Part shown: positions 1-64,000 of the stretch, one piece after another
How positions within the stretch are numbered: position 1 is the first letter of the stretch
How the letters are laid out: each line of letters begins with the position of its first letter
Source of the DNA: Planctomycetota bacterium
GTDB taxonomy: Bacteria; Planctomycetota; UBA1135; GCA-002686595
Direction of reading: 5' to 3'
Length of the DNA: 64,000 nucleotides
NCBI GenBank assembly: GCA_021413885.1
Contig: JAIOPM010000032.1
Coordinates: forward strand, 1-64,000
Notes under the pieces: model-generated
The model's input: the letters and a program-made list of their open reading frames with translations, nothing else
Database searches by the model: none
Told to the model about the DNA's origin: nothing
Program-made: the position numbers and the translations under genes

Positions 1-597
1 ACCGCGACCGCGACCGACAACGCCGACCCGGCGCCGGTCGTGACCTACTCGGACGTCTACACGCCGAACCCGATCCCGAACGGCTTCGAGGGCGTGATCA
101 CCCGCACCTGGACCGCGACCGACTACTGCGGTCACGTCACCACCGGTGTCCAGCTGATCAACCTCTACTCGCCCAACCAGTCCGTCAACGCGAACTTCGA
201 CCTGAAGATCGGTTCGTGCCCGAACGTGCTCGATCGCGGAGCCCTCGGCACCGCGCACCTGAACCTGCTCGGCACCGCGAAGTTCAACGCGTCGAAGGTC
301 GACACCAGCACGCTGCAACTCCAGCGTCGCTTCGGCACCGCGCCGGCGATGTCGCTCGCGGGCAAGAGCTACCTGATGTCCGACTACGGCAAGGTGACCG
401 CCGCCGCGCCCGGACTGTGCAACAGCTCGGCGAAGGACAAGAAGCTCGACTTCCGCATCAACTTGCCGGAGTCGGAGTTGGTGAACGGACTCGGCCTCGG
501 CGCGGAAGCTCCGGGCACCGTGATCGACGTCGCCATCACCGGGCGCCTGACGACCGGTGAGTACTTCTACCGTCACGATCTCCTGACGGTTCAGTAG
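1..597 (+). CDS. C-terminal part of a secreted HYR-like repeat protein (5' end outside the window)
   Basis: The reading frame is open from base 1 and stops with TAG at 595-597, so only the last ~198 residues are present. The first ~60 residues contain a stretch reading RTWTATDYCGH, which resembles the end of HYR/Ig-like repeats (typically TWTATDxxGN) of secreted adhesive proteins. The last ~140 residues (from about NANFDLKIGSCPNVLDRG) form a separate globular segment with a few cysteines that I do not recognise; its position suggests a beta-sandwich at the very C terminus. There is no C-terminal membrane anchor or PEP-CTERM-like tail. It is probably an exported surface or matrix protein; function unknown. 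A strong hairpin terminator follows directly. Confidence 0.7.
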   Translation, partial: TATATDNADPAPVVTYSDVYTPNPIPNGFEGVITRTWTATDYCGHVTTGVQLINLYSPNQSVNANFDLKIGSCPNVLDRGALGTAHLNLLGTAKFNASKVDTSTLQLQRRFGTAPAMSLAGKSYLMSDYGKVTAAAPGLCNSSAKDKKLDFRINLPESELVNGLGLGAEAPGTVIDVAITGRLTTGEYFYRHDLLTVQ

Positions 598-621
598 CAC
601 CAGCGAGCAACGAACCTCGAA

Positions 622-660
622 CGGCGGGGCTCCTCACGAGAGGAGCCCCGCCGCATTTTC
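622..660 (+). terminator. Rho-independent terminator after the HYR-like gene
   Basis: A perfect 14-bp GC-rich stem (622-635 pairing with 640-653) closes a 4-base loop and is followed by CATTTTC. It lies 25 bases after the stop of the upstream gene and before the MATE gene, so it separates the two transcription units. Confidence 0.9.
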
Positions 661-692
661 GTCCGTACCATGCGCGCCCGTCACACCGATCC

Positions 693-2063
693 ATGAGTCC
701 CTTCCGCATCGAAGTCCGGAGCATCCTGCGGCTCGCGCTGCCGGTCGTCGTCGCCCAAGTCGGGCTGATGATGCTCGGCATCGTCGACAACGTGATGCTC
801 GGTCACTTCGACCTGCACGCGTTCGATGCGTCGGCCCTCGGGCGCCTGTGGATCATCGGCACGATGTTGGTCGGCATGGGGCTCGTCCTCGGCATCGATC
901 CGCTGGTGAGCCACGCTCACGGCGCGGGCGACGGAGAGTCGGCGCGCTTCGCGCTCGAGCGCGGCTTGGCGCTCGCGCTGCTCGCGAGCGTGCCGATCGG
1001 GATCAGTTGGTGCTTCACCGAAGAGCTCCTGGTGTGGACGGGACAAGCACCGAGCCTCGCGCACGACGCCGAGCGTTTCGCACTCGTCCAACTCCCCGGT
1101 CTGCCGGCGTGGCTCGCGTTCGCGGCGCTGCGTTCGTACTCGCAAGGTCGCGGCTTCGTTCGTCCGGCGATGTGGGTCGCGATCGGCGCGAACGTGCTCA
1201 ACGCGCTCGGCGATTGGATCCTGATCTTCGGGCATCTCGGCGCGCCGCGCCTCGGCGTCGTCGGCGCCGGGATCTCGACCACGGTGTCGGAGATCGCGAT
1301 GGCCGGCGCGTTGTGGTGGGCCGTGCAGCGTTGGCACCGCTCGCGCGGCGAAGTCTTCCGTTGGACGTGGAACGCGCTTCGTCCGCGCGAACTGAAGACC
1401 GTCGTCGCGCAAGGCGCGCCGGTTGCGCTGATGCTCGGGCTCGAGATCTGGGCCTTCCACATCGCGAGCCTGTGGGCCGGGCAACTCGGCACGATCGAGC
1501 TCGGCGCGCACACGGTCGTGCTCAGCATGGCGTCGCTGTCGTTCATGGTGCCGCTCGGCATCTCGATGGGCACCGCGTCGCGCGTCGGCAACTTGATCGG
1601 CGCGAGCGATCGAACCGGCGCGCAACGCGCCGCGTGGGCGGGCCTCACGCTCGGCGCCGCGACGATGGCGTGCTTCGCGTTGACGTTCCTGCTCGGCCGC
1701 AACGCGTTGCCCGGGTTCATCACGAACGACCTCGCCGTGCGCGCGGCGGCGACGGCGATCCTGCCGATCGGCGCGGCGTTCCAAGTCTTCGACGGCTTGC
1801 AAGTCGTCGGCTGCGGCATCCTGCGCGGCATGGGACGTCCGCGTCCGGCGGCGGCGTTCAACTTGATCGGCTACTACGCGTTCGCGTTGCCGATCGGCGC
1901 GTGGCTCGCGTTCCGCGGCGGTTGGGGTCTCGCGGGTTTGTGGTGGGGCTTGAGCCTCGGCCTCGCGCTCGTCGCGATTGCGTTGGTCATTTGGGTCGCG
2001 CGGCGCGGACCGGCGCACGCGGCGTCGCTCGCTCCGAACGCGCGCGAGCCGGCTCGAGCCTGA
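693..2063 (+). CDS. MATE family multidrug/metabolite efflux transporter
   Basis: This 456-residue polytopic membrane protein has about 12 hydrophobic segments and the MATE/NorM pattern: an N-terminal LRLALPVVVAQVGLMMLGIVD helix with the 'vDnvMlG' motif near residues 30-36, and the same fold repeated in the second half (PVALMLGLEIWAF, followed by MGTASRVGNLIGA). Family members export cationic drugs or metabolites against Na+ or H+ and are usually 440-480 residues, so this one is full length. The ATG at 693 lies just after the first methionine-compatible site; a TACCAT box lies ~22 bases upstream. Its TGA stop overlaps the ATG of the following MFS gene (ATGA), so the two transporters are probably translated together. 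The substrate cannot be read from the sequence. Confidence 0.9.
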   Translation: MSPFRIEVRSILRLALPVVVAQVGLMMLGIVDNVMLGHFDLHAFDASALGRLWIIGTMLVGMGLVLGIDPLVSHAHGAGDGESARFALERGLALALLASVPIGISWCFTEELLVWTGQAPSLAHDAERFALVQLPGLPAWLAFAALRSYSQGRGFVRPAMWVAIGANVLNALGDWILIFGHLGAPRLGVVGAGISTTVSEIAMAGALWWAVQRWHRSRGEVFRWTWNALRPRELKTVVAQGAPVALMLGLEIWAFHIASLWAGQLGTIELGAHTVVLSMASLSFMVPLGISMGTASRVGNLIGASDRTGAQRAAWAGLTLGAATMACFALTFLLGRNALPGFITNDLAVRAAATAILPIGAAFQVFDGLQVVGCGILRGMGRPRPAAAFNLIGYYAFALPIGAWLAFRGGWGLAGLWWGLSLGLALVAIALVIWVARRGPAHAASLAPNAREPARA

Positions 2064-3289
2064 TGGTCGACGTACGCGTCGTCGACGTGCGCGGGAACCT
2101 GCGCAAGAGTTGGATCGACGGCGCGAGCTACATGCTGATGGTCGGCTTCGGCGAGCACTTCGTGCCGGCGTTCGTGCTCGCGATCGGACTCGGCGACGTG
2201 TTCTCCGGTTGGGTGGCGACGGTGCCGATGCTCGCGGGAGCGTTGGTGCAACTCGTGACGCCGCGCGGAGTCGAGCTCGTCGGCTCGATGCGGCGCTGGG
2301 TCGTCTGGACGGTCGCGTTGCAGGCGTTGGCCTTCGTGCCGCTCGCGTGGGTCGCGTGGCGCGGCGGCGCGCCGGCGAGCGTCGTCTTCTTGCTCGCGAC
2401 GGCGTATTGGGCGACCGGACTCGCGAGTGGGCCGGCGTGGATCACGTGGATGTCGTCGTTGGTGCCGAAGCTCGTCCGCGCGCGCTACTTCGCCCGGCGC
2501 AACCGCGCGTTGTGGATCACGTTCACGCTCGCGTTCGTCGCCGGCGGCGCGTTGCTCGAGACGGCGCGCGGGCGCGATCTCGAGCTCGCGGCGTTCGCAT
2601 GCCTCTTCCTGCTCGCCGGAATCGCGCGCGGTGTGTCGGCGTTCTACTTGGCGCGCCACGACGAGCCCGAGCGCCTGCCGCGCGGCTGGCGCGTCGTACC
2701 GATTCGCGAGCTCTTGCGTCGTTGGTTCCGCGAGGACTCCGGCCGCATCCTCGTGTGCATCTTCGGCGTGCAGATCGCGGTGCAGACGGCGACGCCGTTC
2801 CTGACCGCGTACATGCGCAACGAGCTTCATTTCTCGTACACGCTCTACGCGCTGCTCTACGCGACGCCGTACCTGGCGCGCGGCGTCGCGCTGCAGAAGC
2901 TCGGCGACCTCGCGCATCGCCACGGCGCGGTGCGCACGATCTGGTTGGGCGAGCTGCTGTTCGTACCGAGCCTGCTCGCGTGGATGGTGACGGATTCCGT
3001 CCCGGTGCTCGTCGTCGCGCAGCTCCTCGCCGGCGTCGCGTTCGCGGCGTGGGAACTCGGCACGTTCCTCGCTTTCTTCGAGCACGTCCCCGTCGCCGAA
3101 CGCACCAGCGTCTACGCGCTCTTCAACGTCGGCAACGCCGCGTCGATGGCGCTCGGAGCGTTGCTCGGAGGCGCGGTGCTCGCGGGACTCGGAGCGGATC
3201 GCGACGCGTACCTGTGGCTCTTCGCGCTGTCGACGGTGCTGCGTGTCGCGGCGGTGCCGGTGATCGCGCGGTTGCGCATCCGCGCCTGA
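2063..3289 (+). CDS. Major facilitator superfamily transporter
   Basis: The 408-residue protein has about 10-12 hydrophobic helices and the general MFS layout of two six-helix halves joined by a basic cytoplasmic loop (around residues 200-230, RHDEPERLPRGWR...RELLRRWF). The start ATG at 2063-2065 overlaps the MATE stop codon (ATGA), which fixes the start and argues for translational coupling. It looks closest to the 'MFS transporter' group without a strong substrate-specific motif. The coupled MATE gene suggests related or sequential export roles, but that is inference. Confidence 0.85.
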   Translation: MVDVRVVDVRGNLRKSWIDGASYMLMVGFGEHFVPAFVLAIGLGDVFSGWVATVPMLAGALVQLVTPRGVELVGSMRRWVVWTVALQALAFVPLAWVAWRGGAPASVVFLLATAYWATGLASGPAWITWMSSLVPKLVRARYFARRNRALWITFTLAFVAGGALLETARGRDLELAAFACLFLLAGIARGVSAFYLARHDEPERLPRGWRVVPIRELLRRWFREDSGRILVCIFGVQIAVQTATPFLTAYMRNELHFSYTLYALLYATPYLARGVALQKLGDLAHRHGAVRTIWLGELLFVPSLLAWMVTDSVPVLVVAQLLAGVAFAAWELGTFLAFFEHVPVAERTSVYALFNVGNAASMALGALLGGAVLAGLGADRDAYLWLFALSTVLRVAAVPVIARLRIRA

Positions 3290-3330
3290 ACGAAAGGGCG
3301 CTCGTTGTTGCGTCGCCCGCCCGCGATCCC

Positions 3331-3336
3331 TAGAAC
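3331..3336 (+). promoter_or_regulatory. -10-like box (TAGAAC) upstream of fadE
   Basis: TAGAAC lies 36 bases before the fadE ATG in the short gap after the MFS gene and matches the hexamer that recurs before start codons in this window. No clear -35 box is visible. Confidence 0.4.
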
Positions 3337-3372
3337 GCAAGCGATTCGCCGTTCCTCGGCGACCTCACACGC

Positions 3373-5796
3373 ATGATCCTCGCGCTCGTCGTCGTGCTCG
3401 CCGTCTTGGTGTTCGTCGCGCTGACCGCCCTCGGCCGCGGTTGGCTCGGTTGGGTGCTCGGCGCCGCGCTCGTGATCGCGTGGTGGAAGTGGAAGCTCGA
3501 TGCCCCGCCGACGCCGTTCTGGGTCGTCGTGGGCGTGCTCGGCCTGCTAGCCGTCGTCTTCGGCTTCAAACCGGTGCGCCGCGTGGTGATCAGCGGTTGG
3601 GCGATGAAGCTCGTCGCCGACGCGTTGCCGAAGATGAGCGAGACCGAGCGCGCCGCCCTCGACGCCGGCACGGTGTGGTGGGACGCGGATCTCTTCTCGG
3701 GTTCGCCGCAATGGAAGAAGTTGATCGACTTCCGCGTCGCGGCGCCGAGTTCGGAGGAGCGCCTCTTCGTCGACGGCGCGGCTCACGAACTCGCCGCGAT
3801 GTGCCCCGAGCACGAGATCGAAGCGCGCGGCGACCTCTCGCCCGAAGCGTGGAAGTTCATCCGCTCGAAGGGCTTCATGGGGATGATCATCCCGAAGCGC
3901 TACGGCGGTCTCGGGTTCAGCGCGGCGGCGAACTCCGCGGTGATCGTCAAGCTCTCGAGCCGCAGCGTCACCGCCGCGGTCAGCGTGATGGTGCCCAACT
4001 CGCTCGGGCCGGCGGAGCTCCTGCTCCACTACGGCACCGACGAGCAGAAGAACCATTGGCTGCCGCGGCTCGCGAACGGGACCGAGATCCCGTGCTTCGC
4101 GTTGACCGAACCCGGCGCCGGTAGCGACGCGGCGTCGATCACCAGTTCCGGCGTCGTGTGCCGCGGCACGTACGAAGGTCGCGAAGTGCTCGGCATGCGC
4201 CTCGATTGGTCGAAGCGCTACATCACGCTCGCGCCGCTCGCGACCGTGATCGGACTCGCGTTCAAGCTGCGCGATCCCGAGCATCTGCTCGGCGCGGAGA
4301 TCGAACTCGGTATCACCTGCGCGTTGATCCCCGCGACGACGCCCGGCGTCACGATCGGTCGACGTCACGATCCGCTCGGCGTGCCGTTCATGAACGGGCC
4401 GACTGAAGGCCACGGCGTGTTCGTGCCGCTCGAAGCGATCATCGGCGGACCGAAGCTGGCCGGCCACGGCTGGCGCATGTTGATGCAATGCTTGTCCGCC
4501 GGCCGCGGTGTTTCTTTGCCCGCGTTGTCGGTCGGCGCGTCGCAACTCGCGGCGCGGATCGTCGGCGCGCACGGCACGGTGCGCGAGCAATTCGGCTTGT
4601 CGATCGGGCGCTTCGAAGGCGTCGAGGAGAAGCTCGCGCGCATCGCGGGCCTCACCTACTTGATCGATTCGGGTCGACGCTTGACGCTCGGCGCGATCGA
4701 CGCGGGAGAGAAGCCTTCGGTGATCACCGCGATCATGAAGTGCTACGCGACCGAGGCGATGCGCACGGTCGTCAACGACGGCATGGACGTGCTCGGCGGC
4801 AACGGGATCTGCCGCGGGCCGCGCAACGTGCTCGGCAGCGCCTACCGCGCCGTCCCGATCGGCATCACGGTCGAGGGCGCGAACATCCTGACGCGCACGA
4901 TGATCGTGTTCGGCCAGGGCGCGATCCGTTGTCACCCGTTCGTGCAGCGCGAGATGCAGGCCGTCGACGCGCGCGACGTCGCCGCGTTCGACGCGGCGTT
5001 CTTCGGGCACGTCAGTCTGGTCTTCAAGAACAGCGCGCGCGCGTTCCTCTTCTCGCTCGGCGGCCGACACCTCGTCGGTTCGCCGGTCTCGGGCGCGGCG
5101 CGCGGTTACTACCCGCGGCTCGAACGGCTCGCGACCGGCTTCTCGCTCGGCGCGGACTTCGCGATGGCGACGTTGGGCGGTCAGCTCAAGCGCAAGGAGA
5201 ACTTGTGCGGTCGACTCGCCGATGCGCTCGCGCACTTGTACTTGGGTTCTGCGGTGCTCAAGCGCTACTACGACGGCGGCGCCGCGGATCGCGAGACCGC
5301 GTGCATGCGCTGGGCGGCGGAGCACGCGCTCGAACGCACGGAACATGCGCTCGACGAATTCCTGCGCAACTTGCCGAACCGTCCCGCGGCGTGGTTGGTG
5401 CGCGCGCTCGTCCTGCCGTTCGGTCGTTGCGAACACGGGCCGAGCGATCGGCGGAACTCCGAAGTCGCGCGCGGTTTGCTCGACGATCGGCCCGAGCGGC
5501 TCTCGATCTCCGACGGCATCTACTTGCCGCCGGCGAGCGAGCCGGGGCTCGGCCGCATCGAGGACGCGTTGCAGCACGTGCTCGCGGCGACGGCGGCGCG
5601 GACGAAGCTCAAGGACGCCGCACGCGCGAAGAAGCTCGCGGCGCACGGCTCGACCGAATTGCTCGACGCCGCGGTCCTCGCGGGGATCTTGACCGAGGCC
5701 GAGCGCAAGCTCGTCGAGGCCGCCGAACGCGCGCGCGCCGACGCGGTCGCGGTCGACGCGTTCACGCCCGAGGAATACGCCGCTCGGGCGGGTTGA
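3373..5796 (+). CDS. fadE: FadE-type acyl-CoA dehydrogenase (membrane-anchored, DUF1974 C terminus)
   Basis: At 807 residues this matches the size of E. coli FadE (~814) rather than the ~380-residue soluble acyl-CoA dehydrogenases. Two or three hydrophobic helices occupy residues 1-65, as in FadE. The FadE N-terminal segment follows (KLVADALPKMSETERAALDAGTVWWD). The flavoprotein core carries the FAD/substrate motif FALTEPGAGSDA (~residues 238-249) and the DVLGGNGICRGP motif (~472-483). The last ~280 residues are the DUF1974-type domain. FadE catalyses the first, FAD-dependent step of fatty acid beta-oxidation (acyl-CoA to trans-2-enoyl-CoA). No other beta-oxidation gene is adjacent. It ends 10 bp before the convergent pseudopilin gene. 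Confidence 0.93.
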   Translation: MILALVVVLAVLVFVALTALGRGWLGWVLGAALVIAWWKWKLDAPPTPFWVVVGVLGLLAVVFGFKPVRRVVISGWAMKLVADALPKMSETERAALDAGTVWWDADLFSGSPQWKKLIDFRVAAPSSEERLFVDGAAHELAAMCPEHEIEARGDLSPEAWKFIRSKGFMGMIIPKRYGGLGFSAAANSAVIVKLSSRSVTAAVSVMVPNSLGPAELLLHYGTDEQKNHWLPRLANGTEIPCFALTEPGAGSDAASITSSGVVCRGTYEGREVLGMRLDWSKRYITLAPLATVIGLAFKLRDPEHLLGAEIELGITCALIPATTPGVTIGRRHDPLGVPFMNGPTEGHGVFVPLEAIIGGPKLAGHGWRMLMQCLSAGRGVSLPALSVGASQLAARIVGAHGTVREQFGLSIGRFEGVEEKLARIAGLTYLIDSGRRLTLGAIDAGEKPSVITAIMKCYATEAMRTVVNDGMDVLGGNGICRGPRNVLGSAYRAVPIGITVEGANILTRTMIVFGQGAIRCHPFVQREMQAVDARDVAAFDAAFFGHVSLVFKNSARAFLFSLGGRHLVGSPVSGAARGYYPRLERLATGFSLGADFAMATLGGQLKRKENLCGRLADALAHLYLGSAVLKRYYDGGAADRETACMRWAAEHALERTEHALDEFLRNLPNRPAAWLVRALVLPFGRCEHGPSDRRNSEVARGLLDDRPERLSISDGIYLPPASEPGLGRIEDALQHVLAATAARTKLKDAARAKKLAAHGSTELLDAAVLAGILTEAERKLVEAAERARADAVAVDAFTPEEYAARAG

Positions 5797-5806
5797 CCGC
5801 GCGAAC

Positions 5807-6373
5807 TCAGAGTCGGCGCGTCACGACGGCGACGAGGTCGTCGTTCGCGGGCTCGCCGCGCGCGAGCTGCTCCGGAGTCGAATCGAGCACGCCGTTCGCG
5901 CCTCGGCAGACGAGCACCAGCGCGCCGTGTCCGCTGTCGTAGCCGCGCGCGAACGAGTGAACGGCGAACGGCCGGTCCCACGGATCGACGACGCCGAGCG
6001 CGGGACCCGCGACGCCGACCTTCGCGACGCGCGCGCTCGAACCTTCGACGAAGCCCTCGGTCAGATACGGCCCGCGCCATTCGGCGACGCCGGCGGGGCG
6101 CGCGTAGAGACAGGTGTAGTCGAGCAGTTCTTCGCTCGTCGTCGCGCTCGGATCGAACGTGCCGTTCGACGGCCAGACGCCGGTGTGCGCGTGGTACGTG
6201 TTGAACGCTTGCGCGACCGTCTTCATGCGCGTGATCGCGCGCGCTTCGCGAGCCTTGTCGAACTTCGCGCCGATCGCCGGGACGACAACGCCCGCGAGGA
6301 TGAGCACGATCGCCGTCGCGGCGACGAGCTCGACCGCGGAGAAACCCGAGCGAAGCGAAACACCTTTGCGCAT
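5807..6373 (-). CDS. Type II secretion GspG-like pseudopilin
   Basis: The 188-residue protein has a class III prepilin leader: a short basic N terminus, then the prepilin peptidase site SG|FSAVEL with Phe at +1 and Glu at +5, and a ~20-residue hydrophobic helix (VAATAIVLILAGVVVPAIG). The remainder resembles the T2SSG fold: a helix reading RMKTVAQAFNTYHAHTGVWPS, then a DPWDRPFAV segment like the DPWGxPY of GspG major pseudopilins. The ATG at 6373 was chosen because it puts the leader at the N terminus; the longer upstream frame has no such logic. No other T2SS gene is nearby, so it could be a stand-alone pseudopilin or a sensor-like prepilin, as in many planctomycete genomes. Confidence 0.8.
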   Translation of the reverse strand: MRKGVSLRSGFSAVELVAATAIVLILAGVVVPAIGAKFDKAREARAITRMKTVAQAFNTYHAHTGVWPSNGTFDPSATTSEELLDYTCLYARPAGVAEWRGPYLTEGFVEGSSARVAKVGVAGPALGVVDPWDRPFAVHSFARGYDSGHGALVLVCRGANGVLDSTPEQLARGEPANDDLVAVVTRRL

Positions 6374-6517
6374 GGAAGCCAGTCGTGACGGAGCGACGGA
6401 AGCGGTGAGCGGAACTCGGGAGCTATCGGTGCCGTGCGCGCGCGGCCTTGAGCGGCGCGGCGTCGGGCCCGAGGCGAACGCGGCGAAAGGGCTTTGACGC
6501 GGCGAGCGTCGATGCGC

Positions 6518-6523
6518 TAGACC
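6518..6523 (+). promoter_or_regulatory. -10-like box (TAGACC) immediately upstream of a GTG start
   Basis: TAGACC is followed by six bases and then the GTG start at 6530. If this is the -10 element, transcription would begin at or next to the start codon, giving a leaderless mRNA. There is no Shine-Dalgarno sequence in the gap. Confidence 0.45.
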
Positions 6524-6529
6524 TGAAGC

Positions 6530-7873
6530 GTGAGACTCCATCGATACCTCGCGGTTCTCTGCTTGGCCGCGCTCGCCGCGTGCGACGACTCCGGCCCGAA
6601 GGCTCGCGCCGCCAAAGTGCTCTTCATCGGCGTCGACGGCGCGACGTGGGACATCGCCGGGCCGATGATGGAGCGCGGCGAGTTGCCGAACCTGAAGGCG
6701 CTCGCGGACCGCGGCTTCGTCGCGCCGCTCGAGACCTTCCAGCCGTCGTTGTCGCCGGTGATCTGGACGACGATCGCGACCGGCAAGACCAAGGAACAAC
6801 ACGGCATCACCGACTTCGTCCACGGGACCGCGCACGGCACCGAGCCGGTGCTCTCGAACGATCGCCGCGTGCGCGCGATCTGGGATCTGCTCGGCGAGCG
6901 CGACGTGCGCGTCGGCATCGTCGGTTGGTGGCTGACGTGGCCGGCCGAAGTCGTCAACGGCTTCATGGTGTCGTCGTTGTCGGTGCTCGAGGCCGGCCTC
7001 TGGAAAGGCAGCGCGTACGTCGGCATGCCGCGACAGATCCACCCCGCGGCGTGGAGCGCGGACCTCGATCGCCTCGTCGAGGCGGAGCAGAAGCGCGCGC
7101 CGGAAACCGCGCGTGCGCTCTTCGGCAATCTGCCCGCGGGTTTCGGGACGGCGATGCAGAAGCGCGTGATCCTCGACACCGAGTCTGCGTTGCTCTCCGA
7201 CCAGATCTTCTTCGAGTCGGCGAAGAGTTGCTCGCGCCGCGAACCCGTCGCGTTCCTCGCGGTGTACTGCGGCATCGTCGACGTCGCGTCGCACCGCATG
7301 TGGCGCTATCTGCGACCGAAGGACAAACCGCAGTGGGACGTCCCGCTCGCCGACGTCGATGCGCTCGGCGACGTGATCCCGGCGGCGTACCGTTGGGTCG
7401 ATCGCAAGATCGGCGAGCTCGTCGCGCAGGCCGACGCGGACACGCTGATCCTCGTCGCCTCCGACCACGGCTTCCACGCCGAGATGCGGCCGGCGATGAG
7501 CGACGAGGAGCGTTCGGGCGGACACGAGTTCGCGTTGCTGCCCGGCATCTTCGTCGCGGCCGGGCCGGGAGTTCGCAAGGCCGATCTGCGGCGCGACGCG
7601 ACCGCGAAGTTGCCGAGCGTCTACGACCTGACGCCGACCGTGCTGCACGTCTTCGGTCTGCCGCGCGCGACGGACATGGAAGGGCACGTGTACGTCGAGC
7701 TCTTCACGAGCGAATGGTCCGCGGCGCACGCGCTCGTTCCGGAAATCGCGACGTATGAAACCTCGCCTCGTCCGACGGTCGCGATCACAGCCGAAGAGCG
7801 GGCTGCGGTCGCCGGCGCGAAGGACGACATCCTGGAGCGCTTGAAGTCGCTCGGCTACTTGGGCGGCAAGTAG
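6530..7873 (+). CDS. Alkaline-phosphatase-superfamily (type I phosphodiesterase-like) lipoprotein
   Basis: The 447-residue product starts at GTG and has a lipoprotein signal (LCLAALAAC, Cys ~18). The core is a type I phosphodiesterase/nucleotide pyrophosphatase fold: first metal-binding Asp in LFIGVDGATWD (~residue 35), nucleophile Thr in SPVIWTTIATGKTKEQHG, and second metal site in SDHGFH (~residue 310). It probably hydrolyses phosphodiester or phosphate-ester substrates outside the cytoplasmic membrane, attached by lipid. The C terminus ends in a helix with LKSLGYLGG, an ending also seen (as LGYIG) in the convergent sulfatase-like neighbour. The substrate is unknown; a phosphonoacetate-hydrolase-like role is also possible. 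Confidence 0.85.
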   Translation: MRLHRYLAVLCLAALAACDDSGPKARAAKVLFIGVDGATWDIAGPMMERGELPNLKALADRGFVAPLETFQPSLSPVIWTTIATGKTKEQHGITDFVHGTAHGTEPVLSNDRRVRAIWDLLGERDVRVGIVGWWLTWPAEVVNGFMVSSLSVLEAGLWKGSAYVGMPRQIHPAAWSADLDRLVEAEQKRAPETARALFGNLPAGFGTAMQKRVILDTESALLSDQIFFESAKSCSRREPVAFLAVYCGIVDVASHRMWRYLRPKDKPQWDVPLADVDALGDVIPAAYRWVDRKIGELVAQADADTLILVASDHGFHAEMRPAMSDEERSGGHEFALLPGIFVAAGPGVRKADLRRDATAKLPSVYDLTPTVLHVFGLPRATDMEGHVYVELFTSEWSAAHALVPEIATYETSPRPTVAITAEERAAVAGAKDDILERLKSLGYLGGK

Positions 7874-7879
7874 CGCGCG

Positions 7880-9283
7880 TCAGCGCTTCTCGGGCGGCGG
7901 CGACTTCTCCTCGCCGATGTAGCCGAGTTGCTTCATGCGCTCGCGCGTCGCGTCGTCCATCTCGCCCGCGGTGCCGCGTTGCTTCTCGTGGATCGCGAGC
8001 CACGCCTCGAGTTCCTTGCGCAAACGCGCCGCGACGTCGGGGTGTTCGGCGAAGACGTTCTTCTGCTCGCGTGGATCGTTCGCGAGGTCGTAGAGCTCGA
8101 ACGGCTCGTACCGGAAGCCCCCACTCGCCTCGGTGTCGAACGGCGGGTTGTTCGGGCGCACGTCGTCGGGGTTGTGGATGTACTTCCAACGTCCGTCGCG
8201 CACGGTCCAGATCGCGGGATCGCCGAGCTCGCCGTATTCACCGACGAAGAGCTCACGGCGCTTCGCCTTCTCGTCGTCGAAGAGCGGCGCGAGCGACTCG
8301 CCCTGCAAACCCGCCGGCGGCGCGAGGTCGAGCAAGTCGTAGATCGTCGAGGTCAGATCGATCTCGTCGACCTGCGTCTTGACGCGGCGTTTCGCCGGCA
8401 CGCGGCCCGGCAGGCGCATCGTCAGCACGATCCGCAACACGCCGTCGTACAGCGAACACGAGTGGAAGAAGTAGCGGCGGTGATCGAGCAGCTCCTCGCC
8501 GTGGTCGCTGAAGAGCACGACGAGCGTGTCGTCCCCGCGGCCGCTCTTCGCCAACGCGTCGAGGAGCTCCTTCACCAGCCCGTCGACCGACAGGATCTGC
8601 GAGTCGTACTGTGCTTGGATGTGCGCGATGTCCGCGGGCTCGATGTCGGCGTTCGACAACGTGATCTCGTCGAGCAAGCCGTCCTCGACGCGCCACGGGC
8701 CGGTGAAGTCGGGCTCGAACGCCTTCGCGAACCTCGGCGGCGGTTGATACGGCTTGTGCGGTTGCCACAGGTGGACCCACGCGAAGAATGGGCGATCGTC
8801 TTGCGGAGTCGCGAGCCAGCGCGTCGCCTCGTTCGTGATCTCGCGGTCCCACTGGTAGTCGTTGAGCAGCGGCGTCTTCGGCGTGTACTTCGTCTCGAAG
8901 CCGCGGTTCGGCGCCTCGAGCATGTTGGTCAGGAACGCGGCCGTCGCGAAGCCGCGCGAGGAGAGCTCTTCCGCCAACGTGCGCTGCGATGCGTCGAGCA
9001 TGTCGCCGTTCTTGCGCACGCCGTGCACCAACGGAACCTTGCCGGTCATGATCGACGTCAGCGACGGCCACGTCGCGCCGTGGTGCGCGAAGCATTGCTC
9101 GAAGAGCGTGCCCTCGGCGGCGAACGCATCGATCGTCGGGCTCGTCGCCCGCGCGTAGCCGTAGCAACCGAGACGATCCGCGCGCAGTGTGTCGATGCTG
9201 ATGAAGAGCACGTTGGTCTTCGGGTGCTCGTCGTGGCACGCGGCGACGGCGAGGCAGAGCGCGAGAGCGCGAAGGATCGACAT
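7880..9283 (-). CDS. Sulfatase-family lipoprotein with Thr at the formylglycine position
   Basis: The 467-residue protein has a lipoprotein signal (ALCLAVAAC). Sulfatase/alkaline-phosphatase motifs are present: LFISIDTLRADRLGCYGY with a metal Asp near the N terminus, the nucleophile region ATWPSLTSIMTGK, and the second metal site FSDHGEELLDH. Classical sulfatases need Cys or Ser in C/S-x-P-S-R for conversion to formylglycine; here the sequence is T-W-P-S-L, so a Thr sits at that place and the Arg is missing. It may therefore be a phosphatase, phosphodiesterase or transferase rather than a sulfate esterase. The start at 9283 is chosen because it directly precedes the signal sequence and follows the upstream gene by 10 bp. 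Likely co-transcribed with the zf-HC2-like gene upstream. Confidence 0.82.
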   Translation of the reverse strand: MSILRALALCLAVAACHDEHPKTNVLFISIDTLRADRLGCYGYARATSPTIDAFAAEGTLFEQCFAHHGATWPSLTSIMTGKVPLVHGVRKNGDMLDASQRTLAEELSSRGFATAAFLTNMLEAPNRGFETKYTPKTPLLNDYQWDREITNEATRWLATPQDDRPFFAWVHLWQPHKPYQPPPRFAKAFEPDFTGPWRVEDGLLDEITLSNADIEPADIAHIQAQYDSQILSVDGLVKELLDALAKSGRGDDTLVVLFSDHGEELLDHRRYFFHSCSLYDGVLRIVLTMRLPGRVPAKRRVKTQVDEIDLTSTIYDLLDLAPPAGLQGESLAPLFDDEKAKRRELFVGEYGELGDPAIWTVRDGRWKYIHNPDDVRPNNPPFDTEASGGFRYEPFELYDLANDPREQKNVFAEHPDVAARLRKELEAWLAIHEKQRGTAGEMDDATRERMKQLGYIGEEKSPPPEKR

Positions 9284-9293
9284 CGAACGGACC

Positions 9294-10004
9294 TCAGTGC
9301 GCATCGCGCACGCGCGCGGCGAGAGCCTCGGCGCGTTGTCCGGCTTCGCCGCCCGCTTCCTCGAGGCGCGCGAGCGCCGACAGCGCCGCGGTCGGATCGT
9401 CGGCCTGCAACTCGAGATTCGCGAGAACCCAGAGCGCCTCGTCGTGCACCGGACCTTGCGCGTTGTCGACGAGCAGCCGCAAGTCGGAGCGCGCGCCTTC
9501 GAGTTGGCCGAGCTCGCGCCGCGCGATCGCGCGTTGGAAACGAGCTCGCGCGTGATCGGGATGGACGTCGAGGAATGGGTCGAGCCTCGCCGCGACGCCG
9601 CCGAACTCACCGCGGCCCCAACCGTCGAGCGCCGCGGCAAACTCCTCGGCGACCGGATCGTCGGCGTCGTCCGCGGCGAGCGTCGGGATGCTGCGGTCGG
9701 CGAACTCACCGTAGACCGGTCGCCGCGACGGTCCGAGGATTTGGTCGAACACGCCGAGCAACACGAATCCGACGACGACCGCGAACACGGCGCGCGGCAT
9801 CCGCGCGCGCCACGCGTCGAACTTCGACTTGCGAACCGCAATCGTGCCGGCGCCGACGGTGACCAGGTCGGCGAACAAGTCGAGGTCGCGACCGCATGTC
9901 GCGCAGATCTCGACGTGAGCGACGAGCTCGAGCGCGCGCTCGCGATCGAGTTCGCCGAGCGCGAAGCTCGACAGGCGTTGGTGGAGCGGGCTCAGGCAAC
10001 TCAT
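9294..10004 (-). CDS. Anti-sigma-factor-like zf-HC2 membrane protein with TPR-like tail
   Basis: The 236-residue protein begins with a segment reading HQRLSSFALGELDRERALELVAHVEICATCGRDL. The H-x-C-x2-C arrangement (H31, C34, C37 region) is typical of zinc-finger anti-sigma domains (zf-HC2). One transmembrane helix follows at ~75-92 (AVFAVVVGFVLLGVFDQIL). The extracytoplasmic part (~110-236) is helical with alternating Ala-rich pairs resembling TPR repeats (ARARFQRAIARRELGQLEGA, DEALWVLANLELQADDPTAA). The start overlaps the stop of the upstream sigma-like gene (ATGA), which supports a partner relation. Inference: a membrane anti-sigma factor that senses something outside through the TPR-like domain. 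Confidence 0.72.
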   Translation of the reverse strand: MSCLSPLHQRLSSFALGELDRERALELVAHVEICATCGRDLDLFADLVTVGAGTIAVRKSKFDAWRARMPRAVFAVVVGFVLLGVFDQILGPSRRPVYGEFADRSIPTLAADDADDPVAEEFAAALDGWGRGEFGGVAARLDPFLDVHPDHARARFQRAIARRELGQLEGARSDLRLLVDNAQGPVHDEALWVLANLELQADDPTAALSALARLEEAGGEAGQRAEALAARVRDAH

Positions 10005-10456
10005 GGACGGCGGCCGCCTGGGTCGACCGCGTGGCGCAGGCGTTCGACGACCGCGCGCTCGCGGGCGGCGACCGCTTGCGCCGGCTGTCCCGAGCGGGCG
10101 GCGATCGCCGCGTGCGTTTCGCGCCGTTGCAGACGCGCCTCGAACAACGCGAAGTCGTCGACCGGCAGCCCGCCGGCGGCGACTTCGAGCGCGTGCCAAC
10201 GCGCGTGCGCTCGTTCGAAAACCTCGCGACCGAAGAGCGTCGTCGCGTCTTCCGCGGCGAGCGAACCCGCGGGTTCGTTCGCGAGCTCGATCACGCGCCG
10301 CAGGAAGCGCTCGCGCAGACCGGCCGGCGGTTCGCTCGCAAGCTCGACGGCGGCGCGCGCGACGACCGCACTCGCGCGCTCGCGGCAGAGGCCGAACGCG
10401 ACGCGCTCGGCGAGGGCCCGATAGCGCACCAGCACGTCGCCTGCCGTCTCCTGCAT
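10001..10456 (-). CDS. Degenerate ECF sigma-like protein (probable partner of the zf-HC2 protein)
   Basis: The 151-residue product is helical and Ala/Arg-rich. Residues ~100-145 (FEARLQRRETHAAIAARSGQPAQAVAARERAVVERLRHA) resemble the sigma region 4 helix-turn-helix. The N-terminal part is shorter and lacks an obvious region 2.2-2.4 core. It is therefore either a diverged ECF sigma factor or a DNA-binding relic of one. Translational coupling (ATGA) to a zf-HC2 anti-sigma-like gene is the main support. A TACACT box sits six bases before the ATG. Alternative reading: an unrelated small helical regulator. Confidence 0.5.
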   Translation of the reverse strand: MQETAGDVLVRYRALAERVAFGLCRERASAVVARAAVELASEPPAGLRERFLRRVIELANEPAGSLAAEDATTLFGREVFERAHARWHALEVAAGGLPVDDFALFEARLQRRETHAAIAARSGQPAQAVAARERAVVERLRHAVDPGGRRP

Positions 10457-10462
10457 GGCGCG

Positions 10463-10468
10463 AGTGTA
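10463..10468 (-). promoter_or_regulatory. -10-like box (TACACT) immediately upstream of the sigma-like gene
   Basis: On the minus strand TACACT is followed by six bases and then the ATG at 10456, a spacing that would place the transcription start at or next to the start codon. The arrangement matches the boxes before 6530 and 26770. Confidence 0.45.
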
Positions 10469-10520
10469 CGTCGCGCCGCCGCGGATTCGATCGCCGTGTG
10501 CACCGGCGCCGCGCCGCGGA

Positions 10521-13500
10521 TCACCAGACGATCGACGTGCTGGTCTCGCGGTCGAGCGGAGCGGCGTAGAACGGCTGGCCGGCGGGAGCCTTCACGCCGC
10601 GGACGACGACGAAGAGCTCGCCGGGGTTGGCGGGGCCTTGGGCCGGCAGCGCGAACGTCGCGACCGCGCGGCCTTGCGCGTCGGTGACCGCGACCGTGTT
10701 GGTCGCGAGCGTCGACAGCGTGCCGTCGTGCGCGCGGAAGTAGACCGCGAGCGTGACCTGGTAGCCGCCCGACGACGCGTTCGGACCGGTGCGCAGCGCC
10801 ACGGTCGCCGTCAGTTCCTCGCCCGTTGCGGTCGGCGCGATCGCGAGGGCGAGATCATCGACGTGCGCGGCGTCGCCGAAGACCAACGGCTTGGTCGAGG
10901 CTTGGAACGGGACGTGGACGACGTTGCCGGCGGGATCCTTGAGCTCGAAGTCGATCGCGTAGTTCGACGCGGGCTGGAGCTCGTTCAACACCACCGAGAA
11001 CTCGAAGTCGAAGTCGTTCTGGAGCGGCAGACGCTGGACCGGGATGCCGCCGTTGTAGGAGATCTGGACGCGGCAGACTTCGTCGGTCTCGAACTCGAAC
11101 TTGATGGTGTTGGTGGTCGCGTAGATCACCTTCGGCGCGGCGACGAGCTTCGGCGCGGTCGTGTCGGGCGAGCTCGCGTCGTCGACGAGCGGGTTCAGCC
11201 CCCACTTCACTTCGTAGCCGTCGGGGAAGCCGTCGTCGTCGGTGTCGAGTTCCTCGGGATCGGTGCCGTGGTCGAGCTCGTCCTGGTCGCAAAGCCCGTC
11301 CATGTCGCGATCGATCGCCATCGGCCGCCCCATCAGGCCGGGCACGCCGATGAACGTGATCGGCCGACCTTGGGCGACCCGCGCGAGCAACGCGTCCGAC
11401 GTCAGCGGCGCATCGGCGACGCGCGCGGTGCGGAACGCGTGGATCTTCCGGTCGTAGAGTCCGGAGAGCGAGGCGCCCTGCGGCGACACGCCGTCGCGGT
11501 AGATCAGGTCGCAGTTCCCGAGCTCGGCTTGAGAGAGCAGGAACGCCAGGTGATCGGCGAAGAACGTCGGCAGGTTGCCGACGTTCGCGGTCGCTTGGTA
11601 CGCGGTCGCCGGCGCGAGGCCGGTGTCGAAGACCGAGAGGAACGCGGCGAGCGCGTCGGCTTCGTCGGGCGTCAGGTCGAACGCGGGCTTGCCCGGTTGC
11701 GTCGGGTGCGGCGCGAGCAACAGGTCGCGCACGGTCGCGAACGCGCCGCCGTGCGAGAGCCCCGCGCCGGTCTCGGTCCGCGTCCCGAACGCGCCGCCGA
11801 TCGCGAACGACGGCGCCAACGTGTCGACGAGGCCGCGCAACTGCGTGACGTCGGCGACGTCGAATGGGCCGGCGACATGGCTCTTCGTCACTTCGCCGCT
11901 CGTCCCGAGCGGCAGCGCATGGCACGTCGCGCACGTCGAGTCGCCGAACACGCGCTTCTTCGCGAAGAGGTCCGCGCCGCGTTGCTCGAGCGGCGACAGC
12001 GAACGGTCGAGGGCCTCGCGCGGGTTCGCCGGGATCGCGAGACGTTTGATGTAGTGCTCGAGGTAGCGGAACTCGGGCCCGAGGTTCTTCGAGACGCCGC
12101 CGACTTCCTTCTCGAGGAGCTCGACGAACGTCGGGTTGAAATCGACCAAGCGCTCGCGCTCGCCGCGCCAGTGATAAGGCCCGGACTCGGCGAGGCGGTG
12201 CGCGCTCTGCGTGACCAACGGCCCTTTGACGTCGAGCGGGAACGCGAGCGCGTCGTCCGGCGTGCCCTCGGGATCGAGGAAGTCCGAGAGCTCCCACACC
12301 AAGCCGTCGGCGCGGCCGTCGACGTGGCACGACGCGCACGAGTTGGAGAGCGACTTCGAGTTGCGCGCGTTGATGAAGTGGTTGCGGCCCTGGCGCTCTT
12401 CGCCCGACGTCGGCTCGAAGCCGAGCGTCACCGGATCGGGCGCGGTCACCGCGAAGCCCGAGCCCGCCGGCAACGCCGCGACGTCGACGCGCGAGAGCGA
12501 GTTGTCGCCCTTGTTGAAGACGTAGAGGTAGTGCCCCGCCGCGTCGACGACGCACGTCCGCGGTCCGGTGAAGCGCGGGTAGGTCTGCTTGTACGGCAAC
12601 GCGACCGAGCCGGCCCACGTCGGCGTCGGCCCGGAGAGATCGAGCACCGCGACCAGGTCGCTGCCGTAGCCGCAGACGTAGACGCGCGCGCGGACCGGAT
12701 CGAACGCGAGGCCGGTCGGTTGCGCGCAGCGCACGCCCGACGGCGCGAGTTGATCGAGGTCGACGACGCGCGGCGCGGTCGCACCGCTCGCGTCGACGAT
12801 CGTCACGCGGTTGACCATGAACTCGCCGGCGACGAAGTTCTTCGAGCCGGTGTGCACCGCGTTCAGCGCGTCGGTGTTCGGGATCCAGAGCTCCGACGAG
12901 CCGGGGCGCGCGTGCAGGTTGAACAGGATCGTGCCGAGGCCGCGGACCGTGCGCGTCGGATCGACGGCATCGGTCGCCGGGTTCGGGCCGACCGGAATCG
13001 CGATCAAGTCGCGGTCGGGGAGCTGCGTGACGCCGACCGCGGCGATCGAGTCGACGCCCGGCCCGCTCGACGTCGAGCCAAGCGGCGCGGTGTCGTTGCC
13101 CGAGAGCAGCGGCGCGACCCACGCGACGCCGCCCGCGCACACGATCGAACGCGGTTCCTTGACGGGCACCGGGATGCTCATCACCACTCGATACGTCGAC
13201 GGATCGATCACGTCGACGCGATCGACGTCCGAGCACGCGACGTAGCAACGATCGCCGTTGCCTGAGAACGCGAGTCCGTGCGGCCCCGCCCCGACGCGGA
13301 TCGTCGCCGTGATCGCCCGGGTCACGCGATCGACGACGGTCACCGAGCCGGTGACGCGATCGGTGATCCAGACCTCATGGGTTCCGGCGCGTTCGGCGAG
13401 CGACGCGGCGCCCGGACCGATCGGGATCTCGAACTGCGGCGTCAGCGTCGTCGTATCGAAGGAGGCGAAGCGCGCGCCCGGTTGGTTCAGGGCGAAGAGG

Positions 13501-13703
13501 CTCGCGCCGAGCAGCTCGTTCGAAAGCACCAACGGCTCGATCGGGTGCACGTCCCAGTGCACGCAGCGGTCCTTCTGATCGTCGAAGACGAGCGAGACGT
13601 GACCGGCCGACGGCTCGGTGCTGCCACCACCGCCGCCGCCGCAACCGCCGGCCGCGAGCGCGATCACGCCCAACGCCGGCCCGAATGCCCAACGCCTGAT
13701 CAT
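10521..13703 (-). CDS. Beta-propeller / dihaem cytochrome c / TSP3-repeat lipoprotein
   Basis: The ~1060-residue protein starts MIRRWAFGPALGVIALAAGGC, a lipoprotein signal followed by a run of glycines. A GTG 21 bases upstream at 13724 is an alternative start. Residues ~80-440 are a YVTN/YncE-type propeller with NHL-like phrases (GPHGLAFSGNGDRCYV, NTDALNAV). Two CxxCH haem-c sites follow, CASCH (~454) and CATCH (~589), spaced as in the dihaem peroxidase/MauG group. Around residues 795-845 lie calcium-binding thrombospondin-3-like Asp repeats (DRDMDGLCDQDELD, DTDDDGFPDGYE). The C terminus is FN3-like (TTAPKLVAAPKV...). It is probably an exported redox protein; a role in oxidising a peptide or small substrate at the surface is inference. 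Confidence 0.82.
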   Translation of the reverse strand: MIRRWAFGPALGVIALAAGGCGGGGGGSTEPSAGHVSLVFDDQKDRCVHWDVHPIEPLVLSNELLGASLFALNQPGARFASFDTTTLTPQFEIPIGPGAASLAERAGTHEVWITDRVTGSVTVVDRVTRAITATIRVGAGPHGLAFSGNGDRCYVACSDVDRVDVIDPSTYRVVMSIPVPVKEPRSIVCAGGVAWVAPLLSGNDTAPLGSTSSGPGVDSIAAVGVTQLPDRDLIAIPVGPNPATDAVDPTRTVRGLGTILFNLHARPGSSELWIPNTDALNAVHTGSKNFVAGEFMVNRVTIVDASGATAPRVVDLDQLAPSGVRCAQPTGLAFDPVRARVYVCGYGSDLVAVLDLSGPTPTWAGSVALPYKQTYPRFTGPRTCVVDAAGHYLYVFNKGDNSLSRVDVAALPAGSGFAVTAPDPVTLGFEPTSGEERQGRNHFINARNSKSLSNSCASCHVDGRADGLVWELSDFLDPEGTPDDALAFPLDVKGPLVTQSAHRLAESGPYHWRGERERLVDFNPTFVELLEKEVGGVSKNLGPEFRYLEHYIKRLAIPANPREALDRSLSPLEQRGADLFAKKRVFGDSTCATCHALPLGTSGEVTKSHVAGPFDVADVTQLRGLVDTLAPSFAIGGAFGTRTETGAGLSHGGAFATVRDLLLAPHPTQPGKPAFDLTPDEADALAAFLSVFDTGLAPATAYQATANVGNLPTFFADHLAFLLSQAELGNCDLIYRDGVSPQGASLSGLYDRKIHAFRTARVADAPLTSDALLARVAQGRPITFIGVPGLMGRPMAIDRDMDGLCDQDELDHGTDPEELDTDDDGFPDGYEVKWGLNPLVDDASSPDTTAPKLVAAPKVIYATTNTIKFEFETDEVCRVQISYNGGIPVQRLPLQNDFDFEFSVVLNELQPASNYAIDFELKDPAGNVVHVPFQASTKPLVFGDAAHVDDLALAIAPTATGEELTATVALRTGPNASSGGYQVTLAVYFRAHDGTLSTLATNTVAVTDAQGRAVATFALPAQGPANPGELFVVVRGVKAPAGQPFYAAPLDRETSTSIVW

Positions 13704-13906
13704 CGAAGAAGAAAGTGCCTTCACGCCGCCCCGCCGCTCTGCCTACCTCGGAAGTGCCAGTCGGCGACCGCCTGCCCAGCGGTATTGCCGAACGAGGACT
13801 GCCGCAACAAGACTATCACGACCCGCGCGCCGCGGAGGGAAACGGAGCGCGCCCGACGCCCCCTTAGACCCTGAACACGCCGCGCGGTTGCGGGGAGGTT
13901 CGCAAA

Positions 13907-14734
13907 TCAGTTCGCGGCAGCGGTGCGGCGGTAGAGCTCGAGGTTCTTCTCGAAGATCGCGCGCATCAGTTCCTTCTTCGCGTCGCCGACCGGATCCAGG
14001 CCGTCGAGCCCCTGAACCGTGCGGTAGATCGACTCGAGGCCGGAGTCGCTCTGCGCCATCTTTGCGACGCGCTTCAACACCTGCTCGGTCGACTCGAGCG
14101 ACTGCACCAACTTCGCGATGCGTCGTTCGAGGTCCTGGATGCGCGCGCCGGACTCCGCGCGGCCGGATTCCAACGCGGAACCGCGCGCGGTCTCCAGCGT
14201 CTCGAGCGCGCGGATGATCACTTCGCGCTCGACACGCCGGAGCTCCGGCGGAAACGTCTGGAGCTTCATGAAGCACTCGCGCACGCGCGCGGCGAGTTGC
14301 TCGTTCTCTTCCTGCTCGACCTCGATCCGCTCGCGCGAACGACGTTGCTCGACGAACTCGCGGCGCTCGGCGATCTCGGCGCGGATGCGGACGAGCTCCT
14401 CCTTGAGGGCGACGCGTTGCTCGCCGATCTGCTCGCGCGTGCGATCGATCTCGTCCTGGTGACCGACGATGCGATTGAACTCGTCGTGCGCGCGCTGCAC
14501 GAGATCGCGCAGCTCGCGATCGGGCACGCCGATCGTGCGCTCCATCAACGTGCGGTTGACGGCCTTCTCGATCAGCTTCGAAACCATCTCGCGGCTGACG
14601 TGCCGCACGCGCTTCACGCCCTTGGCGCGGAGCTCTTCCGGCGTCGCGGATTGCCCCATCTCGCGGAGCGCGTCGACCAACGCATCGTTCAGACCGTCGT
14701 GGGAATCCGTCACGCCTTGCACGCGGGAGCACAC
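13907..14734 (-). CDS. Coiled-coil protein of unknown function
   Basis: The 275-residue product is highly charged. Residues ~30-75 look like a small helical domain (ATPEELRAKGVKRVRHVSRE, then KLIEKAVNRTLMER). A long heptad-like coiled coil runs from ~75 to ~235 (for example DRTREQIGEQRVALKEELVR and ESGARIQDLERRIAKLVQSL). No signal peptide or membrane helix is visible, so it should be cytoplasmic. The GTG start at 14734 is chosen because GAAGGGGG lies nine bases upstream; another GTG at 14713 has no ribosome site. It is divergent from the giant cytochrome gene at 14853, which has an almost identical ribosome site. I do not recognise the family. Confidence 0.75.
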   Translation of the reverse strand: MCSRVQGVTDSHDGLNDALVDALREMGQSATPEELRAKGVKRVRHVSREMVSKLIEKAVNRTLMERTIGVPDRELRDLVQRAHDEFNRIVGHQDEIDRTREQIGEQRVALKEELVRIRAEIAERREFVEQRRSRERIEVEQEENEQLAARVRECFMKLQTFPPELRRVEREVIIRALETLETARGSALESGRAESGARIQDLERRIAKLVQSLESTEQVLKRVAKMAQSDSGLESIYRTVQGLDGLDPVGDAKKELMRAIFEKNLELYRRTAAAN

Positions 14735-14821
14735 CGCGCGAGGCCCCCTTCATGCCTGCATGCGCGTCGGGAGTCAAGCGATCCGTCGCTCGCCTGCGAC
14801 GCGTCGTCCTCCGCCGATCCC

Positions 14822-14827
14822 TACAAT
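14822..14827 (+). promoter_or_regulatory. -10-like box (TACAAT) upstream of the giant PVC-cytochrome gene
   Basis: TACAAT lies 25 bases before the GTG at 14853, with a ribosome site between them. It lies in the 118-bp gap separating two divergent genes. Confidence 0.55.
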
Positions 14828-14840
14828 CCCAGAACCTGCG

Positions 14841-14847
14841 AAGGGGG
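14841..14847 (+). promoter_or_regulatory. Ribosome binding site AAGGGGG that fixes the GTG start at 14853
   Basis: AAGGGGG sits five bases before GTG and decides this start over upstream in-frame codons, which lie antisense to the divergent coiled-coil gene. Confidence 0.7.
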
Positions 14848-14852
14848 ATCTG

Positions 14853-17800
14853 GTGAACATCGTTCGACTGCCTTGGATCGGGTGCGGCGCCCTACTTGCG
14901 AGCGTCGCGTCCGCGGGCGACGTAACCTTCGAGCGCCTCCAGCTCTCGAACGCCTTCTATTGCGAGGGCGCGAGCTTCGCGGACTTCGACCGCGACGGTC
15001 AGACGGACGTCGTCGCAGGACCGTTCTGGTACCGCGGCCCCGACTTCAAGGAGAAGCGGCCGCTCTACGAGCCCAAGTCCTTCGACCCCGCGGGCTACTC
15101 CGACAACTTCTTCGCGTTCCCGCGCGACTTCGACGGCGACAGTTGGACCGACGTGCTCGTCGTCGGTTTCCCCGGCGAAGCGACGTGGTGGTTCGAGAAC
15201 CCGGGGCGGAAGGAGACGTTGCTCTGGGAGAAGCATCTCGTCCTCGAGCACACCGACAACGAATCGCCGACGTTCGCGGACTTGACCGGCGACGGCCAAC
15301 CCGAACTCGTGTGCCACACCGGCGGACGTCTCGGTTGGGCGGAGCCGAATGCGAGCGATCCGAACGCGCCGTGGCAATGGCACGCGCTCTCCGCCGATCT
15401 CCAACTGCAACGCTTCACGCACGGCCTCGGCGTCGGCGACGTCAACGGTGATCACCGCGCGGACGTGTTGCTCGCGACCGGTTGGTGGGAGCAGCCCGCC
15501 TCGCTCGCCGGCGATCCCGAGTGGACGTCGCACCCGTTCGCGTTCAGCGATCAGTACGGCGGCGCGCAGATGTACGTCTACGACGTCGACGGCGACGGAC
15601 GCAACGACGTGATCACGTCGATGGCGGCGCACCACTACGGTCTCGCGTGGTGGCAACGCACGAAGGCCGACGACGCGGTCGATTTCGTGAAGCACGAGAT
15701 CCTCGGCTCGAAAGCGGAAGACCGTCTCGACGGCGTGCAGTTCGGCGAAGTGCACGCGCTCGAGCTCGTCGACGTCGACGGCGACGGCTTGAAGGACATC
15801 GTCACCGGCAAACGTTGGTGGTCCCACGGCGCGAAGGGCGATCCGGACGGCGAGCGTTCGAAGGCGTGGCTCTACTGGTTCGGGCTCACGCGTTCGGGCG
15901 AAGGCGCGCGCTTCACGCCGCACCTGGTCGACGACGATTCGGGCGTCGGCGTGCAAGTCGTCGCCGGCGACGTCAGCAACGACGGCAAGGTCGACATCGT
16001 CGTCGGCAACAAGAAGGGCGCGTTCGTGTTGCGGCAGAAGGCGAAGAGCGACGCGCCAAGTGCGCCGTCGACGCCGAAGACGGGGAAAGGTCCGAGTGAG
16101 GCGCTGGAGCTCGACGCGGCGCAAGACGCGGGCTCGCTCCCGCTCGACGCCGACGGCAAGCCCGTCAACACCGACTTCGAAACCGGCGACCTGCGCGATT
16201 GGACGCGCGACGGCGGCGCGTTCGACGGCCAACCGGTGCGCGGCGACACGGTCACCGCGCGCGGGCGCGAACCGAGCTTGCACCAAGGCGAGTACTGGAT
16301 CGGCGGCTACGAACTCCATGGCGACGGCGGGCGCGGAACGTTGCGCTCGGAGAGTTTCGTCGCGTCGCAGCCGTGGGCTAGTTTTCTGATCGGCGGCGGC
16401 GCGTTCCACGACGAGCGCGTCGAGCTCGTCCGCGCGGGCGACGACCAAGTGATCTTCCGTTCGTCCGCCGCGAACCACGAGTCGATGCAGCGGCTCGTCG
16501 TCGATCTCTCGCACGAGGTCGGCCACACGCTCTACCTGCGCCTCGTCGACGACGCGACCGGCGGTTGGGGTCACCTCAACTTCGACGACTTTCGTCTGCA
16601 CGCGACGCGGCCGACGTTCGAACGCGCCGCCGGCGTGCCGGAAATCCTGCGGCCCGACGAGATCGTCAACGCGGGGCTCGAAGCGCACGCCGCCGCGGCG
16701 GCGATGACGGTTCCGCCGGGCTTTCGCGTCGAACTCGTCGCCTCCGAGCCGCAGCTCCAACAACCGGTCGCGTTCACGTTCGACGCGAAGGGACGTCTGT
16801 GGGTCGCCGAAGCCTTCAGCTATCCCGAGCGCCGACCCGAAGGCCAAGGCAAGGACGACCTCGTCGTCTTCGAGGACAAGGACGGCGACGGCGCGTTCGA
16901 GACGCGCACGACGTTCCTCGAGCGCTTGAATCTCGTCAGCGGTCTCGAAGTCGGCCACGGCGGCGTGTGGATCGGCGCGGCCCCGTACCTCTCCTTCGTG
17001 CCCGATCGCAACGACGATCTCGTCCCCGACGGCGCGGCCGAAATCGTGCTCGACGGTTTCGGTTATCAGGACACGCACGAGACGCTCAACGCGTTCACGT
17101 GGGGCCCCGACGGTTGGCTCTACGGTTGCCAAGGCGTGTTCACCGATTCGAACGTCGGCGCGCCCGGCACGAGCGACGATCAACGCGTGAAGATGAATGC
17201 GGGCGTGTGGCGTTATCACCCGACGAAGAAGCGCTTCGAAGTTTTCGCGTGGGGCACGTCGAATCCGTGGGGCGTCGATTTCGACGACGGCGGTCAAGCG
17301 TTCATCACCGCGTGCGTGATCCCCCACCTTTATCACGTCATCCAAGGCGCGCGTTACGAGCGCCAGGCCGGCGATCATTTCGATCCGTACGTCTTCGACG
17401 ACTTGAAGACGATCGCGGACCACCGTCACTACCTCGGCGCGAACCCCCACGGCGGCAACAACCGCTCGGGCTCGGCGGGCGGCGGTCACGCGCATTGCGG
17501 GGCGATGGTCTATCTCGGCGATGCGTTGCCCGACGAATATCGCAACACGATCTTCATGAGCAACATCCACGGGAATCGTCTGAACAACGACGCTCTCGTG
17601 CGTTCCGGCTCGGGCTTCATCGGCGAGCACCGCGACGATTTCGTGCTCGCGAACGACGCGTGGTTCCGCGGCATCGCGATCAAGTACGGTCCCGACGGCG
17701 CGGTCTATTTCAGCGATTGGTACGACAAGCAGGCGTGTCACTGGACCGAAGTCGAACGCTGGGATCGCACCAACGGTCGGCTCTACCGCGCGAGCTACGG

Positions 17801-20063
17801 CAAGTCCAAGCCGGCGCACGTCGATCTGCGCAAACGTTCCGACGCGGAGCTCGTCGAACTGACGCTCGCGAAGAACGATTGGTACGTGCGTCAAGCGCGT
17901 TTGATCCTTGCCGAACGCGCGGCCGGTCCGCGGGTCGAGAGCGCGCTGCGCGTCATTCTCGAACGCAATTCCGATCCGAGTCGGCGACTGCGCGCGTTGT
18001 GGGCATTGCACGCGAGCGGCGGGCTCTCGCAGAAGCTCGCGGCCGCGCAACTTACGTGTCCGCACGAGTACGTCGCCGCGTGGGCCGTTCAGTTGTTGCT
18101 CGAGGACCGCGACGCGCCGACGTGGGTCGTCAACGAACTCGCGAGGCTCGCGCGCACCACGAAGTCGCCGGTCGTGCGCCTCTACCTCGCGTCGGCTTTG
18201 CAGCGGCTGCGTCTCTACGATCGTTGGTCGATCGCCGAAGCGTTGTTGCGGCACGCCGAGGACGCCGACGATCACAACTTGCCGCTGATGATCTGGTACG
18301 GCGTCGAACCGTTGGTGCCCGCCGATCCGAAACGCGCGCTCGCGCTCGCCGACGATTGCGCGATCCCGAAAGTCGCGCGCTTCATCGTGCGCCGTGCGGC
18401 GAACGAAGCGACGTGTCAGGATGCGCTGGTCGACGCGGTGCGCGCCGAGAAGGACGCGGCGAAGCGCGCGTGGATGCTCGACGAGCTCAGCGAAACGCTG
18501 CGCACGAAGCGCGGCCTTGCGGTGCCGAAGCATTGGGCGCCGCTATACGCCGAGCTCGCCGCCGACGCCGATCCGACGGTGCGCGAACGCGGACTCGCGA
18601 TCGCGGTCGCGTACGGCGACTCGGCGGCGTTCGGGGCGTTGCGTGGACGGATCGGCGACGCGAACGCGACGCGCGAGGCGCGTGAGCAAGCGCTCGACGT
18701 ATTGCTCGGCGCGAAGGACAAGGAGCTCGCGCCGGTATTGATCGGATTGCTCGACGACGAGGCGTTGCGCGGCCGCGCGTTGAAGGCGCTCGCGACGTAC
18801 GACGATCCGGGCACGGCGCGGGCGGTGCTCGCGCATTACGGAAAACTCGCGCAGAGCGAGAAACGCGATGCATTGAACACGCTCTCCTCGCGCGCGGCGT
18901 GGGCGAAGGAACTCTTCGCCGCCATCGAGCGCGAAGAAGTCCCGCGCGCCGACCTCGGCGCGTTCGTGCTCCAGAACCTGCGCAACTTGAAGGATCCCGC
19001 GCTCGACGAACTGGTCGCCCGCGACTTCGGCGTCGTGCGCGACACGCCCGAGGCGAAGAAGAAACGTATCGAGGAGCTGAAGGGTTTGATCACCGGCGAG
19101 AAGCTCGAGCAAGCGTCGCGCGCGCGCGGCCGCGAAGTCTTCTCGCGCACCTGCCAGCAGTGCCACTCGCTCTTCGGCGCCGGTGGCAAGCTCGCGCCCG
19201 ATCTCACCGGCTCGAACCGCGCCGATCTCGACTATCTACTCTCGAACGTCGTCGATCCGAGCGCCGTCGTCGGCAAGGAGTACCAAGCGACGATCGTCGA
19301 GCTCAAGGCGGGCCAGATCCTGACCGGCATCGTCAAGCGCGAGAGCGCGGACGGCATCGTGCTCGCGACGGAGAACGACGTGCTCGACCTCGCCGCGAGC
19401 GAGATCGAGACGCGCAAGCTGACCGAGAACTCGGCGATGCCCGAGGGCTTGCTCGATCCGCTCGCGCCCGACGAAGTCGTCGCGTTGGTCGCGTACCTCG
19501 GTAGTCCGACGCAGACGCGGTTGCTCGCGACGGCGGCGAACGCGAAGACGATCTTCGACGGGAAGACGCTCGCGAATTGGACCGGCGATCCCGCGGTATG
19601 GAGCGTCGAAGGAACGGAGATCGTCGGCAGGACCGCGGGCCTCGCGAAGAATTCGTTCCTCGTTTCCGAGCTCGAGCTCGGCGACTTCAAGCTTGCGCTC
19701 GACGTGCGCCTCGCGCACGACGCCGGCAACAGCGGCATCCAGTTCCGCACCGAGCCGCGCCCGAGCGGTGAGGTCCGCGGCTATCAGGCCGATGTCGGTC
19801 CGGGCTGGTGGGGCAAGCTCTACGAAGAGGAAGGGCGCGGGCTGCTGTGGGAGAAGAGCGGCGAGCAACACGTCCTCGTCGACGGTTGGAATCACTACGA
19901 GATCGAGGCGCGAGGCCACCACGTCAAGACGTGGATCAACGGTCAGCCGTGCGTCGACCTCGAGGACCCGACCGGAGCGCTCACGGGCGTCCTCGCGCTG
20001 CAAGTCCACTCGGGCGAGGCGACGGAAGTCCGCTTCCGCAATTTCGAGCTGACGATCCTCTGA
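14853..20063 (+). CDS. Giant FG-GAP propeller + PVC-type haem-binding + HEAT + DUF1080 protein
   Basis: This 1736-residue exported protein has five parts. (1) A signal peptide (GCGALLASVASAG). (2) Residues ~20-400, an FG-GAP/VCBS propeller with Ca-binding Asp loops (DFDRDGQTD, DVDGDGRND, DVDGDGLKD). (3) ~440-600, a jelly-roll-like segment (GDLRDWTRDGGAFDG...). (4) ~621-1540, the PVC-type membrane-bound dehydrogenase domain (PPGFRVELVASEPQ), helical HEAT-like repeats and a cytochrome c site CQQCH near 1433, with a conserved LAPDLTGSNR segment. (5) ~1564-1736, DUF1080, now named the 3-keto-disaccharide hydrolase family (TIFDGKTLANWTG, NSGIQFRTEP). Family knowledge suggests periplasmic sugar oxidation and cleavage of keto-sugars. 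The Met ligand of the haem cannot be assigned with certainty. Confidence 0.9.
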   Translation: MNIVRLPWIGCGALLASVASAGDVTFERLQLSNAFYCEGASFADFDRDGQTDVVAGPFWYRGPDFKEKRPLYEPKSFDPAGYSDNFFAFPRDFDGDSWTDVLVVGFPGEATWWFENPGRKETLLWEKHLVLEHTDNESPTFADLTGDGQPELVCHTGGRLGWAEPNASDPNAPWQWHALSADLQLQRFTHGLGVGDVNGDHRADVLLATGWWEQPASLAGDPEWTSHPFAFSDQYGGAQMYVYDVDGDGRNDVITSMAAHHYGLAWWQRTKADDAVDFVKHEILGSKAEDRLDGVQFGEVHALELVDVDGDGLKDIVTGKRWWSHGAKGDPDGERSKAWLYWFGLTRSGEGARFTPHLVDDDSGVGVQVVAGDVSNDGKVDIVVGNKKGAFVLRQKAKSDAPSAPSTPKTGKGPSEALELDAAQDAGSLPLDADGKPVNTDFETGDLRDWTRDGGAFDGQPVRGDTVTARGREPSLHQGEYWIGGYELHGDGGRGTLRSESFVASQPWASFLIGGGAFHDERVELVRAGDDQVIFRSSAANHESMQRLVVDLSHEVGHTLYLRLVDDATGGWGHLNFDDFRLHATRPTFERAAGVPEILRPDEIVNAGLEAHAAAAAMTVPPGFRVELVASEPQLQQPVAFTFDAKGRLWVAEAFSYPERRPEGQGKDDLVVFEDKDGDGAFETRTTFLERLNLVSGLEVGHGGVWIGAAPYLSFVPDRNDDLVPDGAAEIVLDGFGYQDTHETLNAFTWGPDGWLYGCQGVFTDSNVGAPGTSDDQRVKMNAGVWRYHPTKKRFEVFAWGTSNPWGVDFDDGGQAFITACVIPHLYHVIQGARYERQAGDHFDPYVFDDLKTIADHRHYLGANPHGGNNRSGSAGGGHAHCGAMVYLGDALPDEYRNTIFMSNIHGNRLNNDALVRSGSGFIGEHRDDFVLANDAWFRGIAIKYGPDGAVYFSDWYDKQACHWTEVERWDRTNGRLYRASYGKSKPAHVDLRKRSDAELVELTLAKNDWYVRQARLILAERAAGPRVESALRVILERNSDPSRRLRALWALHASGGLSQKLAAAQLTCPHEYVAAWAVQLLLEDRDAPTWVVNELARLARTTKSPVVRLYLASALQRLRLYDRWSIAEALLRHAEDADDHNLPLMIWYGVEPLVPADPKRALALADDCAIPKVARFIVRRAANEATCQDALVDAVRAEKDAAKRAWMLDELSETLRTKRGLAVPKHWAPLYAELAADADPTVRERGLAIAVAYGDSAAFGALRGRIGDANATREAREQALDVLLGAKDKELAPVLIGLLDDEALRGRALKALATYDDPGTARAVLAHYGKLAQSEKRDALNTLSSRAAWAKELFAAIEREEVPRADLGAFVLQNLRNLKDPALDELVARDFGVVRDTPEAKKKRIEELKGLITGEKLEQASRARGREVFSRTCQQCHSLFGAGGKLAPDLTGSNRADLDYLLSNVVDPSAVVGKEYQATIVELKAGQILTGIVKRESADGIVLATENDVLDLAASEIETRKLTENSAMPEGLLDPLAPDEVVALVAYLGSPTQTRLLATAANAKTIFDGKTLANWTGDPAVWSVEGTEIVGRTAGLAKNSFLVSELELGDFKLALDVRLAHDAGNSGIQFRTEPRPSGEVRGYQADVGPGWWGKLYEEEGRGLLWEKSGEQHVLVDGWNHYEIEARGHHVKTWINGQPCVDLEDPTGALTGVLALQVHSGEATEVRFRNFELTIL

Positions 20064-20122
20064 CGACGCGCGTCAACGCCTCGATGGGAGCACCGGCTCA
20101 CCATCGTCGAAGGTGCGCGCGC

Positions 20123-20833
20123 TCATGCAATTCGCCTCAATAGACCCGGAAACCACGGCACCGGCTCGCCGAGCTCGCCCGCTTCGATCCACGCGCAGAC
20201 CGCGCGCGCGTCGGCTTCGGTGCAAATGAGGCCAAACGCGCCTGTCCTGATCCCGAGCTGTTCGCCCGCCCGAGCGACGAGACCGTTGCAGGCCCACGAG
20301 TGCAAGTTGCAGCCGTACTCGACCCCGAGCAGCTCCCACCCGAGATCGATTCCGGTCGAGTCGGGAGCCACTCCGCGACGGAGACATTCGAGGAAACCTG
20401 GAACCGACTGTTCGGCGCTCGGCCTGAACTCTTCGAGCACCTGCGCCGCGAAGTCGGCCGGCACCGCGAGCTCGATCACGATCAAGTTCGTCCCGTGCCG
20501 CCCGAGCGACTCGACGAACTCTCGTGCGGCTTCGCGGTCCTGCCACACGGTCGACCACCCGAGTCGCCCGCGCGAGTGCGCGTCACGCACACGTCGTTCG
20601 ACCGCCGACCGCAACTCCAATGGCAAGCCGAACGCGCGGAGCGCCGCCTCCCCCTGCGCGACTGGGTCACTCGCCGACTCGAACGCCCAAACGTCGGGAA
20701 GGAATTCAGCCAAGCAAGGACTCAGCGACAGAATCCCTTGCGACGACGACGCGGACTCGAACGCGACAGGCGGCTGAACGCAGCGCGTCACGTAGAAACC
20801 GCCGGACACCAGATCGGCACGGGCGGTGCTCAT
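20123..20833 (-). CDS. Hypothetical protein, coupled to upstream lipoprotein
   Basis: The 236-residue product starts at ATG 20833, overlapping the stop of the upstream gene (ATGA), which fixes the start. It has no signal peptide or membrane helix. The sequence is mixed alpha/beta with several cysteines toward the C terminus (GVEYGCNLHSWACNGLV, GLICTEADARAVCAW). I see no known motif. Base composition is lower in GC than the flanking genes. The coupled lipoprotein gene suggests a joint function, but nothing indicates what. It is convergent with the giant cytochrome gene. Confidence 0.65.
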   Translation of the reverse strand: MSTARADLVSGGFYVTRCVQPPVAFESASSSQGILSLSPCLAEFLPDVWAFESASDPVAQGEAALRAFGLPLELRSAVERRVRDAHSRGRLGWSTVWQDREAAREFVESLGRHGTNLIVIELAVPADFAAQVLEEFRPSAEQSVPGFLECLRRGVAPDSTGIDLGWELLGVEYGCNLHSWACNGLVARAGEQLGIRTGAFGLICTEADARAVCAWIEAGELGEPVPWFPGLLRRIA

Positions 20834-21780
20834 CGCTTTGCTCGGATCACGGGCTCGTCGTCGTCGAAGGCCCAACGGTCGAGGCCGTCGAGCGTGAGCG
20901 TCGGAAGCTCGCACGCCGCGCCTTCGCGCGCCGCGTCGTAGACGGCGGCGTGCAACAACGCGACGGCGTCGTGCGGAGTCCGTCCGAGTTCATCGGGTCG
21001 GCGATCACTTGCGATCCAATCTTGCCAGTGTTGATCCGACAACGCTCGATTCGTGTCGCCGGCGCCCATCCGCACACAGACCTGATGAAACCGCGTGTGA
21101 ATCCCACACGAGTAGAGAGCGTCCACGGGAGGCGCAGCGAGAAATGCTTCCCAGCTTCGCGCCAGCGCGTCGATGCGTTCGCGCGGAACGCGTCCGACTT
21201 CGTACTCGCCGCGATCGAGGTTTGGATCGATCCGGAAGAGCACGAGGCCGTCATCCCAAAACGCCCAGAGCACGACATCCCTGACCGGTCGGTCGTCGTA
21301 GTACGTTTCGCCAGTGATCGTCCACGCGCTCGCGCGCGCGAACTCGTCGATGTCACGACGGTAGACGTGCGTGGACTTCGCGTTGACGCGGGGGTCGCCG
21401 CTCGCCGTGGCGCGCGTCCAGTCGTTGCTCGCCGGCGGCGGGAGCTCGTCGCGCCGTAGCACGCAGAACGAGTCGGGCTCGTCGCTCGCAGCACCGCAAA
21501 CTTCCACGCGTTGGCCGGAACCGAGCGCGATACGCTTCGCGAATTCGATGCGGCGACCGTCGCGCGCCGGCCACAACGTCACTCGCGTCGCGCCATCGAC
21601 CTTCAGCAGCACGGCGGCGACCGCATCGGATTCGAGGCCGATCGTCTCGACTCCCCACCGCTCCCCCGCCGGCACGACGAACGTCTTGCCCTCGTCGAGC
21701 CTCGAGACGTCCGCGGTCTCCGAGAGCGGCGAACACGCGGACACGAACGCGATTGCAGCGAGCAACGAGCGACGCAGCAT
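20830..21780 (-). CDS. Hypothetical lipoprotein
   Basis: The 316-residue product has a lipoprotein signal (RRSLLAAIAFVSAC, Cys ~16). An in-frame ATG 18 bases upstream (21798) would add six residues; the shorter start is favoured by the signal. The mature part is Asp/Trp-rich and mostly beta (VLWPARDGRR, VLWAFWDDGLVLFRIDPN), with no recognised domain. Composition is less GC-rich than the neighbours. It overlaps the next gene by ATGA. Confidence 0.65.
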   Translation of the reverse strand: MLRRSLLAAIAFVSACSPLSETADVSRLDEGKTFVVPAGERWGVETIGLESDAVAAVLLKVDGATRVTLWPARDGRRIEFAKRIALGSGQRVEVCGAASDEPDSFCVLRRDELPPPASNDWTRATASGDPRVNAKSTHVYRRDIDEFARASAWTITGETYYDDRPVRDVVLWAFWDDGLVLFRIDPNLDRGEYEVGRVPRERIDALARSWEAFLAAPPVDALYSCGIHTRFHQVCVRMGAGDTNRALSDQHWQDWIASDRRPDELGRTPHDAVALLHAAVYDAAREGAACELPTLTLDGLDRWAFDDDEPVIRAKR

Positions 21781-21828
21781 GCATCCAGTGTCGCGCACTC
21801 GGCGTAGTGGTCAAGGCGCGGCGAGCGC

Positions 21829-21834
21829 TACGAT
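21829..21834 (+). promoter_or_regulatory. -10-like box (TACGAT) upstream of the Dabb gene
   Basis: TACGAT lies 30 bases before the ATG at 21865, in the divergent gap between the lipoprotein gene at 20830-21780 and the Dabb gene. Confidence 0.45.
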
Positions 21835-21864
21835 CTCGCGCTCCCCCAACGAAGAACTCCTCCG

Positions 21865-22167
21865 ATGATCCATCACGTCGTTCTGTTGCGCGTCAAACCG
21901 CGCACGTCCAAGGCCGCGCTCGAGAAGACCTTCACGGCGATCGGCTCGATGAAGAAGCACGTCAAGGGACTGAAGTCCTACTCGTGGGGTCCCTACTCAT
22001 CGCCCGAAGGACTGAACAAGGGCTTCACCCACGGCTTCGTGATGACGTTCACGACCGCCAAGGAGCGCGATCTCTACCTCTTCCACCCCGAGCACGAGAA
22101 GGTGAAGGCGGCGGTGCTGAAGATCCTCGACGGCGGAATCGACGGCGTGATCGCGTTCGACTTCTAG
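21865..22167 (+). CDS. Dabb (stress-responsive A/B barrel) family protein
   Basis: The 100-residue product has the full Dabb domain: MIHHVVLLRVKP at the start, a GLKSYSWGPY strand, HGFVMTFTTAKERDLYLFHPEHEKVKAAV and the final GGIDGVIAFDF. Family members form dimeric ferredoxin-like barrels, often near stress or polyketide-cyclase genes, and usually have no defined substrate in bacteria. It is a single-domain cytoplasmic protein. Confidence 0.9.
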   Translation: MIHHVVLLRVKPRTSKAALEKTFTAIGSMKKHVKGLKSYSWGPYSSPEGLNKGFTHGFVMTFTTAKERDLYLFHPEHEKVKAAVLKILDGGIDGVIAFDF

Positions 22168-22259
22168 GCGAGCCCCGGATTCCGCGGGACGACCTGCGGG
22201 CCGGAGCGCAGTCCGCGCATGAGGTGGATGCGCGCCGGAAGCGCGCACCCCCTCACCCC

Positions 22260-24020
22260 ATGCTCCACGCACTCCCTTCGCTCGTTCTCTGCCTCGCGCA
22301 GGTCTCCGAAGTCCAAGTCGTCCGCGAAACGCTGCTCGCCAAGGTCGACGGCGCGTCGCTCGCGCTCAGTCCGCGCGGCGTGCGCGTCGCGGCGATCATC
22401 CCGAAAGGCAGCCGCGTCGCCGTCGTCGTCGACGGGGTCGAGGGTCCGAAGTTCGACGCCATCCTTGGTACGCAGGGCGAGCCGATTCCGGGCGCCGGCA
22501 ACGGCCAACTGATCGGCTGGCAACGCCGCGTGATCTTCAGCGCCGACGGCGCGCACGTCGCGTACGCGGCGAAGAGCGGCGACGAGTGCGTCGTGCTGCT
22601 CGACGGCAAGGAGGTCGCGCGCATGCCGTACACGAGCTCGGTGTTGTCGCCGATGCCGCTCGAGTTCGCGCCGGCCGGCGGGAAACTCGGCTTCGTCGTG
22701 TTCACCGAGCAGGGCTGCCGCGCGCAAGTCGACGACGTCGTCGGACCGTGGAGCTGCGATCCGATGCGCATCGTCTTCAGTCCCGACGGTGCGCACTACG
22801 CGTACTACGGAACCGAGAAGTCGGGCGAGCGTTGGAACGTCGTCGACGGACGTCAGGTGAAGTTCCTCGGCGAGCAACTGCAATTCGCGCCGAGCGGTGC
22901 GCTCGCGAGCCGCATCTTCGACGGCGGCACGACGACGCTGGTTCTGAACGGCAAGCCCGCGTTGCGCGCGGCGAACATCGAAGCTCCCTGGTTCAGCGGC
23001 GCCGGCAATCGGATCGCGGTGTCGTTCGCGCCGACGCCGGGAGCCGAGCGGATCCTCCACGTCGACGGCAAGGAAGTTCCCGCGGCGCGCGGCGCGGACA
23101 TCGCGAGCTTCTTCTTCAGTCCCGACGGGAAGCGCTGGGCCGCGGTCTGCCGCAAGTACATGCCGACGCCCGCGCAGTTCGTGCTGCTCGACGGCGTGAA
23201 GCAACAGGAGTACTCGTCGATCTTCGACGTGTCGACGCTGCCGCGCTTCAGCGCCGACTCGTCGAAGTTCCTGTACGTCGCGCAGAACGGCGCGCAGTCG
23301 TTCGTCGTCGTCGAGGACGAGGAATCGGACGGCTTCCCGTTCCTTGCGACGAAACCCGTGTTCTCCGCCGTCGGCTCGCGACTCGCGTGGGCGCCCGGTT
23401 CGAGCGACGCGAAGACGCAGCCGATCCTGGTCGACGGCAAGCCGCTCGCCGGCCCACCGCGCCCCGCGGGCGACACGTTCCGCTTCAGCCCCGACGGCGC
23501 GCGTTGGGCGTTCGTCGGCGCACTACCCAGGAGCGCGTCGATGGACCTCGTCGTCGACGGCGTCGCGCTCCCGGGCGTGACGACGACGTTCGTCGGTGCG
23601 GAAGCGGTCGACGAGGAGCCGCGGTACTTCCGCTTCAGCCCGGACGGCAAGCACATCGCGCGCGTCGCAAGCGACGTCAACGATCGAGCGCGAGCAGGCA
23701 TGTGGGTCGACGAGAAGCTCGTGCGCATGACGCCGATGCCGCAGGTCAACCGTCCGACGTTCACGCCGGACTCGCGGCACTTCCTCTGCGCGTCGCTCGA
23801 GCCGCGCAACGGCGCGAACCCGCGCTACGTCGTCAGCGTCGACGGACGGACGGCGGCGGAGCACGAGATTTCGTCGCTCGACAACACGCGCGGCGCGTGG
23901 GAGATGAGCGCGGACGGAACTCTCGTGTACCTCGGCATCGTCGACGGAGCGTTGACGCGCTTCCGCATCCCACCGCCCGCCGACTCGAACGTCGAGACGA
24001 TGCTCGCGGCGGCACACTGA
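22260..24020 (+). CDS. Exported PD40/WD40-like beta-propeller protein
   Basis: The 586-residue product has a short N-terminal hydrophobic signal (MLHALPSLVLCLAQ). It then carries repeated units with the PD40 signature F(S/T)PDGxxxA (for example VFSPDGAHYAYYG, FSPDGKRWAAV, FRFSPDGARWAFVG, FRFSPDGKHIARVA), many also containing VxDGK phrases. This suggests a 7-8 bladed propeller, as in TolB-like or peptidase propeller proteins, with no catalytic domain attached. The ATG at 22260 was chosen because it places the signal at the start; there is no clear ribosome site. Role unknown, likely protein or ligand binding in the envelope. Confidence 0.78.
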   Translation: MLHALPSLVLCLAQVSEVQVVRETLLAKVDGASLALSPRGVRVAAIIPKGSRVAVVVDGVEGPKFDAILGTQGEPIPGAGNGQLIGWQRRVIFSADGAHVAYAAKSGDECVVLLDGKEVARMPYTSSVLSPMPLEFAPAGGKLGFVVFTEQGCRAQVDDVVGPWSCDPMRIVFSPDGAHYAYYGTEKSGERWNVVDGRQVKFLGEQLQFAPSGALASRIFDGGTTTLVLNGKPALRAANIEAPWFSGAGNRIAVSFAPTPGAERILHVDGKEVPAARGADIASFFFSPDGKRWAAVCRKYMPTPAQFVLLDGVKQQEYSSIFDVSTLPRFSADSSKFLYVAQNGAQSFVVVEDEESDGFPFLATKPVFSAVGSRLAWAPGSSDAKTQPILVDGKPLAGPPRPAGDTFRFSPDGARWAFVGALPRSASMDLVVDGVALPGVTTTFVGAEAVDEEPRYFRFSPDGKHIARVASDVNDRARAGMWVDEKLVRMTPMPQVNRPTFTPDSRHFLCASLEPRNGANPRYVVSVDGRTAAEHEISSLDNTRGAWEMSADGTLVYLGIVDGALTRFRIPPPADSNVETMLAAAH

Positions 24021-24124
24021 GTTCACCGCCGCTCGGCTTCGCAAGCGACTACGCCATCTAGCTCGGACTCGATCGATCCGGGCCCGCGTCTGGACACATT
24101 TGGAGTTCGCGGTGCAGCGTCAGC

Positions 24125-24775
24125 TCATTGGTTCTCGAGGTGACGCACGTAGCTTCCGACCCACTGCGCCTCCATCTTGAGAGCGTCGAACTCGGGATAC
24201 TCGCCCGGCTCGATCTTCGCGGTTTTGATGGTCGAGAATCCGTCGCCGGGCTCGATCGAAAATCCGAATGCGACCACTGATTCGTCTCGGCTGGTCGAGG
24301 GTGAGGCGACCCGCTCGCCCGCGGCGACGACTTGAGTCTCATATCGACCGCTAGCCATCAGCTCGGCGGAGATCCGATTGGCTTCCGCCTGCATGCGGCG
24401 GCTCAGCGCGAAGTCCGCCACGCGCAACATGTCCAGGGACCAGTCCGCGTACTCGGCTCGGAGAGTCGCTTCGTCCTTCGGGTGTTTGCCGCGCGCGGCC
24501 AACGCTTCGTCGAGGATCGCGAGCGCATCCCGCAGAGTCGGGGGATCCGGCGAATCGACGATTGGTGCATTGGGCTCCGCTGCATCCGCTTCGACCGAGA
24601 CTCGGGGTGCCGCTGGCGCCAATTCGAACGCAGGGAGAACACGACTAGAATTCGTAGCCGGGTCGGCGTCGTTGGGCTGGCCGACGGATAAGCTGGCTCT
24701 GCCAACAGGCGTGCGCAGGAACCACCCAGCGACAAAACCGGAGACGGCGGCGAACAAGACGAGGGCTACGCGCAT
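24125..24775 (-). CDS. Membrane-anchored hypothetical protein
   Basis: The 216-residue product has one N-terminal hydrophobic segment (MRVALVLFAAVSGFVAGWFL). The rest is helical and acidic and appears extracytoplasmic. No known domain is visible. ATG 24775 was chosen because the upstream in-frame extension overlaps the Cys-rich gene and reads like a shadow. It lies 31 bp after the Cys-rich gene on the same strand, so the two probably share a transcript. GC is lower than average here (62% by hand count for 24601-24660). Confidence 0.65.
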   Translation of the reverse strand: MRVALVLFAAVSGFVAGWFLRTPVGRASLSVGQPNDADPATNSSRVLPAFELAPAAPRVSVEADAAEPNAPIVDSPDPPTLRDALAILDEALAARGKHPKDEATLRAEYADWSLDMLRVADFALSRRMQAEANRISAELMASGRYETQVVAAGERVASPSTSRDESVVAFGFSIEPGDGFSTIKTAKIEPGEYPEFDALKMEAQWVGSYVRHLENQ

Positions 24776-24806
24776 TGGCCACCACGCAGGATCTGCAGCG
24801 GGCCCT

Positions 24807-25211
24807 CTAGAAGTCGGTGCATTCGCCGCATGTGAGAATGAATGGGTAGTAGACGGTCCCATTGCACGGGCAGGTGCCTCCGCAGGTCGCGGCGCCACCA
24901 CACCCGGTCGTGGTCGTGCAATTGAACGGTCGCGAGGTGCCGATGGGCTTGCTCGGCTGGCTGCACGCTGTCGTGCCATTGATCGTAAATTTGCACCCTT
25001 CGCAGCCACCATACGTCACGATGACTGCAGATCCGCTCGTAGTGCAGATGCATCCAGTCAATGAGCTGACGCAACCGGCCGAAGGGTCCGACGCGACGGT
25101 CGCGGGGGAACAGTGATCTTCAGGCCCATTCTGGAATACCGGCGCTGCCGTCGGCGAACCGATTCCGGACAGAACGACGACTATCGCGAACAGCGAACTC
25201 TTGAGGTTCAT
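24807..25211 (-). CDS. Small secreted Cys-rich protein
   Basis: The 134-residue product has a signal peptide (MNLKSSLFAIVVVLSGIGSPTAA) and a mature part of ~110 residues with 14 cysteines, including close pairs (TGCIC, GCEGC, CGGTCPC, CGEC). No iron-sulfur or haem motif fits, so disulfide bonding is more likely; a small disulfide-knotted surface protein is the simplest view. The start at 25211 has GAAGGAG nine bases upstream. Composition is less GC-rich than the flanks. Neighbour: a membrane-anchored hypothetical protein 31 bp downstream. Confidence 0.65.
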   Translation of the reverse strand: MNLKSSLFAIVVVLSGIGSPTAAPVFQNGPEDHCSPATVASDPSAGCVSSLTGCICTTSGSAVIVTYGGCEGCKFTINGTTACSQPSKPIGTSRPFNCTTTTGCGGAATCGGTCPCNGTVYYPFILTCGECTDF

Positions 25212-25415
25212 GGCATGGTCTCCTTCGTCGACTCTCTGCATCGGCGCGGCACGCACTTGCACCGCGAGGCACTCGCGACAGTACGCGGGCTCGCGAGAGC
25301 ACGCAAGGACCTCTGAACGAAGCGCCGACGAACTTCCCGCACGCGCAACAGCAACGTCGATCAACACGCGACTCGCGCCCAAGAGAGGGCTCACCCAATC
25401 CAGAGAGAGGCGAGC

Positions 25416-26468
25416 CTAACGCCCGTCTTCGTGCTCTTCCGCGTAGTGGCGCGCGAGGTCGTCCTCGCCGAAGTCGTTCTTGAAGTCGCGCCACAGCGTG
25501 TGGACGTGGTTCGCGCCGTCCTGCGTGTTGTCGAGTTCGATCGCGAAGCTCTTGCCCTGCACGCGCCAGTAATGCGGCTCACCTTCCTCGAGTCCGCCGA
25601 CCCACAGGAAGTGCAATGTCTCGACGCCTTCGTCGCGCGCGCGGGCGAGGGCGCTGGTCGCGAGTTCGGGCTGCAAGTTCGACGCGTAGAGTTCGACCAA
25701 GCTCGCGACCGCGATGCGCTGCGGCTCGCTCATCGACGTCGCGGGCAAGCCGCTCGGCTTCTGGAAACTCGCGCCGCGTTGGGGCCCGAGCACGACGTCG
25801 CTCGGCACCGCGAACTCCGCGGGACTGACTTCCTTGCGCTGCTCTTCGTCGAACGAGCGCACGATCGCGCGCGCCGCGTCCTCTTCCTCGCCGAGCACGC
25901 GTTTGCCGGTCGACGGTCCCTTGGCGACGCGCGCGGGACTCGCGCCGAAGAAGAACGGCGTCACCGCGACGCGGTCGGGACCGACCGACGTGAAGCTGAG
26001 CGAGAGATGATGGCCCTCGTAGCGCCAGGCCCACGGCTCCTTCTCGCTCGGCTTGCCGAAGAGCGTGATCGTGTACCGTTCCGGATCGCGGCCGAGCGCG
26101 AGATTCGTCGGCGTCGATTCGAGATCGCGCAAGACGCCTTCGAGTTCGACGATCCCGTCGACACGACGGAGCCCGCGCTCCGACAACGCGGTCGCGAGCA
26201 ACTTGCGCAGACGTCCGCGCGCTTCGGGCCCGAGTTCGGCGAGCGGCAGTCCGCGCCGTTCGCGCGGCACGAAATGCCAGTCGCGGCGATAGCGATCGCC
26301 GAACGGCAACTCGAGTCGCTCGATCTGCTTCGCGTCGAGCTCGACGAGCAACGCCTGCGCGGCGCGCGTCATCTCACCGTTGACGTCCGCGCGCCGAGCG
26401 GCGAAGAGCAACCCGGCGAGCAAGACGAAAGGCACGACCGCTACCCAACGACGCATCGGTGCAACCAT
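25416..26468 (-). CDS. DUF3500 family protein
   Basis: The 350-residue product has a hydrophobic N terminus (WVAVVPFVLLAGLLFAA) and a segment reading EPWAWRYEGHHLSLSFT near residue 155. That segment is the hallmark of DUF3500, a family common in Planctomycetota and related soil bacteria with no fixed function. The C-terminal half keeps the family pattern LHFLWVGGLEEGEPHYWRVQG, followed by ELDNTQDGANHVHTLWRDFKNDFG. Start 26468 (MVAPMRRW) or 26456 (MRRW) are both possible; no ribosome site separates them. Confidence 0.85.
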   Translation of the reverse strand: MVAPMRRWVAVVPFVLLAGLLFAARRADVNGEMTRAAQALLVELDAKQIERLELPFGDRYRRDWHFVPRERRGLPLAELGPEARGRLRKLLATALSERGLRRVDGIVELEGVLRDLESTPTNLALGRDPERYTITLFGKPSEKEPWAWRYEGHHLSLSFTSVGPDRVAVTPFFFGASPARVAKGPSTGKRVLGEEEDAARAIVRSFDEEQRKEVSPAEFAVPSDVVLGPQRGASFQKPSGLPATSMSEPQRIAVASLVELYASNLQPELATSALARARDEGVETLHFLWVGGLEEGEPHYWRVQGKSFAIELDNTQDGANHVHTLWRDFKNDFGEDDLARHYAEEHEDGR

Positions 26469-26769
26469 GGAGACCCACGCTACACCCCGGCGGGCGACGG
26501 GCGAAGCGAACCGACCGCGCCGCCGAACGTCCGGCGGAGACGACCGGGCCCGGAGTCCGCGCGCTGGTGTCCTCACTCGGACGTTCGTCGAAGAACTCCC
26601 GAGCGCGGACACGGCCCGGCCGAAGGGCCGGGCTCGGCGCGCTCGCGCGCCGTGGCGCCGCAGGCATCGTCGCGCGGTCTCCCGCGCGACTTCATCGGCG
26701 CTCCTGCGCCGCGCGCGCCCCGGGACTTCTGCCGCGTACTTCCGAATCCGGCGCTCTAGACTGCGCGCC
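26469..26769. other. 301-bp intergenic region between divergent genes, with one hairpin
   Basis: It contains no supported gene. An 8-bp inverted repeat (26614-26621 with 26626-26633, loop GAAG) is GC-only and has no T run, so it is not a terminator of the usual type. A TAGACT box near the right edge is a candidate promoter for the next gene. Confidence 0.5.
26757..26762 (+). promoter_or_regulatory. -10-like box (TAGACT) immediately upstream of the TIGR00300 gene
   Basis: TAGACT is followed by seven bases and then the ATG at 26770. If used, it would give a leaderless or almost leaderless mRNA; no Shine-Dalgarno sequence is present. Confidence 0.5.
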
Positions 26770-27975
26770 ATGGTGCAAGAAGTCGTCACGCTCGAAGGCC
26801 ACATCATCGACTCGGACATCCTCCGCCGTGCGTTCGCGCGCATCGTCGAGGGCGGCGGCGAGTTCGAGGTGCTGCGCTGCGTCGTCGGCAAGACCAACGA
26901 GCAGACGTCGACGGCCGAGCTCGCGGTGCGCGCGAAAGATCCCGAGTCGCTCGATCGGATCCTCGAGCAGCTCTCCTACCTCGGCGCGGCGAGTGTGGTG
27001 AAGGACGCGAGCTTCGCGCCATCGGAAGCCGACGGCATCCTGCCCGACGAGTTCTACTCGACCACCAACCACGACACGTTCGTGCGCATCGGCGGCAAGT
27101 GGATCCAGGCACTCGAGCAGAAGATGGACTGCGCGTTGGTTCTCCGTGCCGGCGCACCGACGTGCGTCAAGCAACGGCTGGTCAAGAAGGGCGAGCCCGT
27201 CGCGCTACGCGGCGCCGGCTTGCGCGTCAAACCGCCGGAGCGGGCGCGCGGCGCGAGCGCGTTTGGCTTCATGTCGAACGACATCTCGATGGAGATCAAC
27301 AAGCCGGTCGTCGTCGCCGGCGCCGCGCGCGCGATGCGCGAGGCGCGCGAACGCGGCGAGCGCATCGCCTTCGTGCTCGGACCCGCGATCATCCACTCGG
27401 GCGGCGACGTCGCGCTCACCAGGCTCGTGCGCGCCGGTTGGGTCGACGTCGTTCTTTCGGGCAACGCGTTCGCAGCGCACGACGTCGAGAAGTCGCTGCT
27501 CAAGACCAGCCTCGGCGTTTGTCAGATGAGCGGCCGCGCCGTCGAAGGCGGCTCGCGCAATCACCTCTGGGCGATCAACGCAGTCAACCGCGCAGGCGGA
27601 GTGCGGCGCGCGGTCGAGACCGGCGTCGTCAAGTCGGGCGTGATGCGCGAGCTCGTCCAGAAGGACGTGCCGTTCGTCCTCGCGGGTTCGATCCGCGACG
27701 ACGGGCCGCTCGTCGACGTGATCACCGACGTGTTGAAGGCGCAGGAGGCGTACAACGCGGCGCTGAAGAACGTCGGCGTGTGTTTGATGCTCGCGAGCGC
27801 GTTGCACTCGATCGCCGTCGGCAATCTGCTGCCGGCGCGCGTGCGCACGGTGTGCGTCGACATGACCGAGGCGCTACCCACCAAACTCGGCAACCGCGGC
27901 TCGATGCAAGCGATCGGGCTCGTCACCGACGTCGGTTACTTCCTCGATCGACTCGCGGCGGAACTCGGCGTCTGA
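26770..27975 (+). CDS. TIGR00300 (LOR/SDH) family protein, archaeal-type ornithine cyclodeaminase-like
   Basis: The 401-residue product matches the TIGR00300/LOR-SDH family: an N-terminal ACT-like part (VTLEGHIIDSDILRRAFARI) and the C-terminal Rossmann-type part with FVLGPAIIHSGGD, VDVVLSGNAFAAHDVE and SIRDDGPLVDVITD. The family includes the archaeal enzyme that converts ornithine to proline with ammonia release, and the C-terminal module of cyanobacterial ArgZ/AgrE. Length equals that of the stand-alone archaeal forms; there is no arginine dihydrolase module. Start ATG 26770 lies seven bases after a -10-like box. A role in ornithine/proline metabolism is inferred from the family; no arginine-pathway gene is adjacent. 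Confidence 0.85.
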   Translation: MVQEVVTLEGHIIDSDILRRAFARIVEGGGEFEVLRCVVGKTNEQTSTAELAVRAKDPESLDRILEQLSYLGAASVVKDASFAPSEADGILPDEFYSTTNHDTFVRIGGKWIQALEQKMDCALVLRAGAPTCVKQRLVKKGEPVALRGAGLRVKPPERARGASAFGFMSNDISMEINKPVVVAGAARAMREARERGERIAFVLGPAIIHSGGDVALTRLVRAGWVDVVLSGNAFAAHDVEKSLLKTSLGVCQMSGRAVEGGSRNHLWAINAVNRAGGVRRAVETGVVKSGVMRELVQKDVPFVLAGSIRDDGPLVDVITDVLKAQEAYNAALKNVGVCLMLASALHSIAVGNLLPARVRTVCVDMTEALPTKLGNRGSMQAIGLVTDVGYFLDRLAAELGV

Positions 27976-27993
27976 CTCGACGGCCGCTGACGT

Positions 27994-28527
27994 TCACGGC
28001 ACGCGTCGGTACGTGCGCTTCCCCTGCTCGACCCACGCGCCGTCCTTCCAGAAGTAGCCGGTCCGGGTCCACTCGTCGCGGCCGAGTTCCGTCACCGAGC
28101 GCACGCGCTCCGTCTGCGTCGCGCCGGCATGATTGTCGCCTTCGAATTCCATGTGCGCGCCGTCCCAACGCGCTTCGCCGTCGATGAAGCCGCCGGTCGC
28201 GTTCCAGTACCACGCGGCGATCTTCGAATCGCGCGCGTCCCACGCGTAGATCGTCTCGCCTTCGTAGACGACCTTGCCGTCCTTGGTCTTCACCTGGTGG
28301 ACGTTGCGCACGAACTTGCCGCCGTAGACCCATTCGAACTGCTGCTCGTCGTGCACGTCGGCGTTGAACGGCGCGCTCCAAACTCCGCCGATGAGAGGCG
28401 CGAAGGGGGCGAGTTGAGCGAGCGGCGTGACGACCGGAGTAGCCGGCGCTTGCGGCGCAGGTGCGACGTGCGAAAGGGTCGAGCAGCTCGAGAGCCAACC
28501 CAGGACGAGTGCGAGCAGGATGCGCAT
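27994..28527 (-). CDS. Hypothetical lipoprotein with lipocalin-like/DUF1579-like beta fold
   Basis: The 177-residue product has a lipoprotein signal (LLALVLGWLSSC). The mature part starts with a Pro/Ala-rich linker and continues with strands reading PFAPLIGGVWSAPF, YGGKFVRNVHQVKTKDGKVVYEGE and AAWYWNATGGFIDGEARWDG. That pattern is typical of small lipocalin-like proteins that measure a 'G-x-W' core. No active-site residues can be named. It is convergent with the TIGR00300 gene, 18 bp away. A TAGATT box lies about 22 bases upstream. Confidence 0.65.
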   Translation of the reverse strand: MRILLALVLGWLSSCSTLSHVAPAPQAPATPVVTPLAQLAPFAPLIGGVWSAPFNADVHDEQQFEWVYGGKFVRNVHQVKTKDGKVVYEGETIYAWDARDSKIAAWYWNATGGFIDGEARWDGAHMEFEGDNHAGATQTERVRSVTELGRDEWTRTGYFWKDGAWVEQGKRTYRRVP

Positions 28528-28552
28528 GCGGACGAAGGCCTCCGCGCGCAAT

Positions 28553-29320
28553 CTAGCGCGTCGTTCGCAGCGAAGCAGGCAAGGCTTGCGTGAGAGCGTC
28601 GCGCGGCGGCGCGAGCTCACGCAGTCCGCGGAGCATCTCCGGGACGTGAGCCAGAACGATCGCGGCGCACAACGCGGCCAGAACCGCGACCTCGGTTCGG
28701 CCGTAGAGCATGCGTCCGTCCTGAGCGACCTGTGAGCACAGGAACTGCGGATCGACCGCGCGTCCGAGACCGTACGCCGACAGCGAGTACGCGGCGACGA
28801 CCCATCCGAATGCCAGCACGACGAAGTAGAGCACCACCGGGCGCTCGATCGCGTGCAGCATCCGACACACCAGCCGCGGCGCGAGCACACCGGTCACGCC
28901 GTAAGCGAGGAGCAGCGCGAATTGGATCGGATCGTCGTCGGCCATGAGATTGCTCGGCCGATGCGTGAGCCCGCGACCGGTCATGTAGCCGAGCCAGCAC
29001 AGCGCGGCCGTCGCGACGAAGAACAACGCGACGCGCGACTGACCGGCGAGGAACGGCGCGCGCGCGAACGAGCGAAGTCTCGACTCGGTCGGCTCGGGTG
29101 CCGCGAAGCGAGGCGTGGAGAAGTCCGTCGCCACCGCGAACGTCGGGTAGGCGAAGGCTCCGCCGAGCGGGAGGCAGCTGAGCAGGGCGAAGTCGAAACC
29201 GAGCACACCACCGGCGAACGAGCCGCCGATCGCGAACCAGGCGAGCCGACTGCGCAACGTGTCGACGGCGCGCGGCACCTCGCGCTCGCGAATCGACGGC
29301 TTGTCGAAGTTCGTCGTCAT
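28553..29320 (-). CDS. Polytopic membrane protein, unknown (Yip1-like topology)
   Basis: The 255-residue product has about six hydrophobic segments: [86 protein letters not shown] and [17 protein letters not shown]. The basic N terminus has no signal cleavage site. No transporter or enzyme motif is visible. It starts only 14 bp from the divergent yjbQ gene and is followed by the lipoprotein gene at 27994-28527 (25 bp). Confidence 0.7.
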
Positions 29321-29334
29321 GGCCAGCTGGCATC

Positions 29335-29766
29335 ATGGTCGACGACATGAAGAGTCACCGCAAGGAGCTGTTCTTCGAGCTCCCCACTCGCCGCGGCTTC
29401 GTCAACATCACGGGCGACGTCCGCGCCGCGCTCGCCGCGAGCGCCATTCGCGAAGGGCTCTGCGCCGTCAACGCGATGCACATCACCGCGAGCGTCTTCA
29501 TCAACGACGACGAAGGCGGCTTGCACCGCGACTACGAGCGGTGGCTCGAGAAGCTCGCGCCTCACGCGCCGACCACCGCCTACGACCACAACGAGACGGG
29601 CGAGGACAACGGCGACGCGCACCTGAAGCGCGAGATCCTCGGCCGCGGCGTCGTGATCGCGGTGACGAAGGGCGAACTCGACTTCGGTCCGTGGGAGCAA
29701 GTCTTCTACGCCGAGTTCGACGGCCGCCGGCCCAAACGCGTACTGGTCAAGATCATCGGCGAGTGA
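29335..29766 (+). CDS. yjbQ: YjbQ family protein (UPF0047)
   Basis: The 143-residue product matches UPF0047/Yjb[31 protein letters not shown], then [50 protein letters not shown]. Conserved His/Glu/Asp residues (H in 'MHITAS', NDDEGGL, E...HLK) form the putative metal pocket. The family has been linked to low-level thiamine-phosphate synthase activity in E. coli, but its physiological role is open. Starts at 29335 or 29347 are equally possible. Confidence 0.92.
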
Positions 29767-29769
29767 CGT

Positions 29770-31845
29770 TCAATGCGCGACGACGACACGATCACCACTC
29801 TCGATCTCGATGGCGAGGATCGCGCGATAGCCCGTGACCGCGTACACGACGCCGGTGTGGTCATCGACGGAGACACCGAGCAGGGAATCGATCGGTGCTC
29901 CTCCGCCGACCCAGCCCGCGACAGGAACGCCGGCGCATTCGCCGGCGGCCCGGACCGTGCGCACCGCGCTCAGCGGGTCGACTTCGATCAGGGCCGGTGT
30001 CTTGTGGTTGGCCAACACAATTTGCCGACGTCGGCCGTCGAAATCGATCGGGAAGAGCGTATCGAGGATCGGTCCGCCGCCGATTGCCGGCGAACTCGTA
30101 CACCACCATACGCCGGTGACGGCATCGACGCTCAGCAGGTAGGGCCCGCTCGCCAGATAGAACGCACGACCGCTGTCGTCTGCGCACAACGCAGTCGAAT
30201 AGCCGAGCACGGGAAGCCCCGTGAGAGTGGAGACCTCGGTCGCCGAGCCATCGCCATGGAAACGCCACAGCGAACCGACCTCGATCACGGGTTCGTGAGT
30301 ATCGGGATCGAACGTGACGGAACCGGGCGCGGGCCAGTCGGGCGCATGGAAGCCTGGAATCGGCGCGACCTCGAGCGTTGCCAGGTCTACGCGATACCCC
30401 CAGTCGTGCGCAGAGGACAGCGGTGTCGAGTACACCCACGCACAGCGAGCGGCGAAATCGAAGACTGCTTTGTCCGCGAACAGGTTCCCGTTGAAGTCGA
30501 ATGGGAGTTTCACGAGCTCGGTGCGTTGCCCGGTGCCCACATCGAGACGACAAAGCGTCGAGCGCGGATAGGCGAAGTTCGCACGATTCAGGTACCAGAT
30601 CTGATCGCCGCTCGATTCGAACCCGAGTGCACTTGGTCCGAACTGGTGGTCTCCGCGGCCGCGCGTCGCACGAGAGAGGATCCGAGTCTCTTGCGTCTCC
30701 GGATCGATTCGGAGTACGTCGTTCGGGAACGCGATCAGGTCACCCGATGACGGATCGGAGAGCACACGGATGAAGTACTCCTGGAGCGGAGCGGACGCCG
30801 GTGAGTCGGGCGGAATCAACTCCGTGCGATCTCCCGTCACGGGATCGATCGCGAGAACGACTCCGGGTGCCACGCCTACCACGGCGTTCTTGGTCGCATC
30901 GAAACCGAGCTGGAGGATGGAGTTGAACCAGGCACCGCTTCCGACTCCAGGGCTGGCGAGTACGCGTCTCGCGCCGGTCACCAGATCCACCGCGAAGACT
31001 CGCCAAGGCCCCCCGCATGTGACGAACGCCTGAGTGCCGGAGTGGTCGAGGACAGTGTCGTAGATCCTCCCGAAGCGCGGGCCAATGCCGACGTCGAGGC
31101 CCGACAAGATCGCTCGATTGCCGGTTGCAAGGTCGACCCGCATCAAGTGGTTGAGTGGATACCAGGCGTCGTTGCTGACGATCGCGTGCGCACCGTCGAC
31201 CTCGAGGCGCACATCCTTCGCGTTCCAGAACACGGGTCCCGTTCCCTTGCCGCCGCTTGAAACGAGCGTGCGGACACCCGTGGTGAGATCGACGGAGTAC
31301 AGCGCGTTCGCGAAGACCACCAGCAATCGTCCATTCGCCATGTCGACATCGACCGAGCGCACGTTCTTGATCGTCACGCCGCCACCGTCGTTCTCGTCGG
31401 CGACGACTCGGCGCAGGCCGGTCAAGAGATCGACCTCGACCAACGCGTTGCGCCCGTTGTCGAACGCATACGCGTGCCGGCCGTCGGGTGCGATGGCCGA
31501 ATACGACCACCACATTGGATACGTCCCGTCATTCCGCACGCTCGTCGTCGCCGCTCGCGCGTCGAGGTTGCCGAGCACATCGGCGCTCGCGATCACGAGC
31601 TCACAGTCGCCTACACCGATCGGCACCTGCGCACGCCAACGCCCCTCGACATCGTCGACCTGCGCCGCGACTCCGTTGACCGTCACCGAAGCGACGCGCG
31701 ATTCGTCCGCGACGCTGCCGGAGACCGTGAGGAGTTTCGCGTCGGTCAGCGTGCCGCGCGGCGGGAAAAAGACCTCGACCTTCGGAGCCTGCGTATCGCC
31801 GAACGCGGGAAGCGTCGCAGCGAGAAGCGCGAGTAGTGTTTCCAT
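29770..31845 (-). CDS. Exported Ig-like + YncE-type beta-propeller protein
   Basis: The 691-residue product has a short signal (METLLALLAATLPAFG). An Ig-like/bacterial adhesion domain comes next (residues ~18-105: VEVFFPPRGTLTDAKLLTVSGSVAD, VTVNGVAAQVD). A long propeller follows with repeated units containing 'VDLxTGxR' (VEVDLLTGLRRVV, YSVDLTTGVRTLV, MRVDLATGNRAIL, FAVDLVTGARRVL). This is a series of about 10 blades. It is probably a surface or periplasmic protein of unknown ligand. GC is lower than in the neighbours (about 55-67% in hand-counted 60-base lines). It is convergent with yjbQ with a 3-bp gap. Confidence 0.75.
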   Translation of the reverse strand: METLLALLAATLPAFGDTQAPKVEVFFPPRGTLTDAKLLTVSGSVADESRVASVTVNGVAAQVDDVEGRWRAQVPIGVGDCELVIASADVLGNLDARAATTSVRNDGTYPMWWSYSAIAPDGRHAYAFDNGRNALVEVDLLTGLRRVVADENDGGGVTIKNVRSVDVDMANGRLLVVFANALYSVDLTTGVRTLVSSGGKGTGPVFWNAKDVRLEVDGAHAIVSNDAWYPLNHLMRVDLATGNRAILSGLDVGIGPRFGRIYDTVLDHSGTQAFVTCGGPWRVFAVDLVTGARRVLASPGVGSGAWFNSILQLGFDATKNAVVGVAPGVVLAIDPVTGDRTELIPPDSPASAPLQEYFIRVLSDPSSGDLIAFPNDVLRIDPETQETRILSRATRGRGDHQFGPSALGFESSGDQIWYLNRANFAYPRSTLCRLDVGTGQRTELVKLPFDFNGNLFADKAVFDFAARCAWVYSTPLSSAHDWGYRVDLATLEVAPIPGFHAPDWPAPGSVTFDPDTHEPVIEVGSLWRFHGDGSATEVSTLTGLPVLGYSTALCADDSGRAFYLASGPYLLSVDAVTGVWWCTSSPAIGGGPILDTLFPIDFDGRRRQIVLANHKTPALIEVDPLSAVRTVRAAGECAGVPVAGWVGGGAPIDSLLGVSVDDHTGVVYAVTGYRAILAIEIESGDRVVVAH

Positions 31846-31987
31846 GTCTGCCGGTGGGAAGGAAGTTGCGATGGAGACGCTCCGAGCAAGGAAACGTCGC
31901 CGCGCTCCGGCCCGGCAGGTTGGGCTGGTTGCGACGGAGCCATTGGAGCGGGAGCCGCCCGATTCCGCAACCGCGCGTCGCCGCGCC

Positions 31988-32404
31988 CTACTTCGCGCCG
32001 CGAATCGAGCGCCACGGCTCGTCCTGCGACACATCGATCAACGCCGGCCCGTCGATCACCGCCGGCGAGAGCACCGCGAGGAAGATCACCGGCTCGTCGA
32101 AGACGTTGTACGTGCCGTGGACTTCGTTCATCGGGACGTGCGCGACTTCGCCGGCCCTCAGGATGCGCTTCTCAGGCCCGACCCATTGTTCTGCACGGCC
32201 TTCGACGAAGTAGAGCAACTCCTCCATGCACGGATGGCGATGGAACGCGTGACTCTTCTTCGGCGGCATCTTCACGCGCACGAGTTGGAGGAGCTTCGAA
32301 TCCGTCAGCCCCGCGCGCGCGAGCCACGCGTGCGGGCCCCACGGTAGAACTTCGATCTCCGCCTCGGCGTCGGTGACGAAACGCAGGAAGTGCTGCTCGC
32401 ACAT
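31988..32404 (-). CDS. Cupin domain protein
   Basis: The 138-residue product is a single cupin barrel. Motif 1 reads KKSHAFHRHPCMEELLYFVEGRAEQ (G-x5-H-x-H-x4-E-like, with His57/His59 and Glu64 region), and motif 2 is GEVAHVPMNEVHGTYN with the second His. Metal binding (Fe, Mn or Zn) is likely. It follows the giant ThuA-PVC gene by 7 bp on the same strand, so it is probably in the same operon; a role in handling the sugar-derived product is inference. Confidence 0.82.
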   Translation of the reverse strand: MCEQHFLRFVTDAEAEIEVLPWGPHAWLARAGLTDSKLLQLVRVKMPPKKSHAFHRHPCMEELLYFVEGRAEQWVGPEKRILRAGEVAHVPMNEVHGTYNVFDEPVIFLAVLSPAVIDGPALIDVSQDEPWRSIRGAK

Positions 32405-32411
32405 CGCGCGC

Positions 32412-35400
32412 TCAGCGGCCGAGGACCCAGCGGTACGCGTTCGCGAGCAGACGCCCGAAGTTGGCGTTCTCGTGCGTCGCGCCGTCGTGGCCGAGCGTGA
32501 TGCACGCGGTGCGGCCGTTCTTGCGCGCGACGGTCCACACGACGGGGAACTCTCCGGCGGAGGAACGACCGACAGCGACGACGTGGATCTCCGCGCCTTG
32601 CGGATCACGTTGGAATTCGTAGAGCTCGTCGCTGACCTTGAACGTCGCGGGCAAACCGGCCGCGAGCGGATGCGCCGCGTCGACGACGCGCACTTCGAAC
32701 TCGCCGAACGGGCCGTGATTCCTCGAGCCGCCGCCGACGAGCTCGCGGTTGTACTCGGGCCAATCGGTCCAGTTGAACCAGTTCGCGGGATGGAGCACGA
32801 CGAGCCCGCCGCCGGCGCCGACGAACGCGGTCAAAGCGCGGCGCGCTTCCGCGCCGATCGCCTGGTTGGTCGAGAGCACCAACGCCTTCGCCGCCGCGAG
32901 CGACGTCGCGAGCTCGGCCGTGTCTTCGGTGTAGCGCAACGAACTCGCGCCGGCCGCCTTGAACGTCGCGGAGTCGGTCGCGCCGAACCACTTCGCGAAG
33001 TCGTGGCTCGAACCGCCGCCGACCAGCAGGAGTTCGACGGGCGCGAGCGCTTTCGGAGGTTGGGGCGCGGTCGAGGTCGCGACGTGCGCGCCGGGCAATT
33101 CCGCCGTCAGCGCGACCCAGGTCGGCGCACGGTCGTTGTCGAAGCTCTCGAGCACGACGCTCGCGATCGCGACGTCGCGCTTCGGCGCGAGCGCGAACGT
33201 GCGCAGCTGTCCCGCGCTGTCGTCGCGCACGACGCTTTCGCAGAACACGGAGCCCGGCACGTCGTTGCGGCCGATCCAATCCGCGAACTCGACGCCGTCC
33301 TTCAGCACCACCTCTTCGCTTTGTCCGTCCGCGTACTTCCACGTCCACTTCGCGACCGGCACGACGTCGGGGAAGAACGGATGGCCCCACGCGGCGATGC
33401 CGCCGAGCACGTGGACTTTCGCGACCGCGTAGCCGAACGGGATCTCGACGCGCTGCGGTTGATCCTTGCTCTGCCACTTCGGTTGCGCGCCGCCCTTCAG
33501 GACGACGACGTTCTTCTCGCTCGAGTTCGCGGGATCGAGCACGTCGAACGGCACCCCGTGGATCTCCTGCACGCCCCATTTGACGAGCTCGAGCGCGTTG
33601 GTGTCGAAGCGCGTGTCGTACATCCCCTTGCGCGTCGACGCGTCGACGAACGGACGAAGATCGAGCGTGCGGAACCCCGCGTACGTCGAGCCGAGGTAGG
33701 TGAAGAGATCGCGCAACGCCGGACCGCCGAGGCTCTCGAAACCCGCCGGCATCGGCGTGCGGCCGCTCGACTTCAGCGACACGAGCTCCGCGCGCGGAAC
33801 CTCGACGTCGCCGGTCGCGCTGCGCAACACGATCGACTCCGCGGTGTCGCGCGCGAGCACGCCGGTGAAGATGCGTTCGTCGTCGGTGACCGCGACGTAT
33901 TCGACGTACGCGGCTTCGACGGTGCGGTTCGGATCGAGGACAACGGGCAACAGCTCTTTCGCGCCGTGCGTGCCCATGCCGGTCAAGTCGGGACCGACCT
34001 TGCCGCCTTGGCCGCGGAAAGCGTGGCAACTCGCGCAGTTCGCTTCGAACACCGCGCGACCCGCGGTCGCGTCGCCGGGTTGGAGCACGACGGGCTCGAG
34101 CTCGGCGACCAACTGCTCGATCTTCTTCGCGCTCGCGCCTCCGAGGCGATCGAAGAGTTCCGTCGCGCGCGCGGCGGTCTTCGCGTCGGGGTGGTTGCGC
34201 AACGCGGCGACGCCGCGCGGTCCGAGTTCCTGCGGCGTCAGCGCGCCGGACTCGATCGCGGCGAGCAGCGCTTGCGCGGAGCCCGCGCGCGAAACGATCG
34301 CGCTGAGCGCGAGCTCGCGCGCCGGCCCGCCGAGCGCCGGCAGTCCGCGCACCAACGCGGCGCCCGCGTCGTCGCCGGCGAGTTTCGCGAGCTCTTCGAT
34401 CGCCGTCGCGCGCAAGTCCGGCGCGGCGTTCGGCGCGAGCAGCTTCTCGGCCGCCGTGATCGCGTCGGCGCGACGCGACGGGATTGCGCACAGCAAACGC
34501 AGCGAACGTTGCCGCGCTTCGCCGGTCGCCGATGCGTCGTCGAGCGTGAGCGTCAACTTCGCGCTCGCCGCGCCGAGCGCGGCGTCGAGGCGGCCGTCGT
34601 AGTTCCAACGCGCAGCGAACGGCAACGCCGCGATCGCGTCGTCGGCGGTCGGCGCCGCGGCGAGTTTCCCGAGGCTCGCGAGCACTCCGTCGCTCGCGCG
34701 GAAGTTCGCTTCGTCCTTCCAACCGCGGCCGAGCGTGAGCAACGCCGCCGGAGCGAAACCGCCGGTGCCGCCCGAGCTTTGGCTCGCGTCCGCGAGCCGC
34801 GCGAGGACTTTCTCGAGCTCGCGCACGTCGTGCGAACGCCCGACCGTCGCGCCGACGGCGCCGGCGAGGGTCGCGAGCTCCGCGCGTTTCGGCGACGCGA
34901 GCGCGGCGGCGAGGAACGCTTCGGGATCGTGGACGACCGCGGAGACGATCTCCGAGCGCGACCACGGATCGTCGAGCGTCGCGAAGAGGTCGACGAGGTA
35001 CGGCGCGGCGCCGGCGGCGCGCGACGCGACTTCGAGCGCGACCAACGCGACGCGGCGATCCTTGTCGTAGATCGATTGCTGCCACGGGATCGGCGCGGAG
35101 GTCGGGTACTCGAGCGCCGCGAGCAAACCGTTGCGTCGCAACGCGGCGTCCGCGTCCTTGATGAATTCAGGATGCGCGACGCCGCGTTCGGCGAGCGCCC
35201 ACAACGCGTGGACCTTCGCCGCCGGCGACTTCGCGGTCCTCAGCAGCATCTCGAGCTCGCCCTTCGCGCCGAACGCGGGATCGTCGACGATCATCCGCTG
35301 CGCGGTCATCCGCACCCAACGGTTGTTGCTCTGCAGCGACGCGACGAGATCCTCAGGATCCATGCCCGCGAGCTCCGGCGGCCGGATCTTGCGCGCATCC

Positions 35401-37364
35401 CTGTGTTGCACGCGCCAGATGCGGCCGTGCGTGTGATCGCGATCGGCGCGCAGCGCGGCGTTGGTCGGTCCGTGCTTCGGCCCCCGCGTGTCGTTGTGGA
35501 CGCACGCTTGGTTGTAGAAGTCGAGGACGTAGAGCGCGCCGTCCGGCCCGACGCGCGTGTGCACCGGCCGGAACCACAGATCGCTGCCGGCGAGCAGCTC
35601 CTTGTCCTCCTTGCCCTTCTCCTTGGTCGCTTTGAACGTCGCTCCGTTGCGTTGGAGCAAGTCGAGGTGCACGAGGTTGACCGTCGGTTCGCACACGATG
35701 TGCGCGCCGTCGTACTTCGACGGCCACGCGCCGCCGGTGTAGAGGCAACAACCGGCCGCTCCGGTGAAGCCGCCCACGAAATCGATCTGCGCGTACGGCG
35801 AGAGATCGGAGTGGAAGAGCGGGAACACGCGATCGTGATCGGCGATGTCGGACCACGTCTCGACGCCTTCGAGGCGACCGGCGGCGATCGCGCGCTCGGG
35901 CACGACGACGTGCCGCACGTGCGCACCGTTCGCCATCGTGAAGAAGAGCTCGCCGTCCCAATCGAAGTCGAGACCCCACGTGTTCGAGCCGTAGCTCGAC
36001 ACCATCTCGATCGCGCTGCCGTCGGGCTTGAAGCGGAAGAGCCCGTTGCCGATGCGGCCGAAATGCTTCGCGCCGAAGTCGGGGCCGCTCGACACGTCGC
36101 TCGTGCCGCCGGAGTAGCCCTGCGTCGCGTAGATCCAACCGTCCATGCCCCAGCGCAGGTTCGAGACCACCGCGTGCGTGTCGCCGTAGCCGAAGCCGGT
36201 GAAGAGCGCCTTGCGCTCGTCGCACTTGCCGTCGCCGTCCTTGTCGCCGAGCCACCAGAGCTCCGGCGACGCGCTCGCGATCACGCCGTTGCGATGAAAG
36301 ACGAAACTGGTGACGAGATCGAGCCCGTCGACGAAGTTCGTCGCGCGATCCATCGCGCCGTCGCCGTCGACGTCCTCGAGCACGTCGATGCGATCGTGCG
36401 GCGGCTTCCCGGAGAACTTCGACTTGTCGGGATAGCCCGGCGTCAGCGCGACCCACATGCGACCGCGCGCGTCCCAGTCGACCGAGATCGGCTTGTCGAC
36501 GAGAGGCTCGGCGGCGACGAGATTGAGTTGGAACTCGGGGTCGAGCTCGAGCTTGCGCGACGCGAGTTCCGGTTGGATCGGCCCGCCCGGCGGGTACGCG
36601 AGCGACTTGCGCTCCTCGCCGTCGGTCAAGAGATCCGCGTCGCGTTTCCCGGCCCACGCGATGCCGCGCAAGAGCATCGCGCGCCACGCCGGATGCTCGA
36701 ACGACTTCCAGAGATGGCCTTGGACCGCGACGAACGCGCGGTACGTCGGCTTCTCGACCGTCCACATCTGCGGCTCGATGTCGAAGACGGTGTGCATGCT
36801 CGCGGCGAGCACGTGCACGTCGTCCGCCATGTGCAGCTTGTAGTAGATCTCGTCCTCGAAGATGAAGTTCGACGCGCCGCGCGTGATCGGGTGGTCGAAG
36901 TCTTGGAGGTAGACGCCGACTTGACCGTTCCAGTACTTCGCGACGCCGTCCTCCCACGCGCCGCCGATCACGGTCTTCCACCACTGCGGATCGTCGCCGC
37001 ACAACGCGTCGTGCAGGACGACCAAGCCGCCGCCGCGAGCGAGGAACTTCTCGAGGGACTCGCGCTCGAGCCCATGGATCGAACCGCCGTCGGCCGCGTA
37101 CATCACGAGGACATCGGTGCGCTCGAGCTCCGCCGGCGTCGGGAAACGCGTGGCGCCCGACACCGTCGCGCCGCGTTGGCCGAGCAAGCGCGTCCACTCG
37201 CGGATCCAGAGCGTGTGCTCGTGTTCGTTCGGCCCGTGCGTCTTCGCGCCTCCGCGCAGGAAGATGCGCAACGGCGCGGCGGCGGCGGGTCGTTGAGCCG
37301 ACGCCGCGTTCGCGAGAGAGAGGCAGAAGAGGACGACGACGGCGATCAGCGCTCGGGGACTCAT
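32412..37364 (-). CDS. Giant ThuA + PVC-type haem-binding + HEAT + ThuA protein
   Basis: This 1650-residue protein begins with a signal peptide (ALIAVVVLFCLSLANAASA). Residues ~33-245 are a ThuA-like domain (FLRGGAKTHGPNEHEHTLW, then GGGLVVLHDALCG). Residues ~275-690 form the PVC membrane-bound dehydrogenase propeller (PEFQLNLVAAEPLVDKPISV, DEDVDGDG-like Asp loops). HEAT-like helices follow, and the cytochrome c site CASCH is near residue 1110 with KVGPDLTGMG. A ~200-residue segment of unclear type comes next. A second, C-terminal ThuA-like domain fills ~1440-1650 (GGGLVVLHPANWFNW, FVVWTVARKNGR). The family is tied to 3-keto-sugar or trehalose metabolism. The ATG is preceded by a TAGCAT box. 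A cupin gene follows on the same strand, 7 bp away. Confidence 0.9.
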   Translation of the reverse strand: MSPRALIAVVVLFCLSLANAASAQRPAAAAPLRIFLRGGAKTHGPNEHEHTLWIREWTRLLGQRGATVSGATRFPTPAELERTDVLVMYAADGGSIHGLERESLEKFLARGGGLVVLHDALCGDDPQWWKTVIGGAWEDGVAKYWNGQVGVYLQDFDHPITRGASNFIFEDEIYYKLHMADDVHVLAASMHTVFDIEPQMWTVEKPTYRAFVAVQGHLWKSFEHPAWRAMLLRGIAWAGKRDADLLTDGEERKSLAYPPGGPIQPELASRKLELDPEFQLNLVAAEPLVDKPISVDWDARGRMWVALTPGYPDKSKFSGKPPHDRIDVLEDVDGDGAMDRATNFVDGLDLVTSFVFHRNGVIASASPELWWLGDKDGDGKCDERKALFTGFGYGDTHAVVSNLRWGMDGWIYATQGYSGGTSDVSSGPDFGAKHFGRIGNGLFRFKPDGSAIEMVSSYGSNTWGLDFDWDGELFFTMANGAHVRHVVVPERAIAAGRLEGVETWSDIADHDRVFPLFHSDLSPYAQIDFVGGFTGAAGCCLYTGGAWPSKYDGAHIVCEPTVNLVHLDLLQRNGATFKATKEKGKEDKELLAGSDLWFRPVHTRVGPDGALYVLDFYNQACVHNDTRGPKHGPTNAALRADRDHTHGRIWRVQHRDARKIRPPELAGMDPEDLVASLQSNNRWVRMTAQRMIVDDPAFGAKGELEMLLRTAKSPAAKVHALWALAERGVAHPEFIKDADAALRRNGLLAALEYPTSAPIPWQQSIYDKDRRVALVALEVASRAAGAAPYLVDLFATLDDPWSRSEIVSAVVHDPEAFLAAALASPKRAELATLAGAVGATVGRSHDVRELEKVLARLADASQSSGGTGGFAPAALLTLGRGWKDEANFRASDGVLASLGKLAAAPTADDAIAALPFAARWNYDGRLDAALGAASAKLTLTLDDASATGEARQRSLRLLCAIPSRRADAITAAEKLLAPNAAPDLRATAIEELAKLAGDDAGAALVRGLPALGGPARELALSAIVSRAGSAQALLAAIESGALTPQELGPRGVAALRNHPDAKTAARATELFDRLGGASAKKIEQLVAELEPVVLQPGDATAGRAVFEANCASCHAFRGQGGKVGPDLTGMGTHGAKELLPVVLDPNRTVEAAYVEYVAVTDDERIFTGVLARDTAESIVLRSATGDVEVPRAELVSLKSSGRTPMPAGFESLGGPALRDLFTYLGSTYAGFRTLDLRPFVDASTRKGMYDTRFDTNALELVKWGVQEIHGVPFDVLDPANSSEKNVVVLKGGAQPKWQSKDQPQRVEIPFGYAVAKVHVLGGIAAWGHPFFPDVVPVAKWTWKYADGQSEEVVLKDGVEFADWIGRNDVPGSVFCESVVRDDSAGQLRTFALAPKRDVAIASVVLESFDNDRAPTWVALTAELPGAHVATSTAPQPPKALAPVELLLVGGGSSHDFAKWFGATDSATFKAAGASSLRYTEDTAELATSLAAAKALVLSTNQAIGAEARRALTAFVGAGGGLVVLHPANWFNWTDWPEYNRELVGGGSRNHGPFGEFEVRVVDAAHPLAAGLPATFKVSDELYEFQRDPQGAEIHVVAVGRSSAGEFPVVWTVARKNGRTACITLGHDGATHENANFGRLLANAYRWVLGR

Positions 37365-37446
37365 ATCGAGGGCCGATGCTACGCCGCGCGAGGGGGCGGA
37401 TGAAGTCGGCGCTTCGGTCGAACGCGCGGTCGCGAGCGCGGGAACG

Positions 37447-39060
37447 CTAGTTCGAAGGCTCGCGTTCGTGGTGCTCGACCGCGCCGTTCGAGCCGGGCTC
37501 GCCCTCGGCGAGCGGAGGCTCGACGACCAAGCCGGTGAGACGTTGCCCGAGTCGACGACCGCGCAACACGAGTCCGCCCAAGCTCCGCAGTTCGAGCTTG
37601 CGGGCGATCCGTCCGGCGTGGGCCGCCAGGTTGTGTTCCGACGCCTGGAGGTTCGCGATGTGCTCGTTCAGGCGCGGGCGCTCGCGCTCCAAGTTGGCGA
37701 TGTGACGCAGCAGGTGCGCGCGCTCCCACTCGCGATTCGCGGTGTGACCGGCGAGCGCATCGCGCTCCGCCTCGATCGTCCGCGCGTGGGCGCGCAACGC
37801 GACGAGTTCGGCCGCCAACGCATCGGCGTGAGCACGCAGGTCGTGCGTGTACTCGGCGACGCCGGAGCGCGCGAGCGTCTCCGCCCCGACGACTTCGGGC
37901 GCCGGCTCGAGTTCGCGCGAGCCGTAGTGCTTGCGCACGTTCGGGCTCGCGGCGAGTTCGCGCGCGGTCGCGGCGATCGGCGGCGACGCGTGGACGATCG
38001 GGCACGCGCGACAGAGCTTCGGCGCGTCGCCGGTCTTCAAGCCCGCGCGCAGATTGCGGTACGCGTGGCCGTTCCAGATCTCGGCGAAGCTCTGCGTCCG
38101 CAGGTCGCCCATCTCGAGCTTGTCGTGCGCCAGCGGATGGCGGCAGGCTTGGACGCGGCCGTCGTGGAGCACCAAGAACATCTGATTGGGCGAACGACAC
38201 GGCACCGCGTAGTCCGCGAGATCGGGGTCGAGCACGCGCGTCGCGAGCGCGAGCCTCGCCGCCTCGTCCGCGAACCGCGGCGGCGCGTCGAACTCGACGC
38301 CCAACTCCTCGGCGCGCGCGGCGGCCTCGGCGTACGCGCGGTCGTAGAGCTCCGGCTCCGCGACCGACGACTCGGCGCCTTTCGTCGCGACGACGTGGCG
38401 CGCGTGCACCGCATCGGCGCCGATGCGGCGAGCGAGTTCGACGAACGCCGGGAGCTCGTGAACGTTGCCGCGCGCGATCGCGAAGCCGAGAGACAGACGA
38501 CAGCCGTGCCCATCCGCCGCGCTGCGCCTGAAGTCACCGAGCTTCTCGAGCCCCGCCACGAGCCGTGTCCAACTCGCGCCGACGCGCTGACGCTCGTACG
38601 TCTCGGCCGTGGCGGCGTCGATCGCGATCCGCACGAACGCGATGCGCCGTGCGACGACCTCGGCGATCGCATCGCGCTCGAGGTGCGTGCCGTGCGTCGC
38701 GAGATGGATCTCTTGACCGGCCGCGGCCGCGCGCGTCGCGAAGTCGGCGAAGTGCGTCGAGAACGTCGGCTCGCCGCCGACGGTGAGGAAGAGTTGGGAG
38801 GACCAGGGGAAGACGTCGCGCTCGAGACGCGCGAAGACTTCGGGCGCGAGCGAGACGCTGCGTTCGCCGTGACACGCGGTCGGCGCGAGCGCGTGTTCGC
38901 CGCACAGCCAACACGGACGGCCGCAGGCTGACGCGAGCTGGAGGTACACCTGCGTCGGACGGTGCAGCGCGACGCCGGAACCGAGTCGCAGGGCGCGCAC
39001 CGCCAACTCGGAGTTGCAGCGCTGCTCTACCGAGAAGTGGGGAGGTTCGCGGGTGTTCAT
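37447..39060 (-). CDS. Radical SAM/SPASM-type protein with C-terminal coiled coil
   Basis: The 537-residue product has the radical SAM [4Fe-4S] motif CGRPCWLC (C46, C50, C53), a GGEPTFS motif and a (beta/alpha) core to ~residue 280. A SPASM-like Cys-rich region follows at ~284-355 (VPCRSPNQ, GRVQACRH, LCRACPI). The last ~150 residues are a Leu/Glu/Arg heptad coiled coil with repeated HIANL units, then a basic tail. Family members modify peptides, anaerobic maturation targets or envelope sugars; the substrate cannot be told. No peptide precursor gene is seen nearby. A TAACCT box lies 21 bases upstream. Confidence 0.83.
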   Translation of the reverse strand: MNTREPPHFSVEQRCNSELAVRALRLGSGVALHRPTQVYLQLASACGRPCWLCGEHALAPTACHGERSVSLAPEVFARLERDVFPWSSQLFLTVGGEPTFSTHFADFATRAAAAGQEIHLATHGTHLERDAIAEVVARRIAFVRIAIDAATAETYERQRVGASWTRLVAGLEKLGDFRRSAADGHGCRLSLGFAIARGNVHELPAFVELARRIGADAVHARHVVATKGAESSVAEPELYDRAYAEAAARAEELGVEFDAPPRFADEAARLALATRVLDPDLADYAVPCRSPNQMFLVLHDGRVQACRHPLAHDKLEMGDLRTQSFAEIWNGHAYRNLRAGLKTGDAPKLCRACPIVHASPPIAATARELAASPNVRKHYGSRELEPAPEVVGAETLARSGVAEYTHDLRAHADALAAELVALRAHARTIEAERDALAGHTANREWERAHLLRHIANLERERPRLNEHIANLQASEHNLAAHAGRIARKLELRSLGGLVLRGRRLGQRLTGLVVEPPLAEGEPGSNGAVEHHEREPSN

Positions 39061-39678
39061 CGAGGTGGGGAGAACTCTCCCAGGTTAGCGCGAGTTCGCG
39101 GTCTGTGACGGCGTCGACATGAAACGCAGGTCGCCGGAACGTCCACCGAAGAAAGAAGCAACCCACGAATCCTCACGGGCGAGCCCGTGAAGGCGGGTCG
39201 CAGGCGCTCAACCCGGACGGGCGGAGCGCAGGCATCGAATCCCGACGTCGGTCCGACGAGCCGAGCGCACCGCGATGAAGGCTTGGACACGGACGCAGAG
39301 GGCGGCGATCGCAATTGCGACATGCTCGGCGCTCGTACCGCGAGCACCTGGACCGCCGGTCCGTCCTGCCGAGAAACCGCGCCGCCGACCGAGGTCGCGC
39401 CCGCGCAGCCCCGCACGGGACGAGTGCGTCACCGCCGAGCTCCCGAGCGAGCTCTCAGGCGCCGTGTCTTCGCCGACGTCGCGCGGAGAGGATTGCCGGC
39501 TCTTCGCACGCGGCGGATCGACGCGAACGCCGAACAGGCGGCAACACGAGGTGACAGGAAACGCGATCCACGACGACGACGCGGCCGGCGGAAGAGCGCC
39601 GTGCCCAGTCGCGGGCGCCGCGAGCGAAGCGCCGCGAACCAGCCGTACAATCCCGCGCCCCCGCCGGGTCCCGCGCCG
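39061..39678. other. 618-bp intergenic region between divergent genes; no gene supported
   Basis: Both flanking genes are transcribed outward. I see no supported gene and no tRNA-like fold. It carries a short inverted repeat TCACGGGC...GCCCGTGA at 39173-39190 and a TACAAT box near the right edge. A regulatory region or a missed small RNA are both possible. Confidence 0.4.
39646..39651 (+). promoter_or_regulatory. -10-like box (TACAAT) upstream of the UPF0261 gene
   Basis: TACAAT lies 27 bases before the ATG at 39679, at the end of a long non-coding stretch. Confidence 0.5.
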
Positions 39679-40890
39679 ATGTCCGTCTACTTGTTCGCCA
39701 CGCTCGACACGAAGGGCCACGAGGCGGAGTTCGTGCGCGCGGCGTTGCGAGCGCTCGACGTCTCGGTGGTGCTGGTCGACACGAGCTGCGTCGGCGCGCC
39801 GCAGGTGAAGGCCGACGTGGCGCGCGAGCAAGTGTTCGAGGCGGCAGGTACGACGCTCGAAGCGCTGCAGAAGCGCGGCGACCGCGGTGAAGCGGTCAAC
39901 GCCGCGGCGCGCGGAGCGACGGCTCTCGCGCTCGCGGCCCACGGGCGGGGAACGCTCGACGGCGTCTTCGGCCTCGGCGGCGGCGCGGGCACGACGATCG
40001 GCACGGCGGCGATGCGCGCGCTCCCGATCGGCGTGCCGAAGTTGATGGTCAGCACGCTCGCGTCGGGCGACGTGCGCGCGTTCGTCGGCTCGAAGGACAT
40101 CTTGATGATGAACTCGGTCGTCGACATCGCGGGGCTCAATCGCATCAGTCGGAGCGTCCTCACTCGGGCCGCGCAGGCGATGACCGGAATGGTGCGCGGC
40201 GGCGCGGCGCAAGCCGGTGACGACAAGCCGCTGATCGCCGCGTCGATGTTCGGCGTGACGACGCCGTGCGTCGAACGCGCGCGAGCGGTGCTCGAAGCGG
40301 CGGGATACGAAGTGCTCGTCTTTCACGCGACGGGGAGCGGCGGACAAACGCTCGAGTCGCTCGCGCGCGAGCGCTTGCTCGCCGGCGTGCTCGATATCAC
40401 GACGACGGAACTCGCGGACGAACTCGTCGGCGGCGTGCTCTCGGCCGGACCCGATCGATTGACCGCGGCGGCCGAGCTCGGCCTCCCCCAAGTCGTCTCG
40501 GTCGGCGCCCTCGACATGGTCAACTTCTGGGCGCGCGCCACGGTTCCCGCGAAGTTCGCGGCCCGCAAGTTCCACGAGCACAATGCGAACGTGACCCTGA
40601 TGCGCACGACGGTCGACGAAAACCGCGCGCTCGGTCGCGAGCTCGGGGTCAAGATCGCGCGCTCGCGCGGACCCGCGAAGATTCTCCTGCCGTCGCGCGG
40701 CGTCTCCGCGCTCGATCGCGCAGGCCAGCCGTTCGACGATCCGGCGGCGCGTCGAGCGCTCTACGACGAAATCAAACGCAGCGCGGACGCCGTGCCCGTG
40801 CTCGAACTCGACCTCCACATCAACGATGCCGCGTTCGCCGACGCCGCGGCGAACGCGTTGCTCGAAATGCTGCGCACGCGCGCGAAATGA
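39679..40890 (+). CDS. Tm-1-like ATP-binding domain protein (UPF0261)
   Basis: The 403-residue product matches UPF0261: the N terminus [20 protein letters not shown], then [37 protein letters not shown], and a C-terminal [14 protein letters not shown]. Glycine-rich loops (GLGGGAGT) fit nucleotide binding. The start ATG 39679 is fixed by the family's conserved beginning. The next gene overlaps it by ATGA and encodes the TIM-barrel partner. In the plant virus-resistance protein Tm-1 these two domains are fused; here they are two coupled genes. Confidence 0.88.
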
Positions 40891-41753
40891 ACATGGCGAC
40901 TCCGAAGCACGACAACTCCCGCACCGGCATCCTCAAACGCCTGCGCGCCCAAGTGAAGCGCGGCGAGCCGATCATCGGCGGCGGCGCGGGCACCGGCATC
41001 TCCGCCAAGTGGGAGGAGAAAGGCGGCATCGACTTGATCGTGATCTACAACTCGGGCCGCTATCGCATGGCGGGTCGCGGTTCGATGTCGGGCTTGATGC
41101 CGTACGGCAACGCGAACCAGATCGTCAAGGAGATGGCGTTCGAGGTGATCCCGGTCGTCGAGCACACGCCGGTCCTCGCCGGAGTTTGCGGCACCGATCC
41201 GTTCATGCTGCCGAAGCTCTTCCTGCGCGAGCTGCGCGACCTCGGCTTCTCCGGCATCCAGAATTTCCCGACCGTCGGCCTCTTCGACGGCAACGTGCGC
41301 CTCAACCTCGAAGAGACCGGCATCTCGTACAAGCAAGAGGTCGAGATCGTGCGGCTCGCGCGCGAGATGGATCTCTTGACGACGCCGTACGTCTTCACCG
41401 ACGAAGAGACGCGTTGGATGGCGGAAGCCGGCGCCGACATTCTCGTCGCGCACATGGGCACGACGATCGGCGGTTCGATCGGCGCGCACACGGTGTTCGG
41501 GCTCGACGACTCGGTGAAGAAGATCAATCGCATGGTCGAAGTCGCGCGCAAGGTCCGCAAGGACGTGTTGATGCTCTGCCACGGCGGTCCGATCGCCGAG
41601 CCCGAGGACGCGCGCTACATCCTCGAGCGTTGTCCAGGCGTCGACGGTTTCTACGGCGCGAGCTCGATGGAGCGCTTGCCGACCGAACGCGCGATCCTCG
41701 CTCAAACGCAGAAGTTCAAGGCGTTGCGCCGCAAGCGTGCGAAGAAGGCGTGA
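40887..41753 (+). CDS. Phosphoenolpyruvate hydrolase-like TIM-barrel protein (Tm-1 C-terminal type)
   Basis: The 288-residue product begins [19 protein letters not shown] and has the motif [45 protein letters not shown], the hallmark of the PEP-hydrolase-like (PF09370) family, with a TIM barrel of ~270 residues and later [11 protein letters not shown] and LCHGGPI segments. The start overlaps the UPF0261 stop codon (ATGA); MATP at 40893 is an alternative. The reaction is unproven for this group; the pair is probably metabolic rather than signalling. Confidence 0.85.
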
Positions 41754-41777
41754 TCCGAGAGGCTCGCCGACGTCGCT

Positions 41778-42104
41778 TCAGACGATCGGACCCGCTGATT
41801 CCATGAGGCGCATCAGGCCGATCGGTAACAGCGCTACGACCGCGACGCTCACGAGCGCGAGGGCAACGAACGAGATCGGTCGCTTGGGAAACGCGACCGT
41901 GCCTTCGAACAACGCAAGGACGGTCCAGAACGCGCATGCGCTCGTGCTGATCGCGAGCCATGCGAGCATCAGCAAGAACTCGGTGCCGTCGCCCATGGCC
42001 ATGAAGGCACTCCACGAGTACTCGCCGAACACCAGAACCAGCGCGACGCTCTGGAGCGTGCAGAGCATGCCCGCGACCCATACTGCTCGAAGCCTTCGAG
42101 TCAA
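41778..42104 (-). CDS. Small three-helix membrane protein
   Basis: The 108-residue product has about three hydrophobic segments (GMLCTLQSVALVLVFG, FLLMLAWLAISTSACAFW, FVALALVSVAVVALLPIGLM) and no signal cleavage site. The start is TTG at 42104, with AAGGG about 8-9 bases upstream; an internal ATG at 42068 is an alternative. No family is recognised. Confidence 0.6.
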   Translation of the reverse strand: MTRRLRAVWVAGMLCTLQSVALVLVFGEYSWSAFMAMGDGTEFLLMLAWLAISTSACAFWTVLALFEGTVAFPKRPISFVALALVSVAVVALLPIGLMRLMESAGPIV

Positions 42105-42142
42105 CGTTCGCCGCCCTTCGCGCGCATGCTAGCCCTCGACGC

Positions 42143-42148
42143 TACGAT
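42143..42148 (+). promoter_or_regulatory. -10-like box (TACGAT) upstream of the solute-binding protein gene
   Basis: TACGAT lies 22 bases before the ATG at 42171 and partly overlaps the divergent small membrane-protein region. Confidence 0.45.
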
Positions 42149-42170
42149 CACGCGCCCCGAGGTTCCCACG

Positions 42171-43508
42171 ATGAAATCCCCTACCGTTGCGTCGGTCGTC
42201 TGCCTCATGTTCGCGCTGCTCGTCGGCTGCTCCAAGGAAGAGAGCGCGACGCCGACCGGATCCGCCGCGCCCGCCGCTAAGACGCTCGACATCTGGTGGT
42301 TCCAATGGGATCCGGCGACGGGCCTGCAGGAACTCGGGCGCGAGTACGAGAAGGCGACCGGCGTGAAAGTCACGGTCCATCAGATCCCGCTCTCGAGCTA
42401 CCAGGAGAAAGTCTTCCTCGAGTTCGGCAACTCGCGCACGGCGTTCGACATCGTCATCGGCGACAGCCAATGGATCGGTCGAGGCGCGGAGAGCGGCAGC
42501 TACGTCGAGCTCACCGACTGGCTGCCGACCGTCGTCGACCTGAAGACGATCCACGCGCGCGCGGCGAAGTACTTGTGCGAGTACCCGGAGAACAGCGGCA
42601 AGTGGTACGCGGCTCCGTGCGAGACCGACGCGGTCGGGCTCGCGTACCGCAAGGATTGGTTCGACGATCCGAAGGAGCGTGCGGCGTTCCAAGCGAAGTA
42701 CGGTCGCGAGCTCGCGGTGCCGACGACGTGGGACGAATTCGAACAGGTCGCGACGTTCTTCTTCCGGCCCGACGACAAGCGTTACGGCTGCGCGTTGCAA
42801 ACCGGCCGCGCGTACGACGCGTTGACGATGGGCTTGCAGAACTTGTTGTGGGCCAACGGCGGGATGTGGCACGAGGAAGGCTCGTTCCGCGTGAAGGGTT
42901 TCCTCGACACGGCCGGCACCGTCGCGGCGATCGAGAAGTTCAAGGCGCTGATCAAGCTGGGTCCGAAGAAGTCGGAGAACCTCGACTACGGCGAAGTGCT
43001 CGAGGCGTTCAACAACGGCTCGTGCGCGATGATGCTCAACTACTTCGCGTTCTTCCCCGGCGTGCTCGCGAAGTTCGGCGACAAGGTCGGGTTTGCCACC
43101 GTGCCCGCTCAGGACGGCAAACGCATCGCGAGCCTCGGCGGCCAAGGCCTCTCGATCTCGACGCGCATTCCGAAGGAGCAACAGGAGCTCGCGAAAGCGT
43201 TCATCGCGTGGTTCCTGAAACGCGAGACGCAAGAGCAGTGGATCACCAAGCCCGCGGGCTTCACCGCGAACACCGCGATCCTCGGCAGTGCCGAGTTCCG
43301 CGCGAAGACTCCCTACAACGCGCCGTTCGCCGACTCGATCGACACGATGCGCGACTTCTGGAACGTGCCGCAGTTCAACGAGCTCCTCAACGTGACGCAG
43401 AAGTACGTGGGCCAAGCGGTCGACGGACAGATGGACACCCTGGAGGCGCTGCACAAACTCGCCGACGAGAAGGAACGCATCCTGCGCGAGGCGGGGTTGC
43501 TCAAGTAG
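42171..43508 (+). CDS. ABC sugar/polyol-binding lipoprotein (CUT1 type)
   Basis: The 445-residue product has a lipoprotein signal (ASVVCLMFALLVGC) and the family-1 extracellular binding-protein fold: LDIWWFQWDPATGLQELGREYEKATGVKVTV, followed by GNSRTAFDIVIGDSQWIG and the hinge-domain segments, ending with a QFNELLNVTQKYVG helix. It should deliver a carbohydrate or polyol to the permeases 4.6 kb downstream (48106-49841) and the ATPases at 53785-55898. Its TAG stop overlaps the convergent histidine-kinase gene by 8 bp. Confidence 0.88.
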   Translation: MKSPTVASVVCLMFALLVGCSKEESATPTGSAAPAAKTLDIWWFQWDPATGLQELGREYEKATGVKVTVHQIPLSSYQEKVFLEFGNSRTAFDIVIGDSQWIGRGAESGSYVELTDWLPTVVDLKTIHARAAKYLCEYPENSGKWYAAPCETDAVGLAYRKDWFDDPKERAAFQAKYGRELAVPTTWDEFEQVATFFFRPDDKRYGCALQTGRAYDALTMGLQNLLWANGGMWHEEGSFRVKGFLDTAGTVAAIEKFKALIKLGPKKSENLDYGEVLEAFNNGSCAMMLNYFAFFPGVLAKFGDKVGFATVPAQDGKRIASLGGQGLSISTRIPKEQQELAKAFIAWFLKRETQEQWITKPAGFTANTAILGSAEFRAKTPYNAPFADSIDTMRDFWNVPQFNELLNVTQKYVGQAVDGQMDTLEALHKLADEKERILREAGLLK

Positions 43509-44913
43509 CGCGCGTGGGTTCGCGATCCGCGAGCATCGCGCGGAACGTCGAGCCTTCGAGCGTGAAAGCGAGGCGCATCTCGGCGTGTTCGGCCAGCGCG
43601 TGGGAGAGCGCGAGACCGAGGCCCGAGCGCGCGCGGTCGGCGCGCGCACCGTCCTTGCGCCAGAACGGTTCCGCGAGCGACGCCAGGTCCTCCGGCGCCA
43701 GATCGACCGGGCCGTTCTCGACGACGAAGGCCGTGCCGTGTTCGTCGCGTTCGACGCGGCAGCGCACGAAGCCGTCGCTCGGCGTGTAGTGCAACGCGTT
43801 CGAGATCAGGTTCGAGATCACGATGCGCAGGACGTCGCGGTCGCCCTGCATGCGATCGCCGGCAGCGACTCGATCGTCGACGCGCGGCGCGTGCGCGACG
43901 CCGTTGCCGGAACGCAGCGCTTCGGCGACGAGGTCGGCGAGCTCGACCTCGACGCGCTCGAAACGCTCGGACTGCGTCTGCAACCTCGCGAGACGCAACA
44001 GCGTCGACACCGTGTGCCCCATCCGCCACGCGACGTTGCGCGCGGTCGAGAGCGCGCGACGTGAGCCCTCGGGATCGCTTCCGTTGCGCAGCGCGACTTC
44101 GGTGACGGTCACCAACTCGCTGATCGGCGTGCGCAGCTCGTGGGCGATGTCGGCGGTGGTCCGACGCTCGCGCTTCAACGCCGCGTCGACGCGGCGGATC
44201 AACGCGGCGCTCTTCTCCGCGACCGGTGCGAGTTCCTTCGGCACCTCGCCGACCTCGAGGCGATCGGGCAGACGCTCGACGTCGAGCGCATCGAGCGCCG
44301 CCGCGAGCCGGTTCGCCGGCTCGAGGCCGCCGTGCACCGCGGTCCACGTCACGAACGCGATCAACGAACAGAGCGCGACGCACACCAACGCGCACCACGC
44401 CATCGTCTCCTGCTCGGCGACGACGAGGTCCTCGCGCCCGCGCGCGATCGTCACCAGTACCGTCGCGGCGGTCGGCCGATCGGGGCCTTCCTCGGGGAAG
44501 ACGTGGTGCACCTCGACGATCTGCGCAACGAACCTGCCGGTGCGGCCGTCGGGCAGCGGCGCCGTCCAATAGATCGGTTCGGGGCCGGGCGTACCGACGA
44601 CCGAGAGCTCGCGGCCCGCCAGCGACTCCGAACTCTCGACCACGGCGCCACCGACGACGCGCAGCTCGAAGTACGCGGGGGCGTTCGCTCGCTCGTACTC
44701 GGGCATCAGCTCACCGGAAAACTCGAACTCGAGGCCGTCCTTGGTTTGGAAGAGGATCGACGCGAAACCGAGCACTCGGTCGGCGAGGTTCTCGTCGAAA
44801 CGCCGCGCGTGCGAACGCGCGACGGCGAAGTAGACGGCGAAACCCGCCGCGACCAGGATCACGATCGAGCCGCCGAGCAGACGCGAGAGCAAGTACGCGC
44901 GGATCGACTTCAC
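43501..44913 (-). CDS. Sensor histidine kinase
   Basis: The 470-residue product has two transmembrane segments (residues ~14-34 and ~172-192) flanking an extracytoplasmic sensing region of ~135 residues. The H-box is TTADIAHELRTP (His258), the N-box NLISNALHY, and the G-box RSGLGLALSHA. The D-box reads VENGPVD, a CusS-like variant with Glu in place of the usual Asp. The GTG start overlaps the response regulator stop (GTGA). It should autophosphorylate at His258 and transfer to Asp51 of the partner. Signal unknown. Confidence 0.9.
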   Translation of the reverse strand: MKSIRAYLLSRLLGGSIVILVAAGFAVYFAVARSHARRFDENLADRVLGFASILFQTKDGLEFEFSGELMPEYERANAPAYFELRVVGGAVVESSESLAGRELSVVGTPGPEPIYWTAPLPDGRTGRFVAQIVEVHHVFPEEGPDRPTAATVLVTIARGREDLVVAEQETMAWCALVCVALCSLIAFVTWTAVHGGLEPANRLAAALDALDVERLPDRLEVGEVPKELAPVAEKSAALIRRVDAALKRERRTTADIAHELRTPISELVTVTEVALRNGSDPEGSRRALSTARNVAWRMGHTVSTLLRLARLQTQSERFERVEVELADLVAEALRSGNGVAHAPRVDDRVAAGDRMQGDRDVLRIVISNLISNALHYTPSDGFVRCRVERDEHGTAFVVENGPVDLAPEDLASLAEPFWRKDGARADRARSGLGLALSHALAEHAEMRLAFTLEGSTFRAMLADREPTRAT

Positions 44914-45584
44914 GGCGAGCGCTCTTCGAGCACGTAGCCGCGCCCGCGACGCGTCTGGATCAGGTGCTTGCCGCGTTCCCCGAGCTTCGCGCGCAGGATG
45001 CACACGGCGGAGTCGACCGCGTTGCTCGACGGCAACTTGTGGACGCCGTAGATGTGATCCTCGATCTCCTCGCGTGTCACGGTGTGGCCCTTGCGCAACG
45101 CGAGGTACTCGAGCAACGCGAACTCGCGCGCGGTCAGGTCGATCGCGGCGCCGGCGACGCTCGCGCGGCGCGCGACGACGTCGATCGAGAGCGCGCCGAC
45201 GTCGATGCGCGACGAAGGCTCGGCGTAGCGACGTCGCACCAGCGCGTGGAGCCGCGCGAGCAGCTCCTCGAACGCGAACGGCTTGACCAAGTAGTCGTCG
45301 GCACCGGCGTTGAGGCCTTGCACGCGATCCTCGACGCGATCGCGCGCGGTGAGGACAAGGACGTGCGGCCGATCACGCACGCTCGAGAGCGACGCGAGCA
45401 CGCCGAGCCCGTTCAACTTCGGCAGCATCCAATCGAGGACGACGACGTCGTACGGATTGTTGCGCGCGAGCGCCGCGCCGGCCTCGCCGTCGGCGGCCGC
45501 ATCGACCGCGAAGCCCTCGCGCGCGAGCCCCGCACGCAGCGAATCGCGCAACGCCTCCGAGTCCTCGACGATCAGGACACGCAT
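44910..45584 (-). CDS. OmpR-family response regulator
   Basis: The 224-residue product has a receiver domain (Asp51 in VVVLDWMLP; the Lys in YLVKPF) and a winged-helix DNA-binding domain with LTAREFALLEYLALRKGHTVTR and YGVHKLPSSNAVDSAVCILRAKLG. It is the partner of the coupled histidine kinase (GTGA overlap). A TAGAGT box lies nine bases upstream of the ATG, consistent with a short or absent leader. Target genes unknown; the upstream 376-bp gap and the divergent secreted-protein gene are candidates. Confidence 0.92.
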   Translation of the reverse strand: MRVLIVEDSEALRDSLRAGLAREGFAVDAAADGEAGAALARNNPYDVVVLDWMLPKLNGLGVLASLSSVRDRPHVLVLTARDRVEDRVQGLNAGADDYLVKPFAFEELLARLHALVRRRYAEPSSRIDVGALSIDVVARRASVAGAAIDLTAREFALLEYLALRKGHTVTREEIEDHIYGVHKLPSSNAVDSAVCILRAKLGERGKHLIQTRRGRGYVLEERSP

Positions 45585-45960
45585 GATGCTTCCACTCTAC
45601 GGCATCGACGCGCGGCGAGGAGCGTTCGAACGACGCGACGCGGGCGCTGACCTCGAGCCGCGATTACGGTGCGATTATCGCGCGGGCGGCGGTGTGTTCG
45701 CAGTCGAACGTCGAGCGAGCGCTCGCGATCGGGCGCCGCGCCGCGTCGAAGCGCGGCGGGTTACCGACGTATGACCGCGACGACGCGCGAACCCGCGCCG
45801 CGCCCGCGACGACGGCCGATCATCCCCGCGTAACTCCGCGCGCCCCACGAGGAACGTCGCGCGCAGTACACCTCGATCGAAGCGCGGCGTCATCGGATGG
45901 GGATTCGAGTCGACGCTCGCGCTCGCGATTCCACAGAGACACACATAAGGAGCCTAGATC
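45585..45960. other. 376-bp divergent intergenic region
   Basis: Between the response regulator and a divergent secreted-protein gene. No gene is supported. It may contain operators for the two-component system and holds a ribosome site AAGGAG (45947-45952) before the gene at 45961. Confidence 0.4.
45594..45599 (-). promoter_or_regulatory. -10-like box (TAGAGT) close to the response regulator start
   Basis: On the minus strand TAGAGT is followed by nine bases and the ATG at 45584, so the leader would be only about 3 bases. Confidence 0.4.
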
Positions 45961-46899
45961 ATGGTCACACGTTCGTCCTTCGCTCTCGGCGCGACGTTGG
46001 TCGCTTCCACCGTCGCGTGGTGCTCACCACTGTTCGCTTCGAGCGAGAAGTCCAACCCCTGCAAGAAGACCGCGGCGTACGCCGACACCGCGTGCCGCAA
46101 GGAAGCGAGCTCGGCGTACTGGACCGAGCGGGCCAAGTGCATCAACCTCACCGACGTCACGGCGCGCGAGGACTGCATCGACGCGGCGATCGGCGCGTTC
46201 GACGAGGCCCTCGACGACTGCAAGGAGCAGTACGCCGCGCGCATCGATCTGTGCAAGGCGCTCGGCAGCAACGCATATGATCCGTTGATCGACCCCGCGG
46301 ATTACGTCGTCGGGATCTCCAATCCGCTGATGCCGCTCGTGCCGGGCACGACCCTCGTGTACGAAAACTCGACACCCGAGGGACTCGAGACGATCAACTA
46401 CATGATCACGCACCAGACGAAGACGATCCTCGGCGTCGAGTGCATCGTGGTGCACGACGTCGCCGACCTCGACGGCGTCGTGATCGAAGACACGTTCGAT
46501 TGGTTCGCTCAAGATGTCGACGGCAACGTCTGGTACTTCGGCGAGTTCTCGATCGAGTACGAAGGCGGCGTGCTCGTCGGGTTCGGAGGCTCGTGGGAAG
46601 CCGGCGTCGACGGCGCGAAACCCGGCATCGTGATGCAGGCCTCGCCGATCGTCGGCGAGGTGTATCGCCAGGAGTTCCTGGTCGGCGAGGCGGAGGACGT
46701 CGCGGGCGTGCTCGGCCTCGCCGCGAACGCGGTCGTGCCGCTCGGCAGCTATGCGAACTGTCTGCAGACCGAAGATTACACGCCGATCGAGCCCGGCCAC
46801 GTCGAGAACAAGTACTACGCGCCGGGCGTCGGGCTGGTGCTTTCGACCAATCCTGAGACGGGTTCGCGCGAGGAGCTCGTCGCGATCACCACCAACTGA
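45961..46899 (+). CDS. Secreted protein with Cys-rich helical head and conserved beta domain
   Basis: The 312-residue product has a signal peptide (LGATLVASTVAWCSPLFA). A head of ~75 residues follows with six regularly spaced cysteines in a helical setting (NPCKKT, DTACRK, RAKCIN, REDCID, LDDCKE, DLCKAL), likely two disulfide-linked helices. The rest is a beta-rich domain beginning DYVVGISNPLMPLVPGTTLVYE, a pattern seen in other bacterial secreted proteins of unknown function. AAGGAG lies eight bases before the ATG. It is divergent from the response regulator and could be its target. Confidence 0.75.
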   Translation: MVTRSSFALGATLVASTVAWCSPLFASSEKSNPCKKTAAYADTACRKEASSAYWTERAKCINLTDVTAREDCIDAAIGAFDEALDDCKEQYAARIDLCKALGSNAYDPLIDPADYVVGISNPLMPLVPGTTLVYENSTPEGLETINYMITHQTKTILGVECIVVHDVADLDGVVIEDTFDWFAQDVDGNVWYFGEFSIEYEGGVLVGFGGSWEAGVDGAKPGIVMQASPIVGEVYRQEFLVGEAEDVAGVLGLAANAVVPLGSYANCLQTEDYTPIEPGHVENKYYAPGVGLVLSTNPETGSREELVAITTN

Positions 46900-46911
46900 G
46901 GCACGCGTGCC
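46900..46911. repeat. 12-bp perfect palindrome after a stop codon
   Basis: GGCACGCGTGCC begins directly after the TGA of the secreted-protein gene. It may be the stem of a weak terminator or a protein-binding site; there is no T run, though seven A bases follow at 46950-46956. Confidence 0.4.
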
Positions 46912-47049
46912 CGTACCGGTTTCTGCCGAGGTTCGCCCGAAGCGTCCGGAAAAAAACTGACTCGGCGCGCCCCGATCGCTACATCTAAAGGGAAGTCGTC
47001 GGGGTGGTTCCGACGATCCGAACCAAGAACCGAACCCAAAGAAACGACC

Positions 47050-47286
47050 ATGAAGAAGACGCTCTCCGCCCTGGCGATCGCCGCTGCACTCATGTGCGGC
47101 AGCTGCTACGGCCCGAACAAGACCTGGAACAACCTGCACGACTGGAACGGCAAGGTCACCGACAGCAAGTGGGGCAACGAGGCCGTCTTCCTCGGCCTCA
47201 ACATCATCCCGGTGTACGGCGTGTGCTACCTCGCCGACATCCTGATCTTCAACTCGATCGAGTTCTGGAAGGGCGAAGGCAAGTAG
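47050..47286 (+). CDS. DUF3332 family small lipoprotein
   Basis: The 78-residue product has a lipoprotein signal (ALAIAAALMCGSC) and the DUF3332 pattern: CYGPNKTWNNLHDWNGKV, then VFLGLNIIPVYGVCYLADILIFNSIEFWKG. Members are small membrane-associated proteins of unknown function in diverse Gram-negative-type bacteria. The last half is hydrophobic and may lie in or near the membrane. It is monocistronic: a strong terminator follows 35 bp downstream. Confidence 0.88.
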   Translation: MKKTLSALAIAAALMCGSCYGPNKTWNNLHDWNGKVTDSKWGNEAVFLGLNIIPVYGVCYLADILIFNSIEFWKGEGK

Positions 47287-47321
47287 AGCTTTCGCTCGCG
47301 AAGCACTCGCGAGTTCACATG

Positions 47322-47359
47322 CGGGGATCGCGCTTCCGGCGCGGTCCCCGTTTTCGTTT
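47322..47359 (+). terminator. Rho-independent terminator after the DUF3332 gene
   Basis: A 12-bp stem (47322-47333 with 47339-47350, one G-U pair, loop TTCCG) is followed by TTTTCGTTT. Confidence 0.88.
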
Positions 47360-47450
47360 GGGCGGCAACCTCGGCGCACGCGACGCACGAATCCCGCGTT
47401 GCGAAGCGCTCGACACGGACTTTCAGCCTGCGGACCCAACGGAGACCGCC

Positions 47451-48059
47451 ATGAAAGCCGCACACCTGTTCGCCGCATCCGCTCTCGCCGTGCTCGCCGC
47501 CTGCAACGGAATCGAGTTCGAGTTCCCGTCCGGCTACCCGACTTCCGCGCCGACCGAGAACCGCTCCGTCGCGATCAACGGTCGCGAGCTCGACGCCGAC
47601 GACCTCGCGGGCTTCACCGCCGCGTACGGCACGACGCTGCCCGCCGGCGCGTACTGGTACGACACGCGCTCCGGAGCGATCGGCGTCGTCGGCGAATCGG
47701 TCGGCGGCTTCCTCCGTCCCGGTCACGACTTGGGGTCGATCGATCCCGCCGCGTCCCGCGGTGACACCGGAGTCTTCGTCAACGGCCGAGAGTTGCCGAT
47801 CGTCGAGTGGACGTGGGTGTCGAACGTCGTCGGTTTCGCCGTGGCGCCCGGCCGCTACTGGATCGACCACCGCGGCAACTACGGTTACGAGGGGCGCGAG
47901 TTCGCGCTCGGCAATCTGGCCGCGAGCGGCGCATCGAACTCCGCGGGCGGCGGCGACGGCTTCTGGTCGTCGCGCTACGCATCGGGCAACGCGAACGCGG
48001 ACAATTCCGCCGGCTACGTCTACCTCCCGGGCACGGGTTCGGTCAGCTACGGCATGTGA
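47451..48059 (+). CDS. Hypothetical lipoprotein (Gly/Ser-rich)
   Basis: The 202-residue product has a lipoprotein signal (ALAVLAAC). The mature part has two similar halves, each with 'xINGREL' (VAINGRELDADD and VFVNGRELPIVE) and an aromatic Tyr/Trp motif (GAYWYDTRSGAIG, GRYWIDHRGNYGYEG), so it is an internal duplication. The C terminus is Gly/Ser/Asn-rich. GGAGA lies five bases before the ATG. It is followed 46 bp later by the permease operon but is probably a separate unit. Confidence 0.65.
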   Translation: MKAAHLFAASALAVLAACNGIEFEFPSGYPTSAPTENRSVAINGRELDADDLAGFTAAYGTTLPAGAYWYDTRSGAIGVVGESVGGFLRPGHDLGSIDPAASRGDTGVFVNGRELPIVEWTWVSNVVGFAVAPGRYWIDHRGNYGYEGREFALGNLAASGASNSAGGGDGFWSSRYASGNANADNSAGYVYLPGTGSVSYGM

Positions 48060-48094
48060 GCGCGACGAGCTGGCGCGACTCCGAGCGGGACGAT

Positions 48095-48099
48095 AGGAG
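48095..48099 (+). promoter_or_regulatory. Ribosome binding site AGGAG that fixes the GTG start at 48106
   Basis: AGGAG lies six bases before the GTG start of the permease gene and supports this start over upstream codons. Confidence 0.65.
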
Positions 48100-48105
48100 T
48101 ACCGC

Positions 48106-48981
48106 GTGGCGAATCACGAGCGCGCGCCGATCCGTTGGGCCTTCGTGGCTCCGACGTTGATCCTGTTGATCGCGTTCAACGTCTTTCCGCTCGTCTACAA
48201 CCTCGTCCTTGCGTTCACCAACGCGCAGCTCGTCGGCGGAACGACGCGCGGCATCGGCGGCGCCAACTTCGCGCGCGTGTTCGCCGAGCCGGAGTTCGCG
48301 GGAGCGGTGCGCCTGACCGCGCTCTTCGTGTTGCTCGCGGTGTCGATCGAGCTCGTGCTCGGCTTCGCCGTCGCGCTCGCGCTGCGCCGCGACTTCCGCG
48401 GCAAGACCGTGGTGATGACCGCGTTGCTCGTGCCGATGATGTTGTCGCCCGCGGTGATGGGCCTCTTCTGGAACCTGATCCTGAACGGCAACTACGGGAT
48501 CTTGAATCAGACGCTCGCGGCGCTCGGCCTTCCGCAACCGGAGTGGCTGACCGTCGGCGCGTTGAAATTCACGTCGATGTTGATGATCGACGTGTGGATG
48601 TGGACGCCGTTCATGATCCTGATCGCGCTCGCGGGACTGAACGCGATCCCGCCCGCGATCTACGAAGCGGCCGAGATTGATCGCGCGAGCGCCTGGACCG
48701 TCTTCCGGCGCATCACGTTGCCGCTGTGCGCGCCGTTGCTCGGGCTCGCGGTCCTGCTGCGCACCACCGACGCGCTCAAGCAATTCGATCTCGTGATGGC
48801 GATCACCGGCCCGAACGACGAGAACACGCAGACGCTCTCGACGTTGCTCTACCAGGTCACGTTCCGCGACGGAAAGATCGGGCTCGGGAGCTCCTTCGCC
48901 TGCGTCGTCCTCGTGATCGTGATCGCGGTGGCGACGGTGTTCACGCGCTACATGGAGCGGATGCAACGGAGGCCGGCGTGA
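48106..48981 (+). CDS. CUT1-family ABC permease, first subunit (MalF/UgpA-like)
   Basis: The 291-residue product has six hydrophobic helices and the MalF-type EAA loop EAAEIDRASAWTVFRRITLP. The usual Gly is replaced by Arg (DRAS), a variation also seen in other CUT1 permeases. It pairs with the next gene (GTGA overlap) to form the channel for the binding protein at 42171. The ATP-binding proteins are at 53785 and 54858. Confidence 0.9.
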   Translation: MANHERAPIRWAFVAPTLILLIAFNVFPLVYNLVLAFTNAQLVGGTTRGIGGANFARVFAEPEFAGAVRLTALFVLLAVSIELVLGFAVALALRRDFRGKTVVMTALLVPMMLSPAVMGLFWNLILNGNYGILNQTLAALGLPQPEWLTVGALKFTSMLMIDVWMWTPFMILIALAGLNAIPPAIYEAAEIDRASAWTVFRRITLPLCAPLLGLAVLLRTTDALKQFDLVMAITGPNDENTQTLSTLLYQVTFRDGKIGLGSSFACVVLVIVIAVATVFTRYMERMQRRPA

Positions 48982-49841
48982 AGCTCGCGCGACGCCTCGT
49001 GATCGGCGCGTACCTCTTCGCGGCGATGCTACCGCTCGTGTGGATGGCGCTGTCGTCGTTCAAGACGCGCGACGATGCGATTCGGCCGCATCCCAACTTC
49101 GTGCCGGCGGCGACGGCGAGCGCCGATCCGCGCGCCATCACGTTCGAAGCGACGCTCGAGAACTACACCGAGCTCGCCGACGTCCACGTCGGTGCGCAAG
49201 CGAGTTTCCTCGAGCACTTGGGCAACAGCCTGATCGTCGGACTTTGCAGCACGCTCGCCGCCGTCGCGCTCGGCACCGCCGCGGCGTACGGCTTCTCGCG
49301 CTTCGAGTTCGCGGGCAAGAAGGACTGGCTGTTCTTCATCCTCTCGACGCGCTTCATGCCGCCGCTCGCGGTCGTCGTGCCGGTGTTGATCATGTACCGC
49401 ACGCTCGACCTGCAAGGCACGCATCTCGGATTGATCTTGCTCTACACCGTCTTCAATCTGTCGCTCGCGGTGTGGTTGATGAAGGGCTTCATCGACGAGA
49501 TCCCGCGCGCGTTCGAGGAAGCAGCTTTGGTCGACGGCTACTCGCGCCTCGCCGCGTTCCGGCGCATCATCCTTCCGGAAGCGCGCACCGGCATGGCGGT
49601 CACTGCGGTGTTCTGCTTGATCTCGGCGTGGAACGAGTACGGCTTCGCGATGACGCTCAACGCGTCGGGAGCGATCACGGTCCCCGCCTACTTCGCCGGA
49701 CTCCAAGGCAACATCGCCGGCATGCCGTGGCCGCAGATCGCGGCGGGAGCGCTGATCTTCGTCGCACCGATCGTGCTCTTCACCGTGCTCGTCCGCCGCC
49801 ACCTGCTGCGCGGCATGACGTTCGGGACGATCAAGCAGTAG
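48978..49841 (+). CDS. CUT1-family ABC permease, second subunit (MalG/UgpE-like)
   Basis: The 287-residue product has six helices, the periplasmic loop of MalG-type subunits and the EAA loop EEAALVDGYSRLAAFRRIILP. Its GTG start overlaps the stop of the first permease (GTGA), so the two are coupled. The TAG stop is followed 7 bp later by a convergent gene, so the ATPases are not in the same transcript. Confidence 0.9.
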   Translation: MKLARRLVIGAYLFAAMLPLVWMALSSFKTRDDAIRPHPNFVPAATASADPRAITFEATLENYTELADVHVGAQASFLEHLGNSLIVGLCSTLAAVALGTAAAYGFSRFEFAGKKDWLFFILSTRFMPPLAVVVPVLIMYRTLDLQGTHLGLILLYTVFNLSLAVWLMKGFIDEIPRAFEEAALVDGYSRLAAFRRIILPEARTGMAVTAVFCLISAWNEYGFAMTLNASGAITVPAYFAGLQGNIAGMPWPQIAAGALIFVAPIVLFTVLVRRHLLRGMTFGTIKQ

Positions 49842-49848
49842 CGCGCGT

Positions 49849-50898
49849 CTACCGCGGGTTGACCGCGAACGCGCCGTACCAGAGGCAACGCGCGTCGAGC
49901 GTCGCGAACTCGCCTGTGCGGAGGTCGCAGATCTTGATCGTCGAGAAATCCGGCGGAGCCGTCAGGCCCATGCGATGGCGATGTTGCGGCGCGCCTTCGG
50001 TCGGGAGCGCTTGGTAGACCGCGAAGTGTTCGTCGTACACCCCGAGCACCCGACCGGCGAGGCCCGTCAACTTCGCGGCGTCGAGGACGATCGTGCCGTC
50101 CGACACGCGCACGCACTTCACGATCGCTTTGTCGCGCACCAGAGCGATGCCCACCGAGCGATCGAGCGCGAGGAACTCGCCCGGCGCGAGCTTGCGGTCC
50201 TCGGCTCCGTCGAAGCTGCACACGCGCGTCGAGAAGCGCTCGCCCTCGAGCACAGAGAAGCTCACGAGCCGCGTGTCGTCGACGATCGCCACCTCGCCGA
50301 CACATCCGGTCGGACGGTTCCACACGATCTGCTTCCCGTCGAGCGAGACGAGAGCGACGCTGCCGGCGTACGTCGGTTCGCCCTTGGAGCCGAAGCGCCA
50401 CGATACGGCGGCCCAACCGTCTCGGTCCGCGATCGCCATGCGAGCCCGGCTGTCGATCGCGTCCTTGCCGCTCACGATTTCCGACGATTTGTCGACATCG
50501 CTCAACGCACTCGAATGGATGGCCCAACGATTCCACTCAGGTCTCGAGTCGTAGTCGCGGGTCACGCACACGAGCTCGCCCGCGACTTCCGAAGCGGCAG
50601 CGCAGATCGCGTCGTCCGGCAAACACACGGTTCGCCTCGCCCGCGCGGGGAACGCGATCAGCTCGAAGCAATCTCCGCGGACGTCGTCGGCCGTCGCGAG
50701 CGAAGCACGCATGTGCTCGACCAACTCCGGCTTCTCGGGGCCCCGCACCGTCGGCAGCAGTGGCGACATCTTGAACCCGAGCGCGTCGAGCACGAAGCAA
50801 CCAGACGTCACGAACGCCAACGCGATACCGAGCACCGCGACCGCCGCACGCCGGCCTCGAAGCGCACGAGACGATTCACTCGGACGTACGTGGCGCAT
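49849..50898 (-). CDS. Hypothetical lipoprotein, possibly propeller-like
   Basis: The 349-residue product has a long basic N terminus, then a lipoprotein signal (AVAVLGIALAFVTSGC, Cys34). The mature part has repeated beta units (LVSLDGKQIVWNRPTGCVGEVAIVDD, FLALDRSVGIALVRDKAIVKCVRVSDG) consistent with a propeller. Composition is lower in GC. It lies between the permease and the EAL gene. A TAGACT box lies 23 bases upstream. Confidence 0.6.
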   Translation of the reverse strand: MRHVRPSESSRALRGRRAAVAVLGIALAFVTSGCFVLDALGFKMSPLLPTVRGPEKPELVEHMRASLATADDVRGDCFELIAFPARARRTVCLPDDAICAAASEVAGELVCVTRDYDSRPEWNRWAIHSSALSDVDKSSEIVSGKDAIDSRARMAIADRDGWAAVSWRFGSKGEPTYAGSVALVSLDGKQIVWNRPTGCVGEVAIVDDTRLVSFSVLEGERFSTRVCSFDGAEDRKLAPGEFLALDRSVGIALVRDKAIVKCVRVSDGTIVLDAAKLTGLAGRVLGVYDEHFAVYQALPTEGAPQHRHRMGLTAPPDFSTIKICDLRTGEFATLDARCLWYGAFAVNPR

Positions 50899-50921
50899 GC
50901 GCGAGCGTGACCTCGCGCACG

Positions 50922-50927
50922 AGTCTA
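50922..50927 (-). promoter_or_regulatory. -10-like box (TAGACT) upstream of the lipoprotein gene
   Basis: On the minus strand TAGACT lies 23 bases before the ATG at 50898. Confidence 0.45.
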
Positions 50928-50943
50928 CCGGCGCAACTCCGCC

Positions 50944-52155
50944 TCACGCCTCGGCGAAACCGCGCAGCGTCTGGTCGGCCCACGAGATCGCGGCGACATA
51001 CGCTTCGTTGAGTTCGACGAAGTCGAAATCCGCGAGCTCTTCGCCCTGCCAATCCGCGCGTTCACACGCGAGCGCCGCATCGAGCACGACGCCGAGTTCA
51101 CCGGTGCGCTTGGTCAACGCGGCGCCGATGTCGTCGGTCAACGGGAGCTTCGCGATCACGCGCTCCATCGGCTCGTCGAGGAACGCGTCGAGGACCGAGA
51201 AGAGCCCGACGAGGAAGTGCTTCTGCGGATCGCCGTCGCGCGTCGCGCCGAGCAACTGACAGTACCGGGCGCGGACCAGCGCGGTCGTCGACAACTCCGC
51301 CGGCTTGTCGGACGCCGCCGCGAGGATCATCAGCGTCGCGCAGGTGCGCACGCGCTCGACGCCGAGCATGTGCACCGCGTCGCGCAGACGCGAGATGTGC
51401 GCTTGCCGACCGATCGCGGCGGAGTTGACGTAGCGCACGAGTCGGTGCGCGAGCGTGATGTCCTTCTGCACCAACGCCGTGATCCGTTCGGGCGTCGCCT
51501 TGGGATCGTTCAACTCGGCGAGCAGCATCATCAAGCGCGCGCGATCGCCGGAGAGCGCTCGTCCGCGCACCGGCGACGGACGCGCGAAGAAGTAGCCCTG
51601 GAAGAGCTCGAAGCCCGAGTCGACGCAGGTGTCAAAGGTCTCTCGCGTCTCGACCTTCTCGGCGAGCAAGCGCCGGCCCGTCGGCCGCAACTGGGCCGCG
51701 ACGCGCTCGATCTGCTCGCGATCGCGGCCGTAGACATCGACCTTGATCATGTCGCACTCGGCGATCAGTCCCGCGTTCCGTTCGTCGAGTTCGAAATCGT
51801 CGAGGGCGATACGGAAGCCGCGCTGACGCGCATCGCGCATCGCCGCGAGCACCGGCTCCTCCGCCGTGACGTCCTCGAGGACTTCGATCACGACGCGCTC
51901 CGGCGGCAACGAAAGGAACGCGCGCGTCACGAGGAAGTCGCGCGAGACGTTGATCCACGCGCGGCTCGAACCGATCAACGTGTCGAGTCCGACGTCGAGC
52001 AACGCGCGCACGATCACGCTCGCGGTCGCTTGGTCCGCTCCGTCGACGAGCGCCGCATGCTCGTCGGTGCCGCGGAAGAGCAGTTCGTACCCTGCGACGC
52101 GCAGATCCCGATCGAGGATCGGCTGACGGGCGAGCAACAGCGGGAGCTCTGACAT
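50944..52155 (-). CDS. EAL-HDOD protein with degenerate EAL domain
   Basis: The 403-residue product has an N-terminal EAL-like domain (residues ~5-205) and a C-terminal HDOD domain (~205-395: LVQKDITLAHRLVRYVNSA and RDAVHMLGVERVRTCATLMIL). In the EAL domain, the EAL motif is GYELLFRG, the ALDDFG(T/A)GYS region is ALDDFELDERN, and the usual EGVE reads EKVE, so c-di-GMP hydrolysis is unlikely. The architecture is that of YuxH/CdgJ-type proteins that act in motility or signalling without phosphodiesterase activity. No signal peptide. Confidence 0.88.
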   Translation of the reverse strand: MSELPLLLARQPILDRDLRVAGYELLFRGTDEHAALVDGADQATASVIVRALLDVGLDTLIGSSRAWINVSRDFLVTRAFLSLPPERVVIEVLEDVTAEEPVLAAMRDARQRGFRIALDDFELDERNAGLIAECDMIKVDVYGRDREQIERVAAQLRPTGRRLLAEKVETRETFDTCVDSGFELFQGYFFARPSPVRGRALSGDRARLMMLLAELNDPKATPERITALVQKDITLAHRLVRYVNSAAIGRQAHISRLRDAVHMLGVERVRTCATLMILAAASDKPAELSTTALVRARYCQLLGATRDGDPQKHFLVGLFSVLDAFLDEPMERVIAKLPLTDDIGAALTKRTGELGVVLDAALACERADWQGEELADFDFVELNEAYVAAISWADQTLRGFAEA

Positions 52156-52451
52156 GCGCAACGCGCGACGCCCGGAGACGAGCGACTGCGCCCCCTTCTC
52201 GACCACGACCCGGCGCCGCCTTCAACCTAAGATGCCTCGGAATCCGCGCGCGCAAGCGCGTCGCGAAACCTGCCGCGCACGGCACACTCGCCCGTCCGGG
52301 CGCGCGCGCCTCTTCACGAATCCGCACGAAAGTTCCAGTCGGGCGCTGCGCGAAGGGCGGAGACGCGGACAATCCGGCCGGTTCGCGGATCGCGGTCGCG
52401 ATTCCCGTAAGCTCCGCGGTTCATCCAACCCCATTTCCAAGGAATCCAGAC

Positions 52452-52889
52452 ATGAAGTTCTCCCACAGTTTCCTCGCACTCGCCGCGTTCCTGCCGTTGG
52501 TCGCCTGCTCGAAGAGCGGCGCCGAAACCAAGAGCCTCGCCGACCAAGCGAAGGCCGGCATGGACGCCGCCGCGGCGAAGGTCGACAGCATCGACTTCTC
52601 CAAGTTGACGCCCGAAATGTTCAAGACCAACGCGAAGTCGGCGATCGACGACCTCGCGAAGAAGCTCGGCGAGTTGAAAGACGCCGCCGGCGCGAGCAAC
52701 CTCACGGCGAAGTTCGGACCGATGCTCGATCAACTCGTGCAGTCGAAGGCGAAGTTCGCCGAGCACCTGCCGGACATGAGCAGCCTCAAGCAAGCGATCA
52801 CCGACTTCACCGCCAAGTTCCAAGGCAACGGCGACGTGATGAAGGCGATCCAGCCGCTGCTCGACAAGGCGAAGGCCTTGATCGGCTGA
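52452..52889 (+). CDS. Small helical lipoprotein, unknown
   Basis: The 145-residue product has a lipoprotein signal (ALAAFLPLVAC). The mature part is Ala/Lys-rich and almost entirely helical (KSAIDDLAKKLGELKDAAGA, DFTAKFQGNGDVMKAIQPL). AAGGAA lies seven bases before the ATG. No family is recognised; it could be a coiled-coil or amphipathic envelope protein. Confidence 0.65.
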   Translation: MKFSHSFLALAAFLPLVACSKSGAETKSLADQAKAGMDAAAAKVDSIDFSKLTPEMFKTNAKSAIDDLAKKLGELKDAAGASNLTAKFGPMLDQLVQSKAKFAEHLPDMSSLKQAITDFTAKFQGNGDVMKAIQPLLDKAKALIG

Positions 52890-52983
52890 GCGAACGCTTC
52901 CGCCGGTTCAACGCACGCCGTTCCGCCTCGCGCGGCACGGCGTGCGTTCGTTCGCGGAGAGCCGCGGCGCGAGCGAGCGTCGT

Positions 52984-52989
52984 TACACT
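52984..52989 (+). promoter_or_regulatory. -10-like box (TACACT) upstream of the lipoprotein gene at 53025
   Basis: TACACT lies 35 bases before the ATG, with GGAGG at 53012-53016 between them. Confidence 0.4.
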
Positions 52990-53024
52990 CGGGCGGCGTG
53001 CGTGTCGCGTTGGAGGAATCGATC

Positions 53025-53543
53025 ATGCTGTTCAAGACTCTGAGTGGAAGCGCGCTGATCCTGTACGCCGCCCTCGCTTGCCAAGTCCCGACGACGCAGA
53101 CCGAAACGAGTCGCGAACGCGTCGCTCCGCAGCCGCAGGCCAAACGGCCCGCGGATCTGGTGTCGAACGTCGCGTACCCGATCGAAGCGCTCCAGACGAC
53201 GCAGCTCGGAGACGGCTACTTGATTTCGTCGCGCGTGTGGGTCACCGGACGAATCACCACCGTCGACGGACTGTTCGGTCGTCCGCCGGGCACGACCGTC
53301 GTCGAGGTCATTACCTTCGTCAAGTTCCTGCGCGACACCGGGCCGGACACGACCGAGTTCCTCTGCTCGTGGGCGGATTTCCAAACCGTGGCGCCCGACA
53401 GCCGCGACAAGCACTCCTACTCGTCGTTGGAGGATCCGCATCCCGTGGAGGTCGTCGTCATGCCGCGCGGCACGCTCACGTGGGGCGCCGTGAAATCGAA
53501 GGACGACGTGACGATCGTAGCGCGGAACCTCGACTCGAAGTGA
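53025..53543 (+). CDS. Hypothetical lipoprotein
   Basis: The 172-residue product has a lipoprotein signal (SGSALILYAALAC, Cys ~19), then a Pro/Gln-rich linker and a beta-rich part (GYLISSRVWVTGRITTV, TVVEVITFVKFLRD). GGAGG lies eight bases before the ATG, which favours this start over one 27 bases upstream. No known domain. Confidence 0.65.
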   Translation: MLFKTLSGSALILYAALACQVPTTQTETSRERVAPQPQAKRPADLVSNVAYPIEALQTTQLGDGYLISSRVWVTGRITTVDGLFGRPPGTTVVEVITFVKFLRDTGPDTTEFLCSWADFQTVAPDSRDKHSYSSLEDPHPVEVVVMPRGTLTWGAVKSKDDVTIVARNLDSK

Positions 53544-53581
53544 GCGCGCGAAGTGCGGCGCGCGGAGGCCGCGTCGCCCGC

Positions 53582-53587
53582 TAGACT
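53582..53587 (+). promoter_or_regulatory. -10-like box (TAGACT) upstream of the small membrane protein/ATPase operon
   Basis: TAGACT is followed by nine bases and the ATG at 53597, so the leader would be only about 3 bases. Confidence 0.45.
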
Positions 53588-53596
53588 CTCGCGCCG

Positions 53597-53788
53597 ATGG
53601 GCGTTTCGGTTCAACGGTCGCGCGGCGCGCGCTTCGATCGGCTCACGCTCGTCGGCATGGGGCTCGGCGTCGCAATCCTCTTGCAACCGTGGTGGAGCGG
53701 CGGTTTTCGCGTCGGTTTCTTCGTGACGCTCGCGTCGACGTTGGCGCAGATCGTGGCGGCGCACCTGCCGCGCGGGGCGGACGAGTGA
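53597..53788 (+). CDS. Small two-helix membrane protein at the head of the ATPase operon
   Basis: The 63-residue product has a basic N terminus, then two hydrophobic segments (LTLVGMGLGVAILLQPWW and GFFVTLASTLAQIVAAHL). Its stop overlaps the GTG start of the first ATPase (GTGA). It may be a small auxiliary subunit of the transporter; compare the small DUF2160-type membrane proteins in glycerol ABC operons. Sequence relation to those is not shown. Confidence 0.55.
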   Translation: MGVSVQRSRGARFDRLTLVGMGLGVAILLQPWWSGGFRVGFFVTLASTLAQIVAAHLPRGADE

Positions 53789-54861
53789 GTTTTCTCGCGC
53801 TCGAACGCGTCGAGAAGACGTACCCCAACGGCACGCGCGCCGTGAAGGGCGTCGACCTCGCGATCGAAGAAGGCGAGTTCATCGTGTTGCTCGGTCCGTC
53901 GGGTTGCGGGAAGACGACGACGCTGCGGATGATCGCGGGGCTCGAGCTCGCGACTGGCGGCTCGATCCGGCTCGCAGGCCGCGAAGTGACGCTCGCGAAG
54001 CCTTCGGAGCGCGACGTCGGTTTCGTGTTCCAGTTCTACGCGCTCTACCCGCACCTCGACGTCGCGGCCAACATCGGTTTCCCGCTCGAAGCGACCGGTG
54101 TCGGACGCGCCGAGCGCGAGAAGTTGGTGCGCGAGGTCGCGGAGGAACTCGATCTCTCTCACCTGCTCGCGCGCCGCCCGCGCGAACTCTCCGGCGGCGA
54201 CCAACAACGCGTCGCGCTCGCGCGCGCGATGGTGCGCAAACCCGCGGCGTGGTTGATGGACGAGCCGCTCGGCACGCTCGACGCCGATCGCCGTCTCGAG
54301 ATGTGCGAGTTCGTCCGCGCGCGGCAACTGCGCGCGCGCGTCACCACCGTCTACGTCACGCACGATCAAGAGGAAGCGATGCGCCTCGCCGATCGCGTCG
54401 TCGTGATGTCCGACGGCCTGATCCTGCAGGACGCGCCGCCGCTCGATGTCTACGACGAGCCCGCGTCGCTCTTCGTCGCGCGATTCGTCGGCAGTCCGGG
54501 CATGAACTTCGTCGAGGGCGAGGTGCGTGAGCGCGACGGCACTGTCCGATTTCGTCCGCGCGGCGCGGAGCTCGAGCTCGCGGTCCCGCGCGGCGCGAAG
54601 CCGGGCCCGGCGACGCTCGGCGTGCGCGCCGAGTTCGTCGGCGTCGTGCGCGGCGACGGACGCGCGACGTTACGCGGACGCGTGAAGGTCGACGAGTACT
54701 TGGGCTCGAGCCGCTCGCTGCACGTCGACACGCCGCTCGGCCGCGTCGTCGCGCGCGGCGACGCGGATGCGCCGAGCGCGGTCGGCGAAGAAGTCGGGCT
54801 CGAGCTCGCGCTCGACCACGTCCGCCTCTTTGATCCGGCGAGCGGTCGGAGGCTCGCGTGA
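53785..54861 (+). CDS. ABC transporter ATPase (UgpC/MalK-like), first copy
   Basis: The 358-residue product has Walker A GPSGCGKTT, signature LSGGDQQRVALARAM, Walker B WLMDEPLGTLDA and switch His in VYVTHDQEEAM, then a C-terminal TOBE-like regulatory part (GEVRERDGTVRFRP, TLGVRAEFVGV). Its GTG start overlaps the small membrane protein's stop, and its own stop overlaps the next ATPase (GTGA). It is likely one half of a heterodimeric ATPase for the CUT1 transporter at 42171/48106. Confidence 0.93.
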   Translation: MSFLALERVEKTYPNGTRAVKGVDLAIEEGEFIVLLGPSGCGKTTTLRMIAGLELATGGSIRLAGREVTLAKPSERDVGFVFQFYALYPHLDVAANIGFPLEATGVGRAEREKLVREVAEELDLSHLLARRPRELSGGDQQRVALARAMVRKPAAWLMDEPLGTLDADRRLEMCEFVRARQLRARVTTVYVTHDQEEAMRLADRVVVMSDGLILQDAPPLDVYDEPASLFVARFVGSPGMNFVEGEVRERDGTVRFRPRGAELELAVPRGAKPGPATLGVRAEFVGVVRGDGRATLRGRVKVDEYLGSSRSLHVDTPLGRVVARGDADAPSAVGEEVGLELALDHVRLFDPASGRRLA

Positions 54862-55898
54862 GCCACGCGCTCGAACTGCGCGGCGTCGTCAAACGCTTCG
54901 GCGCGACGACGGCGCTCGACGGCGTCGATCTGGTGCTCGGCGCCGACGAGATCCTGGTCGTGCTCGGGCCGACCGGCGCGGGCAAGACGACGTTGCTGCG
55001 CACGATCGCGGGGCTCGAAGCGCCCGACGAGGGTTCGCTCGTCTTCGCAGGCCGCGACGCGACGCACGCGGCGCCGGCGGAACGCGACATCGCGCTCGTC
55101 TTCCAGAACTTCTCGCTCTACCCGAGCTGGACGGTGCGCGAGAACCTCGCGTTCCCGCTCGGCGCGCCGGGCCGCGCGCTGAATCCGAGCGAGATCGAAG
55201 CCCGCGTGCAAGCCGCCGCCGCGACGCTGCGCATCCCGCACTTGCTCGACCGCGCCGCGCGCCATCTCTCCGGCGGCGAAATGCAACGCGTTGCGATCGG
55301 CCGTGCGATCGTCCGGCGACCGAAGCTCTTCCTGATGGACGAGCCGCTCACCAACCTCGACGCGAAGTTGCGCGAGGCGTTGCGCGTCGAGCTGGTCGAG
55401 CTCGTGCGCTCGCTTCGCCTGCCGATGGTCTACGTCACGCACGATCAAGCGGAGGCGCTCTCGATGGGCGACCGCGTCGCGGTGCTCTCCGCCGGCCGAG
55501 TGCTGCAAGTCGGCGACGCGAAGAGCGTCTACCTCGCGCCCGCGTCGCCGCTGGTCGCGCGCCAACTCGGCTCGCCGCCGATCAACCTCTTCGAAGCGCG
55601 GTGGAGCGACGGTTGGTGGCGCGCGTCGGACGGCGTGCCGCTCGCGCCGGCAGAGCGTCCGAACGCGCTCGCCGCGACGCTCGGCGTGCGGCCCGAGCAC
55701 GTCCTTCCGACCGGCGGCTCGGCTCCAGCGCGCATCGAAGTCGTCGAGGACACCGGGCCGACCCGCGTGCTCCTGGTCGCGTGCGGCGCGAGCCGGTGGC
55801 ACCTCCTGGTCCCGCGGCGTTTCGAAGCGCGCGTCGGCGACGAGCTCCGGCCCCGAATCGACCCGGCGCGGGTCGTCGTCTGGCCGGCGAGCGCCTGA
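54858..55898 (+). CDS. ABC transporter ATPase (MalK-like), second copy
   Basis: The 346-residue product has Walker A GPTGAGKTT, signature LSGGEMQRVAIGRAI, Walker B FLMDEPLTNLDA, switch VYVTHDQAEAL and a TOBE-like C terminus (ATLGVRPEHVLPTGG). All ATPase motifs are intact in both copies, so neither looks inactive. CUT1 transporters usually use one ATPase; two tandem ones recall the GlpS/GlpT pair of glycerol transporters. Confidence 0.92.
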   Translation: MSHALELRGVVKRFGATTALDGVDLVLGADEILVVLGPTGAGKTTLLRTIAGLEAPDEGSLVFAGRDATHAAPAERDIALVFQNFSLYPSWTVRENLAFPLGAPGRALNPSEIEARVQAAAATLRIPHLLDRAARHLSGGEMQRVAIGRAIVRRPKLFLMDEPLTNLDAKLREALRVELVELVRSLRLPMVYVTHDQAEALSMGDRVAVLSAGRVLQVGDAKSVYLAPASPLVARQLGSPPINLFEARWSDGWWRASDGVPLAPAERPNALAATLGVRPEHVLPTGGSAPARIEVVEDTGPTRVLLVACGASRWHLLVPRRFEARVGDELRPRIDPARVVVWPASA

Positions 55899-56076
55899 GT
55901 TCGCGCCGTCGCCCGGGATTCCCGAAGGAATTCCGACGGAGCGCAAACCGCCGGCGCCCGACGCGACACCAGCAGGCTGAGAGCCTCGGACTCCAAGGCG
56001 TCCGGCGCGTCGCGAAGGGTCACGCGCCTGATCGTGCCCGCTTCGTCGACGCCGCGTCCCGAGCTCGCCACGCACC

Positions 56077-56712
56077 ATGGATCCGCACCAAGTCGACGTC
56101 CCCCACGACGACCTCGTGCAGCACGAGCGTTTCCTCCATGCGCTCGCGCGCAAGCTCGTCCACGACGAAGACCTCGCCAACGACGTCGTGCAGGACACGT
56201 GGCTCGCCGCGCTGCGCCATCCGCCGCGCGCGCGGGAGACGGTGCGCGCTTGGCTCGCGCGCGTCACCTACAACCGCGCGATCCAGTCGTTCCGCACGCG
56301 CGAGCGGCGGGAACGACGCGAGCTCGCGAACGCCCGCCGCGAAGCGTTGCCGTCGCCCACCGAAGACCTGGAACGCGAGCAAGCGCGCGCGTTGGTCGTC
56401 GAAGCGTTGGACGCGACCGACACGACGTACCGCACGGTGCTCTTGCTGCGTTACTACGAAGGCCTCGAGCCGCGCGACATCGCGAAGTTGCTCGACTGTC
56501 CGCTGGAGACCGTGCGCACGCGTCTGAAGCGCGGGCTCGAACATCTCCGCCGCCGCCTCGACCGCACGCGCGGCGGCGATCGCTCGTGGGCCGGAGCCTT
56601 GATGTCGTTGATGCCCGCGAGAGCGAACTCACCCGCGCACACGCCGAAGTTGGACGCCGAACGTCGCGCGCGCGAAGCGAATTGGATCCGCTCGGGCCGC
56701 GTGGCGCGGTAG
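56077..56712 (+). CDS. ECF-type RNA polymerase sigma factor
   Basis: The 211-residue product has sigma region 2 (FLHALARKLVHDEDLANDVVQDTWLAALRHP, then RAWLARVTYNRA) and region 4 (LLLRYYEGLEPRDIAKLLDCPLETVRTRLKRGLEHLRRR). A short tail ends in ARREANWIRSGRVAR. The region-4-to-tail stretch (LDRTRGGDRSWAGALMSLMPARA) resembles the same part of the fused sigma factor 600 bp downstream, so the two are paralogues. It has no membrane helix. No anti-sigma gene is seen. Confidence 0.9.
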   Translation: MDPHQVDVPHDDLVQHERFLHALARKLVHDEDLANDVVQDTWLAALRHPPRARETVRAWLARVTYNRAIQSFRTRERRERRELANARREALPSPTEDLEREQARALVVEALDATDTTYRTVLLLRYYEGLEPRDIAKLLDCPLETVRTRLKRGLEHLRRRLDRTRGGDRSWAGALMSLMPARANSPAHTPKLDAERRAREANWIRSGRVAR

Positions 56713-56718
56713 ACGCGC

Positions 56719-57174
56719 TCAGCGCGAGAGCTTGCGCAGGAGTTCGTCGAGCTCCTGCTGCATGAAGCGGTCGGAGATGTGGAACGCGCCCGGCAGCGGC
56801 TCGAAGATGTTCGCTAGACCGACGACCTGTCCGTCGACGAGGATGGCGAGCGGCCGGTCGACGTTGCGGCCCGTGAAGGCCTCGAACCGACGGGCGTCGT
56901 CGGGTTGAAGCTCGACCACGAGCGTCGGGTTTCCATTCTCGTTCTCCGCCCGGTCGACGCGCTTCGGCGGCGCATCGAACTAGCCCGGCTCGCGAGAGAT
57001 GGTCGCGTTCTGCCGCGCCGCCGCGTAGAACCGATAGGGCCCGTCGCGCGACGACTCCGGCGTGCTCGCGTCGGCCTGGATGCCGAGGGTGATCGGCCGG
57101 TAGACGATCGCGCGCGCGAACCAGGCGAACGCGAGCAGCGTGACGAGCACGAGGACACCGAGGATGTACTTCAC
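56719..57174 (-). pseudogene. SecD-head-like membrane-anchored protein interrupted by an in-frame TAG
   Basis: Reading from GTG 57174, a membrane anchor (KYILGVLVLVTLLAFAWFA) and ~40 further residues end at TAG (56980-56982). In the same frame, without any shift, the next ~85 residues continue as FDAPPKRVDRAENENG... and then PDDARRFEAFTGRNVDRPLAILVDGQ, matching the SecD/SecDF first-head pattern (ARKFAELT...GKPLAIVLDG). The frame keeps high GC at third positions on both sides. So either one gene has gained a stop recently, or UAG is read through, or a base is wrong in the assembly. A GTG at 56919 could restart the second part but has no ribosome site. It lies between two sigma factor genes on the opposite strand. 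Confidence 0.7.
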
Positions 57175-57270
57175 TGCGGAACGACGCCGAACGGCGGATC
57201 CGATTGAACCACCCGCTCCCCGACCGGCGATACTGGGAAGTCGGGACGAAGAGAGCCGTCTCGACACCTG

Positions 57271-60200
57271 ATGGAACTCGAACCCACGCCGGGTCGCAGC
57301 CCCCTCGACGCAATTCTCGCCGAGGAAGGGTTCATCCGGGCGTTGGCGAAGAAGCTCGCGCGCGACGACGAGGTGGCGAACGATGTGTTCCAGGACACGC
57401 TGCTCGCGGCGATGAAGCGGCCCGCGAGGCCCGACGTGCCGGTCCGCTCGTGGATCGTGCGCGTGATCCACAACCGCGTCGCGCAGAGTCATCGCCGGCG
57501 CGTGCGACGCGAGCAACACGAAGCGTTGCACGAGCCCGAGCACGCCGACCTCTCGCCCGCGGAAACGGCGGAACGCGACGGCCTGCGCGTCCACGTCTTG
57601 CGCGCGATCGAGGAGATGGACGAGCCGTATCGCTCCGCGATCGTGCTGCGTTTCTACGAGGACCTCGAACCGCGCCAAATGGCGGAACGCCTCGGCGTGC
57701 CGGTCGAGACGGCGCGCACGCGCGTCAAGCGAGCGCTCGCTCAACTGCGCGCGCGCCTCGATCGCGAGTACCGCGGCGACACCGCGCGTTGGGCGACGGC
57801 GTTGTGGATGTGGACGTTGCCGGCGCGCAGCGGAATCGTCGCGGCGCCGACGGGAACGAGCGGTGCGCGTTGGGCGAGCGGACTCGTCGCGGTGATCGGC
57901 TGCGCGCTGCTCGCGTGGTTCCTGCGTTCGCGCGTCGAGCCGCCGAACGAGGACGTCGCGTCGGTGTCGGGCGTCGAGAGCCGCGCGACGGAGCTCGCGC
58001 CGGCCGCGAGTCCATCGAGCGGGTCTGAGCGCGCGCAAGATCCGCCGCAAGCGCTTCCTGCCGTCGTATTGCGCGTCGTTCGCCGCGACGACGGCGGCGC
58101 GGTCGCCGGAGCGCGCGTGCGTGCGCGCGACGCGGACGGACTCGAACGCTCGACCGATACAGCCGGCGCCGCGACTTTGCCGTGGCCGATCGACCGCGAG
58201 CTCGACGTCGAGATCGACGCGACGGAGAGCACGCTCGCGAGCCGGGCGCATCTCGCTCCGGCCGAGCGCGCGACGCTCGCAGGTCCGTGGACGATCACGG
58301 TCGAAGGCTCGAGCGAAGTCGCGGGCCGCGCGATCGATCGTTTCGGCCAGGCTGTCGCGCTCGCGAACGTCACGGTCTTCGCGCTCGACGACGAAGACGA
58401 GCCCGATCTCGTCGCGCCCGTGCTCGCGAGCACGACCAGCGACCGCACCGGTCGCTTCCAGTTCGATCACTTGCCGCGCCGCTTCGCCCTCGCGGTCGAG
58501 AGCCCCGAGCGCGTCGCCGCCGACCTGTGGCTCGCGAGCTTTTCTCGCGCGCGCAAGCTCGACGGGCTCGAGCTGGTCCTCGACGATCCCGCGCCCGTCG
58601 CCGGCACCGTGCAGGACGGCGACGGCAACGCGATCGCCGGCGCGAAGCTGACGTTCGCGCGCGTGCGCGGCGACGCCGACTTGCGCTCGAGCGCGTTCGC
58701 CGAAACTTGGTTCCGCGCGCGCGACGAGTTCGAGGCGGAGAGCGAGTACGACGGCCGCTTCGAGCTCGCGCGCCTGCCCCGCGGTCGTTATCGACTGACG
58801 TTGCGCAAGGACGGACTCGCGACGTTGACGCGCAGCGTGCTCGCGCCCGACTCCGCGGTCGCGATCGAGTTGGAGAGCGCGATCGCGACCGAGTTCGTTG
58901 TCGCCGACTCCGCGGGCGAGGCGGTCGCGGGAGCGCGCGCGACCTTGCGTCACTCGGCGAGCTCGAAGCGCGGGCTCGGCGGCGGCGAGCAGCACGCGAC
59001 GTCCGACGCCGAAGGTCGCATCGTCGCGAGCGGCGCGGGCGCGGAGACGTCGGTGTGGCTGCACCTCGACGCGGCCGGCTTCGCGAGCGCGCTCTACGGT
59101 CCGTTCGACGTGTCGAACGACGCTCCGACGCGGCGAGTCGCGCTCGACGTCGGACGCACGCTCGACGGCAGCGTCCGCGACGAGTCGGGCGCGCCGCTCG
59201 CGGGCGTGCTCGTCCTCGCGCGCGCGGTCGCGGCGACCGCGGACCTCGAGGACTTCGGCTTCGGCCATCAGCACGCGTTCTTCGAGCTCGCGCGCACGCG
59301 CGCCGACGCGAACGGCGAGTTCCGTTTCGACGCGTTGACGCGCGAGGACGTCGAGCTCGAGGTGCTGCCGGCCGAACGCGCCGCGCCGATCCTCGCCCAA
59401 GTCGTGCCGCGCGGCGCGGAGCGCGCGGACCTCGTCCTGCGCTCGACGCGCGCCGGCGGCGTCACGTTGGTCGGTCGCGTCACCGCGCGCATCGGCGGCA
59501 CGGCGCTCGAAGACTTCACCGTCAGCGCGTTGCCGAGCGACACGCCCGAGCGTTCGAGCCGCGTCACGACGCACGCCACGCGCTCGGACGGCCGCTTCCG
59601 ACTCGAGCTCGATTCGAGCGGCGATTGGATCGTCACCGCGAGCGCACCCGGCTGCGCGAGCGAGTCGCGCGTCCTGCTCGGCGTCGAGTCCGGCGTGCGC
59701 ACGTTGGTCTTCGAGCTCGCGCGCGCGCGCACGCTCGACGTCCGCGTCGTCGACGCGCGCGGTCGACCGGTGCCGTACGCGACGTTGGCGATCAGCGACG
59801 ACGAGGATCGGCCGGTCGCGGTCGCGCTCGCCGCCCATGAACGGCGCAGCGCGTTGCAGGTCGGACCGCGCGGCGAAGCGCGCCTCGTCGACGTGCCCGC
59901 AGATCGCATCCACGTCGACGTCACGACGCCGTTCCTGCGCGAGGCGACGCGTTTCGAACTCGAGCTCGCGCAAGATGCGTCCGAGTCGCGCACGTTGGTG
60001 CTCGAGCAACACGACGTCGAGCTCCCCCGCCGCCGCCTCGCGTTCGCCGTCGTCGCGGCGGAAGGCGAGACGAGCGCGTTGCAGCTCGGAGCTCCGCCGT
60101 CGGATGCGAAGGCGTGGACCGGTCACGTCGCGCTGGGCGTGCGCGACGCGGCGGGCCGCGTGCAGCTCTCGTTCGCAGGCTGGTTCGAGAACGGGCGTCT

Positions 60201-60480
60201 GCGCTCCGACGCGAATCGTCAGGCGCTCTACGTCGTCGACGGCGAGTTGGGCGCGGTCGACAACGCGTGGACGCAGGAGCTGCGGCCCAACTGGGGCGCC
60301 GCGTTCGGTCGCGATTTCTTCGGGGCGACGTCGCCGTGCGACGCGCTGCCGATTCCGGCGAGCGGAGCCGCGGTCGAGCTCGAACTCGAAGGCGGCGAGG
60401 TTCTGCGCCTCGACCTGCCGGACGACGACGGCTCGCGCGCGGTGGCGGTCTTCGCCGCGCTCGCGACGCCAACGCGTTGA
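57271..60480 (+). CDS. ECF sigma factor fused to a membrane helix and long carboxypeptidase-regulatory-like repeats
   Basis: The 1069-residue product begins with an ECF sigma factor: region 2 (FIRALAKKLARDDEVANDVFQDTLLAAMKRP, then VRSWIVRVIHNRVAQSH) and region 4 (IVLRFYEDLEPRQMAERLGVPVETARTRVKRALAQLRARL). One transmembrane helix (~206-224, GLVAVIGCALLAWFL) follows. A ~840-residue part then contains about seven Ig-like/carboxypeptidase-regulatory-like units with the phrase G(A/V)xVxDxxGxxVxGAxV (for example VRRDDGGAVAGARVRARDADG, GTVQDGDGNAIAGAKLTF, GSVRDESGAPLAGVLVLARA). The C terminus is a beta domain of unknown type. If the sigma part is cytoplasmic, the repeats lie outside, and release by proteolysis would be needed. 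ECF factors with C-terminal extensions are known in planctomycetes; this arrangement is one of the clearest signalling fusions in the window. Confidence 0.9.
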   Translation: MELEPTPGRSPLDAILAEEGFIRALAKKLARDDEVANDVFQDTLLAAMKRPARPDVPVRSWIVRVIHNRVAQSHRRRVRREQHEALHEPEHADLSPAETAERDGLRVHVLRAIEEMDEPYRSAIVLRFYEDLEPRQMAERLGVPVETARTRVKRALAQLRARLDREYRGDTARWATALWMWTLPARSGIVAAPTGTSGARWASGLVAVIGCALLAWFLRSRVEPPNEDVASVSGVESRATELAPAASPSSGSERAQDPPQALPAVVLRVVRRDDGGAVAGARVRARDADGLERSTDTAGAATLPWPIDRELDVEIDATESTLASRAHLAPAERATLAGPWTITVEGSSEVAGRAIDRFGQAVALANVTVFALDDEDEPDLVAPVLASTTSDRTGRFQFDHLPRRFALAVESPERVAADLWLASFSRARKLDGLELVLDDPAPVAGTVQDGDGNAIAGAKLTFARVRGDADLRSSAFAETWFRARDEFEAESEYDGRFELARLPRGRYRLTLRKDGLATLTRSVLAPDSAVAIELESAIATEFVVADSAGEAVAGARATLRHSASSKRGLGGGEQHATSDAEGRIVASGAGAETSVWLHLDAAGFASALYGPFDVSNDAPTRRVALDVGRTLDGSVRDESGAPLAGVLVLARAVAATADLEDFGFGHQHAFFELARTRADANGEFRFDALTREDVELEVLPAERAAPILAQVVPRGAERADLVLRSTRAGGVTLVGRVTARIGGTALEDFTVSALPSDTPERSSRVTTHATRSDGRFRLELDSSGDWIVTASAPGCASESRVLLGVESGVRTLVFELARARTLDVRVVDARGRPVPYATLAISDDEDRPVAVALAAHERRSALQVGPRGEARLVDVPADRIHVDVTTPFLREATRFELELAQDASESRTLVLEQHDVELPRRRLAFAVVAAEGETSALQLGAPPSDAKAWTGHVALGVRDAAGRVQLSFAGWFENGRLRSDANRQALYVVDGELGAVDNAWTQELRPNWGAAFGRDFFGATSPCDALPIPASGAAVELELEGGEVLRLDLPDDDGSRAVAVFAALATPTR

Positions 60481-60509
60481 ACCCCTTGCGCGACCGGTCG
60501 GTCGCGGCG

Positions 60510-60515
60510 GACAAT
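60510..60515 (+). promoter_or_regulatory. -10-like box (GACAAT) upstream of the SGNH-like pair
   Basis: GACAAT is followed by ten bases and the GTG at 60526, in the 45-bp gap after the fused sigma gene. It differs from the common hexamer only in its first base. Confidence 0.3.
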
Positions 60516-60525
60516 CCGCCGACTC

Positions 60526-61833
60526 GTGTCCGCACTCTCGCAAACTCCCGACGGCCGCCGCGTTCGCCGTTGGCCCCGGATCCTCGCGCTGCAGCTCCTG
60601 GTCTGGCCGCTCGCGCTCGTGGTCGGCGAGTTGGGGTTGCGCGGCATGCTCGCGGTGCGCGGCACGCCCTACGCGGCCGAGGTGACGCTCGAGACGCTTG
60701 CCTCCTTGCAGAAGCAGAACCGCGACTTCGTGCCGCGGCCCAACTCCGACCTGCCGTGGAATCCCGCGGAGTCCGAGCGCGCCGAGCGCGTGCTCCATCC
60801 GTACGTCGGCTTCGACATCGTCGGCGGGCTCGAACTGCTCGACGATCAGATCCGCCAGATCCAAGCAGCCCCGGTGGGCGAGAAGCACTTCCGCATCGCG
60901 CTGTTCGGCGGCTCGGTCGCGCAGATGTTCGGCGACCTCGGCGTGCCGACGCTCCAGAAGCTGCTCGAGGCCGATCCGCGCTTCGAAGGCGTGCGGATCG
61001 ATTTCCTCTCGTTCGCGCGCGGCGGTTTCCGTCAGCCCCAGTTGCAAGCGTTCCTCGGCTACTTGTTCTCGCTCGGCATCGCGCCGAACGCGGTGATCTG
61101 CCTCGACGGCTTCAACGAAGTCGCGATCGGCAAGCAGAACGCGGTGCTCGGCACGCACGTGTCGTTCCCGTCGGTGCCGCACTGGGCGCAACTCGTCGCG
61201 CGCGGAACCGACAGCCCGAAGGCGATCACGGTCGCGGCGACCGTGCGCTCGCTGCAGAAGGAACTCGACGCGTTCACCGCGTGGGCGCTGGAGTCCGGCG
61301 TCGAGAAGAGCGCGATCACGGGCAAGCTCGCGTTGCTCCACGCCGCGCGCCTGCGTCGCCGTTGCCAAGCGGGCTTCATCGAGTACACCCAGTTGTTGCG
61401 CTCGCCGCAGTTGCGCCGCGCGCTCGCCGGGCCGGTGCTGGCGACCGACGGCGCCGATCCCGTCGCGATCTCGGTCGCGTTGTGGCGTGAGTCGTCGCGC
61501 AACATGCGCGCGCTCTGCGAAGCGCGCGGCATCGTCTACTTCCACGCGTTGCAGCCGACGCTGCACGACGAAGGCGCGAAGCCGATGGATTCGCACGAGG
61601 TCCGCAACGGCCGGATCGACGCCGATTGGCTCGTCGGCGTGCGCACCGGCTATCCGGCGATGCGTGCGGCGGGCAAGGAGCTCGCGGCCGAAGGCGAGCA
61701 CTTCTTCGACGCGTCGCGCATCTTCGAGCACGTCACCGCGCCGCTGTACGACGACGCGTGCCACTTCAACGCGGACGGCAACGTGTTGCTCGCCGAAGCG
61801 CTCGGCCCGGAATTCCTGAAGGCGCTGCCGTGA
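60526..61833 (+). CDS. Membrane-anchored SGNH-hydrolase-like protein
   Basis: The 435-residue product has an N-terminal membrane helix (ILALQLLVWPLALVVGELGL). The SGNH-type core has the nucleophile region RIALFGGSVAQMFGD (Ser ~128), a GFNE motif (LDGFNEVAIGKQ) that could serve as the Asn block, and the C-terminal DDACHFNADGN with a DxxH-like Asp/His pair. Family members remove or transfer acyl groups from polysaccharides. The GTG start at 60526 follows the fused sigma gene by 45 bp. Translationally coupled to the next gene. Confidence 0.8.
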   Translation: MSALSQTPDGRRVRRWPRILALQLLVWPLALVVGELGLRGMLAVRGTPYAAEVTLETLASLQKQNRDFVPRPNSDLPWNPAESERAERVLHPYVGFDIVGGLELLDDQIRQIQAAPVGEKHFRIALFGGSVAQMFGDLGVPTLQKLLEADPRFEGVRIDFLSFARGGFRQPQLQAFLGYLFSLGIAPNAVICLDGFNEVAIGKQNAVLGTHVSFPSVPHWAQLVARGTDSPKAITVAATVRSLQKELDAFTAWALESGVEKSAITGKLALLHAARLRRRCQAGFIEYTQLLRSPQLRRALAGPVLATDGADPVAISVALWRESSRNMRALCEARGIVYFHALQPTLHDEGAKPMDSHEVRNGRIDADWLVGVRTGYPAMRAAGKELAAEGEHFFDASRIFEHVTAPLYDDACHFNADGNVLLAEALGPEFLKALP

Positions 61834-63050
61834 GCGACACGACGTCGAACGGTCGCCGCTTCTTCGAGCGTTGGCTCTTCTGGCCCGGCGCGCTGCTCTT
61901 GGTGCTCGTCGGCCTCGAGCTCGGCTACCGCGTGCAGCGCATCCTCGGCGGAAAGCCGTACCTCGATCGCCAAGCGAAGAGCCGCGTCGCGCTCCTCGAC
62001 CAGGAGAACGCGCGGATCATCCACGCGCACGAGGAGAGCGCGGGCCGAGTCACCGGCGCCGACGACGAGCTGCTGCCGCATCCGTACCTCGGGCTCGTCG
62101 CGCGCGGAACGTTGCGCACGCTCGAACGCGCGGTCGATGCGATGCGCGAGCCCGGCGAGACGCGCGTCGACGTCGTCTTGGTCGGCGGCGGCGCGACGCG
62201 CATCTTCCCGGTCGCGCGAGAGAGCCTGATCGACGCGCTCTCGAAGACTCCCGCGTTCGCCGATCGCAAGATCGTGTTGTGGAACTTCGCCGAGGAATCG
62301 ACGAAGGCGCCGCAACAGCTCGAGCTCCTGCTCTACCTGACCGCGCTCGGCGTCGCGCCCGATCTCGTGATCGACATCGCGGGCCGCAACGAGATCATGA
62401 TCGGTTGCGCCAACGCGCTCGCCGACACGCATCCGGTCTACCCCGTTCGCAAGAAGTGGGAGCCGCTGGTCTTCGGCGGTGGGACCGATCGCATCTCGAT
62501 CGACTTCCTGGTGAAGACGTGGACCGCCGGGCTCGAGATCGACGAGATCATCCGCCACTTGAACGCCGGCGGCATCCATTGCGCGCTGTGGGCGAGCGGC
62601 GCGATCGAGCGCGTCGAGACCCTCGCGATCGATCGCGACCTCGCGTTGAACAGCTATCGCCGTCGTTCCGAAGCGTCGCGTCGCCAGATCGTGTTGCGCG
62701 GTCCGTCGCCGCCCGTGGGGCCGAAGCTGACGCTCAACGCCAGCGCGACCGCGTGGTACCAAGCGACGCGCGACCTCGGCGCGGTGTGCGCGGCGCGGCA
62801 CATTCGTTTCGTCTCGGTGCTCGAACCGTTCGGCGAGAACGCGGTGCCCGGAGCGGAGGACGAACCCGACGAGAGCGAGAAGATCGGTCTGCCGCACGCG
62901 CGCCGCGTGTTGGTGACCGCGGCGTCGGGACTGGTCGCCGCGGGCGTGACGTGGATCGACGCGGCCACGGTCGTGCCGGAGAAGGCGACGCCGAAGGAAG
63001 CGGCATTGCTGCTGGTCGCCGAGATCGCGCGTCGGCTCGGCGCACCGTAA
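61830..63050 (+). CDS. Membrane-anchored SGNH-like protein lacking catalytic residues
   Basis: The 406-residue product has an N-terminal helix (PGALLLVLVGLELGYRV) and is a paralogue of the preceding protein (VDVVLVGGGATRIFP against FRIALFGGSVAQMFG; LDIAGRNEIMIG-like Asn motif). The Ser of GGS is replaced by Gly, and the C-terminal Asp/His pair is missing (TWIDAATVVPEKATPKEAALL). It is probably a pseudoenzyme partner or regulator. Its GTG start overlaps the preceding stop (GTGA). Confidence 0.75.
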   Translation: MSDTTSNGRRFFERWLFWPGALLLVLVGLELGYRVQRILGGKPYLDRQAKSRVALLDQENARIIHAHEESAGRVTGADDELLPHPYLGLVARGTLRTLERAVDAMREPGETRVDVVLVGGGATRIFPVARESLIDALSKTPAFADRKIVLWNFAEESTKAPQQLELLLYLTALGVAPDLVIDIAGRNEIMIGCANALADTHPVYPVRKKWEPLVFGGGTDRISIDFLVKTWTAGLEIDEIIRHLNAGGIHCALWASGAIERVETLAIDRDLALNSYRRRSEASRRQIVLRGPSPPVGPKLTLNASATAWYQATRDLGAVCAARHIRFVSVLEPFGENAVPGAEDEPDESEKIGLPHARRVLVTAASGLVAAGVTWIDAATVVPEKATPKEAALLLVAEIARRLGAP

Positions 63051-63054
63051 TCGT

Positions 63055-64000
63055 TCAGCGCGACGAGAAGGCGAGGCCGTCGGGCTCGCGTCCCGCGCGG
63101 AAGCGTGTCGCGATCGCGAGCTTCTCGAGATCGAGCACCGTCACCACGTCCGCGTTGGTGTTCGCGACGAACGCGCGCTTGCCGTCCGGCGTGATCAGGA
63201 TCCCGACCGGCACCGGGCCGTCGCCGAACTGTTGGTTGAAGAGCCGCTGGTCGACGTCGTCGCCGGCGCGCACGCCCATCGCGATCTTGGCGAGCTCCTT
63301 GCGCGTCGCGACGTCCCACACCGACACGTCGCCGCCGCTCGCGTTCGAAACCAACGCGCGTTTGCCGTCGGGCGTGACCTTGATGCGGATCGGGAACTTG
63401 CCGCACGGAATCTCCGCGCTCTCGGCGAGCTTCGCGGTGTCGACGATCGAGAGCGTGTCGCCTTCGCGGTTGCCGACCCAGACTTCACGGCCGTCGGGCG
63501 TGACGTCGAGACCTTCGGAACCCTTCCCCGTCTCGATCTTCGCGAGCAACTTGCCGGTCGCGAGGTCGAGCGCGCTCAGCGAACCGGAACCGATGTTCGC
63601 GACCCACGCGCGCGAGCCGTCCGGCGAGAGGACGACCATGTGCGAGAGCGCTTGCTCGGTCGCGAGCGCGCGCACGACCTTGCGCTCCGCGAGATCGATC
63701 TCGATCAACGACTGGTTCTGCTCGCACGTCACGTACAGGCGTTCGGCGCTCGCGAACGCGATGCCGTGCGGCCGCCGGTAGTCGCCGAGATCGATCTTGT
63801 CGACGGGCACGCGGTGCTCGAGGTCGATGACGGTCAGCGTGCGCCCCGGGATCTTCGCGCCGTAGTCGCAGACGACGAGGAACTTCTCGTCCGGCGCGAC
63901 CGCGCACTCGTGCGGTCCGATGCCGGTGCCGACGACGGCGCGGCTCGCGCCGGTCGACGCGTCGAGGAACGAAGCGGTCGCGTCGGTCTTGTTGAGGACG
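63055..64000 (-). CDS. YVTN-type beta-propeller protein (5' end outside the window)
   Basis: The minus-strand frame runs to the window end with no stop; only the last ~314 residues are present. Repeated blades carry YVTN-like phrases (VAPDEKFLVVCDYG, VVLSPDGSRAWVANIG, VTPDGREVWVGNREG, VTPDGKRALVSNASG, ITPDGKRAFVANTNAD), typical of YncE-type seven-bladed propellers that bind DNA, metals or other ligands. The signal peptide, if any, lies outside. It is convergent with the SGNH-like gene, 4 bp away. Confidence 0.85.
   Translation of the reverse strand, partial: VLNKTDATASFLDASTGASRAVVGTGIGPHECAVAPDEKFLVVCDYGAKIPGRTLTVIDLEHRVPVDKIDLGDYRRPHGIAFASAERLYVTCEQNQSLIEIDLAERKVVRALATEQALSHMVVLSPDGSRAWVANIGSGSLSALDLATGKLLAKIETGKGSEGLDVTPDGREVWVGNREGDTLSIVDTAKLAESAEIPCGKFPIRIKVTPDGKRALVSNASGGDVSVWDVATRKELAKIAMGVRAGDDVDQRLFNQQFGDGPVPVGILITPDGKRAFVANTNADVVTVLDLEKLAIATRFRAGREPDGLAFSSR

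Follow-up and report, generated by a model that had tools for sequence, protein, structure and literature searches.

A giant PVC-type cytochrome protein with a ThuA domain at each end, and its association with UPF0261 and PF09370 proteins

The stretch of DNA analyzed here (the window) comprises 64,000 nucleotides of a Planctomycetota draft genome (G000; 62 contigs, 87.6% complete). Its minus strand carries an ATG-initiated open reading frame, with exact coordinates, whose product is a protein of 1650 amino acids with a ThuA domain at either end (Table 1). A small cupin gene lies directly downstream, and on the other side a radical SAM/SPASM gene stands between the giant gene and genes for a UPF0261 protein, a TIM barrel of family PF09370 and a sugar-type ABC importer. 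What relatives conserve is the minus-strand protein, and we therefore interpret a long antisense ORF (32373-37403, plus strand) overlapping the giant gene as a shadow frame of the GC-rich DNA.

Table 1. Features of the giant gene and its neighbors in the window
Feature	Coordinates	Strand	Evidence
Small cupin, directly downstream	31988..32404	-	Cupin_2 2.3e-14 in ORF 31988-32608
Whole gene, 1650 aa: ThuA1, DUF7133 propeller, middle region, cytochrome c, beta-sandwich, ThuA2	32412..37364	-	ORF and profile scans
C-terminal ThuA (ThuA2, residues 1441-1650)	32415..33044	-	PF06283 110.9 bits, scored alone (cut-off 33.4); fold match 4e5v
Beta-sandwich between cytochrome and ThuA2 (residues 1229-1427)	33084..33680	-	AziU2/AziU3 structural match
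PVC-type cytochrome c domain (residues 1097-1226)	33687..34076	-	TIGR02603; CxxCH 1110-1114 at 34023-34037
Middle region (residues 657-1096)	34077..35396	-	No Pfam match; models stop at 690 and resume at 1085
DUF7133/TIGR02604 beta-propeller (residues 265-656)	35397..36572	-	Profiles; quinoprotein sugar dehydrogenase fold
N-terminal ThuA (ThuA1, residues 32-262)	36579..37271	-	PF06283 89.9 bits, scored alone (cut-off 33.4); fold match 4e5v
Signal-peptide-like N terminus (residues 1-24)	37293..37364	-	Read by eye: basic start, hydrophobic stretch, AASAQ
Radical SAM/SPASM protein, between giant gene and UPF0261	37447..39060	-	Domain scan
UPF0261 protein	39679..40890	+	PF06792 2.6e-60, PF23189 1.6e-89; PDB relatives 3wry (Tm-1) and 9mpy
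PEP_hydrolase-like TIM barrel PF09370 (TBST)	40893..41753	+	PF09370 E 7.6e-126 at 40929-41723
Sugar-type ABC importer, solute-binding protein	42126..43508	+	SBP_bac_1 1.8e-34
Two ABC importer permeases (48106-48981, 48726-49841)	48106..49841	+	BPD_transp_1
Two MalK-like ABC ATPases (53689-54861, 54858-55898)	53689..55898	+	ABC_tran with OB_MalK

Profile searches place the protein among the PVC-type heme-binding CxxCH proteins, as both NCBIfam models of the group exceed their cut-offs (TIGR02604 at residues 278-653, 271 bits against 122.2; TIGR02603 at residues 1097-1226, 83.7 bits against 68.15). With hmmscan, PF06283 was located twice (whole-protein E 9.8e-55), along with DUF7133 (residues 265-656) and, at about 1098-1133, a stretch of cytochrome c. 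The signal-peptide-like N terminus, judged by eye, indicates that the protein is probably exported, in agreement with the location outside the cytoplasmic membrane suggested in the initial annotation. AlphaFold models were made for residues 26-690 (pLDDT 83.4, pTM 0.84) and 1085-1650 (pLDDT 81.9, pTM 0.53); the input alignments comprised 23 sequences, taken from the window and the loci fetched.

The best structural matches of the modeled propeller are PQQ-type sugar dehydrogenases (3a9g, Z 26.6, rmsd 3.1, 285 aligned; 2ism, Z 25.7; AA12, 24.7; E. coli Asd, 2g8s, 24.5; also 7cgz), and hhalign ties it to E. coli YliI and 22 GSDH relatives with a probability of 98.8 (E 5.8e-16). The protein had been annotated as carrying a dehydrogenase-like propeller, which these matches bear out, and as possibly sugar-oxidizing, which is supported in part, by the heme c site and the quinoprotein sugar dehydrogenase fold. 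An alternative is that the propeller is another enzyme or uses another cofactor than PQQ, with the heme serving a different reaction; we regard this as a strong contender, while leaning mildly against it. PF07995, the family of the soluble PQQ sugar dehydrogenases, did not match the giant protein at E up to 1, and a search of G000 with it matched four places, the giant gene not among them. When the PQQ site was mapped by eye from the hhalign alignment, where local confidence is low, a His, one Asn and one Arg were kept, and the equivalents of Arg228, Lys377 and Arg408 (sGDH numbering), which we take to be PQQ-site residues, were not. The propeller has a residue set of its own that is invariant in the 23 rows (including alignment H598 N599 D600 T601 R602 G603, window residues 623-628, and R617 D618 H619, window residues 642-644), and propellers of the DFPase and SMP30 type come close to the sugar dehydrogenases in score (Z about 22). 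The gene pqqC was not found in G000, in a search of the draft for which the control was silent, nor in any of the 15 Verrucomicrobiota genomes that encode the two-ThuA protein, against 8 of 288 Verrucomicrobiota genomes overall, which served as a positive control; positives being this rare, their absence from the carriers is not significant (Fisher p 1.0). The search thus lends no support to PQQ synthesis in the same cell, and we do not claim membership in the PF07995 dehydrogenases. Against the alternative stand the sugar dehydrogenases at the top of the structural matches, the hhalign link to YliI and the fact that cells can scavenge PQQ.

The cytochrome c site that had been annotated is well supported, since the CxxCH cysteines and histidine (C1110, C1113, H1114) and M1205 are invariant in 23 sequences, and Met1205 is the probable axial heme ligand. 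This part of the model matches a Kuenenia diheme cytochrome (7zs0, Z 14.3). The beta-sandwich that follows resembles AziU2/AziU3 (8gs1; Z 16.8, rmsd 2.4, 162 aligned, 14% identity).

The claim of a ThuA-like domain at each end of the 1650-residue chain, which would have fallen had either region adopted another fold, is upheld by both profiles and predicted folds. In the models, the class I glutamine-amidotransferase-like ThuA fold is present at both ends, the best PDB match being the ThuA-like chain 4e5v in either case (ThuA1, Z 22.9, rmsd 2.6, 219 aligned; ThuA2, Z 21.5, rmsd 2.8, 201 aligned). Both ends also carry the residues of the family, namely H118/H1525, D171-E172/D1579-E1580, Y174/Y1582, W201/W1610, R209/R1618 and G216-H217/G1625-H1626. 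We compared these residues across an alignment of 46 ThuA1, 48 ThuA2 and 28 other ThuA domains, from which the odd rows of L119, L159, L086, L087, L156 and L157 were left out. Every ThuA1 and ThuA2 domain in it has the first His, the Asp and the Gly; the Glu is present in 98-100% and the last His in 91-100% (91% in the ThuA1 set), the Trp in 100% of ThuA1 and 88% of ThuA2, and the Arg in 100% and 79%, respectively. H1550 is invariant in the 48 ThuA2 and 28 other domains and has no counterpart in ThuA1, where V141 takes its place. Residue differences such as this one suggest that the two domains may differ in role.

The ancestry of the two domains is distinct as well. In a tree of 131 ThuA domains, the 46 N-terminal ThuAs form one clade (support 99/93), 44 C-terminal ThuAs and 4 stand-alone ones (L027, L033, L118, L119) form a second (100/99), and other ThuAs fall outside both. 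Given this separation, and the identity of ThuA1 and ThuA2 in the window at just 49 of 198 aligned positions, a recent internal duplication is ruled out. The tree was not forced by the labels T1, T2 and G, which came from HMMs built in this analysis, and a few domains were placed against their label: L086 and L087 (T2) and the larger gene of L119 (T1) group with other N-terminal ThuAs, while in L159 the T2 sits beside another ThuA and a partial T1 is basal on the T1 side. Fifteen near-identical, duplicate or truncated loci had been left out of the tree (L022-L026, L030, L036, L038-L042, L044, L070, L071). G000 has three ThuA matches, the two ends of the giant ORF and one 521-amino-acid frame on contig 1, which combines a ThuA with a 3-keto-disaccharide hydrolase domain.

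These data also bear on a second alternative, in which both ThuAs are noncatalytic modules for binding carbohydrate, gripping a sugar chain at either end of the protein, while the propeller alone acts. There are precedents: levan is bound by a ThuA-like domain of the surface protein SGBPlev (PMC7618045), and the ThuA/GATase-like domain of Agd3 has been described as a carbohydrate-binding module (PMC7229062). The valine of ThuA1 in place of the otherwise invariant His points the same way. However, the family residues are largely conserved at both ends, and the same genome has a ThuA fused to a 3-keto-disaccharide hydrolase domain; we consider this arrangement unlikely, though by no means far-fetched.

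The two-ThuA order recurs in other genomes. Our scan of genome contigs yielded 33 loci, and 392 Planctomycetota and 288 Verrucomicrobiota genomes were then searched with a profile spanning the sandwich and ThuA2, which matched 19 of the former (E up to 1e-40; 16 matches reach over ThuA2 and 3 cover the sandwich only) and 15 of the latter. Judged with domain HMMs built for this analysis, ThuA1, propeller, cytochrome and ThuA2 share one frame in 51 of 67 loci, or in 49 of 65 distinct ones after removal of two exact duplicates, several of these being near relatives of each other. The same domain order, which the initial annotation had proposed to look for in other genomes, is thus present in 49 distinct other loci of two phyla, Planctomycetota and Verrucomicrobiota. 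The sandwich is absent from three fused loci (L045, L116, L117). Among the other 16 loci, six are ended by a contig edge (L036, L038, L039, L042, L043, L044), L079 has the C-terminal half only, with an in-frame stop reported for its match, L046 has the propeller alone, and L085 and L120 have the frame without ThuA2; L086 and L087 carry another N-terminal ThuA and none at the C terminus. ThuA2 is a gene of its own just downstream in L027 and L033, with an export-like or lipoprotein-like start as judged by eye, and L118 and L119 have a stand-alone ThuA2-type gene. That a chance fusion or an assembly error made the two-ThuA chain, an idea for which no supporting sign was found, is so improbable that it can be set aside, given the separate clades of its two ThuAs and the recurrence of the order in many assemblies, including relatives from three MAGs (L014-L016, 77-78% identity over the best segment) and contigs of about genome length (L110, L112), which likewise exclude a frame artifact.

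For comparison, we added 20 more Planctomycetota ThuA loci, picked for long open frames among the matches listed. PVC-type cytochromes with a single ThuA, said in the initial annotation to be known, are indeed among them: ThuA, propeller and cytochrome share one frame in L146-L150, L152-L155 and, weakly, L157, several ending in the sandwich, and the frames of the single N-terminal ThuA forms (L146-L150, L152-L155) are about 1430-1590 amino acids long. In the remaining loci the propeller, the cytochrome or both are missing. Since such frames exist, the two-ThuA protein looks, by its domain content, like this known layout extended by another ThuA at the C-terminal end.

The genes around the giant gene recur with it to different degrees. 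Relatives of the cupin adjoin it in L014, L015, L016, L028 and L045, and those of the solute-binding protein are found near it in L014, L015, L028, L073 and L077, so that the association extends to a sugar-type ABC importer in some loci; from gene order alone, the MalK-like ATPases would serve the same importer as the solute-binding protein and permeases. The radical SAM/SPASM protein has relatives in L014, L015 and L016 only, among the other loci searched. The UPF0261 protein matches structures of plant Tm-1 and is the bacterial counterpart of its N-terminal half, while the PF09370 barrel, 67% identical to the TBST protein of L028, is the counterpart of its C-terminal half. One or both of these are in the fetched flank of 16 of 18 Planctomycetota two-ThuA loci, the exceptions being L075 and L083; L076, L078 and L079 have PF09370 without UPF0261, and L072 has UPF0261 only. 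In the sampled Verrucomicrobiota, 8 of 14 fused loci have an adjacent partner (L105, L106, L107, L112, L113, L114, L116, L117), two have the cupin only (L110, L111) and four have no partner in the flank (L019, L108, L109, L115), and L119, with its separate ThuA2, has UPF0261, PF09370 and cupin all adjacent. Of the Verrucomicrobiota loci with both ThuAs from the first scan, many of them on short contigs, 1 in 22 has adjacent partners (L045); L019 is counted in both Verrucomicrobiota sets. Among control loci without the two-ThuA order (L142-L161, L085-L087, L120) partner adjacency was seen in 1 of 24 (L147), a contrast somewhat flattered by the shorter flanks of L142-L161 (about 5 kb or less, against roughly 7-9 kb for most two-ThuA loci).

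For the distribution across whole genomes, we defined a carrier as a genome whose profile match covers ThuA2, which includes G119 via a C-terminal half and G638 via separate genes, and counted PF09370 at E up to 0.001. All 31 sampled carriers encode both UPF0261 and PF09370. PF09370 is present in 16/16 Planctomycetota carriers versus 79/376 other genomes (Fisher 5e-11) and in 15/15 Verrucomicrobiota carriers versus 7/273 others (4e-20; 5e-19 without the center genome), all values being inflated by relatedness, since the tests count relatives as independent genomes. In the family to which the window belongs, the counts are 10/10 carriers versus 4/12 others (p 0.0017), or 2/12 others if only strong PF09370 matches are taken (p 1e-4), values that relatedness inflates in the same way. 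UPF0261 was found in 31/31 carriers versus 5/41 noncarriers, the latter hand-chosen rather than random. The reverse does not hold, as 86 of 649 genomes outside the carriers in both phyla also have PF09370, and when 20 PF09370 loci were picked from the 79 Planctomycetota noncarriers that encode it, a ThuA or propeller gene was nearby in just 2 (L163, L180). PF09370 is therefore not always beside such a gene, and the dependence looks one-way, from the giant protein to PF09370. Thus, the giant protein is coupled to UPF0261 and PF09370 by distribution, and often by adjacency, together with the cupin. This lends no support to the annotated self-contained machine, nor do L027 and L033, where ThuA2 has a gene of its own; the protein seems instead to be a component of a larger pathway.

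We put at an even chance the reading in which the giant protein, probably exported, is a heme c-coupled multidomain oxidoreductase with a pair of different ThuAs and forms the outer half of a catabolic pathway. The propeller would withdraw electrons from a sugar, or from a compound derived from one, and hand them to the heme, and one or both ThuA domains would bind or act on the oxidized (keto) sugar in the same place. The product would be imported and then degraded in the cytoplasm by UPF0261, presumably an ATP-binding protein, the PF09370 barrel and the cupin, so that an electron-delivering outer half would pair with an inner half made up of these three. The co-occurrence of the partners hints at one such shared degradation pathway, and the third ThuA of G000, by its fusion to the hydrolase domain, also counts in favor of this reading. 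Several observations count against: the PQQ-site residues that are not kept, the pqqC results, the near-absence of adjacency in the first-scan Verrucomicrobiota loci, the wide occurrence of PF09370 without the giant protein, the carbohydrate binding by ThuA-like domains described in PMC7618045 and PMC7229062, and the lack in ThuA1 of the His common to ThuA2 and other ThuAs. More tentatively, and with confidence just short of even, we propose that this may be an undescribed pathway, in which the periplasmic two-ThuA enzyme makes an oxidized sugar product that, once imported, UPF0261 and the PF09370 barrel cleave with help from the cupin and, in some loci, a glycerate kinase.

The two-ThuA protein is a variant of the PVC-type cytochromes with ThuA, a known kind. 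Like other PVC-type heme-binding CxxCH proteins (TIGR02604/TIGR02603; DUF7133), it has a propeller, a long middle region and a cytochrome towards the C-terminal end. Compared with single-ThuA PVC-type proteins, it adds a second ThuA, of a different clade, after the cytochrome and beta-sandwich, and it differs in its surroundings, the UPF0261 or PF09370 adjacency of the Planctomycetota two-ThuA loci being seen in only 1 of 14 control loci that combine ThuA, propeller and cytochrome in a single frame but have no second ThuA. The founding members of the ThuA family (PF06283) belong to the rhizobial trehalose thu operon, and rhizobial ThuA is a single-domain protein. The giant protein shares the family's profile, fold and residues at both ends, but it is exported-looking and holds two different ThuAs in one chain around an oxidoreductase. 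With the soluble PQQ sugar dehydrogenases (sGDH, Asd/YliI), it has in common the propeller fold and, by eye, a His near the catalytic position, one Asn and one Arg; unlike them, it appears to lack the other PQQ-binding residues considered and is fused to ThuA and cytochrome. The periplasmic 3-keto-lactose pathway of LacABC and DUF1080, as set out in part of PMC9007349, resembles our proposal in that oxidation takes place outside, the keto sugar is processed and the products are used. There, however, the oxidase is LacABC and the hydrolase DUF1080, and ThuA is unmentioned in the main text.

In the open-licence literature, nothing was found that combines "PVC-type heme-binding" and ThuA, nor was a two-ThuA protein found in titles or abstracts. 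Cytochromes of the planctomycete type that bear additional domains abound in Planctomycetota and Verrucomicrobiota, and those of the PSCyt/PSD types are described in part of PMC5615132 as having functions that are not known; the unusually sharp partner signature (31/31) makes the function of the two-ThuA subfamily open to testing. Plant Tm-1 is, according to part of PMC5028733, a fusion of UPF0261 and TBST (PF09370), and a role beyond virus resistance is suggested there but not identified. The two intracellular partners are counterparts of its halves, though in bacteria these are separate genes, and no antiviral role is implied. If the proposed pathway is true, bacterial relatives of a plant antiviral protein would have a metabolic role, and one pathway could inform both two-ThuA cytochromes and the Tm-1 halves.

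A Pfam scan of neighboring genes, covering 95 of 111 ORFs (up to 620 amino acids) from 17 loci, found PF09370 in 12, UPF0261 in 9, Cupin_2 in 8 and glycerate kinase in 2; the other nonoverlapping families among the best 25 have one or two members each. The glycerate kinase genes adjoin the cluster in L114 and L119, 2 of the 17 loci scanned, a weak hint that suggests a three-carbon product of the pathway.

In two loci from the set examined, L027 and L033, the C-terminal ThuA domain (ThuA2) is encoded by a separate gene, which starts in a lipoprotein-like or signal-like manner as judged by eye, and the proteins encoded upstream, without a C-terminal ThuA, are 1472-1504 aa long. Another locus, L119, carries a stand-alone ThuA2-type gene that overlaps a 1060-aa ThuA-propeller frame, with PF09370, cupin, glycerate kinase and UPF0261 as their neighbours. 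UPF0261 and PF09370 also adjoin a single-ThuA propeller-cytochrome protein in L147 (G016:C158), the sole such case among the control loci (1/24), which have ThuA but not the two-ThuA order.

We take COG5441 to be UPF0261 and COG5564 to be the PF09370 barrel (TBST). By phylogenetic profile, COG5441 and COG5564 are placed among the top predicted functional pairs in fungi (PMC8963296), a prediction that fits the joint occurrence of UPF0261 and TBST here.

The window's own genome (G000) holds 15 matches to the 3-keto-disaccharide hydrolase domain (PF06439), of which 13 exceed the cut-off. In this genome, such a domain is also fused to ThuA in one frame (L001), and a single frame outside the window combines two PF06439 matches with a weak GSDH match.

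Among the other loci searched, the radical SAM/SPASM protein of the window has relatives in L014, L015 and L016 only.

Positions of separate ThuA2 genes, PF06439-containing frames and other window genes
Feature	Location	Strand	Remark
Separate ThuA2 gene	L027:8505-9329		directly downstream of protein without ThuA2
Separate ThuA2 gene	L033:6320-7042		directly downstream of protein without ThuA2
ThuA2-type gene and ThuA-propeller frame	L119:3742-11584		overlapping
ThuA-PF06439 fusion	G000:C1:18323-19594		in 521-aa frame
PF06439 domain	window 19542-20051	+	at end of 1864-aa ORF 14469-20063
Stretch with weak GSDH match and two PF06439 matches	G000:C31:72027-74138		in one 1158-aa frame
Weak GSDH match	G000:C31:72027-72416		in 1158-aa frame
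Two PF06439 matches	G000:C31:72990-73598 and 73626-74138		in same 1158-aa frame
Radical SAM/SPASM protein	window 37447-39060	-	
EAL + HDOD signalling protein	window 50944-52206	-

Follow-up and report, generated by a model that had tools for sequence, protein, structure and literature searches.

A gene in the analysed stretch of planctomycete DNA (64,000 nucleotides, referred to as the window) encodes an ECF σ factor, a predicted membrane helix and a long ectodomain in a single uninterrupted frame of 1069 aa, from ATG to stop (57271..60480; features are on the + strand unless marked otherwise). We consider it rather probable that the product is a one-protein transmembrane transducer whose σ domain is held at the membrane and released by proteolysis. 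A search of related genomes for the same fusion, proposed in a preliminary description of this DNA, revealed a large, mostly planctomycete family.

Domain anatomy and the membrane helix

The σ part of the window protein consists of region 2 (aa 20-79, 57328..57507; Pfam PF04542, Sigma70_r2, 35.4 bits, cut-off 24) and region 4 (aa 109-159, 57595..57747; PF08281, Sigma70_r4_2, 45.1 bits, cut-off 25.7). The presence of these two regions without region 1 or 3 is the composition of an ECF σ70 factor, and the TIGR02937 (sigma70-ECF) model matched the protein with 79.6 bits against a cut-off of 42.9; among the matches listed, no NCBIfam subfamily cut-off was reached. The best structural matches of the σ domain are ECF structures, and it is close to polymerase-bound ECFs. 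In an AlphaFold model of aa 1-264 built from 62 relatives, σ helices with pLDDT >90 are followed by two further helices and then by disorder. The first of these helices is a short juxtamembrane one (aa 171-182, TARWATALWMWT, 57781..57816), whose W..AL pattern is seen repeatedly across the family alignment; the second is the predicted membrane helix (aa 199-221, 57865..57933; KD 1.73). Beyond it lies a disordered, fast evolving linker (aa 222-262, 57934..58056; pLDDT <50), with ω of 0.89 between the orthologues at loci L162 and L169, which come from two other Planctomycetota genomes, NC_groundwater_1804 and SJ175.

The ectodomain gave 141.6 bits with the CarboxypepD_reg model (PF13620; cut-off 32.3, E 1e-41), in several stretches. 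Seven β-sandwich units of the CarboxypepD_reg/Cna-B-like type are predicted (aa ~263-911, 58057..60003; ~264-911 in the full-length model, where the C-terminus is uncertain). In structure comparison, the nearest solved folds come from extracellular proteins: pilins and adhesins of the Cna-B type, and macroglobulin domains. The C-terminal region (aa 912-1069, 60004..60477) was modelled with low confidence, and its aa 961-1069 are 67% identical in one orthologue. Pfam found no WD40, FecR or zinc-finger (ZAS) match in the window protein. The anatomy proposed from the sequence at the outset, a complete ECF σ factor (regions 2 and 4) followed by a single membrane helix and some seven ectodomain units, thus stands: the models returned the σ fold, one helix and several β-sandwiches, seven in the full-length model, and the helix recurs at its position in relatives.

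By itself, the hydropathy of the window helix is not significant: the local segment, when shuffled, scored as high 573 times in 20000, and the whole protein 292 times in 500. The helix is convincing because its position recurs in relatives, not through its own hydropathy. All ECF open reading frames of at least 680 aa in the same genome (18/18) have a helix at aa ~183-240, whereas the short ECFs have none, except for two family members that are damaged or cut, L047 and L058. A helix is also present in 75/75 non-redundant hold-out relatives. We rely on these two comparisons; a count of 129/129 helices in the family was dropped as circular, the rows having been pre-filtered for a helix. The end of region 4 and the helix are separated by about 35-37 aa (about 37 in the median family member). 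In 92 family members, versus 13, the more positive helix flank is the cytoplasmic side, mainly because the outer flank is acidic. This charge bias fits an N-in helix, the topology that we infer.

The preliminary description had joined sensor, anti-σ and σ roles in one chain. The anatomy of a tethered σ factor supports this in part, and the cytoplasmic anti-σ domain falls away: Pfam found no such domain in the window protein, and the roughly 35 aa that separate region 4 from the helix could not accommodate a known one. If the σ factor is indeed inhibited, the cause must be the tethering itself or the short helix next to the membrane.

Proposed mechanism and known systems

In the mechanism that we favour, the N-terminal ECF σ factor would lie in the cytoplasm, about 35 residues before a single N-in helix, and the disordered linker with the rod of seven β-sandwiches would reach the periplasm or cell surface as a sensor arm. 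While joined to the membrane, the σ domain would be kept away from RNA polymerase. When the ectodomain receives a signal or is damaged, the disordered linker (aa 222-262, a candidate site-1 cleavage region) would be cut first and the helix next, the second cut most likely being made by an RseP-like site-2 protease. The freed σ factor would activate its regulon, of which its own operon is probably a part. Roughly half of the relatives, the window gene not being among them, would also make a σ-less twin of helix and ectodomain from an internal start. The fixed distance between region 4 and the helix across the family speaks for a transducer, and the only moderate hydrophobicity of the window helix speaks against it.

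A precedent is IutY of Pseudomonas putida, a σ/anti-σ hybrid (ECF243) with σ, helix and periplasmic domain in one chain (PMC5411451, PMC8999054). Prc trims its periplasmic part to about 50 residues, RseP then releases the σ factor, and variants with about 50 periplasmic residues require RseP only (PMC5411451); the disordered stub of the window protein has about 40 residues. Like IutY, the window protein combines a cytoplasmic ECF σ factor, a single helix soon after region 4 and a regulatory part outside, with no space for a separate cytoplasmic anti-σ domain. The layout of σ, short linker, single helix and outside domain is therefore that of the IutY type, but the FecR/CSS-type domain is missing. 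IutY itself differs from the window family in its size (374 aa), its FecR-type periplasmic domain and its partner, a TonB-dependent outer-membrane receptor, whereas the window family has CarboxypepD_reg repeats, tens of paralogues and often an internal start.

Two other sets of extended ECFs are relevant. ECF48, ECF52 and ECF53 of Actinobacteria (SCO4117) carry C-terminal helices and an outside sensory part, and their proteolytic activation has been proposed (PMC8999054). Unlike the window protein, they have a zinc-finger anti-σ domain before the helix and extensions to about 400 aa; the ZAS domain found between σ and helix in the ECF52/ECF53 type is absent here. ECF57 and the WD40-fused ECFs of Gemmataceae are planctomycete σ factors with long C-terminal β-repeat extensions (PMC8999054, PMC8567305). 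Their WD40 repeats, proposed to act by protein interaction, set them apart from the window protein, which has a helix and CarboxypepD_reg sandwiches instead. Fusions of σ and helix (IutY; ECF48, ECF52, ECF53) and planctomycete ECFs extended by WD40 repeats are, then, already known. A literature search that had the main ECF classification papers outside its reach returned no paper joining planctomycetes, σ factors and CarboxypepD_reg, and none on membrane-tethered σ factors by that name; the family may already carry a group number in the main ECF classification. The apparently new features are the kind of ectodomain, the extent to which the family has expanded, a likely second origin of the fusion and the conserved internal start.

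ToxR and CadC are membrane-bound activators, and the σ domain could likewise work while bound to the membrane, through a change in conformation or clustering that recruits polymerase with no cleavage at all. Such a mode would agree with the fact that we identified no conserved cleavage motif or dedicated protease. The preliminary description had suggested a search for a co-occurring site-2 protease, but this check lent no support to release: it is not discriminating, because M50 (site-2) proteases were found in every genome searched, namely in 20/20 genomes with or without the family (five of them without family matches at the threshold of the same-order search) and in 14/14 controls. That M50 proteases are not specific to family carriers, and that the linker of about 35 aa is kept in length, can both be counted for activity at the membrane. 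On the other hand, IutY, the only σ-helix fusion that has been studied experimentally, needs Prc and RseP (PMC5411451), and a σ factor has to travel with polymerase to promoters chromosome-wide. We therefore regard activity without cleavage as unlikely and keep proteolytic release as the preferred reading. Taken as a whole, the original interpretation was borne out for the anatomy and the tethered σ factor, and by far more than one gene, and received no backing from the anti-σ domain and protease searches.

A probable internal translation start in relatives

Methionine is strongly enriched 2 to 6 residues ahead of the helix in the family; it is part of a motif G-x-x-x-[M/V]-x-x-K, and GGAG stands at Shine-Dalgarno distance. 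Of the 64 pre-helix ATGs in the discovery set, 36 had a Shine-Dalgarno-like match, versus 11.5 ± 2.3 after synonymous recoding, while other internal ATGs of the same genes served as control and gave 110 matches where 111.5 were expected. For a hold-out, 100 further genes were reduced to 75 that share no more than 60% identity with the discovery set or among themselves, and the picture was the same: 38/60 pre-helix ATGs had a match versus 13.0 ± 2.3 expected, a number that 0 of 1000 recodings reached. GTG-coded valines showed 11/24 matches versus 3.3 ± 1.4, valines with other codons 6/33 versus 5.1 and ATGs elsewhere 31/215 versus 32.7. There was a weak excess at other leucine codons (11/57 versus 6.5; 2 of 300 recodings as high), which we attribute to start codons close by. 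Across the 199 genes pooled, the glycine exactly four codons before the pre-helix ATG or GTG is encoded by GGA in 83/109 cases, compared with 22% for other glycines of the same stretch and 14% in the ectodomain. A 16S tail matching the Shine-Dalgarno sequence is present in the genome of the window, while few Shine-Dalgarno sites accompany the ordinary starts predicted nearby.

The internal ribosome site is thus under nucleotide-level selection. The whole signature, an internal Shine-Dalgarno sequence and an ATG or GTG before the helix, occurs in 100/199 family genes; the window gene and the orthologues at L162 and L169 do not have it. Since a mere fossil of gene fusion would have decayed at synonymous sites, relatives with the signature probably also make a σ-less product of helix and ectodomain. 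The preliminary description treated the protein as one chain, a view that separate expression of the 3′ part would weaken. The window gene, having no internal start, conforms to it, but about half of the family genes have a separate start for the 3′ part, which comes close to that situation.

The internal starts show that the ectodomain also has a σ-free job, and for this reason signalling may not be its main role. It could be mainly a structural or adhesive envelope protein made for the most part from the internal start, with the σ form as a minor reporter of how its own ectodomain is assembled or damaged. The conserved ribosome-binding site and start before the helix in 100/199 genes would suit such a role, as would folds like those of pilins and adhesins. 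However, the window gene and its orthologues do without the internal start, σ is better conserved than the ectodomain, and the numbers and diversity of paralogues look receptor-like. We find this explanation improbable and retain the transducer.

Family, origins and split forms

Besides the window gene's orthologues, the fusion is widespread. Its own genome has 18 intact genes with σ, helix and ectodomain out of 71 ECF (Sigma70_r2) matches; at E<=0.001, σ regions 2 and 4 matched 18/18 of them and CarboxypepD_reg 17/18. The ectodomain is 390-960 aa long in most family members. A search with a σ-plus-helix model found relatives in 25 of 31 same-order genomes and none in the other six, with 20-odd copies per genome within the genus and 52 matches in one genome (G004). 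Across the phylum, relatives were present in 62 of 294 sampled genomes (E <= 1e-40). A scan of named genomes was made with a four-row alignment (alignment A1 had no conserved stretch); the cultured, completely sequenced Pla86 and Pla163 gave 25 and 8 family matches. All matches in named genomes were in Planctomycetota, apart from two MAGs labelled Myxococcota. These two, L152 (Myxococcales, one copy) and L163 (Kofleriaceae, 16 matches), carry the same fusion nested among planctomycete sequences, and L163 has an internal GGAG-ATG; transfer or mis-binning would account for them, and the MAG labels may be wrong.

The family is divergent, with a median N-terminal identity of 37%, which might suggest that the σ domain has lost its polymerase function and is only a DNA-binding or anchoring module. 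The matches of regions 2 and 4 in every one of the genome's own paralogues, the close match to polymerase-bound ECFs and ω of about 0 to 0.05 make this very improbable.

The fused σ domains fall into one supported group (98/94) of a maximum-likelihood tree, together with a few untethered members. One of them is encoded in the window just ahead of the long gene: an ECF σ factor of 211 aa (56077..56712; Pfam, tree) that groups with the window σ domain (96/94) inside the fused group, keeps the juxtamembrane W..AL motif and has no helix or ectodomain. It has most likely lost its tether, and it is kept beside the tethered gene in L162 and L169. A second untethered σ factor inside the fused group, L030 (C56:1688-1879 region), is likely another such loss. 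A second pair of fused ECFs (L013 and L168; 100/99) lies well apart from the main group and looks like an independent origin of the fusion. The ECF of the window's genome that is nearest to this pair (L056; moderate support, 86/83) is a σ factor of 201 aa whose gene has an ATGA overlap with a gene for a helix and five CarboxypepD_reg stretches. The same ectodomain type thus also occurs in a classical set of σ factor and membrane partner, which is two proteins where the window device is one; we take this locus as a split, two-gene form of the same device and as the best clue to function. FecR was suspected by eye in the L056 partner protein, and no Pfam match was found at E 0.1. Among the neighbours of the paralogues, no Pfam family recurs in more than 3 of 71, and no anti-σ family recurs among the Pfam matches of neighbouring genes.

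To our knowledge, many planctomycete ECF σ factors carry extensions that have not been explained, and the sensors described for them are comparatively few. We suggest, tentatively, that planctomycetes run one-protein σ receptors, some 20 to 50 in each genome of several lineages, and that about half of these genes also make a σ-less twin, which would tune the receptor through competition for a ligand, a partner or a protease. With tens of copies per genome, σ factors serving as their own receptors would amount to an entire layer of signalling in the phylum; the untethered sister σ factor beside the window gene would then be a second way of splitting both functions. The conserved internal start would be a nucleotide-level sign of two nested proteins, invisible to protein annotation alone.

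The window locus and integrity of the gene

Full-length orthologues at L162 and L169 show 59% identity over about 1070 aa, and the order of genes is shared: two ABC ATPases, a short ECF, the long ECF and a downstream gene. The two ATPases are of the MalK type (53785..55898; 80-82% identity), and the short ECF is 77-81% identical. The first downstream gene (435 aa, 60526..61830) begins 45 bp after the σ gene, is 66% identical to its counterpart in L169 and has no Pfam match; the second (406 aa, 61830..63047), a paralogue of the first without a significant Pfam match, is 55% identical in L169, and L162 stops short of it. By eye only, both look SGNH-hydrolase-like; the Pfam search found no SGNH domain in them.

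Between L162 and L169, ω is 0.05 for σ region 2, 0.00 for region 4 and 0.17 for the ectodomain. Both ends of the gene are thus under purifying selection as protein, and σ is the better conserved part. The full-length orthologues in two other genomes exclude a frameshift joining two genes, and no σ70-type promoter match was found inside the window gene that would indicate independent transcription of its 3′ part. An artefact, whether a sequencing frameshift that merged two genes or a pseudogene in decay, can be dismissed: the same assembly does contain frameshifted family members (L034, L047), but the orthologues with the same neighbours, the purifying selection and the many intact relatives across the phylum refute it.

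A promoter-like element, TTGAACC-N17-CGATACT (57204..57234), lies 30 to 60 bp upstream of the long gene and is conserved in the two orthologous loci. It has one exact match in the genome; its core TGAACC..CGATA also occurs in the L162, L169 and G001 genomes, mostly before relatives of the window gene, and no similar element was found before paralogues in the window's own genome. An attempt to derive a regulon was dropped, the element standing essentially only before the window gene and its relatives. Its GAACC and CGAT halves resemble ECF promoters, so autoregulation, or control by the sister σ factor, is possible.

Between the two σ genes, there is a small gene related to the SecDF P1 head (window 56713-57170, −) with an in-frame stop. 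It is intact in L162 (PF22599, E 1.3e-13) and seems truncated in L169; the gene seems to be decaying.

Three damaged or cut family members were noted in the window's assembly. L047 (C25:2164-4757) appears frameshifted after the helix and L034 (C39, σ at 28706-28897) inside σ, in each case through real damage or an assembly error. The protein of L058 (C61:1-714) is identical to that of L047 from where region 4 ends as far as the contig extends, while their σ parts have diverged, which points to gene conversion or an assembly join.
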